Shown here piece after piece: positions 1 through 46,474 of a DNA stretch of 46,474 nt. This stretch comes from Gemmatimonadaceae bacterium. GTDB taxonomy: Bacteria > Gemmatimonadota > Gemmatimonadetes > Gemmatimonadales > Gemmatimonadaceae. The stretch spans positions 1 to 46,474 of the forward strand of contig JAICOJ010000018.1 of assembly GCA_025930755.1 (NCBI GenBank). Direction: 5' to 3'. How positions within the stretch are numbered: position 1 is the stretch's first letter; each line of letters opens with the position of its first letter. The notes below the pieces were generated by a model. It worked only from the letters and a program-made list of their open reading frames with translations, did not search any database and was not told where the DNA came from. Made by a program: the position numbers and the translations under genes.

Positions 1-2
1 CG

Positions 3-485
3 GCGAGGAAGCTGCGCTTCTCGAATCAGCAGATCGCGTGGATTCGTGTCGTCGTCGAGCATGCCAAGCGTGTTCAGGGTGGGATCGCCGAGGCACGTGA
101 CGCTGCCGGGAGCGTCTCGCCACCGGAGATCCGAAAGTGGATTGCGGGGGCCGGCCGCACACGCATAGCATCGGTGATGCGCCTCGTCGCCTCCCGATTC
201 GCCGCGCAGCGCGAGCTCGGCGACGCCGCGCCGGCTGCCGAAGTCATGCGTGGGTTGTACAGGAGAGTCCTTCGCTCAGCCTTTCACGAGCCGGTGGAGC
301 TCAGCGATCTTGCGGTCAGCGGTGACGAGCTCCGCGGTGCTGGAGTCGAGGAAGGTCCTGAGATGGGCTGGGTGCTCCATCGATTGCTCGACATCGTCCT
401 CGAGGATCCGCGCCGGAACACCGTCGAGGAGCTGCTCCGCCTGGCTGCCGAATTGCTTAAGCGCTATCGCACCGGAGAACGCTAG
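3..485 (+). CDS. tRNA nucleotidyltransferase / poly(A) polymerase family, C-terminal fragment
   Basis: The reading frame is open from the left edge and ends at TAG 483-485, so only about the last 160 residues are present. The tail contains PVELSDLAVSGDELR followed by a helix with GPEMGWVLHRLLDIVLEDP and NTVEELL. This arrangement is typical of the C-terminal RNA-binding part of CCA-adding enzymes and bacterial poly(A) polymerases, downstream of the HD region. The nucleotidyltransferase head lies outside the window, so CCA addition and poly(A) addition cannot be told apart. The next gene starts 11 nt downstream on the same strand. Confidence 0.8.
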   Translation, partial: ARKLRFSNQQIAWIRVVVEHAKRVQGGIAEARDAAGSVSPPEIRKWIAGAGRTRIASVMRLVASRFAAQRELGDAAPAAEVMRGLYRRVLRSAFHEPVELSDLAVSGDELRGAGVEEGPEMGWVLHRLLDIVLEDPRRNTVEELLRLAAELLKRYRTGER

Positions 486-496
486 CCCATACGACG

Positions 497-1024
497 ATGT
501 TCTTTCGCGGAAAACAATTCGACAGCTCGATCTGGAAGCGGTTTCGCACCGCCGCCGACGGGTATTCCTTTTCGAAGGAGACGGACTACTACGCCGCACA
601 CGTGGTCGCGAACGCCGAGCGCGTCGTCGATCTCTTTCACGCGCTCATGGAGCACCTGCCTCCGGCGGTCGACGTTGCCATTGAGGACCGGCGCTCGGCA
701 CGCAAGTGGAAGGGGGAAAGCCTGGCGCTCCCTGACGTGCGCGACGCGATCGCCCGTCTCAAGACCGCCCTGGCTGCATCCGGGGGCGTCGAGATCGCCG
801 TGTACACGAGCGAAGATCAGCTCACGCTCAATCCGGTGCTCGAGCTGTTCATCTACGCGCGCAGCGACCAGTGGCTGTACATCCTCCAGGGGAAGGGACT
901 CGAGGAGCGGCGGACGGTACGCACCAAGAGTTGGCGGCTCAAGCAGCAGGAATTCCCTCCGGCGCCCGAGCTCACTCAGGCCCTGGAGCAGGCAGCGACG
1001 TCGTTAGGTCTCCAGCCGGCGTGA
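497..1024 (+). CDS. conserved hypothetical protein, 175 aa
   Basis: I do not recognise the family. The protein is soluble and mixed alpha/beta, with no signal peptide or membrane segment, and is rich in Arg and Glu near the middle. The start is the ATG at 497, 11 nt after the preceding stop, without a clear Shine-Dalgarno at normal spacing. The stop TGA (1022-1024) overlaps the GTG start of the next gene as GTGA, implying co-translation with the ZIP transporter. One CGTTAGG heptamer falls inside the gene (1002-1008), where it supplies a rare TTA leucine codon. Gene placement and codon use argue that it is real. Confidence 0.7.
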   Translation: MFFRGKQFDSSIWKRFRTAADGYSFSKETDYYAAHVVANAERVVDLFHALMEHLPPAVDVAIEDRRSARKWKGESLALPDVRDAIARLKTALAASGGVEIAVYTSEDQLTLNPVLELFIYARSDQWLYILQGKGLEERRTVRTKSWRLKQQEFPPAPELTQALEQAATSLGLQPA

Positions 1025-1734
1025 ACGGGGCCGCGCTGGCCCTCGCGGTCGTCGCGGCGGCGGCCAACGTCATGGGCGCCGCGGCCGTCACCTGGCGCCG
1101 TGAGTGGAGCGCGCGAGCCCTGGAGACGATGATTGCGCTCGCGGCGGGCTTCATGATTGCCGCCTCCGTCACCGACATCTTCCCCGAAGCCATCGCCCGC
1201 GGCGGTACCCCTGCCGCCCTCGTCGCCCTCCTCGGCTACGCGCTGGTGCATCTCACTCAGCACACGCTTGCGCCGCACTTTCATTTCGGTGAGGAGACGC
1301 ACGAGGTCTCCAACGTCGTCAGTGTCTCGGCGCTCGTCGGCTTGCTGCTCCACACGTTCGTGGACGGCGTAGCCATCGCCAGCGCCTTCGGCGTGAGCAG
1401 CTCGCTCGGCCTGCTCGTGTTCCTGGCGATTCTCTTGCACAAGTTTCCTGAGGGGCTCGCCATCTCGAGCCTGTTCCTGGCTGCGGGGGCGGGGCGGGCT
1501 CGCGCCTTGTACGCGGCGGGCGCGCTGGGTGCCGCAACCATTGCGGGGGTCGCGCTGACCAGTGTCGTCGAGCTCCTCGCGACCTGGGGGCTCGCGCTCT
1601 CCGCGGGCGTCACCCTGTACGTTGGTGCATCGAACCTCGTTCCGGAGTTCCAGGCCAAGGGCGGATGGCGACTTCCGTTGGCATTTTTTGCGGGATGCGG
1701 ACTCTACGTCGGCGCGCGGATGCTCGTGCGGTGA
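1021..1734 (+). CDS. ZIP family divalent metal transporter
   Basis: A membrane protein of 237 residues with about seven or eight hydrophobic segments. Two histidine-bearing helices, HTFVDGVAIASAF and HKFPEGLAISS, match the paired transmembrane metal-binding motifs of ZIP (ZupT/GufA-like) transporters, which import Zn2+, Fe2+ or related cations across the inner membrane. A histidine-rich stretch (HLTQHTLAPHFHF) sits in a loop before the first motif. The frame is open further upstream, but the GTG at 1021 overlapping the preceding stop is the natural start; an earlier start would bury it deep in the upstream gene. The metal cannot be predicted from sequence alone. Confidence 0.85.
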   Translation: MNGAALALAVVAAAANVMGAAAVTWRREWSARALETMIALAAGFMIAASVTDIFPEAIARGGTPAALVALLGYALVHLTQHTLAPHFHFGEETHEVSNVVSVSALVGLLLHTFVDGVAIASAFGVSSSLGLLVFLAILLHKFPEGLAISSLFLAAGAGRARALYAAGALGAATIAGVALTSVVELLATWGLALSAGVTLYVGASNLVPEFQAKGGWRLPLAFFAGCGLYVGARMLVR

Positions 1735-1752
1735 TCGCGCGGGCGATCTCTG

Positions 1753-3129
1753 ATGCCCCGTAACCGACCGCGCACTCTGCCGGCGAAGCGTCCGAGGGAT
1801 CCTTCGCTTTTTGCCCCGCCGGCGTCGGCGCAACCGCTCGCCGCGCGCATGCGCCCACGAACCCTCGACGAATTCGTGGGGCAGACCCATCTGCTCGGGC
1901 CCGGCAAAGCCCTCCGCGACGCGATCGAGAAGGGCAGCGTCGGCTCGATGATCTTCTGGGGCCCGCCGGGCTCGGGGAAGACGACGCTCGCCTTTCTCAT
2001 CGCGCAATACACCGACCGGGAGTTCGTCCCCTTTTCGTCGGTGACGGAAGGCGTCCCGCGCGTCCGCGAGATCATCGCCGAGGCCGAGGCCCGGCTCGAG
2101 ACAGGGCGTGGCACCATCCTGTTCGCCGACGAGATTCACCGGCTCAACAAGGCGCAGCAGGATGCCTTTCTTCCGCACGTCGAAGCCGGCACGGTCACGC
2201 TGATCGGGGCAACCACGGAGAATCCCTCGTTCGAGATCATTGGCGCGCTCCTCTCGCGCAGCCGCGTGTTCGTTCTCGAGCAGCTCAAAACGGAGGATGT
2301 GGCAACGCTCGTCAGGCGCGCGCTGGCCGATGAGGATCGCGGTCTTGGCCGGATGTCGCTGCGCGCCGACGACGAGGCGATCGCGTTGATCGCCACCGAG
2401 GCGGACGGTGACGCCCGTCGTGCACTGACCGTGCTCGAAGCGTCGGCCACGCACGTCGGCGTCGGCGGTCATGTCACGGTGCAGGTGGCGCGCGACGCGC
2501 TCCAGAAACGCTTCGCCCGCTACGACAAGGCGGGTGAAGAGCACTACAACCTCATCTCGGCGTATCACAAGGCGCTCCGCGGGAGCGATCCACAGGGCGC
2601 GCTGTACTGGCTGGCCCGGATGATCGACGGGGGCGAGGATCCGATGTACATCGCCCGCCGGACGGTACGCTTTGCGGCTGAGGATGTGGGCCTCGCCGAT
2701 CCCGACGCGCTACGGCTCGCCATCGCCGCGCGTGATGCCTATCACTTCCTCGGCTCACCCGAGGGCGAGCTTGCCCTGGCGGAGGTCGCCGTCTATCTCG
2801 CCACGGCCCCGAAATCGAACCGCGTGTACGAAGCCTGGAACGAGGCCATGCGCCTCGCGCGTGAGTCGCCGGCCGAGCCGGTCCCTTTGCACATTCGTAA
2901 CGCCCCGACGAAGCTGATGAAGGAACTGGGGTATGGCGATGGGTATCAGTACGCACACGCCGTCCCCGAGGCATACATCCCGCAGGAGTATCTTCCGGAG
3001 CGGCTGCGAGGAACGCTGCTCTACGAGCCGGGCCCGTTCGGGTTCGAGCGGGACATCGCGAAGCGGTTGGCGTGGTGGATGGAGCTGCGAGAGAAAGCCG
3101 CGGAGGCGCGGCGCTCGGAGGACACGTGA
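1753..3129 (+). CDS. rarA: replication-associated recombination protein A (RarA/MgsA), AAA+ ATPase
   Basis: 458 residues, the usual length for RarA. Walker A GPPGSGKT is at about 70-77 and Walker B with the DE pair in LFADEIHRL is at about 126-127, followed by the sensor region ATTENPSFE. The C-terminal tetramerisation/MgsA part includes [27 protein letters not shown] and [11 protein letters not shown]. RarA acts at stalled replication forks with single-stranded-DNA-binding protein and recombination functions. The N-terminus [19 protein letters not shown] is typical of the clamp-loader-like AAA+ clade. The start ATG at 1753 is 18 nt after the ZIP gene. The identification is firm. Confidence 0.95.
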
Positions 3130-3159
3130 AGGCCTTCAACGCACGAGGGAGACAAGGGT

Positions 3160-3636
3160 ATGCGTAAGCTCGCGTTGGTCGGACTTGCCGCGGCGGCGGC
3201 GCTTGGCGCGTACGGATGTGCGAGTATCGGTCGCAACGCGTTCGCCGAGCCTGTGGTTACGCTCCGCGATGTGAAGCTTCAGGGCGTCGGACTGACCGGC
3301 GGATCGTTCGACGTCGTGCTCAGCGTCTACAATCCGAACGGATATCGCCTGGATGCGACCCAGCTGAACTACAACCTGTTCGTCGATACGCTTCGGTTCG
3401 CGAACGGGACGCTGCAGCAGCAGTTCACGGTGCAGGAGAAGGATTCCACGCTCGTGCGGGTGCCGGTGAATTTCAGCTATGCCGGTGTGGGTGAAGCGGG
3501 CCGTCAGCTGCTCAACACCGGATCGGTGAATTACCGCGTGGCGGGGGACGTCACCGTCGCGACGCCTGTCGGAAGCTTCAAGGTGCCGTACGATCGGACC
3601 GGGCGCTTCTCGACGTTAGGCGGGTCGGGGCGGTAA
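3160..3636 (+). CDS. LEA type 2 family putative lipoprotein
   Basis: 158 residues. A positively charged N-terminus and an Ala/Leu-rich segment end in a cysteine at residue 20 (GAYGC), a somewhat degenerate lipobox, so the product is probably an exported lipoprotein. The mature part (VTLRDVKLQGVGLTGGSFDV, then VYNPNGYRLDATQLNYNLFV) matches the LEA14/Water-stress-and-hypersensitive-response beta-sandwich, including the typical NPN signature. Bacterial members are envelope proteins of poorly defined role. The start ATG at 3160 follows a purine-rich stretch (GAGGGAGACAAGGGT). The stop lies 16 nt after a CGTTAGG heptamer. Confidence 0.8.
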   Translation: MRKLALVGLAAAAALGAYGCASIGRNAFAEPVVTLRDVKLQGVGLTGGSFDVVLSVYNPNGYRLDATQLNYNLFVDTLRFANGTLQQQFTVQEKDSTLVRVPVNFSYAGVGEAGRQLLNTGSVNYRVAGDVTVATPVGSFKVPYDRTGRFSTLGGSGR

Positions 3637-3640
3637 CTAC

Positions 3641-3691
3641 GGAGGCGCTGAAGGCGCTGAAGGCGCTGAAGGCGCTGGCGCTGGAGGCGCT
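3641..3691 (+). repeat. short 9-bp tandem repeat, unit GAAGGCGCT
   Basis: The gap between the LEA-2 gene and hflX holds one GGAGGCGCT, three exact GAAGGCGCT copies (3650-3676), a partial GGCGCT and a final GGAGGCGCT. It does not code for an obvious protein and sits just upstream of the hflX ribosome-binding site. A microsatellite-like repeat of this kind may vary in copy number between strains, which would be its simplest property to test. Confidence 0.85.
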
Positions 3692-3761
3692 AGTGGTGCG
3701 CGGCGGGCATTCTTCATGAGGAGTCATCATCGCTAGAGACATCATCTCGCTCGCGGCACCG

Positions 3762-5027
3762 TTGGAGCGCGCCATCCTCGTCGGGGCTCCCCGCAAGCGT
3801 TCGGCCGCGAGGCATTTGCTGACGGAGCATTTGGAGGAGTTGGCGCGCCTCGCGGACACCGCGGGCGCGGAGATCGTTGGGGAGGTCACTCAGCTGCTCG
3901 ATCGTCCGAGCCCGGCCACGTATTTGGGGAAGGGGAAGCTCGAGGAGCTGCGGCACCGCGTCGCCGACATCGGGGCGACGCTCGTGATCTTCGACGACGA
4001 GCTTTCACCGACGCAGGGGAAGAACATCGAGCTCGAGCTCGGCACGCGCGTCATGGACCGCGCGGAGCTGATCCTCGATATCTTTGCCACGCGCGCGCGA
4101 ACGAGCGAGGCCAAGATGCAGGTGGAGCTCGCGCAGCTCGAGTACATGCTCCCGCGGCTGGCGCGAATGTGGACGCACCTCGAGAAGACACGCGGCGGGA
4201 TCGGACTCCGTGGTCCTGGTGAAACGCAGATCGAAACCGACCGGCGCCTGATCCGGCACCGGATCAAGATTCTGCGGGAGCGACTGGACGACGTGCGCCG
4301 CTCGCGCGAGGTGCAGCGGGCGGGTCGCCGCGGCGCGTTCAAGGCATCACTGGTCGGGTACACGAACGCCGGGAAGTCATCGATCTTGCGGTCCCTGGCG
4401 TCCGCACCGGATATCTTTGTGGAGGATCGCCTTTTCGCCACGCTCGATCCGCTGACGCGAGAGGTAAGCCTCGGCGACCACGCTCCCGCGCTCGTTACCG
4501 ACACGGTCGGGTTCATTCGGAAGCTGCCGCACGACCTCGTGGCGTCGTTCCGTGCCACGCTCGAGGAGGCGACGGACGCGGACCTGTTGCTCCACGTGAT
4601 TGACGCGAGTCATCCCACCTGGGAAGAGCAGGTGCTGGTCGTGAACGAGGTGCTCGCCGAGCTCGAGATGGCGGAGAAGCCGGTGCTCCACGTCTTCAAC
4701 AAGATCGACCGGCTCGACGGCGACGCCCTCCACGCACTGCAAGAGCGGGCCCGAGACCGCATGCGCGAGACGATCTTCGTCTCCGCCACCGCCGAGGGCG
4801 GGCTGGAGCCGCTTCGTCGCGCGCTGCTTGGCGCAAGTCGCGCCAAACGGCCGGTGATGGAAGTGGAGGTCTCGGTGACCGATGGGCGCCTGCTCGCCGA
4901 GGTGCATCGCACGGCCGACGTGCTCGACCAGGCGCAGCGCGACGGCGTGATGGTTTTGCGAGCGAGGCTCGATGACGCTACGGCAGGGAGATTGCGAGGG
5001 AAGGGCGCGAAGATCCGGGTCCAGTGA
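3762..5027 (+). CDS. hflX: ribosome-associated GTPase HflX
   Basis: 421 residues from TTG 3762, a typical HflX length. The N-terminal HflX domain has YLGKGKLEEL and a conserved glycine-rich linker GIGLRGPGETQIETDRR. The GTPase domain shows G1 GYTNAGKS (199-206), G3 DTVGF (about 247) and G4 NKID (about 313). HflX splits or rescues 70S ribosomes under stress. The only standard in-frame start after the upstream stop (3717-3719) is this TTG, which lacks a nearby Shine-Dalgarno. A good GAGGAG (3718-3723) instead lies 5 nt before an in-frame ATC at 3729, so the true start may be a rare AUC 11 codons upstream. Confidence 0.95.
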   Translation: MERAILVGAPRKRSAARHLLTEHLEELARLADTAGAEIVGEVTQLLDRPSPATYLGKGKLEELRHRVADIGATLVIFDDELSPTQGKNIELELGTRVMDRAELILDIFATRARTSEAKMQVELAQLEYMLPRLARMWTHLEKTRGGIGLRGPGETQIETDRRLIRHRIKILRERLDDVRRSREVQRAGRRGAFKASLVGYTNAGKSSILRSLASAPDIFVEDRLFATLDPLTREVSLGDHAPALVTDTVGFIRKLPHDLVASFRATLEEATDADLLLHVIDASHPTWEEQVLVVNEVLAELEMAEKPVLHVFNKIDRLDGDALHALQERARDRMRETIFVSATAEGGLEPLRRALLGASRAKRPVMEVEVSVTDGRLLAEVHRTADVLDQAQRDGVMVLRARLDDATAGRLRGKGAKIRVQ

Positions 5028-5069
5028 TGCACTCGTAAATCCGGGTACGTCCCGCACATACTCCATCGC

Positions 5070-6290
5070 GTGTCGATCTCTACCGGAAGTCAGACGGCCG
5101 AGCAGGCGCGCTCTCCGATGACGCCGCGCATGACCGACGTCGAAGTCTCCGTCGTAATGCCCTGTTTGAACGAGGCGGAAACCCTCGGCGTTTGCATCGA
5201 GAAAGCGCAGCGTGCCATGCGCGATGCGGGAATTGCCGGCGAGGTGATCGTAGCCGACAACGGCAGCACCGATGGGTCGCAAGAGATCGCCGAGCGTCTG
5301 GGCGCGCACGTCGTCCCCGTGCGAGAGCGAGGCTACGGCAGTGCCCTCATGGGTGGAATCGCCAGTGCCCGCGGACGCTTCGTCATCATGGGCGATGCGG
5401 ACGACAGTTACGACTTCCTCGAGATACCCCGTTTCGTCCACAAGTTGCGCGAAGGCTACGATCTCGTGCAGGGATGCCGATTACCGGCGGGAGGAGGGCA
5501 AGTGTTGCCGGGCGCGATGCCCACGCTTCATCGCTACTGGGGAAATCCGATGTTCTCCGCGATGGCGCGTCGCTGGTTCGGCGCCCCCATTCACGATGTG
5601 TACTGCGGATTGCGCGGATTCCGAAAGGAGTTTTACGCCGGGCTCGACCAGCAGTGCACGGGGATGGAGTTCGCGACGGAGATGATCATCAAATCGAGCC
5701 TCCGCGGGGCGCACATCGCGGAAGTACCGATCACACTCCATCCCGATGGCAGAAAGACTCGCGCCCCGCACCTGCGTACGTTTCGGGACGGATGGCGGAC
5801 CCTTCGCTTTTTCCTGATGTACAGTCCGCGCTGGTTGTTTCTGGCCCCGGGCGGAGTCCTCATCGTCCTCGGACTCGCCGGATATGCGCTTGCGATGCCC
5901 GGTGTCAGGATCGCCGGGGCGAAGCTCGATGCCCATACCCTCCTGTTCTCGAGCCTGGCGCTCATCTGTGGCTACCAGTCCGTGGTTTTCGCGGTGTTCA
6001 CGAAGATTTTTGCCATTCGCGAGCGCCTCCATCCCGAGAACCCGCGGATGACGAAGCTCTTCCGCGTCGTGACGCTGGAGCGCGGCGTCGTGGCGGGGGC
6101 GATCGCCGGCCTTCTCGGGATTGTGCTCCTGCTCGCCGCGATTTGGCGATGGGTCAACACTGGCTTCGGCCCGCTGGAATATGCTTCGACGATGCGATGG
6201 GTCGTACCAGGCGTGACGCTGACTGCCCTGGGCTTTCAAACCGTGTTGTCGAGCTTCTTCATGAGCATCCTCGGTATGCACCGCCGGTGA
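5070..6290 (+). CDS. GT2 family glycosyltransferase with C-terminal membrane domain (DPM1-like)
   Basis: 406 residues. A GT-A nucleotide-sugar domain contains VVMPCLNEAETLG, ADNGSTDGS and a DADD metal-binding cluster at about 109-112, then GYDLVQGCR and YCGLRGFRK. The C-terminal third (about 250-400) has roughly four hydrophobic helices. This resembles the polyprenyl-phosphate-hexose synthase branch of GT2, which loads a sugar onto a membrane lipid at the cytoplasmic face. The listed start is GTG 5070; in-frame ATGs at 5118 and 5130 lie closer to the conserved domain and are equally possible. The stop overlaps the next gene as GTGA, coupling it to a methyltransferase. The sugar is unknown. 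Confidence 0.85.
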   Translation: MSISTGSQTAEQARSPMTPRMTDVEVSVVMPCLNEAETLGVCIEKAQRAMRDAGIAGEVIVADNGSTDGSQEIAERLGAHVVPVRERGYGSALMGGIASARGRFVIMGDADDSYDFLEIPRFVHKLREGYDLVQGCRLPAGGGQVLPGAMPTLHRYWGNPMFSAMARRWFGAPIHDVYCGLRGFRKEFYAGLDQQCTGMEFATEMIIKSSLRGAHIAEVPITLHPDGRKTRAPHLRTFRDGWRTLRFFLMYSPRWLFLAPGGVLIVLGLAGYALAMPGVRIAGAKLDAHTLLFSSLALICGYQSVVFAVFTKIFAIRERLHPENPRMTKLFRVVTLERGVVAGAIAGLLGIVLLLAAIWRWVNTGFGPLEYASTMRWVVPGVTLTALGFQTVLSSFFMSILGMHRR

Positions 6291-6913
6291 GCCTGACCGA
6301 GCGACTGCACGAGAAGTACGTGAAGTCTCGGCGGGTCGGAGCGCTGGCCGCCTCCATTGGTCCGCTGCTTCCCGCCAACGCAACGGTGCTGGACGTCGGA
6401 TGCGGGGATGGCCAGCTGGCCGAAGCGATCCTGCACCGCAGGCCGGACGTCCAATTTCGCGGAATCGACGTCATCGCCCGACCAAATGCGCGCATTACGG
6501 TGACGGAGTTCGATGGGGCGCGACTCCCTTTTCCGGCGCAGTCGTTCGACGTCGTCCTCTTTGCAGATGTTCTCCACCATACCTCGCACGCCGAAGCGCT
6601 GCTCGCGGACGCCCGCGACGTTGCTCGTCAGGCCGTGATCATCAAGGACCATTGTGCCGATGGATTCTTCGCGTGGCCGACGCTCCGCTTCATGGATCGC
6701 GTCGGGAACGCCCGCTTCGGTGTTGCGTTGCCGCATCTCTACCTGCAGTGGAAGGAATGGCAACGCTTGTTCAGCCGCCTGGATATGGACGTCACCAGCC
6801 ACCGGCGACGACTCGGTCTGTACCCGCCGCCCTTGAGCTGGTTCTTCGATCGATCGCTGCATTTTGTCGCCGTCCTCGTGCCTAACGTCTTCTCGAGCAG
6901 GCGCCGGGGATGA
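6287..6913 (+). CDS. class I SAM-dependent methyltransferase
   Basis: 208 residues. Motif I LDVGCGDGQ lies at about 35-43, an acidic motif II at GIDV, and a post-motif FADVLHHTSHAEALL typical of Methyltransf_11/UbiE-like enzymes. The GTG at 6287 overlaps the GT2 stop (GTGA), and the stop overlaps the next start (ATGA). The frame is open far upstream, but that extension is only a shadow of the GT2 gene. The setting between a glycosyltransferase and a second methyltransferase suggests a glycan or lipid-linked substrate. The C-terminus ends in hydrophobic and basic residues that could touch the membrane. The substrate cannot be read from sequence. Confidence 0.8.
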   Translation: MSLTERLHEKYVKSRRVGALAASIGPLLPANATVLDVGCGDGQLAEAILHRRPDVQFRGIDVIARPNARITVTEFDGARLPFPAQSFDVVLFADVLHHTSHAEALLADARDVARQAVIIKDHCADGFFAWPTLRFMDRVGNARFGVALPHLYLQWKEWQRLFSRLDMDVTSHRRRLGLYPPPLSWFFDRSLHFVAVLVPNVFSSRRRG

Positions 6914-7593
6914 CCTCGGCCGATCCGGCGAATCCATCGGCGTCGGCGGTCGAGGCGTGGGAAGCCGCGTATCTCCGGTTCGAGTCGCCCGCCGCGGAAG
7001 AGCGAAAGTTTCTCCGACGCCTCACGAGTGTGGGAGCCAGGCACTGGCGTCGTGACGCGCTCATCCTCGATCTCTTCTGTGGGCGTGGAGGGGGTGCGCG
7101 GGCGCTTTACCGGCTCGGCTTTGACAACGTGGTCGGGCTCGATTTGTCCCCACGCCTGTTGAGGGAACGCGCGGATTCGTCGAGCTGCCTGGTCGCCGAT
7201 TGCCGGGAGCTCCCGGTCGCCGCCGGCTCCGTGGATATCGCTGTGGTGCAGGGAGGGCTGCACCATCTGCCCACCATCCCGGAGGATCTGAGTGCCGTGT
7301 TGAGCGAAGTCGCGCGCACGCTTCGACCGAGCGGGCTGCTCTTCGTCGTTGAGCCTTGGCGTACCCCCTTCTTGAATATCGTGCACCGGGCCTGCGACAT
7401 CCCACTCGCACGGAGGGTCGTGGGCAAGCTCGATGCGCTGGCGACCATGATCGAGTACGAGCGCGACACGTATGAGGCTTGGCTCCGCAGCGGGCCGGTC
7501 ATCCTCGACGAGCTCGATCGGCATTTCGAGCGGCGCCACATTCGGCGTCGCTGGGGAAAGCTGTACTATCTGGGCTCACCGCGCATCGCATAA
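6910..7593 (+). CDS. class I SAM-dependent methyltransferase
   Basis: 227 residues. Motif I ILDLFCGRGGGARAL is at about 52-66, motif II GLDLSPRLL follows, then DCRELPVAAGSVD and VVQGGLHHLP, the standard Methyltransf_11 layout. The ATG overlaps the previous stop by 4 nt, so the GT2 and both methyltransferases are probably translated as one coupled unit. It is not a close duplicate of the preceding methyltransferase: lengths and motif residues differ. A 7-bp GCGGGGT/ACCCCGC inverted repeat (7595-7625) begins 2 nt after the stop but has no T-tract, so it is only a weak terminator candidate. Confidence 0.8.
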   Translation: MTSADPANPSASAVEAWEAAYLRFESPAAEERKFLRRLTSVGARHWRRDALILDLFCGRGGGARALYRLGFDNVVGLDLSPRLLRERADSSSCLVADCRELPVAAGSVDIAVVQGGLHHLPTIPEDLSAVLSEVARTLRPSGLLFVVEPWRTPFLNIVHRACDIPLARRVVGKLDALATMIEYERDTYEAWLRSGPVILDELDRHFERRHIRRRWGKLYYLGSPRIA

Positions 7594-7737
7594 CGCGGGG
7601 TGCCAGTGGACCGAACGTACCCCGCCGCCTACGGGCCCTCGGGCGTTAGGTGCGGATTGTGGAGTATGCGCCACAGTTCCGCGCAACGCCGTCCCGCCCT
7701 CGAGCGGATCCCATCGTCGATATCCATCGCCTATCGT

Positions 7738-7773
7738 TATGCTCCCGTTCGCTTTGCGGGTCACGGGGGCATA
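7738..7773 (+). repeat. imperfect inverted repeat upstream of the 7863 lipoprotein gene
   Basis: TATGCTCCCG (7738-7747) and CGGGGGCATA (7764-7773) can pair over 10 bp with one G-U, around a 16-nt loop. It lies about 90 nt before the lipoprotein start. It could be an mRNA leader structure or a terminator remnant, but no T-run follows. The rest of the 7594-7862 gap holds a CGTTAGG heptamer (7644-7650) and nothing else I can identify. Confidence 0.4.
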
Positions 7774-7862
7774 GGCGTAAGGCAGTCCGGCTCTTGCATA
7801 CCCTCCGTCAAACGTTTCGTCGGCCCTCAGGCGGGGGTCGCCATCATGCGAAGGAGCGAGCT

Positions 7863-8453
7863 ATGCGAACCGGTCGTCTTGTCGTACTCACGCTTTGTGC
7901 CCTCAGCCCGCTGGCATGCGGGCAGGACTCCACGCACAGCATTGCTGGCCCCGCCGAGGAGCTATCGGTCAGCGCTTCCGGAATCCCGGGTCGCGGTTCC
8001 CTGAGTGCGTTCGCGTTTGGAGCCGTTCGCACGACGCAGGCGAACACGTCGGATGACTACAGCTTCACCGCCACGCGTGACAGAGATGGCACTGTCCAGG
8101 GGACGTTCGAGTGGACGACCCGGTACAATGGGGAAACGTACCACGGCACCGGACGAGTGACGTGCTTGAACGTGATCGACAACGTCGCACTCATGGCCGG
8201 GGTGTTCGAGCAGACCGACGCGATCTGGATTCCACCGACCCAGCAGTATGTCGTCTGGTCGGTCCAGGACATGGGCAACAAGAAGAAGAGTCCCGACGAC
8301 CTTGCGAGTCTCATGTACCCCAGTGTGACCGCTGAACAAGCCGAAGTGTATTGCGCGTCGTCATTCCTCCCGATGACCCCGATCGACGAAGGCGATGTCG
8401 AGGTATGGGGAAGGAATGTCCAGTCGTTGAATGCGAACGGCGTGGATGACTGA
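7863..8453 (+). CDS. putative small lipoprotein, function unknown
   Basis: 196 residues. The start is fixed by a clear AAGGAG (7851-7856) six nt before ATG 7863, although the frame is open further upstream. The N-terminus is basic then hydrophobic and ends at cysteine 19 (SPLACG), a degenerate lipobox, so export and lipidation are likely but not certain. The mature part is polar, with YSFTATRDRDGTVQGTFEW and YHGTGRVTCLNV suggesting a secreted beta-rich domain. Two further cysteines occur in the mature part. I recognise no family. It converges with the minus-strand GT-C gene with only 9 nt between the stops. Confidence 0.65.
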   Translation: MRTGRLVVLTLCALSPLACGQDSTHSIAGPAEELSVSASGIPGRGSLSAFAFGAVRTTQANTSDDYSFTATRDRDGTVQGTFEWTTRYNGETYHGTGRVTCLNVIDNVALMAGVFEQTDAIWIPPTQQYVVWSVQDMGNKKKSPDDLASLMYPSVTAEQAEVYCASSFLPMTPIDEGDVEVWGRNVQSLNANGVDD

Positions 8454-8462
8454 CGCACATCG

Positions 8463-10265
8463 TCATCGTGTCTCGGGCGGACTGGCCGGCGCGGTGGGGC
8501 TGGCCGCGTCGCGGATGAGGAAGACGCTGTAGCTGGTCGCGTCCACGGCCCGCCAGGCGCCGCGCGACGCCCACGCTGGCAAGCTGCTGGTCACGATCGC
8601 GCGCGCGCCGGTCGAGGCCAGCAGTCTTGTCATACCGCTCCTCGCGGCCGAATCTGACGCCCAGAACAGGTCCGCCTCGCCGGCGGGCATTTGGGCGACC
8701 ACCCTGACGCGTGCAAGGCGCGCCCACGCCGGCGCCAACTCGTTCCCAATCGCCGCAACCGCGTCACCGGGCCGCACGCCAGCACGTCGGAGTTCTTCGG
8801 CGACCTGCCATTGTCGGTGGGCGGACCGGCCCGCCAGCTGCGGCTGTGTGATCAGCACGAGCGCATTGAGGGACAGAGAGACGAGGAGCGGCGTCACCAG
8901 GACCGCTCCCAGGGCGATGGCCGCTCCGCCCAGGAGGCGGTTGCCGCTGCGCTCGTCAGGCGGACGCACGGCGGCGAATGCTCCCAGACTCACCAAAACC
9001 AGGAATGGGCCAAGGTATCGCGGCTGGATGTATACGACGCCGTACATGACCAACGCCGCGCTGGCAGGAAGCATCAGCGGTACAAAGGGACGTACCCCGC
9101 TCGCGGTCACGGCCGACCGTCCAGCGACCCACGCGACGACGAGCAGGACGGCGACGATCGGGGCCGCCAGGCGCAGATACTCGAGTGAGTGGATCAGCAG
9201 CTTGCTCGCCATGCGAACGGGCAGCAGGCGAATCTCGACGTCGGGATACCAGTGGGAGGGGTCGTACCAGGGCGGGTAGGTCCCTCCGATCGGCGCGCCA
9301 AACTCGTACACGTCGGGGGCCTGAGAGATCTGACGAGTGGCCTGGACAATCCCGTAATCCGTCGAGTCGTCGTCGCACGGCGGAGACGGGCGCGACCCAT
9401 CGACGCACCAGACGTATGCCAATTTGCCGACCGCCCCCCACGTCGGGTACCCTTTCGTGACGCTCAACGCGACGATGAACGGGAGCGCGACGGCGGCGAA
9501 TCCAACGACGGCGACGACCGCGCGCCTCACTGCGATCGCGCGTGACACACGCCACGCCACGACGCCGGCCACGATGAACACCAGCGCGAGAGGAAACATC
9601 GCGGCTTTCGCGAGGTAGCCGAATCCAAGTGTGACGCCGAGCGCGAGCGATACCCACCATGACGCGGCTGGGTTCCGAAGCCGCACGAGGATGGCGGCGG
9701 CGAGGTACGCCAGCGCCGCGACGCACATGTCGGGCGTGACCACGGTCAGGCCGATCACGCCTAACGCGGACCACAGAAACAGCGCGTACCCCAGCACCCA
9801 CCAGGCCCACTCGTCGTCGGCGGTCGGAGACTTCTGCGACGCCATCCCCGGGGCCTCGCGCCGGGTTCGGATGATCTCCTTCACGAGGAGATCGAACGCG
9901 CCCAGCGAGAGCACGTAGACCCCGAAATTCACCAGATGCACGACCGTGAATTCCCAGTAGGGCGAGGGCCGGAACAACAGCATCGCTCCGGCCAGTACCC
10001 ATGAGTAGAGGGGACTCCAGTAGGCGTTTATCGCAGCAGACCAGTCTCCACGCACATAGGCGTCGGCGAGATCGAGATAGGATACGCCATCCGGATTCAT
10101 GGTATGCCGCGATCGCCACGCCTGGATGAAGCCAAGCGCCAGCGAGAGGGCCCAGGCCGCGACACGCACCCGAGTCGTGCGGGCCGCCGCGATGTGCGGC
10201 TCGCGTTCACCCATCCGCGTAGGGGGCGCGAGGACGGCGGCGGGTAATTTGGAGATATCGGTCAT
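8463..10265 (-). CDS. GT-C superfamily membrane glycosyltransferase (GT39/ArnT-like)
   Basis: 600 residues with about ten or more hydrophobic segments, on the minus strand. The first periplasmic loop has NPDGVSYLDLADAYVRGDW, with an acidic residue positioned as in GT-C enzymes that use polyprenyl-phosphate sugars. An internal YLAKAAMFPL segment and a soluble C-terminal tail with alpha/beta character follow. The minus-strand start ATG 10265 is preceded by GAGAA. The soluble C-terminus (from about 470) resembles the periplasmic domain many such proteins carry. The neighbouring polyprenyl-phosphate-sugar synthase (10478) could make its donor. The acceptor is unknown. Family-level assignment only. 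Confidence 0.75.
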   Translation of the reverse strand: MTDISKLPAAVLAPPTRMGEREPHIAAARTTRVRVAAWALSLALGFIQAWRSRHTMNPDGVSYLDLADAYVRGDWSAAINAYWSPLYSWVLAGAMLLFRPSPYWEFTVVHLVNFGVYVLSLGAFDLLVKEIIRTRREAPGMASQKSPTADDEWAWWVLGYALFLWSALGVIGLTVVTPDMCVAALAYLAAAILVRLRNPAASWWVSLALGVTLGFGYLAKAAMFPLALVFIVAGVVAWRVSRAIAVRRAVVAVVGFAAVALPFIVALSVTKGYPTWGAVGKLAYVWCVDGSRPSPPCDDDSTDYGIVQATRQISQAPDVYEFGAPIGGTYPPWYDPSHWYPDVEIRLLPVRMASKLLIHSLEYLRLAAPIVAVLLVVAWVAGRSAVTASGVRPFVPLMLPASAALVMYGVVYIQPRYLGPFLVLVSLGAFAAVRPPDERSGNRLLGGAAIALGAVLVTPLLVSLSLNALVLITQPQLAGRSAHRQWQVAEELRRAGVRPGDAVAAIGNELAPAWARLARVRVVAQMPAGEADLFWASDSAARSGMTRLLASTGARAIVTSSLPAWASRGAWRAVDATSYSVFLIRDAASPTAPASPPETR

Positions 10266-10411
10266 TTCTCAGCGGAGACGCACATGTGTGACCACCGACG
10301 CATCCAGCAGCCACGGCCGTTCGAGCGGATTGCATGATGATCGTGCGCGGATGGGAAATCCAATCGCACAGCCGCGCGGGCGCGCGCCGCGAGCGCCGTG
10401 GCGGGGACCGC

Positions 10412-10427
10412 TGGCATGACACTAGCA
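10412..10427 (+). promoter_or_regulatory. sigma-54-like promoter element
   Basis: TGGCATGACACTAGCA matches the sigma-54 consensus TGGCACG-N4-TTGCW at 10 of 12 fixed positions. GG (10413-10414) and GC (10425-10426) are at the required 12-nt phase. Transcription would begin near 10438, about 40 nt before the GT2 ATG at 10478. It lies in the 212-bp gap between the divergent GT-C and GT2 genes. No activator gene is visible nearby, so this stays a sequence match. Confidence 0.45.
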
Positions 10428-10477
10428 GACGCAATGCGCATCTTTGCACCTAAGTGTCAACCTACGGGGGTAACCTG

Positions 10478-11362
10478 ATGTCTCGGGTCACACTGAGCAT
10501 CCTCATTCCGTGCTACAACGAAGCGGCGGTCATCGACCAGACGCTCGATGCCGTCGCCGCAGTCACGCGTCGCCTGCACGCGCGAGGTGTCGACGTGGAG
10601 GTCGTTGCGGTGGACGACTGCTCCAGCGACGGCACCTACGACCGGTTACTGGCGAGGCAGGGTCGCGATAATTTCACGCTGGTGACGGCTCGACACGAAC
10701 GCAATCGAGGAAAGGGCGGCGCTATTCGAACTGGTCGCGATCACTGCTCGGGAGATATCATCGTCCTCCAGGATGCCGATCTCGAGCTCGATCCGGCGGA
10801 GATCCCCATCGTCATCGGACCCATTCTCGATGGCCGGGCCGATGCCGTGCTCGGGTCGAGATTCCTGCGAACCGGCGAGCGCATCGTTGTCAATTTCTGG
10901 CACCGCCTGGGCAACAAGGTGCTGACGTACACCTCCAATGCATTCACCGGGCTCGACATCACCGACATGGAGACGGGCTTCAAGGCGTTTACGGCGACTG
11001 CATTTCGACTGATGTACCTCAGTAACGAGCGCTTCGGAATCGAGCCGGAAATGGTGGCGCGGCTGGCCCAGATGCGAGCGCGTGTCGCGGAGGTCCCGGT
11101 CAGCTATCGGGGTCGCACATATCAGGAAGGCAAGAAGATCACGTGGAAAGACGGAGTCGCGGCATTCGGCCATATCATTTCCGCCCACCGGTCGGCTGGA
11201 CGGCAGAGACGAATCACCGAGCAGACGGCGCATGAGCTTGTCAGGGCAGTCGCGGTGAGTGGTCCGCACATCTCTGAAGAGCCCGCGCGCGCGGAGCGCG
11301 AAGTGTCTGGCCGGCCGGCCGAGTCGGCGGCGCGCGGGGTCGAGGCGGCCGAGGTAACTTGA
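10478..11362 (+). CDS. GT2 glycosyltransferase, polyprenyl-phosphate-sugar synthase-like
   Basis: 294 residues from ATG 10478, which has GGGGG (10466-10470) 7 nt upstream; a GTG at 10454 is the alternative. The GT-A domain shows SILIPCYNEAAVIDQTL, VDDCSSDGT, RNRGKGGAIRTG and the DAD motif in LQDADLELDP, then GSRFL and METGFKAF. These are the hallmarks of DPM1-like dolichyl/undecaprenyl-phosphate mannose or glucose synthases. No membrane tail is present. The C-terminal about 40 residues are charged and low in complexity. It lies between two GT-C membrane enzymes, so it probably supplies their lipid-linked sugar donor. The sugar is not predictable. Confidence 0.85.
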   Translation: MSRVTLSILIPCYNEAAVIDQTLDAVAAVTRRLHARGVDVEVVAVDDCSSDGTYDRLLARQGRDNFTLVTARHERNRGKGGAIRTGRDHCSGDIIVLQDADLELDPAEIPIVIGPILDGRADAVLGSRFLRTGERIVVNFWHRLGNKVLTYTSNAFTGLDITDMETGFKAFTATAFRLMYLSNERFGIEPEMVARLAQMRARVAEVPVSYRGRTYQEGKKITWKDGVAAFGHIISAHRSAGRQRRITEQTAHELVRAVAVSGPHISEEPARAEREVSGRPAESAARGVEAAEVT

Positions 11363-11489
11363 GCCGTACCGCAGAGCGACATTTCCAATCGCCATCGAAT
11401 CGCGGTACACTTCCAGCACGTACCCCCGCCTCCTGAACCTCCTTCGCCCGCCGGAGCGTCGCCGAGCGACCACCTGCGTCCTCGCGGGC

Positions 11490-13034
11490 ATGGTCGCCGC
11501 CGCGACGGTTGCTTTCATCACGCGCCCTCCGGCCCCGGGCATCACAGGGGACTCGCTCTTCTACACGAGCGGAGCGTGGGCGCTGGCGAAGTCCGCGCGC
11601 CTCGCGTACGCCACCCAGGACTGGCGCGCCAAGGATAGTCTGATCCCCATGACCCGGGTGATGCCGGGGTTCTCCGTACCGATCGCACTGGGAGTCCGGG
11701 CGGGAATGAGCTCGGTATCCGCCGCGCGCATCGTGCAGGTCGCGAGTGCCTTCGGAACCGTCTTCGTGGCCTCCTGGCTCTCCTACGCTCTCGCCGGATC
11801 CATCGCCGCTACGCTCGTCGCTGCGTCGTTGCTAGCGTTGCCGATCTTCGTCCAGGTGCACCTTTACGTGCTGACGGAACCGCTGTTCCTGCTCACCGTG
11901 GTCACAGCGTTATTCCTGATGACGCGGGTGGCTCCCAATCCGGTCGCGCTTGGAATGACGGCGGCGCTGGCTACCGCGGTGCGGTATCCCGGAGTCGCCG
12001 TCACCATGGCCGTGTGCCTCTGGATGCTGTTGCGCCCGGGATCGGCCGCGGAGAGGCTTCGTCGCGCGGTGGTCGCGGGACTTCCTACCACGATCCTGTT
12101 GGCATTCTGGATCGTTCACACACGCAGCTCGGAGGCGGCGGAGCCGATCCGAAGCTTCGGCATCTACGGCGGACTGGGAGTCGCAGTCCGCGATGCCGTG
12201 AGTACCGGTCTCGCGTGGCTTGCGCCCGGCTCTCGTCCGGTGACTCGGATCGTCCTCGCGACGGGCCTGTCGACCGCGCTGATACTGGCACTCGCCGAAA
12301 GAATCGGCCAGCGCTCACCCGCCGGCTTCTCGAACACTCTGACTGACCGGAGATGGCGGGCGGTCGGCGCGGCGCTGCTGTTCATCCTGTGTTATCTCAT
12401 CGTCGTCTTCGCGTCACGCGCTTTCGCGGACCCGTTGATCGAGCTTCGCGCGAGAATGCTCCTACCGGCACTCGTCGCCGCGCAGATCGCGATCGCGATA
12501 GCACTGACGGCGTGGCTGCGCCCGCGCGCGCCCATCGTGCGGTGGCTCACACTCGGCGTCGTCGCCGCATGGTTTGTCGTCTCCGCGCGCACCGCGGGGG
12601 CGTTGATCGTACGCGAGCGCGAGGTCGGACTCGACGTCATTCGTCTGCCAGTGCGCGAATCTACCGTTCTGCGGTGGCTGCGTGCCTTCGATGGGTCGCA
12701 GCGTGCCGTGTTTTCGAACCACCCGCTGGCGGTGAATCACCTTCTCATGCGCGACGCGCGATGGTGGCCGGCCGGAACGTCTCCGGACACGCTGCGCGAG
12801 TTCGCCGCCGTGGTTCGAGCGAGAAACGGGCTGATCGTTTCTTTCGCCGCTCATGACCAATGGGTGCGCGTGGTTCCTGATTCCACGCTCGTCAGGTTAC
12901 TGGCGCTCCGGCTGGTCGCTCGGCTTCCCGATGGCTCGGTGTGGGAGCTTCCGGAGCGTTCGGTGGAGCGAACGCGAGCCGCTCTTCCCACTCCGCCCGC
13001 AACATCGCGAGAGCGCCCTCCGGACAGGCGGTAA
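11490..13034 (+). CDS. GT-C family membrane glycosyltransferase-like protein
   Basis: 514 residues from ATG 11490, with about ten hydrophobic segments. Near the N-terminus are GITGDSLFYTSGAWAL and RVMPGFSVPIAL, with an acidic residue in the first loop as in GT39/GT83-type enzymes, and VLTEPLFLL further on. The annotated ATG falls inside what looks like the first membrane helix. The frame is open back to 11358 and encodes a basic segment before that helix, but it has no ATG, GTG or TTG (only a CTG at 11433). The true start is therefore uncertain. The 3' end overlaps the minus-strand oxidoreductase gene by 143 nt. It probably works with the GT2 just upstream. Confidence 0.7.
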   Translation: MVAAATVAFITRPPAPGITGDSLFYTSGAWALAKSARLAYATQDWRAKDSLIPMTRVMPGFSVPIALGVRAGMSSVSAARIVQVASAFGTVFVASWLSYALAGSIAATLVAASLLALPIFVQVHLYVLTEPLFLLTVVTALFLMTRVAPNPVALGMTAALATAVRYPGVAVTMAVCLWMLLRPGSAAERLRRAVVAGLPTTILLAFWIVHTRSSEAAEPIRSFGIYGGLGVAVRDAVSTGLAWLAPGSRPVTRIVLATGLSTALILALAERIGQRSPAGFSNTLTDRRWRAVGAALLFILCYLIVVFASRAFADPLIELRARMLLPALVAAQIAIAIALTAWLRPRAPIVRWLTLGVVAAWFVVSARTAGALIVREREVGLDVIRLPVRESTVLRWLRAFDGSQRAVFSNHPLAVNHLLMRDARWWPAGTSPDTLREFAAVVRARNGLIVSFAAHDQWVRVVPDSTLVRLLALRLVARLPDGSVWELPERSVERTRAALPTPPATSRERPPDRR

Positions 13035-14748
13035 CACACCCGGTGCATCGGGTACATATCTCGGCGTCGATGACCGGATATCCATCGACCAACGCGATCG
13101 CGCCGGTCGGGCAGGTCTCGACGCACCGCCCGCAGCTGGTGCATTCACCGGTCACGACCGGAAGCTGTGCGCAATCGAAACACCGAGCGGATTCCTCACC
13201 TGCGCGGGTCGCGGCACGCGGCGTCGTCGGGGCGAACGGATCGACGGACGGCGGCTCCCATAGCGGCAGCGCTCGGCGTCGGGGCGCCGCGCCGCGATCG
13301 GGCCTCGGTCGCCCAGCCGCCTCTACCCACGCGGAGGCGAAGGTCGTCGTCACTCGGGTGCCGGTGAGCGATGCATGAATGTCCCACGCAGCCCGCTTGC
13401 CATCGGCGACGGCGTGTGCGATCGACCGGTGCCCGAAGGCGCATGCGCCGCCTGCCCAGACGTTAGGCATCGAGGTTCGAAGCGTCTCCGGATCCGTGGC
13501 GACGAAACCGGCGCGCGTGAGCCCGATCTCACCGGCGAAGGCCGCCATGTGCGGGGCGCGTGCCCCCGCGAGCACGAGGCGATCGCACGGCAACACGCGC
13601 GCATCGGTCCCCGCGGGGCTGGCAATGTCGATGGATACGAGGAGGCCAGAGTCTGCGTCGACGTTGACGCGCCTGATTCGCCATTCGTGATAGATCCGAA
13701 TCCCCTCTCGAGCACAGGAGGCGAGCAGCGCCGGCGTTTCGGGACTGGAGCCGATCGGCGTCGAGAGAACCAGATGGATCGAGGACGAGGCATCGGGCCC
13801 TGCGTCGCGCGACCGTCGCGCGAGCGTTCGCGCGGCATCGACCGCGAGCGGGCCCTCGCCGGTCACGATCGTTTGTCCCAGCGGCCCGACCTCGCCGCAC
13901 AGGATGTCCATGGCGTCGAATATGTCCGGGTGCTCCTGGCCTGATTCCACGAGTGTCGTCGCCGGCCCTGAAGCGCCGAGCGCGAGGAACACGGCATCCG
14001 CGCCCGCCTCGATCAGAGCGCGCAGACGGTGAATGGGCGTATCGCGCCGGAACTCGATCTTGAGCGACAGGACGGCGGCGCATTCCGCCCGCGCGCTGGC
14101 GACCGGGAAGCGGAAGGCGGGAATCCCGCCGGTCATGAGACCGCCCGGCTCGCCGCGGGCGTCGAATACGATCGGGCGATGACCGAGCAGGGCGAGATCG
14201 TGCGCGCACGCGAGGCCGGCGGCACCCGCCCCGACGACGGCGACCGTCTTTCCAGAGCGGGCGGCCTGAATTGCGGTTCCGGTCGAGCGGCCCACGGACC
14301 CGGCGACCGAGCGTGCCTCGAAGCGTGACGTACACGGCCCTTGCGGCGCGACGAGGTCCGGCATCAGGAAGGCGGCGGCGTGCTCCTCCAGGGCCGCGAT
14401 GGCGACCGGCGCTCCAAAGGGTCGCCGTCGGCACGCCGACTCGCATGGCGCGTGACACCCGTTCCCACAGGTCGACGGAAAGGGGTGGCCGGCGCGCACG
14501 ATCCGGTAGGCACCGAGGTGGTCGCCGCCGGCGAGGGCGCGCGTGACGGCGGGGATGTCGACGCCGAGCGGGCAGCCCTGGGCGCTGTGCCGGCACGGCA
14601 CGAGGGCGCCGCAGGCAGCCTGGGTCGGGACAGGGGGGTACCCCGCGTGCCTTGCCGCCGTTTCGCTCGAGGCGTCGTCGGCGATAGGCAGCGCCACCCG
14701 GTTGGTATAGACGGCCCCGGGATCTGACGTAGCGCGCTCTGTGCTCAT
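12892..14748 (-). CDS. GltD-like FAD/NAD(P) oxidoreductase with C-terminal 2[4Fe-4S] ferredoxin domain
   Basis: 618 residues from ATG 14748 on the minus strand. A cysteine-rich N-terminal domain (CGALVPCRHSAQGCPLG, then CGNGCHAPCESAC) matches the Fe-S domain of glutamate synthase small-subunit-like proteins. Next come an FAD-binding VAVVGAGAAGLACAHDL, a GEPGGLMTGGIP segment and the distal VWAGGACAFG motif. The C-terminus has two ferredoxin clusters, CTSCGRCVETCP and CTRCTGCVTACP. It probably passes electrons between NAD(P)H, FAD and a partner. No glutamate synthase large subunit is adjacent, so a GOGAT role is unproven. A TTG 19 codons upstream would also be in frame but coincides with a promoter -35. 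Confidence 0.8.
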   Translation of the reverse strand: MSTERATSDPGAVYTNRVALPIADDASSETAARHAGYPPVPTQAACGALVPCRHSAQGCPLGVDIPAVTRALAGGDHLGAYRIVRAGHPFPSTCGNGCHAPCESACRRRPFGAPVAIAALEEHAAAFLMPDLVAPQGPCTSRFEARSVAGSVGRSTGTAIQAARSGKTVAVVGAGAAGLACAHDLALLGHRPIVFDARGEPGGLMTGGIPAFRFPVASARAECAAVLSLKIEFRRDTPIHRLRALIEAGADAVFLALGASGPATTLVESGQEHPDIFDAMDILCGEVGPLGQTIVTGEGPLAVDAARTLARRSRDAGPDASSSIHLVLSTPIGSSPETPALLASCAREGIRIYHEWRIRRVNVDADSGLLVSIDIASPAGTDARVLPCDRLVLAGARAPHMAAFAGEIGLTRAGFVATDPETLRTSMPNVWAGGACAFGHRSIAHAVADGKRAAWDIHASLTGTRVTTTFASAWVEAAGRPRPDRGAAPRRRALPLWEPPSVDPFAPTTPRAATRAGEESARCFDCAQLPVVTGECTSCGRCVETCPTGAIALVDGYPVIDAEICTRCTGCVTACPEGALAMLRAEWEERLAFAPPNAPEAPTPSHREAERPAGAPVT

Positions 14749-14776
14749 CGGCTGCTTGATGGGGATGGCGCTGGGG

Positions 14777-14805
14777 ATTAAGTTGCGGAAGTGTGTGAGC
14801 GACAA
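14777..14805 (-). promoter_or_regulatory. sigma70-like promoter for the GltD-like gene
   Basis: Read on the minus strand, TTGTCG (14805-14800) is followed after exactly 17 nt by CTTAAT (14782-14777). Each hexamer matches the consensus at 4 of 6 positions. Transcription would start near 14770 and leave a leader of about 22 nt before ATG 14748, which supports that ATG as the start codon. Confidence 0.4.
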
Positions 14806-15003
14806 GCACGTACATCCATCGTCCGTTCCCCTGAACGATGGGTTTTGGGGTTGTTTTTTCGGTGGGGCGGCGCGCGGTTTCGCGGCGCGGTACGTGGCAC
14901 GTGATTTGACTAACGCGAAGCGTCATTGCGGGACCGCCGCGGTTCGTGGCTCGCGAGAGGTCCGTCGTTTTCTTGACGGGCGACACCCCTTGAAGGTTAC
15001 CGT

Positions 15004-15022
15004 CGGATCGCGGTGCGATCCG
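15004..15022 (+). repeat. perfect 8-bp inverted repeat with 3-nt loop in the operon leader
   Basis: CGGATCGC (15004-15011), loop GGT, GCGATCCG (15015-15022). As RNA it would be a very stable hairpin; as DNA it could be an operator. It lies 110 nt before the antiterminator start and 55 nt before the ops-like site. No T-tract follows, so it is not a classical terminator. Confidence 0.6.
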
Positions 15023-15076
15023 TGACGAATGAACGAGAGATTCCGCTTCCCGGGTTTGCGCCTTGGTGCAAATCGC

Positions 15077-15084
15077 GCGGTAGC
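15077..15084 (+). promoter_or_regulatory. ops-like element (GCGGTAGC)
   Basis: The octamer equals the core of the enterobacterial ops/JUMPstart element (GGCGGTAGCGTG), the non-template-strand signal that pauses RNA polymerase and recruits RfaH. It sits 48 nt upstream of an RfaH/NusG-like gene at the head of a polysaccharide operon longer than 31 kb, the position where ops occurs in enterobacteria. The flanks are CG before and TTTG after, so the match is confined to the core. An 8-mer can occur by chance about once in a window this size; the placement is the stronger argument. Confidence 0.4.
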
Positions 15085-15131
15085 TTTGTTTCTCGCGGCC
15101 GCTCGTCCCGGCGCACCCTCGGAGAACGCGT

Positions 15132-15548
15132 TTGGATCACGTCGACCGCGATCGGTGCTGGCTACTCCTGTACACGAAGGCGCGCGCGGAAAGCTGGGCC
15201 GAGATCAACCTGCGAAAGCAGGGATTCGCGACGTTGCTGCCGCGGGTGCGGCAGCGCCATGGGTTCGCTCCGCTGTTCCCGCGGTACGTGTTCGTTGGCG
15301 CGCCGGTCGCAGGCGGATTTCGCTCGGTGCGAAGCACGCGGGGCGTACAGTACGTCGTCCATTGCGGCGACCGGCCGGCCCGCGTCCCCCTCGAGATCAT
15401 TGACGAAATTCGCGCGCGGATGGACGACCTCGGCGTCGTGCAGCTCGACGACCAGCCGGGGGTCGATCCCCTGTTCGCGCGGCGCGAGCGCGAGCGCGTT
15501 CGCGCGCTGGTGAAGTTTGCGCAGGCCGGGTTTCGCGTGGTGGCGTAG
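15132..15548 (+). CDS. RfaH/NusG-family transcription antitermination protein lacking a normal KOW domain
   Basis: 138 residues from TTG 15132, with GGAGAA (15121-15126) 5 nt upstream. The N-terminal NGN domain is clear: CWLLLYTKARAESWAEINL, GFATLLPRV, APLFPRYVFVG, STRGVQYVV and VPLEIIDEI match the RNA-polymerase-binding domain of RfaH/LoaP/UpxY-type NusG paralogs. After residue 105 the usual linker and KOW barrel (about 50-60 residues) shrink to some 30. QPG is followed directly by VDPLFARRERERVRALV and a short tail resembling the end of a KOW domain, as if the core were deleted in frame. As first gene of the long operon it probably acts on that operon. Confidence 0.85.
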   Translation: MDHVDRDRCWLLLYTKARAESWAEINLRKQGFATLLPRVRQRHGFAPLFPRYVFVGAPVAGGFRSVRSTRGVQYVVHCGDRPARVPLEIIDEIRARMDDLGVVQLDDQPGVDPLFARRERERVRALVKFAQAGFRVVA

Positions 15549-15593
15549 TCGCAGTCTCCGTCCTTCACTTCTTTCGGCTCTCAGAGTCCATTC

Positions 15594-16943
15594 ATGAGCA
15601 TTTACGGTGCGCTGCAGGAGAAGATCGCGCGACGCGAGATCGTCTGCGGCGTTGTGGGGATGGGGTACGTCGGGCTGCCGCTCGCCGTGGAGATGGCGAA
15701 GAGCGGGCTGCGCGTCATCGGCTTCGAGACGTCGCGGCACGTGGTCGAGCGCATCACGGCTGGCCAGAGCCACATCAAGGACGTGGCGGCGGCCGACGTC
15801 GCGGAGATGCGGCGGCGGAAGCTACTCGACGTGACGCTCGACATGGAGCGCCTGGCCGAGTGCGACGTGGTCTCGATCTGCGTACCAACGCCACTCGGGA
15901 AGACGAAGGACCCCGACATGTCCTACATCGTGTCGGCCACGGAGGCGGTGGCGGCCACGCTGCGACCTGGACAGCTCATCGTGCTCGAGTCGACGACCTA
16001 CCCCGGCACGACGCGCGAGGTCATGCTCCCCCGTCTCGAGGGGAGTGGGCTCCACGTCGGCGAGGACTTCTTTCTCGGGTTTTCTCCGGAGCGTGTCGAT
16101 CCCGGCAACGAGCGGTGGCACACGAAGAACACGCCAAAGGTGCTTGGCGGCATCACCGACAAGTGCACGGAGCTCGGGATGGCCGTGTACGAGATCTTCA
16201 TCGAACGCATGGTGCGCGTATCGTCGCCGGAAGCGGCGGAGCTGACGAAGCTGCTCGAGAACACCTTCCGGATGATCAATATCGGCCTCGCGAACGAGAT
16301 GGCGCAGATCTGCGACAAGCTGGGGGTCAACGTGTGGGAGGTGATCGACGCGGCGGGGACGAAACCATTCGGCTTCATGAAGTTCACCCCGGGTCCCGGG
16401 CTGGGTGGGCACTGCATCCCACTCGATCCGCACTACCTCGCGTGGAAGATGCGGACGCTCGCGTACAAGACGCGAATGATCGAGCTCGCGGGGGAGATCA
16501 ATACCGAGATGCCGGCGTTCTGGGTGACGAAGGTACAGGATGCGCTCAACGCCGTGGGCAAGCCTCTGCACGGGTCGCGCGTGCTCGTTCTGGGCGTCGC
16601 GTACAAGAAGGACATCGACGACCTTCGCGAGTCGCCGGCGCTCGAAATCCTCGACCAGCTGAATCGAAAGGGCGCCATCGTGTCGTACCACGATCCTCAC
16701 TGTCCGGAGATCCGGGACGATGGTCACACGCCGTTAGGCGCCATTGGGCACTCGGTGGACTTGACCGACGAGCGCATCCGTGATGCGGATGCGGTGCTCA
16801 TCGTCACCGATCACTCGGCCGTGAGCTATGACCGGGTGTGCGGGTTGGCGCGAATCGTCGTCGATACGCGCAACGCCTGCGCGAGCGCACGCGCCCGGGC
16901 GAAGCGTTCCTGGATGAACGCCTCGGAGCCGGCGACGGTCTGA
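15594..16943 (+). CDS. wbpA: UDP-N-acetylglucosamine/UDP-sugar 6-dehydrogenase (WbpA/WecC-like)
   Basis: 449 residues. N-terminal Rossmann motif GMGYVGLP (22-29). Conserved VPTPLGKTKDPDMSYI and STTYPGTTRE segments, and FSPERVDPGN. The catalytic cysteine is C274 in GPGLGGHCIPLDP. The C-terminal UDP-binding domain includes LGVAYKKDIDDLRESPA. This class oxidises C6 of a UDP-N-acetylhexosamine twice with NAD+ to give a UDP-uronic acid. The KTKDPDMS and RESPA features favour the WbpA/TviB/WecC branch over UDP-glucose dehydrogenase. WbpB- and WbpD-like genes 14 kb downstream support UDP-GlcNAc as substrate. Start ATG 15594 is 45 nt after the antiterminator gene. Confidence 0.88.
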   Translation: MSIYGALQEKIARREIVCGVVGMGYVGLPLAVEMAKSGLRVIGFETSRHVVERITAGQSHIKDVAAADVAEMRRRKLLDVTLDMERLAECDVVSICVPTPLGKTKDPDMSYIVSATEAVAATLRPGQLIVLESTTYPGTTREVMLPRLEGSGLHVGEDFFLGFSPERVDPGNERWHTKNTPKVLGGITDKCTELGMAVYEIFIERMVRVSSPEAAELTKLLENTFRMINIGLANEMAQICDKLGVNVWEVIDAAGTKPFGFMKFTPGPGLGGHCIPLDPHYLAWKMRTLAYKTRMIELAGEINTEMPAFWVTKVQDALNAVGKPLHGSRVLVLGVAYKKDIDDLRESPALEILDQLNRKGAIVSYHDPHCPEIRDDGHTPLGAIGHSVDLTDERIRDADAVLIVTDHSAVSYDRVCGLARIVVDTRNACASARARAKRSWMNASEPATV

Positions 16944-17045
16944 AGCGGTCGCGACCACCTCTGAGCGCGCGACGTCCCTCCGCGGGGCGTCACCTTCCGC
17001 CGGCGTAATCGCGTTGACGGCTCAGGCCATACGGACGACGGAGAC
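16944..17045 (+). other. intergenic gap with two hairpin-forming sequences
   Basis: Between the dehydrogenase and wzm lie a perfect palindrome GGTCGCGACC (16947-16956), 3 nt after the stop, and a hairpin GACGTCCC / GGGGCGTC (16971-16991; 8-bp stem with one T-G pair, 5-nt loop). Neither is followed by a T-run. They could attenuate or protect the mRNA. This is the widest gap inside the operon and a natural place for an internal termination point that an antiterminator would suppress. Confidence 0.4.
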
Positions 17046-17945
17046 ATGGTGACCGGCCTAACGACCGAGCGCCCCGAGACGCGCGCCCCCTCGGCGGGGC
17101 GCGACCACACCCCCGCGCCCGTGAAGACGCTTCCCGTCGTCGAGATCGACGGCGCGGCGCATTGGCGGCGGTGGTGGCGGGATCTGGTCGAGTACCGGGG
17201 CGCGCTGTATAGCCTTGCCTGGCGCAACATCCGCTCGCGATACAAGCAGGCGGTGTTGGGAATGGCGTGGGCCGTGATCCAGCCGACGATTCAGGTAGGC
17301 GTGTTCACGATCTTGTTCGGCGTGCTCGCGGGCGTGCCCTCCGGCGGCGTTCCGTATCCGGTGTTCGCGCTCGCCGGCCTGCTGCCCTGGAACTTCTTCA
17401 ACAAGGTCGTGATCGACGGGTCGCAAGCGCTGGTCACGAATCAGCACATCATCACCAAGCTGTTCTTTCCGCGGATCTATCTGGTGTTCGCGTCGGCGGC
17501 ATCGGCCGTCATCGACGCCGTCGTCACCTTCGTGTTGCTGGCCGGATTGGTCGTGTACTACGACCGGCCGTTCACCGCCGACGCCCTGCTCCTGCTTCCC
17601 GCGTTCGCAGCGCTCGCCATTTTCTCCATCGGGTTCGCGGCCCTCCTCGCGGCGATTAACGCGAGGTGGCGTGATGTGAATCATGCCGTGCCGTTCCTGA
17701 TGCAAATCGGCTTGTTCGTAACGCCGGTCATCTACCCGACCTCCTTGATTCCCGAACGATGGTCGTGGGTGGCCGCGATCAATCCGCTCACGGGGTGGAT
17801 CGGTCTGTTTCGGACCGCTGCCATCGGTACACCCTTGCCCGATACGTCGACGCTGATGGTGTCCATGATCGTGAGCGTCGCGCTCGCGGGGTTTGGCCTG
17901 TGGCACTTCACGCGCGCAGAGCGGACGATCGTGGACGTCGTATGA
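17046..17945 (+). CDS. wzm: polysaccharide ABC-2 type exporter, membrane subunit (Wzm)
   Basis: 299 residues. A soluble N-terminal stretch contains WWRDLVEYRGALYSLAWRNI and RSRYKQAVLGMAWAVIQPT, the hallmark of ABC-2 O-antigen/capsule/teichoic-acid permeases just before the first membrane helix. About six hydrophobic helices follow, with FALAGLLPWNFF, NPLTGWIGLFR and a C-terminal FTRAERTIVDVV that is typical of Wzm. It exports a lipid-linked glycan from cytoplasm to periplasm together with Wzt, encoded immediately downstream with a 4-nt ATGA overlap. Start ATG 17046. A CCTAACG heptamer (17057-17063) sits within its first codons. Confidence 0.93.
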   Translation: MVTGLTTERPETRAPSAGRDHTPAPVKTLPVVEIDGAAHWRRWWRDLVEYRGALYSLAWRNIRSRYKQAVLGMAWAVIQPTIQVGVFTILFGVLAGVPSGGVPYPVFALAGLLPWNFFNKVVIDGSQALVTNQHIITKLFFPRIYLVFASAASAVIDAVVTFVLLAGLVVYYDRPFTADALLLLPAFAALAIFSIGFAALLAAINARWRDVNHAVPFLMQIGLFVTPVIYPTSLIPERWSWVAAINPLTGWIGLFRTAAIGTPLPDTSTLMVSMIVSVALAGFGLWHFTRAERTIVDVV

Positions 17946-19186
17946 GCCGCATCGCGGTACGGGCGGAGCGGTTGGGGAAGCGCTACCGGATTCTGCATCC
18001 GAACGCGCCTCGCTGGCGCGATTATCTGATGCGGCCTCGGGAGGCGGTGCGGCGACCGCGCTCACTGGACGTCTACGCGTTACGCGACGTGTCGTTCGAG
18101 GTGGGCGAAGGGGAAGTGCTGGGCATCATTGGGCGCAATGGAGCCGGAAAAAGCACGCTGCTCAAGATTCTGTCACGGATTACGAGCCCGACCGAAGGAC
18201 GCGCGACCATGGTGGGTCGCGTGGCGAGTCTCCTCGAGGTCGGAACGGGCTTTCACCCCGAGCTCACAGGGCGAGAAAACGTATTCCTGAACGGCATGCT
18301 TCTCGGCATGCCGCGGCGAGAGATCGAGCGCGCCTTCGAGCCCATCGTCGAGTTCGCGGGCGTCGGGCCATATATCGACACGCCGATCAAGCGGTACTCG
18401 AGCGGAATGCAGTTGCGTCTGGCGTTCGCCGTCGCGGCGCATCTCGCCGCGGACACCATGATCGTGGATGAGGTCCTCGCGGTCGGCGACGCCGAATTCC
18501 AGGCAAAGTGCACGAGCGCGATGCGCGATGCTGCCGGTCATGGTCGCACGACGCTGTTCGTCAGCCACAACATGGCCGCGGTCGAGTCGCTGTGCACTCG
18601 AGCGCTCCTCCTCGAAGGTGGCGCCGTCGTCGCGGCGGGACCTGTACGCGAAGTCCTCGGTCGATACTTGCGCGGCGGGCCCGAAGGGGGCCAGGCGGCG
18701 CATTACGAAGCGGCCGATGACGACGTCCCTCGCGATCTTCGAATTACACGCGCTCGCGTGTATGGACCGGCCCACGGCGTACCGATCCAGGGCGAAGACC
18801 TGCACATCGAGTTCGAGCTCGAGGCGCGCAAGCCCTTCCGCCGTCTGCAATGTCTCATATGGATCGCGACCGTCGAGGGGTCACCCGTGTGTGCGTTCTC
18901 GAATGGCGATTATCGGGAGGAGTGGGACGTGACGCCTGGCTCACACCGAGTCACCGTTCGCATCCCGGCGGCCCGATTGCTTCCGAGGACCTATTCGATG
19001 ACGGTACAGGTCGTGCTCGATTGGGGCGCTGAACGGCTCGATGAGCTCGGCGGGGCCGTTCGCTTTCACGTTCATGGGCGGGACGTCCTGGGCACGGGCG
19101 TCGCGCTGCTCGATAATCGAGGCGTCACGTGGATGCCGGCAGAGTACACCATCGAAGCCGTACCGATTCCGCCGCGCGCCTCGTAA
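17942..19186 (+). CDS. wzt: polysaccharide ABC exporter ATPase with C-terminal glycan-binding domain (Wzt)
   Basis: 414 residues from ATG 17942, overlapping wzm by 4 nt; an upstream open frame is a shadow. Walker A GRNGAGKS (64-71), signature YSSGMQLRLAFA (about 152-163), Walker B and D-loop MIVDEVLAVGD, and H-loop VSHN are all present. Beyond about residue 255 a beta-rich domain follows (IQGEDLHIEFELEA, VCAFSNGD, YSMTVQVVLDWG), which matches the Wzt C-terminal domain that recognises the chain-terminating sugar in the E. coli O8/O9a systems. The exporter may therefore read a terminal modification, and the next two genes are methyltransferases. Start and domain content are secure. Confidence 0.93.
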   Translation: MSRIAVRAERLGKRYRILHPNAPRWRDYLMRPREAVRRPRSLDVYALRDVSFEVGEGEVLGIIGRNGAGKSTLLKILSRITSPTEGRATMVGRVASLLEVGTGFHPELTGRENVFLNGMLLGMPRREIERAFEPIVEFAGVGPYIDTPIKRYSSGMQLRLAFAVAAHLAADTMIVDEVLAVGDAEFQAKCTSAMRDAAGHGRTTLFVSHNMAAVESLCTRALLLEGGAVVAAGPVREVLGRYLRGGPEGGQAAHYEAADDDVPRDLRITRARVYGPAHGVPIQGEDLHIEFELEARKPFRRLQCLIWIATVEGSPVCAFSNGDYREEWDVTPGSHRVTVRIPAARLLPRTYSMTVQVVLDWGAERLDELGGAVRFHVHGRDVLGTGVALLDNRGVTWMPAEYTIEAVPIPPRAS

Positions 19187-19219
19187 GGCATTCTGTCACC
19201 TCGGATCCCACCTCTGTCA

Positions 19220-20110
19220 GTGATCTCTTCACTTGCCAGCATCTTGCGCGGAGCGGCGCATGCGCTTCGGAACCCTCGACGCCTCGCCACGCTCGCCGCT
19301 GAGCCGGCTGGGGAACGCGAGGAGGCCTATCAGCGCGAAGCGACGGCGCTTTTCGGAGGCGTACCTCGCTCCGTCCCCTTCGAGGGATTTCTGAACTCCA
19401 GGGGTGATGCGCTCTCGGCGTTCACGTTCCTCGACGACACATCCACCGTGGCCGATCTGCTGCTTCTTCGGGCGCTCGTGAGCCGGTACGGCGCGCGCAC
19501 CATGCTCGAGATCGGAACCTTTCGCGGAGAAAGCGCCCTCGCCGTGGCGAGCGCGGGCGCCAACGTCGTCACCCTGTCGCTTCCGGATGAGGTCATGCTC
19601 GCTCGCAACGCCGAGCCATCCTGGGTAGAGGCCCACCGGACACTGTCGGCGGGCCACCCCAACATTACTCACGCGTTCGGCGACAGCGCGGTGCTCGATA
19701 CGAATCCGTATCGCGAGTGGGCCGACATTCTTTTCATCGACGGCGACCATTCACGTGGGGCGATCGAGGTAGATACGCGCCGGTTCTGGGACACCCGCTC
19801 ACGCCGAGTCGGCGCAGTCGTGTGGCACGATGCATTCTTCTCGCCGCTCGTGCCGCGATGGGAGGTCCTCGCCGGGATTGCCGCGGGGGTGCCGGCCGTC
19901 TACCGGTCACAGATCGTGCACGTTTCGAATACGCTGTGCTTGGCATGGCTGCCGGACGGTGATTCGATGCCGTCCGTCAGTCGCTCGTATGTGCCACGCG
20001 TCGTCTACTCCGTCAACGTCGCACCGGTTCTCGGCTGGACGTCGAGCAAGCAGCCCACTGCCGAGCTCGTCCCGCCGATCCCCCGCGAAGCGCCCGCGAC
20101 CTCGCGGTGA
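19220..20110 (+). CDS. class I SAM methyltransferase (Methyltransf_24-like)
   Basis: 296 residues from GTG 19220. The motif-I region MLEIGTFRGESALAVA is at about 94-109. Acidic residues in ADILFIDGDHSRGAIEVD and VVWHDAF are characteristic of the Methyltransf_24/CmcI-like clade of O-methyltransferases. There is no membrane segment, apart from a mildly hydrophobic N-terminus. Placed directly after wzt, it may methylate the growing or terminal glycan residue. The gap to wzt is 33 nt. The acceptor atom is not predictable. Confidence 0.78.
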   Translation: MISSLASILRGAAHALRNPRRLATLAAEPAGEREEAYQREATALFGGVPRSVPFEGFLNSRGDALSAFTFLDDTSTVADLLLLRALVSRYGARTMLEIGTFRGESALAVASAGANVVTLSLPDEVMLARNAEPSWVEAHRTLSAGHPNITHAFGDSAVLDTNPYREWADILFIDGDHSRGAIEVDTRRFWDTRSRRVGAVVWHDAFFSPLVPRWEVLAGIAAGVPAVYRSQIVHVSNTLCLAWLPDGDSMPSVSRSYVPRVVYSVNVAPVLGWTSSKQPTAELVPPIPREAPATSR

Positions 20111-20129
20111 TGAGTTCACTCCTCGCCGC

Positions 20130-21569
20130 ATGACGCCCGTGAGCGAACCCGGGGAGATGGATTCGCAGGCGCAGACGCTCGCCAGCTTCGACTGGCAATG
20201 GAGCAACCTGCCGGCTGGGGATTTCATGCCGGGCGATCCGTGGTTCGATGCCAATGCCTCGCGGCTTCTCGCGGAGGAATTATGCGGCATCGCTCCGGAG
20301 TGGTTCGATGGGCGTACGGCGCTGGATGCCGGGTGCGGTCAGGGCCGGTGGACGCGAGCGCTCCTCGAGCTCGGAGCGCACGTCACCGCGGTCGACTACA
20401 GCGAAGCGGGGTTGGAACGAACCCGCCAGTTGTGTGCGGACTGGCCTGCACTCGAGACCGAGCGGGTCAACCTGCTGGAGCTGCCTGCGCACCTCGCCGC
20501 ACGCCGCTTCGATCTCGTGTACTCGTTTGGCGTTCTGCACCATACCGGCGACACATATCGCGCCCTCGACAACATCGCGTCGCTCGTCGGTGACCGTGGC
20601 GCGCTCGTGCTGTACCTCTACGGAGCAAGCTCCTGGAGCGAGGAGGAGAAGCAGAAGCACGAGAGGTTGCGGCGGGAGCTGGCACCATTGGACTTCGCGG
20701 AGAAGATCGACGAGTTGCGCCGTCGGTTTCCTCACGAGGACCCGCACCAGCTCTTCGACCTGCTCAGCCCCGTGATCAATGACCGCGTCGAGTTCGAGAC
20801 CGTTGCGGGGCGGCTGCGCGCGGCGGGCTTCGAGCGCATCGACCGCACGATCGAGAGTGGGGAAGTATTCCTGCGCGCGGTCCGGCCCGGGTTTCCCGAC
20901 AGGTCCCTGCGCGAGCCCGTGCTGGCACGCAGCGAGTTCTGGCGCGAGAGCGAACGGCGCTGGCTGGTGCGGAAGGGAAGCGCGTTCGAGCATGCCCTGC
21001 GAACCGCTCTTGCGGGTAGCACCCGACGCCGGGTACCCGACGTCATTCAGACCGTCCTCGGGGCGACGGTTGCGCAGGAGCGCGTGCTCGACGCAAGCCT
21101 GCCGCCCGATCGCATCGTGCCCGAGGAAGTTGGCGGTCCCATGACGACTGTCGAGTACGCGAACCCTCGGGACGAGAAGGCGCTCGTGAACGTGGCCCTC
21201 TGGCTGGGCGCGAGCCTCGGGGCATGTCGCTTTCCGGACGAAGCACTACGAGAGCTCGCGGGGCGAGTGAGTCCCGGGGGGACCCTCATCGTCGAGCTGG
21301 TTGAGGCCCCGTTCCCGGGCGCTCGACGCACGTGGCTCGACAGGGTACGCGATGCCGGCGCGACCGTGCCCGCGAAGCTTGCGCGTCTGCTCGAGCGCCA
21401 TCGTGACTGGTGCACGGGTGAAGGGCTGAGCGCGCTCGGAGGAAGCGTATTGCTGAACCCGCTGGGGACCGCGGCAGCGCAGGATGTGCTTGGGCAATGG
21501 GCCGCGTCCGTCGAGGTTTTGCCGGCGCGTCCCGGCACCACGCTGCTCATTGCGCGGGCTCGACTATGA
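20130..21569 (+). CDS. two-domain SAM methyltransferase, possible glycan-capping enzyme
   Basis: 479 residues from ATG 20130 (ATG 20157 is an alternative; the longer upstream frame is a shadow). The N-terminal half is a complete methyltransferase: LDAGCGQGRWTRALLELGAH (motif I, about 65-), AVDYSEAGLE, and YSFGVLHHTGDTYRAL. The region after about 330 looks like a second, partial Rossmann-like domain (VEYANPRDEKALVNVALWL, VSPGGTLIVELVE) without a glycine-rich motif I, so it may be degenerate or structural. It is about twice the usual length. Next to wzt, it is a good candidate for the enzyme that places a methyl terminator recognised by the exporter; that is inference. Confidence 0.75.
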   Translation: MTPVSEPGEMDSQAQTLASFDWQWSNLPAGDFMPGDPWFDANASRLLAEELCGIAPEWFDGRTALDAGCGQGRWTRALLELGAHVTAVDYSEAGLERTRQLCADWPALETERVNLLELPAHLAARRFDLVYSFGVLHHTGDTYRALDNIASLVGDRGALVLYLYGASSWSEEEKQKHERLRRELAPLDFAEKIDELRRRFPHEDPHQLFDLLSPVINDRVEFETVAGRLRAAGFERIDRTIESGEVFLRAVRPGFPDRSLREPVLARSEFWRESERRWLVRKGSAFEHALRTALAGSTRRRVPDVIQTVLGATVAQERVLDASLPPDRIVPEEVGGPMTTVEYANPRDEKALVNVALWLGASLGACRFPDEALRELAGRVSPGGTLIVELVEAPFPGARRTWLDRVRDAGATVPAKLARLLERHRDWCTGEGLSALGGSVLLNPLGTAAAQDVLGQWAASVEVLPARPGTTLLIARARL

Positions 21570-21606
21570 CGTGGGATCGCCGTGAGAATCCGCCGTCTCC
21601 GAGCTG

Positions 21607-22890
21607 ATGGCAGGTCGATTGATGGTGGTGACCGAATGCTATCCGCATCCGGGTGGCATGCATCGCTGTGCGTTCGCGCATCGGCAGCTGGTCGGCGCGA
21701 AGCAGGCGGGCTGGGATATCCAGGTCAGAGTACCGAATGGGTGGTTCCCGCGGGTCGCGTGGCGCGTGGCTCGTTCGTGGCGACACGTGCAGAAGCTGAG
21801 CATCCCCCGCGACTGGACGCTGGACGGTATTTCGGTCGCCGATCTGGCTTACGAGAATCGCGTTCCTGATCGAGTATTCGGACGACGTCCGCTCCGCGAG
21901 CGAATTGCACGGGCGGCTGTCACGCAGGCGCGGCGTCTCGGAGCCGACATCCTCATGGTGCAATTTGCCCTGCCCTATGGGCCGTCGATCCGCGATGCGG
22001 CACACCGGCTGGCTACGCCGTTCGTCGTGCAGTTGCGAGGCGATGACGTCTGGGTATGGCCGCATCGCAATGACGAGGCGATGCAGTCGTTTCGCGAGAC
22101 AGTACGGAGCGCGCAGCTCGTGACCGGCGTGTGCCGCGCGCTCCTCGATGAGGCGGAACGTCTGGTGGGCGCGCCGCTCCCGAAGGCGGCCGTTGTGCCC
22201 AACGGTATCGACCTTCAACGCTATCGGCCGCCCCTCGACGCCAGAGAACGCGAACGGATACGAGCGCAGTTGGACTTGCGCGACCAGGACCTCGTCATCT
22301 TCTGTGTCGCCGATACCATCGTTCGTAAAGGGTGGCTCGATCTTCTCGATGCGCTCGGTGGGCTGCACGGCCTTTCACGGATCGTGCTGTGCGGTGCGGC
22401 GCAAAGCCAGGTCGCCGAGTTCGACCTCCTGGCGGAGGCGAAGCGGCGGGCGCCGCACGTGGAGACGCGCCTTGAGCGTGGGCTCTCCGCCGAAGAGCTG
22501 GCCGTCCGGTATCGGGCGGCGGATGTATTCTGTCTTCCCTCGCATTGGGAAGGACTCGCGAACGCCCTGCTGGAAGCGATGGCGAGCGGGCTGCCATCGG
22601 TGACCACGGCCGTGTCGGGACATCCCGAGGTCGTCACGGACGGCGTCGACGGATGGCTCGTCGGTGCGCAAAGCGTGTATCAGTTGCGCGACCGTCTCCG
22701 CGAAGTCCTGGCGAACCGCGATCTGCGTCTCGCCGTTGGGGCGGCAGCGCGCGCTCGTGCGGAAGCTGTGGGTGACTCCGCGCGTGCCGGCGCACGACTC
22801 GCCGCCCTGCTCGAGTGCGCGCGCGACGGCCGGGTGTGCCAGGAACTGCTCGCTGCCGACCCGTATGCCCCTCCGGTGGCATCGTGGTAG
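21607..22890 (+). CDS. GT4 family glycosyltransferase
   Basis: 427 residues with the GT-B fold. The N-terminal acceptor domain starts LMVVTECYPHPGGMHRCAF. The donor domain has VVPNGIDLQRY, a KGW segment (VRKGWLDLL) and the GT4 E-x7-E signature in HWEGLANALLEAMASGLP, then VSGHPEVV and GVDGWLVG. It uses an activated sugar (NDP-sugar), retaining mechanism expected for the family. ATG 21607 follows the methyltransferase by 37 nt, and its stop overlaps the GTG of the next gene by 7 nt. Specificity is unknown. Confidence 0.88.
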   Translation: MAGRLMVVTECYPHPGGMHRCAFAHRQLVGAKQAGWDIQVRVPNGWFPRVAWRVARSWRHVQKLSIPRDWTLDGISVADLAYENRVPDRVFGRRPLRERIARAAVTQARRLGADILMVQFALPYGPSIRDAAHRLATPFVVQLRGDDVWVWPHRNDEAMQSFRETVRSAQLVTGVCRALLDEAERLVGAPLPKAAVVPNGIDLQRYRPPLDARERERIRAQLDLRDQDLVIFCVADTIVRKGWLDLLDALGGLHGLSRIVLCGAAQSQVAEFDLLAEAKRRAPHVETRLERGLSAEELAVRYRAADVFCLPSHWEGLANALLEAMASGLPSVTTAVSGHPEVVTDGVDGWLVGAQSVYQLRDRLREVLANRDLRLAVGAAARARAEAVGDSARAGARLAALLECARDGRVCQELLAADPYAPPVASW

Positions 22891-23873
22891 CCACGCGAAC
22901 CATCGTCGTCACCGGTGTCGCGGGATTCATTGGGTCGTCGCTCGCCGAACGTTTACTCGAGGGGGGGGACCGTGTCATCGGCGTGGACAACTTCGATCCG
23001 TTCTACGCCCGGGCCGCCAAAGAGCTGAACTTGCGACGGGCGCTCAGTCACGAACATTTCACCTTTCTCGAAAGCGATCTTCGGGAGCCGGGGCTTGTAG
23101 AGCGGGTGAGGGCAGCAGCAGGGGCGGGCGCGGACATCGTCGTCCATCTAGCCGCCAAGGCGGGGGTGCGACCCTCCATTGCCGCTCCACTCGCCTATGT
23201 CGAAGCAAACGTCACGGCCACCGCGGCGACGCTCGAGCTGGCGCGGAAGCTGAACATCGACCGATTCGTCTTTGGGTCCTCGTCGTCGGTGTACGGCAAC
23301 GCCGCCTCGCCACCGTTCAAGGAGTCCGAAGTCAACCTGGTACCGATATCGCCCTATGCGGCATCGAAGCGTGCGGCGGAGATTCTCTGCGATAACTGGG
23401 CGCGCGTGTTCGGGATGCGATGCGTTTCGTTGCGTTTCTTCACGGTCGTCGGTGAGCGGCAGCGGCCGGACCTCGCTCTGCACGCCTTCACGCGCGCCAT
23501 CGTCGATGGCCGAACGATTCAGGTCTTTGGCGACGGCAGCATGCGTCGCGACTTTACCTACGTCGGTGACATTTTGAACGGGCTGGTCAGTTCCCTGGAT
23601 TTCGTCGGCACGATGCCGCGAGGAACGCACGAGATCATCAACCTCGGGGGTCACGCCAGCGCGACGGTGCTGGAGTTGATCCACGCCATCGAGCGTGCCC
23701 TCTCACGCGAGGCGCGCCTCGAGTTCGTGCCGCGACCGCCGGGCGATGTCGAATTGACCTTCGCCGACATCAGCAAGGCGCAGCGCTTGCTTGGATTCGC
23801 GCCACAGGTCTCGCTGACGGAAGCGGCGCAGCGATTCGCCAACTGGTATCTGCAGGGAGGAGTGACACCGTAA
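22884..23873 (+). CDS. extended SDR NAD-dependent epimerase, UDP-glucuronate 4-epimerase-like
   Basis: 329 residues from GTG 22884, overlapping the previous stop. The NAD motif is GVAGFIGSS, with the serine cluster FGSSSSVYG and catalytic Y158-x3-K162 in SPYAASKRAAE. GVDNFDPFYARAAKELN and AAKAGVRPSI are typical of UDP-glucuronate 4-epimerases (CapI/GlcAE), which give UDP-galacturonate; UDP-glucose 4-epimerase is less likely. The stop TAA directly abuts the ATG of an asparagine-synthase gene. If the substrate assignment holds, this provides a second uronic acid alongside the WbpA product. Confidence 0.82.
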   Translation: MVATRTIVVTGVAGFIGSSLAERLLEGGDRVIGVDNFDPFYARAAKELNLRRALSHEHFTFLESDLREPGLVERVRAAAGAGADIVVHLAAKAGVRPSIAAPLAYVEANVTATAATLELARKLNIDRFVFGSSSSVYGNAASPPFKESEVNLVPISPYAASKRAAEILCDNWARVFGMRCVSLRFFTVVGERQRPDLALHAFTRAIVDGRTIQVFGDGSMRRDFTYVGDILNGLVSSLDFVGTMPRGTHEIINLGGHASATVLELIHAIERALSREARLEFVPRPPGDVELTFADISKAQRLLGFAPQVSLTEAAQRFANWYLQGGVTP

Positions 23874-25781
23874 ATGTGCGGAATCGCAGGACGCTACGCA
23901 CGGCACCCGATGTCGGCACCGGCAGTCGACGCTCTGTCGGCGCGCATCCAGTCCGCGCTACACTCGCGCGGACCCGATGGCGGCGCGGCGCATTACGATG
24001 AGGATGTCCTGCTGATCCATCGGCGGCTCTCGATCATCGATTTGAGTGCCGCGGGGGCGCAACCACTCTGGAACGAAACGCGTGACGTATGTGTGCTCGT
24101 CAACGGCGAGATCTACAACTACCAGGATCTTCGGCATTCTCTTCACGCGCGAGGACACCGCTTCCGGAGCCAGTCGGATTCTGAAGTGTTGGTGCACCTG
24201 TACGAAGACGGGGGGATCGACGGATGCTGTCGCGCGATCCATGGCATGTTCGCGTTTGCGCTGTGGGATGCTCGTACCCGTGATCTCTACCTGGTCCGCG
24301 ACCGGGTGGGGATCAAGCCGCTCGTCTTCGCCGAGCACGAGGGTGGATTCACCTTCGCATCGAACCTGCACGGCCTCCTCGCCGATGAATGCGTCCCGGC
24401 CGCCCTGAATCCCGAAGCCCTGCTGAGCGTCCTTCGATGGGGATTTGTCCCGACGCCGTGGTCCGCGATAGCGGCGGCACGCCATCTCGTTCCGGGAACG
24501 TGGGTGCGGGTCCGCGGCGGCCGAGTGGTCGAGGAGCGCCGATGGTGGACTGACGAGCCCCCCGCCGCGCTCGTGGGAGACGCGGAGGTCCGCGACGCGA
24601 TTCGCCGAGCGGTGAAATCACACCTCGTGGCGGATGTGCCGGTGGCGACGCTGCTTTCCGGTGGTGTCGATTCTGGCCTTGTCAGTCTCCTCGCGGCGTC
24701 CGAAAGCGGCGAGGGTGAGCTCCGCGGGTTCACGGTGAGTCACCGGGGGCACGCGGAGGACGAGTGGGCGGATGCGCACGCGATGGCCCATCATGCGGGA
24801 ATACAGTTACGAGAAGTCCCGCTCGGCGGCGGTGGGCTGACCGAGGAAGTCTTCGAGTCCGTCGTCGGCGCGATGGATGAGCCGCTCGCGACCTCGAGCA
24901 TGGTCGGGCTGTGGGAGCTGTTCCGCGCCATCGCTCCCGACCGTCGTGTCGTGCTCAGCGGCGACGGCGGCGACGAGCTGTTTGGCGGCTACGATTGGCA
25001 CCTGTCGATGCCCGGCCGACCGCGGTGGGCCGACGGTCCCCTTTTTCGAGTCGCTGCTCCTCTGCTGGCGCGGGGCCGTGCCCTCCCGGGACGGTTCGGC
25101 TCCGTCGGCCGCCTCGCCGCACTCACTCGCCGACACCCGGCGTCGATTTATCTGGATCGCCTGCGCCTCCTCGATGTCACCGAGCTCGAGGCGGTTGGAC
25201 TCGCACCTAACGACGCGGAGCCGCTCGAGGCTGTTGCCCGCACCGCGTGGGACCGCTTCGCGCCACGGGGTCTCCTCGAGCAGATGCTCGCCGTCGACCG
25301 CGCGACGGCCCTGGTCGACGAGATGCTCGCCAAGGTCGATGCCGCGTCCATGAGTCACTCGGTGGAGGCGCGTGTGCCCTTCCTGGACGACGGTGTCCTC
25401 GCGGCCGCGACCGCGCTCCCATCCGATCGGAAGCGGCAGGGCCCTGTTGGAAAGGTGTGCCTTCGCGAATGGTTGGCCGGCCTGGGCGCAGCGAGCGCGT
25501 CGACACGCCGCAAGACGGGATTCAACTCCCCGGTGGCCGCGTGGCTGGACGGCCCCGCCTCGGGACGCCTCCGGGGCCGCATCGATGACGCGGTGGCCCT
25601 CCTGGGGCTGCGTGGTGCCCCTGCGTCCGCACGGGGCCGCTTCGCCCTGGCGGTGATTGGCGAGTGGGTGAGCCGCGCGCAGGCTGCACGACGTGTCACC
25701 CCACCGCGGCCTAACGACGACTCGTGGCGTGACGGGCCGGGTGCCCGTCGCGCGTTCGTTCCCTCGACGGGCGAGGCATGA
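23874..25781 (+). CDS. asnB: asparagine synthase-type glutamine amidotransferase, copy 1
   Basis: 635 residues. N-terminal class II glutaminase: catalytic Cys2 (MCGIAG), HRRLSIIDLS, NGEIYNY and the D-S-E-V element are intact. The synthetase domain has the PP-loop SGGVDS (262-267) and SGDGGDELFGGYD, and FLDDGVLAAA near the end. It should hydrolyse glutamine and use ATP to convert a carboxylate to an amide. In glycan loci such paralogs (WbpS, WbmE type) are thought to amidate uronic acids. The stop overlaps the next SDR gene (ATGA). The C-terminus beyond about 600 is a poorly conserved basic tail. Two CCTAACG heptamers lie inside. Confidence 0.9.
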   Translation: MCGIAGRYARHPMSAPAVDALSARIQSALHSRGPDGGAAHYDEDVLLIHRRLSIIDLSAAGAQPLWNETRDVCVLVNGEIYNYQDLRHSLHARGHRFRSQSDSEVLVHLYEDGGIDGCCRAIHGMFAFALWDARTRDLYLVRDRVGIKPLVFAEHEGGFTFASNLHGLLADECVPAALNPEALLSVLRWGFVPTPWSAIAAARHLVPGTWVRVRGGRVVEERRWWTDEPPAALVGDAEVRDAIRRAVKSHLVADVPVATLLSGGVDSGLVSLLAASESGEGELRGFTVSHRGHAEDEWADAHAMAHHAGIQLREVPLGGGGLTEEVFESVVGAMDEPLATSSMVGLWELFRAIAPDRRVVLSGDGGDELFGGYDWHLSMPGRPRWADGPLFRVAAPLLARGRALPGRFGSVGRLAALTRRHPASIYLDRLRLLDVTELEAVGLAPNDAEPLEAVARTAWDRFAPRGLLEQMLAVDRATALVDEMLAKVDAASMSHSVEARVPFLDDGVLAAATALPSDRKRQGPVGKVCLREWLAGLGAASASTRRKTGFNSPVAAWLDGPASGRLRGRIDDAVALLGLRGAPASARGRFALAVIGEWVSRAQAARRVTPPRPNDDSWRDGPGARRAFVPSTGEA

Positions 25782-26770
25782 TTCGCAACCTCATCACCGG
25801 TGGCGCCGGGTTCATCGGGAGCCACCTGGCGGAACACCTTCTCGACAATGGCGAGGAGGTGCTCGTGTGGGACAATCTCTCGACCGGGCGCATGTCCAAC
25901 CTCCAACGCTGTGTGGGCCGACCGGGCTTTCGATACATCATCAGTGACTTCACGGAAGACCCATCCTTCCCGCGGATGGCGGAGCAAGTGGATGTCATCT
26001 TTCACCTTGCTGCGGCGGTCGGCGTTCAGCTCATCGTAAACGATCCCGTGCGCACGCTCGAAACCAACATCCTCGGAACCGAGGTCGCGTTGCGAGCCGC
26101 AGCCAAGTACGGCAAGCGCATTTTCGTGGCGTCGACGAGCGAAGTATACGGAAAGGGAACGCGCATTCCGTTCAGCGAGGACGATGATGTGCTGTACGGA
26201 CCCACCACCAAGCGGCGGTGGAATTACGCCATCTCGAAGGCGGTCGACGAATTCCTGCTGCTGGCCTACGCGGAATCACACGGGCTGCCTGGGGTAGTCG
26301 GCCGGCTCTTCAACACCGTCGGGCCGCGGCAGGTGCCGCACTACGGCATGGTGATCCCGCGGTTCATCGAGCAGGCACGGACGGGAGCCGAAATGACCGT
26401 GTACGGCGACGGGACACAGCGGCGATGCTTTGGCCATGTGCGGGACGTGGTGCCGGCAATCCACAAGCTGGTGCATTGCGATGACGCCATCGGCCATGTG
26501 GTGAACCTCGGGTCCAATCAGGAGATCACGATACTGGAGCTCGCCATCAAGATCCGCGACCGCCTGCAGTCGGATTCGGAAATTCGCTTCGTTCCCTACG
26601 AGATCGCGTATCGCCCTGGCTTCGAAGACATGGAGCGGCGCGTGCCGGACCTCACGAAGGCTGAACGGCTCATCGCCTACCGACCTTCCCGGACCCTGGA
26701 TATCGCCCTCGATGACATTCTGGCGGACGGCGCCGCGGCGCCCGGCGCGGTGATGGGAAACTCGCGCTGA
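25778..26770 (+). CDS. extended SDR NAD-dependent epimerase/dehydratase
   Basis: 330 residues. NAD motif GGAGFIGSH (8-16), ASTSEVYGKG, catalytic Y150-x3-K154 in WNYAISK, RLFNTVGPRQVPHYGMVIPR and YGDGTQRRCFGHVRD. The overall pattern is closest to the UDP-glucuronate decarboxylase / GDP-mannose 4,6-dehydratase-like group. The exact reaction (4-epimerisation, decarboxylation to xylose or dehydration) cannot be settled by eye. ATG 25778 overlaps the previous stop by 4 nt, and the stop TGA shares one base with the ATG of the second asparagine-synthase gene. It is therefore wedged in translational coupling between two amidotransferases. Confidence 0.8.
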   Translation: MIRNLITGGAGFIGSHLAEHLLDNGEEVLVWDNLSTGRMSNLQRCVGRPGFRYIISDFTEDPSFPRMAEQVDVIFHLAAAVGVQLIVNDPVRTLETNILGTEVALRAAAKYGKRIFVASTSEVYGKGTRIPFSEDDDVLYGPTTKRRWNYAISKAVDEFLLLAYAESHGLPGVVGRLFNTVGPRQVPHYGMVIPRFIEQARTGAEMTVYGDGTQRRCFGHVRDVVPAIHKLVHCDDAIGHVVNLGSNQEITILELAIKIRDRLQSDSEIRFVPYEIAYRPGFEDMERRVPDLTKAERLIAYRPSRTLDIALDDILADGAAAPGAVMGNSR

Positions 26771-28689
26771 TGTGCGGAATCCTCGGGGCCGTGTACCTCG
26801 GCCGCGATCTGAGCCTCGACCACATCGAGCGCGGCCGGGATGCGCTCCGCCACCGTGGGCCTAACGGTGCTGGCCTGTGGCGCGACGACCTCGTCGACAC
26901 GGACGGGGACGTGGTGCTTGCCCATCGGCGACTCAGCATCCTCGACCTGTCGGAGCGCGCCGACCAGCCCTTGCTTCTGGGAGCCGCCGGGGGTGCCCGG
27001 CCCGCGGTCATGCGCGAGGCCGGGGGCGCTGAGTTCGCTCTCCTGTTCAACGGCGAGATCTACAACTACGTCGAGCTCCGCGAGGAGCTGCGTGCGCGGG
27101 GCCACGACTTTCGCTCCACGGGGGATACCGAAGTCCTCCTGCGTGCCTTCGCTGAGTGGGGTCCGTCCTGCGTCGACCGGCTGAACGGGATGTTCGCGTT
27201 CGCGGTCTGGGACCGTGCACGGCAAGCGCTGTTCTGCGCCCGTGATCGCTTCGGCGAAAAGCCGTTCTACTACACCCTCGACCCCACCGCCCGTCGCTTC
27301 GCCTTCGCGTCAGAGGCGAAAGGACTCATCGCTGCGGGCCTCCAAACCGCCGACCTCGATCCGCGAGCCGTGTATCGGTACTTCCGCTTCGGTGACCAGG
27401 CGGGAGCGGAAGCCACGATCTGGCGCGGGATCCGACGGCTCCCTCCTGGCCATACCCTGACGGTCAAGGTGGAACGCGAGAGACTCGACCTCCAGATCCG
27501 TCGCTATTGGAATATTGACGTCGAGCCGCAGCTCGAGATATCGGAGGCGGACGCGACGGATGAATTCGCCGAGCTATTCGCGGACAGCGTTCGCATTCGT
27601 CTTCGCTCGGACGTTCCGATCGGAACGAGCCTTTCGGGAGGGCTCGACTCGACGAGTGTTCTGTGCGAGGTGAAGCGGTTGGGCGCGGCGGGAGGGCAGC
27701 GGGCGTTTACGGCGCGGATGGATGATCCGCGCCTCGACGAAGGGAAATATGTCGAGCTCGTGCTGAAGCAGACCGGTGTGCCAGGCGTGGATGTCCGCCC
27801 GACGGCTCGTCGGCTGCTCGATGAGTTCGACCGCCTGTACTTTCATCAGGAGGAGCCGTTCCCTTCGACGAGCTTGTTCGCGTCGTATCTCGTGCACGAG
27901 GCAGCGAGCGCCAGCGGCGTCGTCGTCATGCTGGACGGGCAGGGGGCCGACGAATATCTCGCGGGATATGCGCATTACCCCGCCGTCGTGCTCGCCGATC
28001 TCGCGCGCCGGGCGTCCGTTGGCCGATGGTGGCGAGAGCGGCGCGCACTCCGGGAACGCACGGGCACGGATCCCGTGCCACCGCGGGCATTCGTGCACTA
28101 CCTGCTGCACGGGATCCACGGGGACGCTACTCTGGCCGTTGACTCCGACTTCGCGGCGCCCTTCATCCGCGGCGACGTCCACGAGGCGTTTCGTGCCGAG
28201 CAGCCGCGCACCATTCCTCGTGGGCGCGACGCTCTCAAGACGCGGCTCTATGCGGATCTCATGTTGGGCCACTTGCAGGAGCTGTTGCGATATACCGATC
28301 GCAACGCGATGTCGGTCTCCGTCGAGGTTCGGCTGCCGTTTCTCGACCATCGACTGGTCGAGCTGTGCATGCGCCTTCCGACGCCATATCTTTTCCGCGA
28401 CGGGACCAGCAAACGGATTCTTCGACGCGCGATGCGCGGCACCGTTCCGAGCGCCATTCTCGACCGCACGGACAAGATCGGGTTCGCTACGCCGTGGACC
28501 GCCTGGTGGGGCGAGGCTTTGCAGGGCGAGCTCGCGGCGCGCCTCCGAGATGCCGAGGCGGAGCTGTCCGACCTCGTGCGACCGGGTACGGTACCTCCCG
28601 GGAGTAGCGCGGCCCTTGGACTCATGTCGCTTGCGGCGAGCCGTCGGCAGCTTCGCGCACTTCAGGGTACCCGCGCCGCCGCGGCGTGA
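26770..28689 (+). CDS. asnB: asparagine synthase-type glutamine amidotransferase, copy 2
   Basis: 639 residues. Catalytic Cys2 (MCGILG), HRGPNGAG, HRRLSILDLS, NGEIYNYVELR and GDTEVLL make a complete glutaminase. PP-loop SGGLDS (289-294), GQGADEYLAGY, and TDRNAMSVSVEVRLPFLDH with KIGFATP complete the synthetase. The insert between the glutaminase His/Arg motif and NGEIYNY is longer than in the other copies (LLLGAAGGARPAVMREAGG). The start shares a base with the preceding SDR stop, and the stop overlaps the next gene as GTGA. Likely role: ATP- and glutamine-dependent amidation of a uronate or nucleotide-uronate. Confidence 0.9.
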   Translation: MCGILGAVYLGRDLSLDHIERGRDALRHRGPNGAGLWRDDLVDTDGDVVLAHRRLSILDLSERADQPLLLGAAGGARPAVMREAGGAEFALLFNGEIYNYVELREELRARGHDFRSTGDTEVLLRAFAEWGPSCVDRLNGMFAFAVWDRARQALFCARDRFGEKPFYYTLDPTARRFAFASEAKGLIAAGLQTADLDPRAVYRYFRFGDQAGAEATIWRGIRRLPPGHTLTVKVERERLDLQIRRYWNIDVEPQLEISEADATDEFAELFADSVRIRLRSDVPIGTSLSGGLDSTSVLCEVKRLGAAGGQRAFTARMDDPRLDEGKYVELVLKQTGVPGVDVRPTARRLLDEFDRLYFHQEEPFPSTSLFASYLVHEAASASGVVVMLDGQGADEYLAGYAHYPAVVLADLARRASVGRWWRERRALRERTGTDPVPPRAFVHYLLHGIHGDATLAVDSDFAAPFIRGDVHEAFRAEQPRTIPRGRDALKTRLYADLMLGHLQELLRYTDRNAMSVSVEVRLPFLDHRLVELCMRLPTPYLFRDGTSKRILRRAMRGTVPSAILDRTDKIGFATPWTAWWGEALQGELAARLRDAEAELSDLVRPGTVPPGSSAALGLMSLAASRRQLRALQGTRAAAA

Positions 28690-30047
28690 CGACGCCAACA
28701 CTCCGCTACGAACAACACGAGCCGCTCGCGCACGCCACCGCGTCGGGTCGGCCGTACGCGCTCGTCCATCTCGTCGCTCAGGAGATGCACAAGGGTTTGA
28801 TCGAGACCCAGGTGCTGGATCACATGGAATCTCAGGCGATGCAACGGGGCCCGCATCCCCCCCGGCGTGTTGCGGTCGCCTTCCTCGAACCGGTTCGTGT
28901 CGCGCTTCGACGGACGACACGTCATCGCCTTCAGAGCCTGCGCCGTCGTGCGCCTCACGTCCACGTGACGGTGCTGCCCTACGTGAGCCGCGTCGGACTA
29001 CGTGCCAATGCGCGCGTCCTCTCGATTCCCCTTCGCATGTCTCATCGCGGCCGACCGACCGTGTTTCATTGTCGGTCGGAAATCGCTGTGCGGTGGGCGG
29101 CCGCCTTCCGGGAGTGGATCCCATCTGCGGCGATCGTCGCTGATTTTCGCGGCGTGTGGCCGGAGGAGTACCTTCATGCACAAGGGATCGACGCGCTCGA
29201 CCAGGCGAATGAGCCAACGCGGTTGGCCTACGAGCGAGCGGTGTCCGATGTGAAGTACGCTCTGAGCGTGGCGGACGGTATTCTCACCGTCTCGACCGGC
29301 CTTCGCGACTGGCTCGGACGGTACGGGTCACGAGGCGAATTGACCACCGTCGTTCCGACGTGCGTATCAGCGCTCACGTTTGCCGAGACGGATCGACGCG
29401 CGGTTCGCGATCGCCTCGGCGTCTCCGGGAAGGTGGTGCTGGCGTACGCGGGGACCGTAACGAGGTATCAGCATCTGCGCGAGGGGTTTGCGGCGTTCGC
29501 GCGCATCGCGCTGGAGCAGCTCCGGGACGACCGCATCCACGTGTTGTGCGTCACGCCGGATGTGGACGCCATGCGGCGAGTCCTAACCGAGGTCGGCGTG
29601 CCGGCGCAAGCGGCAACAGTCGTGAGCGTTCCCCAGGAGGGCGTCGCCGCGTATCTCTCGGCGGCGGACGCCGGTTTTCTCCTGCGGGCCGACAGCGTAG
29701 TGAATCGTGTGAGCGTTCCGGTCAAGCTGGGTGAGTATCTCGCCGCTGGCGTGCCGGTCGTTATCTCGCGGGTTGACGGCTGGCTGCATGAAACGATTGC
29801 GACGGCTTCGGCCGGCTGGAGCATCGATTGGTTCGGCCTCGGCGATGCGGAGCGACGTCGTGTCGTCGCTGACGTTCTGCGCGATCTGACTACCGGCCCC
29901 TCCCGCCGTGAGTCCGCGCTGGCGCTCTGCCGAACCCACTTTCTCTGGTCGGCCCACACACGGCTCGTTAGGGGCGCCTACCAGGCGGCGCTGACTCGCG
30001 CAGAGGCGCGGTCGCACACCGCCGTCGAGGGGGTACCCACGGCGTGA
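28686..30047 (+). CDS. GT-B glycosyltransferase, GT4-like
   Basis: 453 residues from GTG 28686 (GTGA overlap). There is an N-terminal Rossmann-like half, then SVADGILTVSTGLRDWLGRY, a donor-domain start VVLAYAGTVTRYQHL and VPQEGVAAYLSAADAGFLLR, PVKLGEYLAAGVPVVIS. This is the arrangement seen in GT4 relatives such as WbuB, with a glutamate in LGEYLAAGVP in place of the classical E-x7-E pair. The protein may act on lipid-linked intermediates at the inner membrane. The stop overlaps the WbpB-like gene. Sugar specificity is unknown. Confidence 0.78.
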   Translation: MTTPTLRYEQHEPLAHATASGRPYALVHLVAQEMHKGLIETQVLDHMESQAMQRGPHPPRRVAVAFLEPVRVALRRTTRHRLQSLRRRAPHVHVTVLPYVSRVGLRANARVLSIPLRMSHRGRPTVFHCRSEIAVRWAAAFREWIPSAAIVADFRGVWPEEYLHAQGIDALDQANEPTRLAYERAVSDVKYALSVADGILTVSTGLRDWLGRYGSRGELTTVVPTCVSALTFAETDRRAVRDRLGVSGKVVLAYAGTVTRYQHLREGFAAFARIALEQLRDDRIHVLCVTPDVDAMRRVLTEVGVPAQAATVVSVPQEGVAAYLSAADAGFLLRADSVVNRVSVPVKLGEYLAAGVPVVISRVDGWLHETIATASAGWSIDWFGLGDAERRRVVADVLRDLTTGPSRRESALALCRTHFLWSAHTRLVRGAYQAALTRAEARSHTAVEGVPTA

Positions 30048-31114
30048 AGCCGCCGTTTCGTGTCGTGCTCGTCGGGTGCGGCCGCATCAGCGAACGGCAT
30101 TTCGACGCCATCGCCGACCGCCCCGAGTTCCGGCTGGTGGGGGTGGCGGACGAGGTGCCCGACCGCGCGCGCAGCGCCGGTGAGCGGCTCGGGATACCGG
30201 CGTTCACGAGCTACGCGGCGATGCTCGCCGAGACCGAGGCGGAGGTCGCGGTGGTCTGTACGCCGAGCGGACTGCACCCGAAGCATGGCATCATGGCGGC
30301 GGAGCGCGGTCTGCACGTGGTCGTGGAGAAGCCGATGGCCACGCGCCTCGAGGAAGCGGACGCGCTCGTTCGCGCGTGCGATGAGCACGGCGTGCATTTG
30401 TTCGTCGTGAAACAGAACCGCCTCAATCCAGGGATCCAGCTCCTCAAGCGCGCGCTCGATCGCGGACGGTTTGGGCGGGTCTTCCTGGCCAACACGACGG
30501 TCCGGTGGAATCGCCCGCAGAGCTACTATGCGGCAGCGCCGTGGCGAGGTACGTGGGAGTTCGATGGCGGCGCGTTCATGAACCAGGCGAGCCACTATGT
30601 CGACATGATTCAGTGGCTCGTGGGGCCGGTCGAGTCGGTGAGCGCGAAGACCGCAACGTTGGCGCGACAGATCGAGAGCGAAGACACGGGTGTCGCGCTG
30701 CTACGGTTTCGCAGTGGCGCCCTTGGTGTCATCGAAGTCACGATGCTCACCTACCCGCGAAATCTGGAAGGTTCGATCACCGTCATCGGTGAGAAAGGTA
30801 CGGTGAAGGTCGGCGGGACTGCCCTCAATCGCATTGAGCACTGGGAGTTCGCGGAGTATGACGACGACGATCGTGAGGCGGAGGCCCTGAAGGCCGCACC
30901 CAATCCGCTCTCGGTATATGGATCGGGCCACCGACCGTACTACGACAATGTCGTTCGCGTGCTTCTCGGCGAGGAATCTCCGGGCACCGATGGACGCGAG
31001 GGTCGCAAATCCCTCGAGCTGCTTCTGGGAATCTACGAGGCGGCACGGACGGGGAGGGAGGTAGCGCTTCCGCTGCGAGGATTTTCCGGGCGCGAGGCCG
31101 CGTCGCGTGAGTGA
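30044..31114 (+). CDS. wbpB: Gfo/Idh/MocA oxidoreductase, WbpB/WlbA-like
   Basis: 356 residues from GTG 30044 (GTGA overlap). Rossmann motif [11 protein letters not shown], and the family's catalytic EKP at 95-97 (VVEKPMA). The segment [13 protein letters not shown] and then [29 protein letters not shown] closely follow the WbpB/WlbA pattern. WbpB oxidises the C3 hydroxyl of UDP-GlcNAc-uronic acid, making the 3-keto intermediate for 3-amination. The WbpA-like dehydrogenase upstream and the WbpD-like acetyltransferase immediately downstream (8-nt overlap) fit the same pathway. The aminotransferase step (WbpE) is not encoded in the window. Confidence 0.88.
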
Positions 31115-31715
31115 GTCGCGGGAAATGCCGGGTGGCTGGCACGTTCACGAGTCGAGTTACGTGGATGAGGGAGCGACCATCGGACGCGGCACGCGTATAT
31201 GGCACTTCTGCCATGTCAATCGCGGCGCGGTGATCGGGGAGCGCTGCAGCCTGGGCCAGAACGTCGTCGTCATGCCCGGCACGTCACTGGGCAACAACGT
31301 GAAGGTGCAGAACAACGTGAGCATCTACGAGGGCGTCGAATGTGAAGATGATGTCTTCCTGGGCCCGTCAATGGTGTTCACGAACGTGAACAATCCGCGC
31401 AGCCACGTATCGCGGAAAGGGGCGTACCGGAAGACGCTCGTTCGGCGCGGCGCGTCCGTAGGCGCGAATGCGACCATCCTGTGTGGACACGAGCTCGGCG
31501 AGTACGCCTTCGTGGCCGCCGGCGCTGTCGTGACCAGCAACGTACCGGCCTACGCGCTGGTGGCCGGGGTGCCGGCGCGCATCATCGGTTGGATGTGTCA
31601 GTGTGGGGAACGTCTCGCGCTCGGGGCCACCCTCGCCCCTGACGTGGCGATTCGCTGCACGGAATGCGGCACGGCGTACCAGGTCCTGAATGGCCATCTC
31701 GCACGACGCGACTGA
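31107..31715 (+). CDS. wbpD: left-handed beta-helix N-acetyltransferase, WbpD/WlbB-like
   Basis: 202 residues from GTG 31107; ATG 31125 is an alternative. Repeated hexapeptides form a left-handed beta-helix ([46 protein letters not shown]), with [14 protein letters not shown] and the [10 protein letters not shown] end typical of WbpD/WlbB, which N-acetylates the 3-amino group of UDP-GlcNAc3NA uronic acid using acetyl-CoA. A C-terminal extension carries a CQC and a CTEC pair ([17 protein letters not shown]), which may bind zinc. The overlap with wbpB indicates co-translation. Together these support synthesis of a 2,3-diacetamido-uronic acid. Confidence 0.88.
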
Positions 31716-32991
31716 GCGGTCGACCAACAGCCGCGGTCGTGATCGCGGCTCCGCACAGATGGCACGTCGCCTCGCGTTCCTTTGTCACCCGTTCCATCGC
31801 GGTGGCGTCACGCAGTGGATGCGGGATGCAGCCATCGAGTTCGCGGCCCGCGGATGGGCGGTGGATTTCGTTACCGTGGCCCCAAGGGGCCCATTTGTGA
31901 GCGGCGGCAGTCAACCCATGATGGCTCGGTGGGTCCCCTCGTCCGAGAGGCTACGCGTTCATGCCGCGCCGGTCGGATACGAGTTCGAGTTGGGAACAGA
32001 GCGGTACCGCGCATCGGTGTACCGGGTGGGCTTGCTGCGCGCTGTTGGAAAAGGCGTTCCCGTCATCGTGTCGAACGATGCCGCGGCCTGGCGCGGCGCC
32101 GCGCAGATCGCGGGCCGAAATCCGCTCGTCGGAGTGCTTCACGCCGACGAAGACTACTATTACGCCCTTGGCGAACGTCATGCCGATGTCGCGACCGCGC
32201 TCGTGTGTGTGTCCCATCGGATCGCGAACACCGTGCGCGCCCGCCTCGGCAAGCATGCGCCGCAGGTGGCCGTGATTCCGTGCGGCGTTACCCTGGAAGC
32301 AGCGAGAGCGGTTATTGGCAATGCCCTCGACCTGAAGCTCGCCTGGGTGGGACGGATCGAGCAGCGGCAGAAGCGAGTTCTCGATCTCCCCGTTATGCTT
32401 GGCCGCCTGGTCGCCGCTGGGGTACACGCCACGCTCGCGCTCATTGGCGATGGCCCAGACCGCGAGGCCCTGCGGGAAGCACTCGACGCCGAAGGCGTGA
32501 GCTCCCGCGTGCGCTGGCTCGGGTGGTTGCCAGGCCCAGGCGTGCGCGAGGAGCTCGCATCAGCGGATGTCCTGCTGCTGCCGTCGGCGTTCGAGGGTAT
32601 GCCGCTCGTGGTTATGGAAGCGTTGGCGGAAGGCTGCGCGGTCGTGTCGAGTCGCGTGAGCGGGGTCGAGGATCTCGCATCGCACCCACTCGCTGCGAAT
32701 TGTGTCTGGACGCATGCCGCTGGGGATCTCGACGATGCCGTGACCCTCGTGCGTCGCGCGTCAGCCGTGCCACCGAAGCACCGGCGTGCTGCCGCGCGAG
32801 CGCTCGCCGAAGCGGTGTGCTCCCTGCCTGTATGCGTGGACCGCTATGAAGAGCTGCTGTCGACTTTGGCGCCCGTCGCCGGTGATCGGATCAGCGCCGT
32901 CCGCCTGGAGCATTTGATGGCCTCGGCGTTGTCGGTCCCTGTCGCGCTGGCACGTCGGGCGCGCCTGTGGCTAGCGAGAACGAGCGTATGA
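31690..32991 (+). CDS. GT4 family glycosyltransferase
   Basis: 433 residues from ATG 31690, which overlaps the acetyltransferase gene by 26 nt; ATG 31759, just before the conserved [17 protein letters not shown], may be the real start, and neither has a strong ribosome site. The GT-B donor domain shows [29 protein letters not shown] and the E-x7-E signature [23 protein letters not shown] coupling to the next glycosyltransferase. The N-terminal RGGVTQW loop is typical of enzymes acting on membrane-bound acceptors. Confidence 0.85.
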
Positions 32992-34286
32992 CTCCGCGCG
33001 TTCTTCTCGTGGCGTGGGACTACCCGCACGTCGAGCACGCAACCGGGGCGCCCGTCGCGCGCCGCGTGCATCAGGTCGCGCAGGGGTTCGCGATCCACGG
33101 TTGGGCGGTCGACGTCATCATCCGTGACCATTACGCCTCCGGATCCGCGCCCGGCGTCGCGCGACGCCTTGCCGAACGACACGCCGACTCGATCCTAACG
33201 ATTCACGCCGTCGCGGGTCCCGACGGAAAGCCGACGGAGCGGCCCCGCGCGCTGCGGCTTCTGTCGACTGCGTGGCACGCCATAACCGTGGGAGACCGGA
33301 CGGGTCGCTGGGGTCGTGCGGCGACAGGATACCTGCGCACGGGCGCGGTCCCGCGTCCGGATCTCGTGATCGGGTTCTACACGCCGCGCGGTCCGCTCGT
33401 CACCGCGGAGTGGGCGCATCGACATTGGGATGTGCCGTGGATGGCCGATCTACAGGACGAGTGGTCGCAGGGATCCGGGCCGGCGCTGCGTCCGCTCGTG
33501 CGGCACTGGATGCGGCGATCGCTGCGAAGCGCGCGCAGGGTTGTGCAGGTGTCGCCGGAATGGGCCGAGATGGATCGAGCGGCGCTGCGCCGCGATGTGC
33601 ATGTACTTCGCCACGCCGTTCCCCTCGCGGACTTCCGCGCCGACCCGCGAGCCCGGCCGGCAGGAGTGGGCAAGGTGCTGACACTTCTGTACGCCGGTTC
33701 GCTCAACGTTCGCGAGCAGGACCCTCGCCCGCTCCTCGAGGCAATGCGAGTCGTTCGTGCGGCCTCGGGGGTCGGCCCGAGCACCGTCCGCCTCGAGATC
33801 GCGTCGTCGGAATCGGCGTTTGCCGGCTGGCGAAAGGAAGCTGAGCGCGTCGGCGTCGCGGATCAGCTGCACTGGCTCGGCTGGCTCGACGAACGACGGT
33901 TGACGTCCGCGATGCACGACGCGGATGCTCTGGTGTTCGTCCCGCTGTCGACGCCCGAGCGACCAGGTGTCCCCTCGAAGCTCTTCGCCTATCTGGGCAC
34001 CGGCACCCCGATCCTGCTTGCTGGCCCGGACTCGGGCGGCCTAACGTCGCTGTTCGCGGAATGGCAGGCACGGAAGGTTCTGTGCGCCGAGGCTGGCCAG
34101 ATTCGCGAGGCCCTCGAGCGGCTCTTCCGAGGGGACAGCTCGATGTGCCTGACATTGTCGGCCTGTGGAACCCGACCGCTCGATGCTCGCGAACTTGGCC
34201 AGCGCTACGTGAGCTGGGCCGCGGAACTCGTCCGCCCCCGGTCGTTCGACATCGTGCCGGTCGGTACGCCGGCGACTGTCCGTTGA
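32988..34286 (+). CDS. GT-B glycosyltransferase, GT4-like
   Basis: 432 residues from ATG 32988 (ATGA overlap with the previous stop; a GTG 7 codons earlier is in frame). The acceptor domain begins VLLVAWDYPHVEHATGAP. Further features are WMADLQDEWSQG, VVQVSPEWAEMDR, LLYAGSLNVREQDPRPLLEA and VPSKLFAYLGTGTPILL, where the classical second glutamate is absent. This K-L-F-x-Y-L-G pattern is common in WbuB-like and CapM-like GT4 relatives. The stop overlaps the TTG of the next gene (TTGA). Confidence 0.78.
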   Translation: MTPRVLLVAWDYPHVEHATGAPVARRVHQVAQGFAIHGWAVDVIIRDHYASGSAPGVARRLAERHADSILTIHAVAGPDGKPTERPRALRLLSTAWHAITVGDRTGRWGRAATGYLRTGAVPRPDLVIGFYTPRGPLVTAEWAHRHWDVPWMADLQDEWSQGSGPALRPLVRHWMRRSLRSARRVVQVSPEWAEMDRAALRRDVHVLRHAVPLADFRADPRARPAGVGKVLTLLYAGSLNVREQDPRPLLEAMRVVRAASGVGPSTVRLEIASSESAFAGWRKEAERVGVADQLHWLGWLDERRLTSAMHDADALVFVPLSTPERPGVPSKLFAYLGTGTPILLAGPDSGGLTSLFAEWQARKVLCAEAGQIREALERLFRGDSSMCLTLSACGTRPLDARELGQRYVSWAAELVRPRSFDIVPVGTPATVR

Positions 34287-35422
34287 TCGCCAGGCTCCGG
34301 CACGCGATCTCGGCGGCCCGTTACGGCGCGGCCGAAGCCATGCGCCTAACGCGTTGCCTGATCCGTTCGCGAAGGCGGGTGGTAGTGGGGTACACCAAGG
34401 CGCATCCCATTTACACGGACGTACTCGAGGACGCGCCGCCCGATGGGTTCGCCGGGTATCGGAGATCCGACGTTCGCTGGCTGCAGCCCCTCGATCGGCA
34501 TCTGCGCGCTCGAGTGCGTATTGTCCATTGTGACGCGGCCAACATGGCGGTTGATTTTGGGAAGCAGGTACCCCTCATCGTCGAGTGCGAAGGCCGGCCG
34601 CGCGACGATTTCCTGCAGTCGCCGAGGATAAAGCGCGTCTTCGTAGAGTCGCGCTGGGCAGGTGGGCCCTTCCTCGAGCGCGGCGACGTCACGCTGCTAC
34701 GGCCGTCGGTTCGCCGCCCTCCGCGGCGGATGCAGCGCCGCCGCGAGACGGACCCGATCGTGCTCCTCGCGGTGGGATATGGAGCTCTCGTAAAGGGCTT
34801 CGATGTGGCCGTTCGCATCTTCGACGTGCTGCGCACGGAGGTTGCGGTTCGATTAGTCATTGCCGGCACCGTGCCGCACAATCGCGACTACTATCCAGAG
34901 ATTTCACCGGACACGGTCGAGCGGGAGAGGCTCGGGGAGCTCGAACATCGGCTGCGATCGGACCCCTGTGTGGATTTCCGCCCTCGGCGACGAAGCCAAA
35001 TGGGGAAGGTCTACGCATCAGCCGATGTTTATCTCCATTTCAGCCGCCTCGAGACATTTGGCTACTCCATTCTGGAAGCGATGAGCCACGGCTTGCCGGT
35101 CGTGGCGACACACCTCAACGCAATTCCCGAAATGGTGGATCACGGACGTAGCGGATATCTCTGCGATCCCGGCGGGGCGGACATCAACTCGCTGGCCTGG
35201 CAGGAACGTGTCTTCCGCCAGGGGCTCGAGGCGACGCAGCGTCTGGCTCGCGATCCAGCGCTTCGGATGACACTGGGAAGCGCCGGACGTGAGCGCGTCG
35301 CTCACGCGTTCGACATCGATGTCAAGCGAGCACGTCTCGCGGCGGCCTATCGCGATGCGATGGCGCCTGCCGCTCCCCTCCCCGTCATGCGCGACGTCAC
35401 ACTGAGCACCTCTCGCCCGTGA
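34283..35422 (+). CDS. GT4 family glycosyltransferase
   Basis: 379 residues from TTG 34283, chosen because it overlaps the previous stop as TTGA; the frame extends further upstream as a shadow. The N-terminal acceptor domain is short (GYTKAHPIYTDVL, IVHCDAANMAV). The donor domain has LLAVGYGALVKGFDVAVRIF, LVIAGTVPHNRDYY, and the E-x7-E signature LETFGYSILEAMSHGLPVV followed by HGRSGYLCDPGG. It looks slightly less GC-rich than the housekeeping genes. The next gene is a third asparagine synthase, 27 nt downstream. Confidence 0.82.
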   Translation: MIARLRHAISAARYGAAEAMRLTRCLIRSRRRVVVGYTKAHPIYTDVLEDAPPDGFAGYRRSDVRWLQPLDRHLRARVRIVHCDAANMAVDFGKQVPLIVECEGRPRDDFLQSPRIKRVFVESRWAGGPFLERGDVTLLRPSVRRPPRRMQRRRETDPIVLLAVGYGALVKGFDVAVRIFDVLRTEVAVRLVIAGTVPHNRDYYPEISPDTVERERLGELEHRLRSDPCVDFRPRRRSQMGKVYASADVYLHFSRLETFGYSILEAMSHGLPVVATHLNAIPEMVDHGRSGYLCDPGGADINSLAWQERVFRQGLEATQRLARDPALRMTLGSAGRERVAHAFDIDVKRARLAAAYRDAMAPAAPLPVMRDVTLSTSRP

Positions 35423-35449
35423 TTTCACCCCTGACGTGGTGCAACTGAC

Positions 35450-37381
35450 ATGTGCGGCATAGTGGGGATCCTGACGGCCGAGTCGGGCGACGGGCGCTTT
35501 GACCGCGAGCTCATCCAGCGCATGAGCTCATCGCTTGCGCACCGAGGACCAGACGCGGCCGGAGCCCTGGTGGAGCTCCCGGTGCTGCTCGGACATCGTC
35601 GTCTGAGCATCATCGATCTCTCGGAGGCGGGGTGCCAGCCGATGGAGGACGCGTCCGGCCGACTGGTGATCGCCTACAACGGGGAGGTGTACAACTACCT
35701 CGAGCTGCGTGATCAGTTACGCGATCGCGGGCACCGCTTCCAGACGCGCACGGACACGGAGGTAGTGCTCGCCGCCTATCGCGAATGGGGCGAACGAGCG
35801 GTGGAACGTTTCAACGGCATGTGGGCGCTCGCGATCTGGGATCGCGAACGCCAGGAGCTCTTCCTCTGCCGTGACCGTGCCGGCAAGAAGCCTCTGTATT
35901 ACGCGCGTGACAGCGATGGAACGCTGTACTTCTCCAGCGAGGTGCGAGCGCTGAGAGCGGCGGGGCTGCGTTTCGGGCTGGAGCCCCAGGCGGCGTTCGA
36001 TTTCATCACCCAGGGGACGTATGGGCACCTGGGCGATCGCGGCTTCTTTAGCGGCCTGAGGCAGGTGCCTGCAGCTCACTGGATGAAGGTCCGCCCGGAC
36101 GGGTCGGAAGAGGTACACCGCTACTGGGACATTCCCACCGTGTCCGAGCGTGAACGGCGGCCCTACGACGCCGGGGTACGACGCGAGTTTCGCGACCTGG
36201 TCATCGATTCCATCCGCCTGCGGCTGCGCTCCGATGTTCCCGTCGGTACGACGCTGTCTGGCGGCCTGGATTCTTCAACCATTGCGGTGGTCGCCAATCA
36301 GCTGACGGGCGGCGCGCCGATGCACGTGTTCACAAGCCTCTTTCCGGGCTCCCGGCACGACGAGACTGCCTACTTCGACGCCGTGGTCAGCCGTCTTGAC
36401 CAGCCCATCGTCCATCGTGTTTCACCCGAACAGGAGGCGTGGCCGGAGTCGCTCGAGCAGGTCCTCATGCATCAGGAGGAGCCGTTCGGCGACACGTCGA
36501 TTTTTGCGCACTTCTATCTCATGCGCGAGGCGCGGCGGGCCGGCGTGCCGGTCGTGCTGTCGGGGCAGGGCGGCGATGAGCTGCTCCTCGGCTACACATC
36601 GATGGTCAATGCATACCTCGGTCACCTGCTGTCACGCGGTCGACTCCGCGCGGGGCTCATCGAGGCGAGACTCTGGTCGGAAGGCCTTGGAACGACGCTG
36701 CCGGGAGTGCTGCGGGCGGCGCTTCCGCACGTGCTTCCGCTCCCGCTTCGCGACCGCGCACGGGCCGCGTTCCTTGCCCGCCGGGCCAGATTGGTCACGC
36801 GTCAATTGCGATCGGCTGCAACACTGAGACGATTCGAGGCGACGGGACGCCGGAACTCCCTCGATAGTTACCTCACTCAGGTATTCTCCCGATTCGCCAT
36901 TCCGCATCTCGTGCATTACGACGATCGCAATGCCATGGCATGGTCCGTGGAAGGGCGGATGCCATTTCTGGATTACCGAGTAGTGGAGCTGCTTGCGGGC
37001 GTTGCGTATGACGCGCTGTTCTCACTCGGGCACACCAAGCGGATACTGCGGGATGCGTTTTCCGATCTGCTTCCCCCGTTGGTCGCGCAGCGGCGCGATA
37101 AGGTCGGCTTTCATACTCCGCTCGCGGCCTGGCTTCGCTCGAATCGCGAATGGCTGCTCGCATTCATGTCGACGGCACGCGTTGAGGAGATGGGGGTCCT
37201 TCGCGCGCCGATGTATCAGGAGAGTCTCCGTCGAGTGATGGCTGGGGAGGACGGCCTCGCGCTGGACGTATGGCGGGGCGCGATTCTCCACCTCTGGATG
37301 GATCGATTCGGCGTGCCGGGGATCGCGGCCGACACCCCGGGCGGCCTCACGACACGACCCGCGTCGCGGCGGGCAGCCTAA
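35450..37381 (+). CDS. asnB: asparagine synthase-type glutamine amidotransferase, copy 3
   Basis: 643 residues. Catalytic Cys2 (MCGIVG), HRGPDAAG, HRRLSIIDLSEAG, NGEVYNYLELR and TDTEVVL are intact. PP-loop SGGLDS (270-275), GQGGDELLLGY, DDRNAMAWSVEGRMPFLDY and KVGFHTP complete the synthetase. The 27-nt gap before ATG lacks a strong ribosome site. It lies between a GT4 gene and the Wzy-like polymerase. Its synthetase half is closer in motif layout to copy 2 than to copy 1 (by eye). It probably amidates a carboxyl group of a different glycan residue or at a different assembly stage from the other copies. Confidence 0.9.
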   Translation: MCGIVGILTAESGDGRFDRELIQRMSSSLAHRGPDAAGALVELPVLLGHRRLSIIDLSEAGCQPMEDASGRLVIAYNGEVYNYLELRDQLRDRGHRFQTRTDTEVVLAAYREWGERAVERFNGMWALAIWDRERQELFLCRDRAGKKPLYYARDSDGTLYFSSEVRALRAAGLRFGLEPQAAFDFITQGTYGHLGDRGFFSGLRQVPAAHWMKVRPDGSEEVHRYWDIPTVSERERRPYDAGVRREFRDLVIDSIRLRLRSDVPVGTTLSGGLDSSTIAVVANQLTGGAPMHVFTSLFPGSRHDETAYFDAVVSRLDQPIVHRVSPEQEAWPESLEQVLMHQEEPFGDTSIFAHFYLMREARRAGVPVVLSGQGGDELLLGYTSMVNAYLGHLLSRGRLRAGLIEARLWSEGLGTTLPGVLRAALPHVLPLPLRDRARAAFLARRARLVTRQLRSAATLRRFEATGRRNSLDSYLTQVFSRFAIPHLVHYDDRNAMAWSVEGRMPFLDYRVVELLAGVAYDALFSLGHTKRILRDAFSDLLPPLVAQRRDKVGFHTPLAAWLRSNREWLLAFMSTARVEEMGVLRAPMYQESLRRVMAGEDGLALDVWRGAILHLWMDRFGVPGIAADTPGGLTTRPASRRAA

Positions 37382-37389
37382 CAGTGGAT

Positions 37390-38892
37390 ATGCGCGTCGC
37401 GGCGAGCAATCGGGCCGCCGCCGGGAAGCGATACCAGCGACTCGCCCGCAATGCGAGCGCGGTCCTGTTCACGATCGGCGCCGGCCTGTGCATGGGGAGT
37501 GTGACGCTTGCATCCCCGCTCTGGACTGCGGCGGGCACGCTGGCCCTGTCGCTTGGCCTGGTCGCTCGGGATGCCGCGGGTGTTGCGTGGCGGTCGGTCA
37601 CGCCAATGACAGTCTACGCGTTCGCGACTGCGCTCAGCAGCGCCGCCAACATTACAGGCCTGCTGGCCGCGGATACCGATCGCCGACAGCTGTATTTTCT
37701 GTATACGCACGAAGAGCACATGCTTCTGGCAATGCAGCTGACCCTCGCCGGGCTCCTCATTCCCATCGCGGCATTCCGCGCGACGCTGGCGCTCCAGCCG
37801 GGGGGGACGGCGACCGGCCTGCTGCCGCGAGTGTACGGCGTCGTCCGCGATGGGACGCTGTTCCGGTGGGGCGTCGTGATTGCCGTCGTCGTCATGGCGA
37901 TGCGCATCGCCACGCCGCTGACGGGCCTGGGCACGATCAGCGCGCTCATTTGGCTCCTGCCGCAACTGATCGTCTTCGCGCTGGCTCGACGCGGGGTGAT
38001 GATCGGGAATCGCCGCATGGTGTTCGCCGCGCTGGGGCTGGCGGTCCTCGAGGCGCTGCGCGCGCTCATGTTCGACTTCTTGCGCAGCGACATCATCGCG
38101 CCGGTCATCGCCTTCGCGATCGGGACCGTGCTCGGCGCACGCTCGTTCCGCGTAGTCCGCTCATCCTTCTTCCTACCGATCTACGCCCTGACGGCGCTGT
38201 TCATTCTGTATTTCGGGCTGTTCGGCGAGGAACGTTCACGAATGTCGGTCGGCGTGGGTCGCCTGGAGCAGCTGGCCGAGCTGAGTGAGATGGAGGAGAC
38301 TGGCGGGTACACCCCCGGGGAGCAGCGGCAAACCCTCCTCACGCGCCTAACGACGTTCAACCAGCTGACGCAGGTTGCGCGCATCGTGGAAGAAGATGGG
38401 CATCTCGGCGGGACCACGCTCGAGTATCTGGGATACGCCTTCATCCCACGGGTGTTGTGGCCGGAGAAGCCGAAAATCGCCAAGGGGGCGTGGTTCGCTC
38501 TGCGCATTGGGCAGGCTCGCGTCGGCGAATCAGGCTCCATCACGAATTCGGTGAACATGACGATTCCGGGCGAGCTTTACCTGAACTACGGCTGGCTCGG
38601 AGTCCTCGCCGGGCTGAGCATCTTCGGGGCGCTCCTCGCAATCCTGTGGGACCGGGTGGCGTTCTGGGATGCCATGTCGAACACGCTCGGGTCGGCCTTC
38701 GGCTACTACCTGCTCTGGGTCGGGCTCACCATGGCGGCCGACCTGCAGATCATCGTTACACTGATCGCGATGTATCTGCTCTTCATCGGGGCAGGCTGGG
38801 TGGTCGGCTCATTCTCGGCGCCGAGCAGTCCCGCACGTACGGTCCTCCGGACCACCGCGCGAACCGAGGACGCCGTGGGCCGAATGTCGTGA
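37390..38892 (+). CDS. O-antigen/oligosaccharide polymerase-like membrane protein (Wzy-like)
   Basis: 500 residues from ATG 37390 (GTG 37384 is also in frame). There are about eleven hydrophobic segments. A large loop before the last third contains FIPRVLWPEKPKIAKGAWF, then TNSVNMTIPGELYLNYGWLG and VGLTMAADLQIIVTLIAMYL, the signature of Wzy/O-antigen polymerase-like proteins with a periplasmic catalytic loop. It may polymerise or ligate repeat units. That is unexpected beside a Wzm/Wzt exporter, which normally handles chains polymerised in the cytoplasm. The next gene overlaps by GTGA. A CCTAACG heptamer lies at 38346-38352. Confidence 0.82.
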   Translation: MRVAASNRAAAGKRYQRLARNASAVLFTIGAGLCMGSVTLASPLWTAAGTLALSLGLVARDAAGVAWRSVTPMTVYAFATALSSAANITGLLAADTDRRQLYFLYTHEEHMLLAMQLTLAGLLIPIAAFRATLALQPGGTATGLLPRVYGVVRDGTLFRWGVVIAVVVMAMRIATPLTGLGTISALIWLLPQLIVFALARRGVMIGNRRMVFAALGLAVLEALRALMFDFLRSDIIAPVIAFAIGTVLGARSFRVVRSSFFLPIYALTALFILYFGLFGEERSRMSVGVGRLEQLAELSEMEETGGYTPGEQRQTLLTRLTTFNQLTQVARIVEEDGHLGGTTLEYLGYAFIPRVLWPEKPKIAKGAWFALRIGQARVGESGSITNSVNMTIPGELYLNYGWLGVLAGLSIFGALLAILWDRVAFWDAMSNTLGSAFGYYLLWVGLTMAADLQIIVTLIAMYLLFIGAGWVVGSFSAPSSPARTVLRTTARTEDAVGRMS

Positions 38893-40010
38893 ATCCGACG
38901 TCCGCGCCGACAGCCCGCGTCGTTCCGGCCTCAGTGCGGTCGGAGTCGCACGCGCCCGGTCGGGCCGTTGCCGTGTGCGACCTGTGGCTGGGGAGCAACG
39001 GCTACGCCGGCATGAAGGCGCTTCGGCGCGCGGGCTGGTCCGTCCACGTCGTGGCCGAGTGGGAATACGTGCCCATCCGTTGGGAGGGCACCGCGATGAA
39101 GGCCATCGGTCGCGTTGTTCGGCGGGCCGCCGTGCGGGAATTCAACGACGCGCTGCTCGACTGGGCGGAGCGCATACAGGCGGACCTGCTGCTGGTATTC
39201 AAGGGGATGTTCGTTGCGCGCGATACCATCAGGGAGCTGAGGCGGCGAGGAGTCCGCGCATACTGCTTCTATCCCGATGTCTCCTTCCGCGCCCATGGCC
39301 CATATCTGCCGTTGGCGCTGCCGGAGTACGACTGGGTGTTCACCGCGAAGAGCTTCGGGCTCGGCGACTTGAGAGAGCAGTTGGGGGTGACACGCGCCAG
39401 CCTGCTTCTGCACGCATTTGACCCGGACCTCCATGGCCCGCGTACACTCGGCACGGCGGATCTGGCCCGTTATCAATGCGACGTGTCGTTCATTGGCACA
39501 TGGTCACCCAAGAAGGAACGTCTTCTTGCCTTTCTGGTCGAGCAGCGACCGCAGCTTCGCGTCCGGATTTGGGGGGAGCAGTGGTTCAAGGCTACCGCAC
39601 CGTCACTGCGCGATGCGATCGTCGGCCACGGCCTGGAGGGCGAGGAGTACGTGCGCGCGATCTGTGCGTCCACGATCAATCTCGGCATCCTGAGCGAGCA
39701 GCGTACCGGCGCATCCTCGGGCGATCGAATCACGTCACGCACCTTTCACATCCCGGCGTGCCGGGCGTTCCTGCTCCACGAACGCACCGAGGAGGTCACT
39801 GCGATCTTGCCGGAGGATACCGCGATCGCGTGCTTCGCTGATGCCGCAGAACTGGTATCGCGGGTCGATGCATACCTGAACGACGCAGATCGTCGGCGCA
39901 CCATGACGCGCGAAGCGTACGCCATCGTCACCGTGGCGCACAGCTGGGATCACCGTATCGACGCCATCCTTGCTCGACATCGCCAGCTGTCGGAATCGCA
40001 ACGGCCGTAG
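38889..40010 (+). CDS. CgeB-like glycosyltransferase (Glyco_trans_1_2 type)
   Basis: 373 residues from GTG 38889 (overlaps the polymerase stop). The N-terminal part (GYAGMKALRRAGWSVHVV, LLLVFKGMFVARDTI, RAYCFYPDVSFRAHGPY) and the C-terminal part (CDVSFIGTWSPKKERLLAFL, INLGILSEQR, SRTFHIPACRAFLLHER) match the CgeB-like GT-B proteins found in glycan and spore-coat loci. The residues R-T-F-x-I-P in the donor site are conserved in that family. The first about 25 residues are low in complexity. Sugar donor unknown. Confidence 0.78.
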   Translation: MNPTSAPTARVVPASVRSESHAPGRAVAVCDLWLGSNGYAGMKALRRAGWSVHVVAEWEYVPIRWEGTAMKAIGRVVRRAAVREFNDALLDWAERIQADLLLVFKGMFVARDTIRELRRRGVRAYCFYPDVSFRAHGPYLPLALPEYDWVFTAKSFGLGDLREQLGVTRASLLLHAFDPDLHGPRTLGTADLARYQCDVSFIGTWSPKKERLLAFLVEQRPQLRVRIWGEQWFKATAPSLRDAIVGHGLEGEEYVRAICASTINLGILSEQRTGASSGDRITSRTFHIPACRAFLLHERTEEVTAILPEDTAIACFADAAELVSRVDAYLNDADRRRTMTREAYAIVTVAHSWDHRIDAILARHRQLSESQRP

Positions 40011-40030
40011 TTTGGCACTCGTCGAATGTC

Positions 40031-41230
40031 GTGACAGCTGAGGAACCCTCGTCGGCGCTGCTCCTTGCCGGCTCCCCGCCCGGCGGCCATGCGGGCAATT
40101 CAGTGAGCACGCAGGTTCTTCTGGAAGCGTTGGCGCGACGGTGGCCCGTCGAGACCATCTCTCATTCTGCCGGCCCCATTCCACATGTGCGGCGCACGCA
40201 GCGAGAGGGCGGGGTTCACTGGACCTTGGCGACGCAGCCCCTCACACCGCACGCGGAGGGTTTTCCGGCGGCGCTCGTATCGCGACAGCGCTTCCGGAAC
40301 GTTCCGGCAGCGTGGGTCGTAAACTCGCGGTACGCGGCGCTTCCAATGGCAGCCCGCATTCCGTACGTGCTTTGGGAAGCGACCACCCTGTCCGACGAGA
40401 TCGCCGCGACAAGCGGGACAGCCGCACGACGTGCCGGGCTCGGGACAGGTCTCGGCGCCGCCCTTCACTCGACGTTGCTTCCGCTCAACCGACAGATCGA
40501 GCGCGCCAGCTATCGGCGCGCAGCGGTACTCCTGGCGATGAGCGAGCATACGCGCGCGTGCATGATCATGGAGCATGACGTGCCCCCGGACCGCGTGACC
40601 TGCCTCCCGCATCCGCCGACGTCTGCGTACCTAACGGCGCTGGCTGCCGCCCGGGCGCGCGCACAGGAGCGACCGTCCGGTATGCGTCTCCTGTTCGTGG
40701 GACGTGCGGATGACCCGAGAAAGAACTTCGGCTTGCTGGAAGAGGCCTATGTGTTGGCGCGCGCGCGGGCGGCCGAGCTCTCACTCACCGTCGTTGGACC
40801 CCACACACCGGTGTGGCGCTCGCGGCTATCGTTGGATGCGGCCCGCGACAACGTCTCGTTTCTGGGGAGCGTGCCGCTGGACGAGCTCGTGCGCGCGTAC
40901 CTCTCGCACGATCTGCTGGTCGTATCGTCGCGGCAGGAAGGCTTCGGAATCGTGGTAGCGGAGGCGTTGCACGCGGGCCTGCCCGTACTATCGACGCGGT
41001 GCGGCGGACCCGAGCACACGATCGCATCGAGTCGCGCCGGGGTTCTTGTCGAGCACGACGCGAGGACGTTCGCCGATGCGCTCGTGCGCCTGACCCACGA
41101 TGTGGGCTGTCGGCAAGAGATGGGCGCGCGCGGGCGCGCGTTTGCGGAGCGTGAGTTGTCGTTCGAGGTGTTCGCCCATCGCGTCGGGGAGATCACCGAC
41201 ACCGTGATCGGTGGGAATCCCCGCCGTTGA
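40031..41230 (+). CDS. GT4 family glycosyltransferase
   Basis: 399 residues from GTG 40031. The acceptor domain begins LLLAGSPPGGHAGNSVSTQV. The donor domain contains LLFVGRADDPRKNFGLLEEA, SFLGSVPLDELVRAY and E-x7-E in RQEGFGIVVAEALHAGLPVL with CGGPEHTI. The stop TGA shares one base with the ATG of the following GT4 gene, so the two are probably translated in pairs. The K-N-F in the donor site is common in GT4 enzymes using NDP-sugars. Confidence 0.87.
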   Translation: MTAEEPSSALLLAGSPPGGHAGNSVSTQVLLEALARRWPVETISHSAGPIPHVRRTQREGGVHWTLATQPLTPHAEGFPAALVSRQRFRNVPAAWVVNSRYAALPMAARIPYVLWEATTLSDEIAATSGTAARRAGLGTGLGAALHSTLLPLNRQIERASYRRAAVLLAMSEHTRACMIMEHDVPPDRVTCLPHPPTSAYLTALAAARARAQERPSGMRLLFVGRADDPRKNFGLLEEAYVLARARAAELSLTVVGPHTPVWRSRLSLDAARDNVSFLGSVPLDELVRAYLSHDLLVVSSRQEGFGIVVAEALHAGLPVLSTRCGGPEHTIASSRAGVLVEHDARTFADALVRLTHDVGCRQEMGARGRAFAERELSFEVFAHRVGEITDTVIGGNPRR

Positions 41231-42288
41231 TGCGAATCCTGTTCGATGCACGGTCGGTGAGGACGACGACGGGCGCTTACATCTTCACAGGCCTGACGTC
41301 GGCGTGGCGTCACGATGGCCGCGTCTCGGAGATCCTCGCGGCCGTTCCGCCGGCGTTGGATACGTCGTGGATGCCCGCCCATGTGACACCGGTCGTGTTG
41401 CCGGCGAGGGGTGGATGGCTGAGGCACGTACTGGTATCGCTTACCCGCGCGGCGGACCGCGGACGCGCGGACGTGATTTTCTGCGCGAATGGAACCGGTC
41501 CCCGTGATGGGCGCGCGGTGTTGTACTTTCAGGATCTATTTCACTTTTCCTACCGCAACGCGACCCTTCCGCTACGGACTCAGATGCTCGAAACGGCCCG
41601 AGCAACGTGGCGGACCATGACCGCTTCCCACAGTGGGCTAGGCATTGCCGTGTCCCGAGCAATAGCGGAGGAGGCAAAGCAGGGCGTGCGCAACTTGCCG
41701 ATTCTGGAAATCCCCAACGGCGTCGACGTGGAATCCATTCGCTGGAGCGGCGAGGACGATGTCGTGTACGTCGCTGGCGGTACGGGCCCCCGCAAGAGCG
41801 AGGAAACCGCCGTTCGCGCGTGGGCGCGCCTCGGACACCGACCGCCGAGCGCTACGCTCGAGATCGGCGGAGTGGAGCCGCCAGCGCGACGGCACGCACT
41901 CCAGCAGCTCGTCGCCGACCTTCATCTGGATCACAGGGTTCGCGTGCACGGAGCGTTGCCTCGGCAAGCCTACCTGGAGCGGATGGCGCGAGCACGCGTT
42001 ACGGTGTCGTGCTCGCTCCTCGAATCGTTCGGACTACCCGTGGCCGAGGCGCTCGCCATGGGAGCGCCCGTCCTCTGCAGCGATCTGCCCGCGCATCGCG
42101 AACTCTTGGCGCGCGCCGGAGCCGGAGGCTCGTTTCCCGCCGGCGACGACGCAGCGCTGGCTATGCTGCTCCGACGCGCTCTCGTCGGCGACGCGCCGGC
42201 CCGCCTGATGTCCGCACCGCTGGGCTGGGATTGGAATACCCGCGGCCGTCAGCACATCGATGCGTACCAAACCTATCTCCACGACTGA
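41230..42288 (+). CDS. GT4 family glycosyltransferase
   Basis: 352 residues from ATG 41230 (one-base overlap with the previous stop; a TTG one codon earlier is in frame). The acceptor half starts ILFDARSVRTTTGAYIFTGL, and LGIAVSRAIAEEAKQG marks the interdomain region. The donor half shows VVYVAGGTGPRKSEETAVRA and the signature LESFGLPVAEALAMGAPVLC, then DLPAHRELL. The protein is shorter than the neighbouring GT4 enzymes. It belongs to the compact GT4 set typical of O-antigen clusters. The next gene is the fourth amidotransferase, 23 nt downstream. Confidence 0.86.
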   Translation: MRILFDARSVRTTTGAYIFTGLTSAWRHDGRVSEILAAVPPALDTSWMPAHVTPVVLPARGGWLRHVLVSLTRAADRGRADVIFCANGTGPRDGRAVLYFQDLFHFSYRNATLPLRTQMLETARATWRTMTASHSGLGIAVSRAIAEEAKQGVRNLPILEIPNGVDVESIRWSGEDDVVYVAGGTGPRKSEETAVRAWARLGHRPPSATLEIGGVEPPARRHALQQLVADLHLDHRVRVHGALPRQAYLERMARARVTVSCSLLESFGLPVAEALAMGAPVLCSDLPAHRELLARAGAGGSFPAGDDAALAMLLRRALVGDAPARLMSAPLGWDWNTRGRQHIDAYQTYLHD

Positions 42289-42311
42289 TGCGCGGGGTAT
42301 GAGACGGGCAT

Positions 42312-44240
42312 ATGTGCGGAATTAGCGGCGTCCTCTTTCGACACCCGTCGGAGCCACTCCGCGTTGAGGACGAGCGGCAACGGCATCGCGGCCCCGATGA
42401 CGCGGGCCAGTACCGCGACCCATTCGGCCGGGCCCAGCTGCATTTTCGCCGGCTGGCAATCATCGACTTGTCGTGCGCGGGCCACCAGCCCATGTCGAAC
42501 GAGGATGGGAAAGTCTGGGTCGTGTTCAACGGGGAGATCTACAACTTCCGCGAGTTGCGTACGGAGCTCGAACGGAAGGGTCATGCGTTCCGCTCGCGAA
42601 CGGACTCGGAGGTGCTTGTGCATCTCTGGGAGGAAGACGGTCGTCGCATGGTTGACCGGCTCAATGGAATGTTCGCCTTTTGTATTTGGGACGAGCGCAC
42701 CGGCGAAGCATTCCTCGCACGTGATCATGCCGGCATCAAGCCGCTCTACATCGTCGACACCGGCGATGCACTGTTCTTCGCGAGCGAACCGAAGACGCTT
42801 CTCGCCTCGCAGGTGGTCGGCAGCGAGATCGACCCGATCGCGCTTCGTCAGTATCTCACCTTTCTGTGGGTGCCTGGCGAGCGCACGATGTGGCGCGACA
42901 TCCGGAAGCTCCCGGAAGGAGGCTGGCTGTCGTGGCGAGGCGGCCAGCGGGAGAGCGGACGGTGGTGGGATTGGGATCAGTCGATCCAGGACGACATGCC
43001 GCCTGACGAGTGGGCGAGGTCGGTTCGCGCAACGCTGCTCGAAACCGTCGGTCGTCAACTCGTCGCCGATGTCCCACTGGGGGCGCTGCTGTCGGGCGGG
43101 CTCGACTCCTCCGCCATCGTCGGCGCAATGCGTGCCCTCCATCCGGATCGCTCGATCCGCGCGTACAGCGCCAACGTGGAAGGGGATGCGCAGGATGGAT
43201 TCATCGATGACCTCCCGTTCGCGAGACGCGTCGCCGCCCGCTTACATCTCGACATGGTCGAGGAACGGCTCCGACCGTCGATCGCCGCCCTCTTGCCGAG
43301 GCTGATCTGGCATACCGACGAGCCGCTGGCGGATCCGGCGATCGTCGCGTCGTTCTTGCTCTGTCAACGGGCACGTGAGCACGGCACCATCGTCCTGCTT
43401 TCCGGGCAGGGCGCGGATGAGCTCTACTACGGGTACCGGAGCCACCGCGCCATGCGCGTCGCTCAATCATTCTCGGGCGTTCCCTCGCCTCTCGTCCGGG
43501 CGGCCTCCGCGTTGGCGCAGCTCGCCGCGGGAGTCACCGGCGTGTCGGCGCGGGCGATGCCGCGCAGGGCGCTCAAGATGCTCCGGTTTCTCGGGGACGC
43601 GCCCGCGCAACGAATCCTGCAGCTCGCCGACTGGGGATCGACGGACCTTCGCGATGAGCTTCTCGCGCCACACGTCGCGCGGATTCCGGCGTCCGACGTG
43701 TACGGCGACTATCTGTCGCTGTTCGACCGGTCCCGCGGCCGAACGGACGAGGATCGGTGGAGCTACGTTCTCTTCAAGACGTTCATGCCCGCACTCAATC
43801 TCACGTACGGCGACCGCACGTCGATGGCGGTGTCGGTCGAGCTGCGTGTCCCGTTCCTCGACCGGGCGCTCGTGGAACAGGCGGGCCGCATTCCCGCCCA
43901 CGTAAAGCACTTCAAGGGGGAGCAGAAGTGGGTGCTCGCGCAGGCGGCGGCCGACTGGCTGCCGCCGGAAGTGCGAACGCGAGCGAAGACGGGGTTCGGG
44001 GCGCCCATCCGGCGGTGGCTGTCGACGGACCTGCGCACGGAGATGCGCGATACGCTCCTCGGGGATCAGTTTCTCGCCCGCGGGCTCTTTCAACGTGCCG
44101 GCGTCGCGCGGATGCTCGACGATCTCGTGACCGGTCGGCGCGACGTCGCCTACATCGTGTGGGCGCTGTTCACCTTCGAGCTATGGGCACGGACTTTCGT
44201 CGATCGAGACGGCGCCGCGCCCGCCACCGTCGCCGCGTGA
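42312..44240 (+). CDS. asnB: asparagine synthase-type glutamine amidotransferase, copy 4
   Basis: 642 residues. Catalytic Cys2 (MCGISG), HRGPDDAG, FRRLAIIDLS, NGEIYNFRELR and TDSEVLV are intact. PP-loop SGGLDS (261-266), GQGADELYYGY, GDRTSMAVSVELRVPFLDR and KTGFGAP complete it. The spacing between Cys2 and HRGPDD is a few residues shorter than in the other copies, but the active site appears complete. The stop overlaps the next glycosyltransferase as GTGA. Same expected chemistry as the other three; substrate unresolved. Confidence 0.9.
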   Translation: MCGISGVLFRHPSEPLRVEDERQRHRGPDDAGQYRDPFGRAQLHFRRLAIIDLSCAGHQPMSNEDGKVWVVFNGEIYNFRELRTELERKGHAFRSRTDSEVLVHLWEEDGRRMVDRLNGMFAFCIWDERTGEAFLARDHAGIKPLYIVDTGDALFFASEPKTLLASQVVGSEIDPIALRQYLTFLWVPGERTMWRDIRKLPEGGWLSWRGGQRESGRWWDWDQSIQDDMPPDEWARSVRATLLETVGRQLVADVPLGALLSGGLDSSAIVGAMRALHPDRSIRAYSANVEGDAQDGFIDDLPFARRVAARLHLDMVEERLRPSIAALLPRLIWHTDEPLADPAIVASFLLCQRAREHGTIVLLSGQGADELYYGYRSHRAMRVAQSFSGVPSPLVRAASALAQLAAGVTGVSARAMPRRALKMLRFLGDAPAQRILQLADWGSTDLRDELLAPHVARIPASDVYGDYLSLFDRSRGRTDEDRWSYVLFKTFMPALNLTYGDRTSMAVSVELRVPFLDRALVEQAGRIPAHVKHFKGEQKWVLAQAAADWLPPEVRTRAKTGFGAPIRRWLSTDLRTEMRDTLLGDQFLARGLFQRAGVARMLDDLVTGRRDVAYIVWALFTFELWARTFVDRDGAAPATVAA

Positions 44241-45478
44241 GCGAGGCGGGCGGAATGCAACGCGCGCCGCGGCTGCTCTGGGTGAATCATTTCGCCGTCG
44301 CGCCGGACATGGGTGGGGGCACGCGGCACTTCGAGATGGGGCGTGAGCTCGTGCGCCGGGGCTGGTCAGTCACCATTGCCGCCAGCGACTTTCATCTCCA
44401 TGGGCGCACGTACATGCGGCGCGCCGACGAGATGGATCGCGCGCCGCGATTCGAGACTCTCGATGGCGTGAGATTCGCCTGGCTGTGGGCCGCGCCTTAC
44501 GAGCGCAACGATCTCCGGCGAGCGTGGAACTGGATGAGCTTCGGGCGATCCCTGGAGCAGTGGACGAAGGAATCGGAACGACCCGACATCGTGGTCGGAT
44601 CGACTCCGCACCTGTTCGCGGCCCTGGCGGGGTGGCGCGCGGCACGCCGTCACGGCGTGCCCTTCGTCCTCGAGGTGCGCGATCTGTGGCCGGAAAGCCT
44701 CGCGGTGGGTGGCAGGAGTCGCGGTCCCAGCTACTGGGCTCTCCACCTTCTTGCGCGATTTCTCTATCGCGTCGCCGATCGCATCGTCGTGCTGGCGCAG
44801 GGAGTGGGTGATTTCCTCGAACGCGCCGGGGTGCCGCGCAGCCGGATCGTGTTCGCGCCGAATGGCGTCGATGTCGCTGCGTACGAGCTGGTGGCGCGCG
44901 CTCCCCGTGACGAAGTGCGCCTCGCGTATGCGGGAGCGCATGGACCCGCCAATGGGCTCGAGGCCGTCCTCGATGCGGCGGCGCTGTTGCGCGAGGAGCC
45001 GAGGGTGAGCTTCGATCTCGTCGGCGATGGCCCTTCGAAGCAAACGCTCGCCGACGACGCTCGAGCTCGCGGCCTTCGTAACGTTCGGTTCCTCGACCCC
45101 CTGCCCAAGAGCGCAATGCCCGGGTTTCTCGGCGAATGCGATGCCGGGTTGATGGTGCTCAAGGACGTACCCCTCTTCGCATTCGGAGTGAGCCCGAACA
45201 AGCTGTTCGACTACTGGGGCGCTGCGCTGCCGGTGATTTGCAACGTTCCCGGCGAGGTTGCCGAGATGGTGCGGCAGGCGGGAGCAGGTATTCAGGCCCG
45301 CGACGCGTCGGGTGAAGCGCTGGCTGAGGCCATCCGACTCCTCCTGGCGCAGCCGCCCGCGGACCGCGCTGCGATGGGTGGCCGGGGACGAACGTGGGTG
45401 GAGCGGGAGCGCAATCGCCCGAACGTCGCGGCGCGAATGGACGACGCACTGCGCGATCTGCTGAGGCCCGCCGCGTGA
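44237..45478 (+). CDS. GT4 family glycosyltransferase, WbuB-like
   Basis: 413 residues from GTG 44237 (GTGA overlap); ATG 44255, preceded by a purine-rich GCGAGGCGGGCGGA, is an equally good start. The N-terminus LLWVNHFAVAPDMGGGTRHF and EMGRELVRRGWSVTI is a typical WbuB-like opening. VLEVRDLWPESLAVGG, APNGVDVAAYE, LAYAGAHGPANGLEAVL, VLKDVPLFAFGVSPNKLFDY and WGAALPVICN follow. WbuB-type enzymes transfer amino sugars such as FucNAc; the donor here is unknown. It is the last complete gene of the run. Confidence 0.86.
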   Translation: MSEAGGMQRAPRLLWVNHFAVAPDMGGGTRHFEMGRELVRRGWSVTIAASDFHLHGRTYMRRADEMDRAPRFETLDGVRFAWLWAAPYERNDLRRAWNWMSFGRSLEQWTKESERPDIVVGSTPHLFAALAGWRAARRHGVPFVLEVRDLWPESLAVGGRSRGPSYWALHLLARFLYRVADRIVVLAQGVGDFLERAGVPRSRIVFAPNGVDVAAYELVARAPRDEVRLAYAGAHGPANGLEAVLDAAALLREEPRVSFDLVGDGPSKQTLADDARARGLRNVRFLDPLPKSAMPGFLGECDAGLMVLKDVPLFAFGVSPNKLFDYWGAALPVICNVPGEVAEMVRQAGAGIQARDASGEALAEAIRLLLAQPPADRAAMGGRGRTWVERERNRPNVAARMDDALRDLLRPAA

Positions 45479-45491
45479 CCGTGGGCTGCCG

Positions 45492-46474
45492 ATGAAGACG
45501 GCGAGCGTTCTGCTGCGCACGTTTGGGTGGCGCGGCCTGGCACAGCGCGCCGGGTTCGAGGCGCGCCGCCGGATCAGCGCATTCCGCGCGACGCCTCGTC
45601 CCGTCGCCTTCCCGGTGGCGGGCGCCGCACTACCTAACGACTGGCCATTCGTACCGGACGCGGCGCGTGTGCGAGAGGCGACCGATCGCGAACGTGCCAT
45701 GGAACGGTCGATTCGAGTGCAAGACGGACAACACCACGCCTATCGCTGGAGCTGGCGCCCGCGGCCCGTGGCGAGCGGCGACTGGCTGAGACATCCCGAT
45801 ACGGGGGTTGTCTACGCGGAGATGGTTCCGTGGTGGCGTGTGCCGCATTACGACGCCCGAGCCGGCGACATCAAGGACGTGTGGGAACCGGCCCGATTCG
45901 GCTGGGCGTACGATCTCGCGCGAGGCTGGCTCATCACGCGCGATGAGGCGTTCGTCAACGCGTTTCGCGACGGAGTCGCGAGCTTCCTGCGCGCGTCGCC
46001 TCCTTTCCACGGCCCGCACTGGGCGTGCGGTCAGGAAACGGCCATCCGCGCCATTGCCTGGCTCTGGGCCGAAGGCGCCTGCGCCGATGCGACCGCGTTC
46101 GACGAGACGTTTCGGCGGGACCTGCTTCAGGCGCTCGCGTGGTCTGGAGAGCGGATCGCCGATGCATTCGCCTATGCGCAGTCTCAGCGGAACAATCACG
46201 GCCTCTCCGAGGCAACCGGCCTCATAGCCATTGGAGCGCGGCTTCGTGGCGCGGACCCTCGTGCGACGCAGTGGCTCGACGACGGACATCGCGCGTTGAA
46301 CCGCATGATCCTCGACCAGATTTCTCCCGATGGATGGTACATCCAGCATTCGTTCAACTATGCGCGCGTGGCCCTCGACCAGCTCACGATCGCGCGGCGG
46401 GTGCTGCTCACGCTCGGACGCGACCTCTCCCCCGCGGCGAAGGAGCGCGTCAGGTCGCTGATCGATCTCATCGC
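45492..46474 (+). CDS. heparinase II/III-type polysaccharide lyase, 5' part
   Basis: A frame open from ATG 45492 to the window edge, 327 residues without a stop, so the gene is truncated by the window. Translation shows DWLRHPDTG, DIKDVWEPARFGWAYDLA, GPHWACGQETAIRAIAWL and SQRNNHGLSEATGL, the conserved N-terminal alpha-barrel of heparinase II/III and alginate-lyase-like proteins that cleave uronic-acid polysaccharides. The C-terminal beta-sandwich lies outside. A lyase in a synthesis operon may trim or clear a uronate-containing glycan in the periplasm. No signal peptide is obvious in the visible N-terminus, so its location is unclear. Confidence 0.85.
   Translation, partial: MKTASVLLRTFGWRGLAQRAGFEARRRISAFRATPRPVAFPVAGAALPNDWPFVPDAARVREATDRERAMERSIRVQDGQHHAYRWSWRPRPVASGDWLRHPDTGVVYAEMVPWWRVPHYDARAGDIKDVWEPARFGWAYDLARGWLITRDEAFVNAFRDGVASFLRASPPFHGPHWACGQETAIRAIAWLWAEGACADATAFDETFRRDLLQALAWSGERIADAFAYAQSQRNNHGLSEATGLIAIGARLRGADPRATQWLDDGHRALNRMILDQISPDGWYIQHSFNYARVALDQLTIARRVLLTLGRDLSPAAKERVRSLIDLI

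Follow-up and report, generated by a model that had tools for sequence, protein, structure and literature searches.

RfaH is a textbook fold-switching protein that reads the ops element through residues K10, H20, R23, Q24, and R73, with E48 bridging to the C-terminal domain (CTD), and within ops the TG at positions 11 and 12 is pause-inducing. RfaH recruitment depends on bases 3 to 8 of ops, the recognition core, with direct readout of G4, G5, and T6 (PMC5995543). The N-terminal domain of Escherichia coli RfaH alone (RfaH-N) antiterminates in vitro, is poorly soluble, and acts largely independently of ops; it is the CTD that makes RfaH soluble and ops dependent and connects it with translation (PMC2871177). 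A protein reduced to the NGN domain would therefore be expected to antiterminate, not to recruit ribosomes via S10, and to need some substitute for masking by the CTD. The NusG/Spt5 superfamily has been described with at least one KOW after the NGN, i.e., at least two domains (PMC6391919), and a literature search drawn mainly from open-access papers found no description of a KOW-less RfaH or NGN protein.

The window analyzed here is the whole 46,474-nucleotide stretch of contig JAICOJ010000018.1 from a Gemmatimonadaceae bacterium (GenBank assembly GCA_025930755.1). It carries a short RfaH-like gene (Table 1) with a GGAG at 15121-15124, 7 nt ahead of its start codon. The Pfam NusG/NGN model PF02357 matches residues 9 to 94 (2e-10; 41.5 bits against a cutoff of 22.2), and the NCBIfam RfaH model matches residues 10 to 96 only, the NGN part, at 62.8 bits against an equivalog cutoff of 144.5. 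About 40 residues follow the NGN, some 25 of them conserved, and Pfam matched no KOW in the protein even at E ≤ 1. An RfaH-type NGN without KOW, as proposed in a sequence-only reading of this DNA, is thus borne out, Pfam and NCBIfam matching the NGN part alone. The same reading called the NGN complete, but alignment with RfaH chains places its β-hairpin about 8 residues short of that in E. coli RfaH, so that the domain is not entirely complete. A sequencing error hiding a full KOW, a prospect raised there, or a frameshift is ruled out because only 45 nt separate the stop codon from the next ATG (15594) and orthologs in other genomes are equally long. The Pfam match, selection, the orthologs, and GC by codon position, which agrees with a gene in the 15132-15548 frame, rule out a chance open reading frame. 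The only other NGN in the genome belongs to one 181-aa protein with a KOW-type C-terminus, which fits the housekeeping NusG.

Table 1. Features of the short RfaH locus, in window coordinates.
Feature	Position	Strand	Basis and proposed role
Leader hairpin GGTTTGCGC-CTTG-GTGCAAATC, 9 bp	15053..15074	+	Covariation; proposed pause hairpin
ops core GCGGTAGC (E. coli ops positions 2-9)	15077..15084	+	Exactly 2 nt past the hairpin
KOW-less RfaH-like gene	15132..15548	+	138 aa, TTG start; open reading frame, Pfam and NCBIfam matches, orthologs
NGN domain, residues 9-97	15156..15422	+	Pfam PF02357; alignment with RfaH chains
Conserved C-terminal tail, residues 112-136	15465..15539	+	Proposed vestige of the second KOW half; helix predicted at residues 119-132
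UDP-glucose/GDP-mannose dehydrogenase family gene	15594..16943	+	Pfam; 45 nt after the stop codon; proposed to lead the structural genes of the operon under control
Polysaccharide cluster	17046..37381	+	Pfam; proposed distal targets

Full-length matches gave 13 complete proteins (this one included), spread over six genera within a single family of Gemmatimonadota. Each stops 92 to 94 residues past PLFPRY and matches NGN only, with no KOW at E ≤ 1, and the 13 share the tail DPLFAKRERERVRALVKFAQAGFRV, with the pattern D-x-LFAKRERERVRALVKFAQAGFRV. KOW-bearing relatives align over the NGN only, and their C-terminal part is longer, reaching 110 to 146 residues past PLFPRY in most. The short proteins form one clade in a quick NGN tree built on few columns (SH-aLRT 99), and among 395 genomes sampled across the phylum they are confined to this family; against the PDB, the family profile found RfaH chains only at E ≤ 0.001. 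One ortholog (L010) has a diverged C-terminus, and one genome (G015; C27) encodes two paralogs (L005 and L016), each by its own cluster and with its own hairpin-ops element. A 179-aa open reading frame in L021/L037 was not counted as a KOW-bearing ortholog, since it arises from a break after the NGN. Judged by sequence comparison, the KOW-less form is the fixed, constrained architecture of a clade and not a recent deletion; with length and tail common to 13 proteins of six genera, the idea of a deletion special to this gene falls.

The ratio pN/pS was 0.39 for the tail (residues 112 to 136) and 0.35 for helix residues 119 to 134, whereas the NGN had 0.48 and the linker 0.69; by this sequence-based measure purifying selection is stronger on the tail than on the NGN. 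The best ungapped placement of the tail on the KOW profile was over its last half (β3/β4; KRRVEVLLSLLGRETVV over RERVRALVKFAQAGFRV), a weak alignment that was equalled by 0.25% of 2,000 column shuffles (p = 0.0025) and that lends moderate support to the earlier remark that the tail resembles the end of a KOW. AlphaFold2 run with 10 sequences gave the tail helix at low confidence; with 13 sequences (pTM 0.80), a helix was predicted at residues 119 to 132 with a pLDDT of ~85, packed on the NGN. Of the refuting case raised in the sequence-only reading, close homologs all of this length with a predicted small KOW-like fold, the length is shared by the clade, but the tail is predicted as one helix against the NGN and not as such a fold. 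In Foldseek, the top five PDB matches of the model were RfaH with the CTD docked on the N-terminal domain (5ond, 8pfg, 8pib) and plasmid PrfaH. TMq was 0.64 to 0.73 over 138 to 145 columns for docked-CTD RfaH and PrfaH, against 0.58 to 0.59 over 100 to 115 columns for fully recruited RfaH; the modeled gain for docked-CTD RfaH, ~10 to 20 residues, would be about the size of the tail helix. AlphaFold2 may here be recalling autoinhibited RfaH from its training. The hydrophobic moment of the tail was no higher than that of shuffled sequence, and the tail is not clearly amphipathic; R120 and R122 are invariant within it, and R124 is often conserved.

The residues through which RfaH contacts ops and RNA polymerase (RNAP) give a mixed picture. 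RfaH K10 corresponds to an invariant K16, H20 to an invariant N26, and Q24 to a near-invariant Q30 (kept in 12/13), and the equivalent of R23 varies, being mostly K or R; the RNAP-contact residues Y54 and F56 of RfaH are Y52 and F54 here. The equivalents of R73 (R/F/Y/L) and of E48 are unconserved, so any lid would be held differently and its details must depart from those in E. coli.

The strongest evidence for what the short RfaH does is its hairpin-ops leader, which was absent from the sequence-only reading. The ops core GCGGTAGC occurs in 9/9 available upstream regions of orthologs outside genus g33, an inverted repeat precedes each ops core, and stem and core are 2 nt apart in 12/12. The G171 leader (ortholog L034) has GGCGGTAGCGTGC and is the only one with the exact TG at ops positions 11 and 12; most leaders carry T12 G13 instead, and in some it is missing. 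With only four leaders as input, a covariance model (R1) recovered the leaders belonging to L005, L009, L016, and L036; in g33 it located the element ~100 nt downstream of the short-RfaH gene, ahead of a gene for a WecA-like transferase. Wherever flanking sequence was available, the element adjoins the ortholog, on its upstream side or, in g33, just past it; the ortholog in G047, at a contig end, is without a checked leader. In the model-guided structural alignment, 95% of stem cells were paired, compared with 20 to 55% in slid controls, and three stem pairs carried double changes, a number that the shuffle control reached in 27/500.

The genome of the window has a single strong hairpin-ops site (1.9e-10; the next is at 0.046). 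A second model (R2) found 13 sites below 1e-6 in 179 genomes of the family, 12 of them adjoining a short-RfaH gene; these 12 are the loci on which R2 was trained, where matches are expected by construction, so independent support comes from the four-leader R1. The 13th match (L149 in G053) was taken as chance: no NGN gene was found beside it, and it lies on the opposite strand of a gene that by eye resembles a dipeptidase gene. An Rfam scan gave no match and a sigma-70 promoter scan found nothing; the hairpin is followed by no U-run, and its loop is variable in sequence, with no conserved UNCG. Upstream of the leader, a terminator-like stem with a T-run (14829-14850) is no more than shuffles would give.

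Similar arrangements were seen on viral contigs, where GCGGTAGC lies ~20 nt ahead of the first NGN Trp codon in five NGN genes (L118, L075, L076, L066, and L131) and downstream of seven others (L084, L088, L069, L070, L104, L057, and L052), with GGCGGTAGCGTGC in L069 and L070. Having ops next to an rfaH-like gene may be a general phage feature. Four viral-contig NGN proteins (L063, L065, L099, and L118) apparently lack KOW and have other C-termini, sometimes very basic, possibly through independent losses.

The polysaccharide cluster downstream of the dehydrogenase family gene encodes an ABC-2 permease and ATPase, methyltransferases, glycosyltransferases, NDP-sugar epimerases, three asparagine synthases, and a hexapeptide transferase. 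The three asparagine synthase genes (glutamine-hydrolysing type) fall within ~14 kb (23874-25781, 26770-28689, and 35450-37381). The same dehydrogenase family neighbor lies downstream of the ortholog in G003. Polysaccharide genes follow the other orthologs too, and their kind differs from genome to genome (e.g., UDP-sugar dehydrogenase, asparagine synthase, cytidylyltransferase with NeuB, ABC-2 permease, MBOAT, or a WecA-like transferase with UDP-GlcNAc 2-epimerase). The element thus tracks the regulator and not one downstream gene family, which fits a target site of the regulator.

We therefore propose that the short protein is, with good probability, a single-domain antitermination factor of the RfaH type that serves its own operon, acting through the NGN only, with the tail helix as a lid and with no ribosome docking. 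As RNAP leaves the leader, the 9-bp RNA hairpin would form and GCGGTAGC would be exposed on the nontemplate strand, with the polymerase slowed or paused. The NGN could then engage both the polymerase clamp and the ops core and remain with RNAP along the polysaccharide operon downstream, where it would suppress pausing and termination. The remaining half of the KOW would be a short helix lying against the NGN, much as the CTD helices do in autoinhibited RfaH, and could serve as a minimal lid that masks the RNAP-binding face, keeps the protein soluble, and makes its action ops dependent; as a substitute for CTD masking, the conserved helix is the obvious candidate. With the KOW-motif half of the second domain gone, no β-barrel to receive ribosomal protein S10 (or Rho) would form, and refolding of the C-terminus into an S10-binding barrel would not be expected. 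The earlier suggestion that the protein could bind RNAP and act on elongation and might not couple translation is supported, by analogy with isolated E. coli RfaH-N (PMC2871177).

What the tail does could be read otherwise. It might be a nucleic acid or protein contact instead of a lid, its conserved arginines (R120, R122, and often R124) gripping, within the paused complex, either upstream DNA or the hairpin of the nascent RNA. The invariance of R120 and R122, the covarying hairpin at a fixed 2 nt from ops, and the lack of clear amphipathicity would all suit such a contact, and there is precedent in LoaP, where a leader RNA hairpin is bound by both domains (PMC12691694). We nonetheless consider it unlikely, as AlphaFold2 packs the predicted helix on the NGN with good confidence and the hairpin is kept mainly as a helix, its sequence differing between genera. 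That the protein is a decaying RfaH remnant, either a functionless NGN stub or a mere competitor of NusG, is highly improbable. The loss of a conserved family domain and the diverged C-terminus of L010 are what decay might produce, but purifying selection, on the tail as elsewhere, largely refutes it, and length is conserved throughout the clade, leader element and cluster association are retained, and G015 holds two copies, each with its own element.

The hairpin and GCGGTAGC might also be some other regulatory element (a riboswitch, an attenuator, or a site bound by an unrelated factor) that is carried along with the clusters and is not an RfaH target. The absence of the pause TG from some leaders would fit this, but we regard it as improbable: GCGGTAGC is exactly ops positions 2 to 9, spanning the recognition core at bases 3 to 8 (PMC5995543), one ortholog has GGCGGTAGCGTGC, Rfam gave no match, no U-run follows the hairpin, and the element adjoins the short-RfaH gene on either side and not one type of downstream gene. 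Returning to the one-domain antiterminator, we suggest more tentatively, at a little under even chances, an evolutionary account: an RfaH lineage outside the Proteobacteria lost half of its KOW and had the other half frozen in the helical autoinhibitory state as a one-state lid, giving an ops-gated antiterminator without ribosome docking whose leader stands before its own gene in most genera (positive feedback) and after it in one. A conserved KOW-less RfaH would separate antitermination from ribosome recruitment in nature, show the fate of a metamorphic domain once one of its folds is impossible, and extend the ops code, together with a covarying hairpin, to Gemmatimonadota. Whether RfaH-type factors need KOW to activate surface-polysaccharide operons is now a directly testable question.

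Set against the superfamily as described, all 13 members have the NGN, and where a KOW would be expected the fold model has one helix. The housekeeping NusG shares the NGN fold but is here a separate 181-aa gene with a KOW-type C-terminus. Like UpxY of Bacteroides, the short RfaH is an NGN paralog encoded in the polysaccharide operon that it presumably serves (PMC7593976), although its match to the NCBIfam UpxY model is weak (21.4 bits against a cutoff of 100), below what that subfamily requires. As with LoaP of Bacillus velezensis, a long biosynthetic cluster has a leader RNA hairpin with which a NusG paralog is associated (PMC12691694); LoaP, in contrast, has two domains and binds a UNCG hairpin that causes no discernible pause, whereas the short RfaH has no KOW and an ops core after its hairpin. 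With E. coli RfaH it shares the NGN type, the ops core in the leader, the association with polysaccharide clusters, and, in the predicted model, a helix that sits on the NGN in the way the docked CTD of RfaH does. It differs in lacking KOW, and so the switch from helical hairpin to β-barrel, in its shorter β-hairpin (by ~8 residues), unconserved E48 and R73, and score below the equivalog cutoff, and in that its gene sits inside the proposed target cluster with ops adjoining. The E. coli JUMPstart 39-mer matched E. coli chromosomes in 597 records at ≥99% identity; it also folds a stem beside ops, not better than shuffles. The laboratory construct RfaH-N is likewise an NGN-only RfaH and transcriptionally active in vitro (PMC2871177). 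Unlike that poorly soluble and largely ops-independent construct, the natural protein has retained a conserved helix, which may confer those very properties, solubility and ops dependence.
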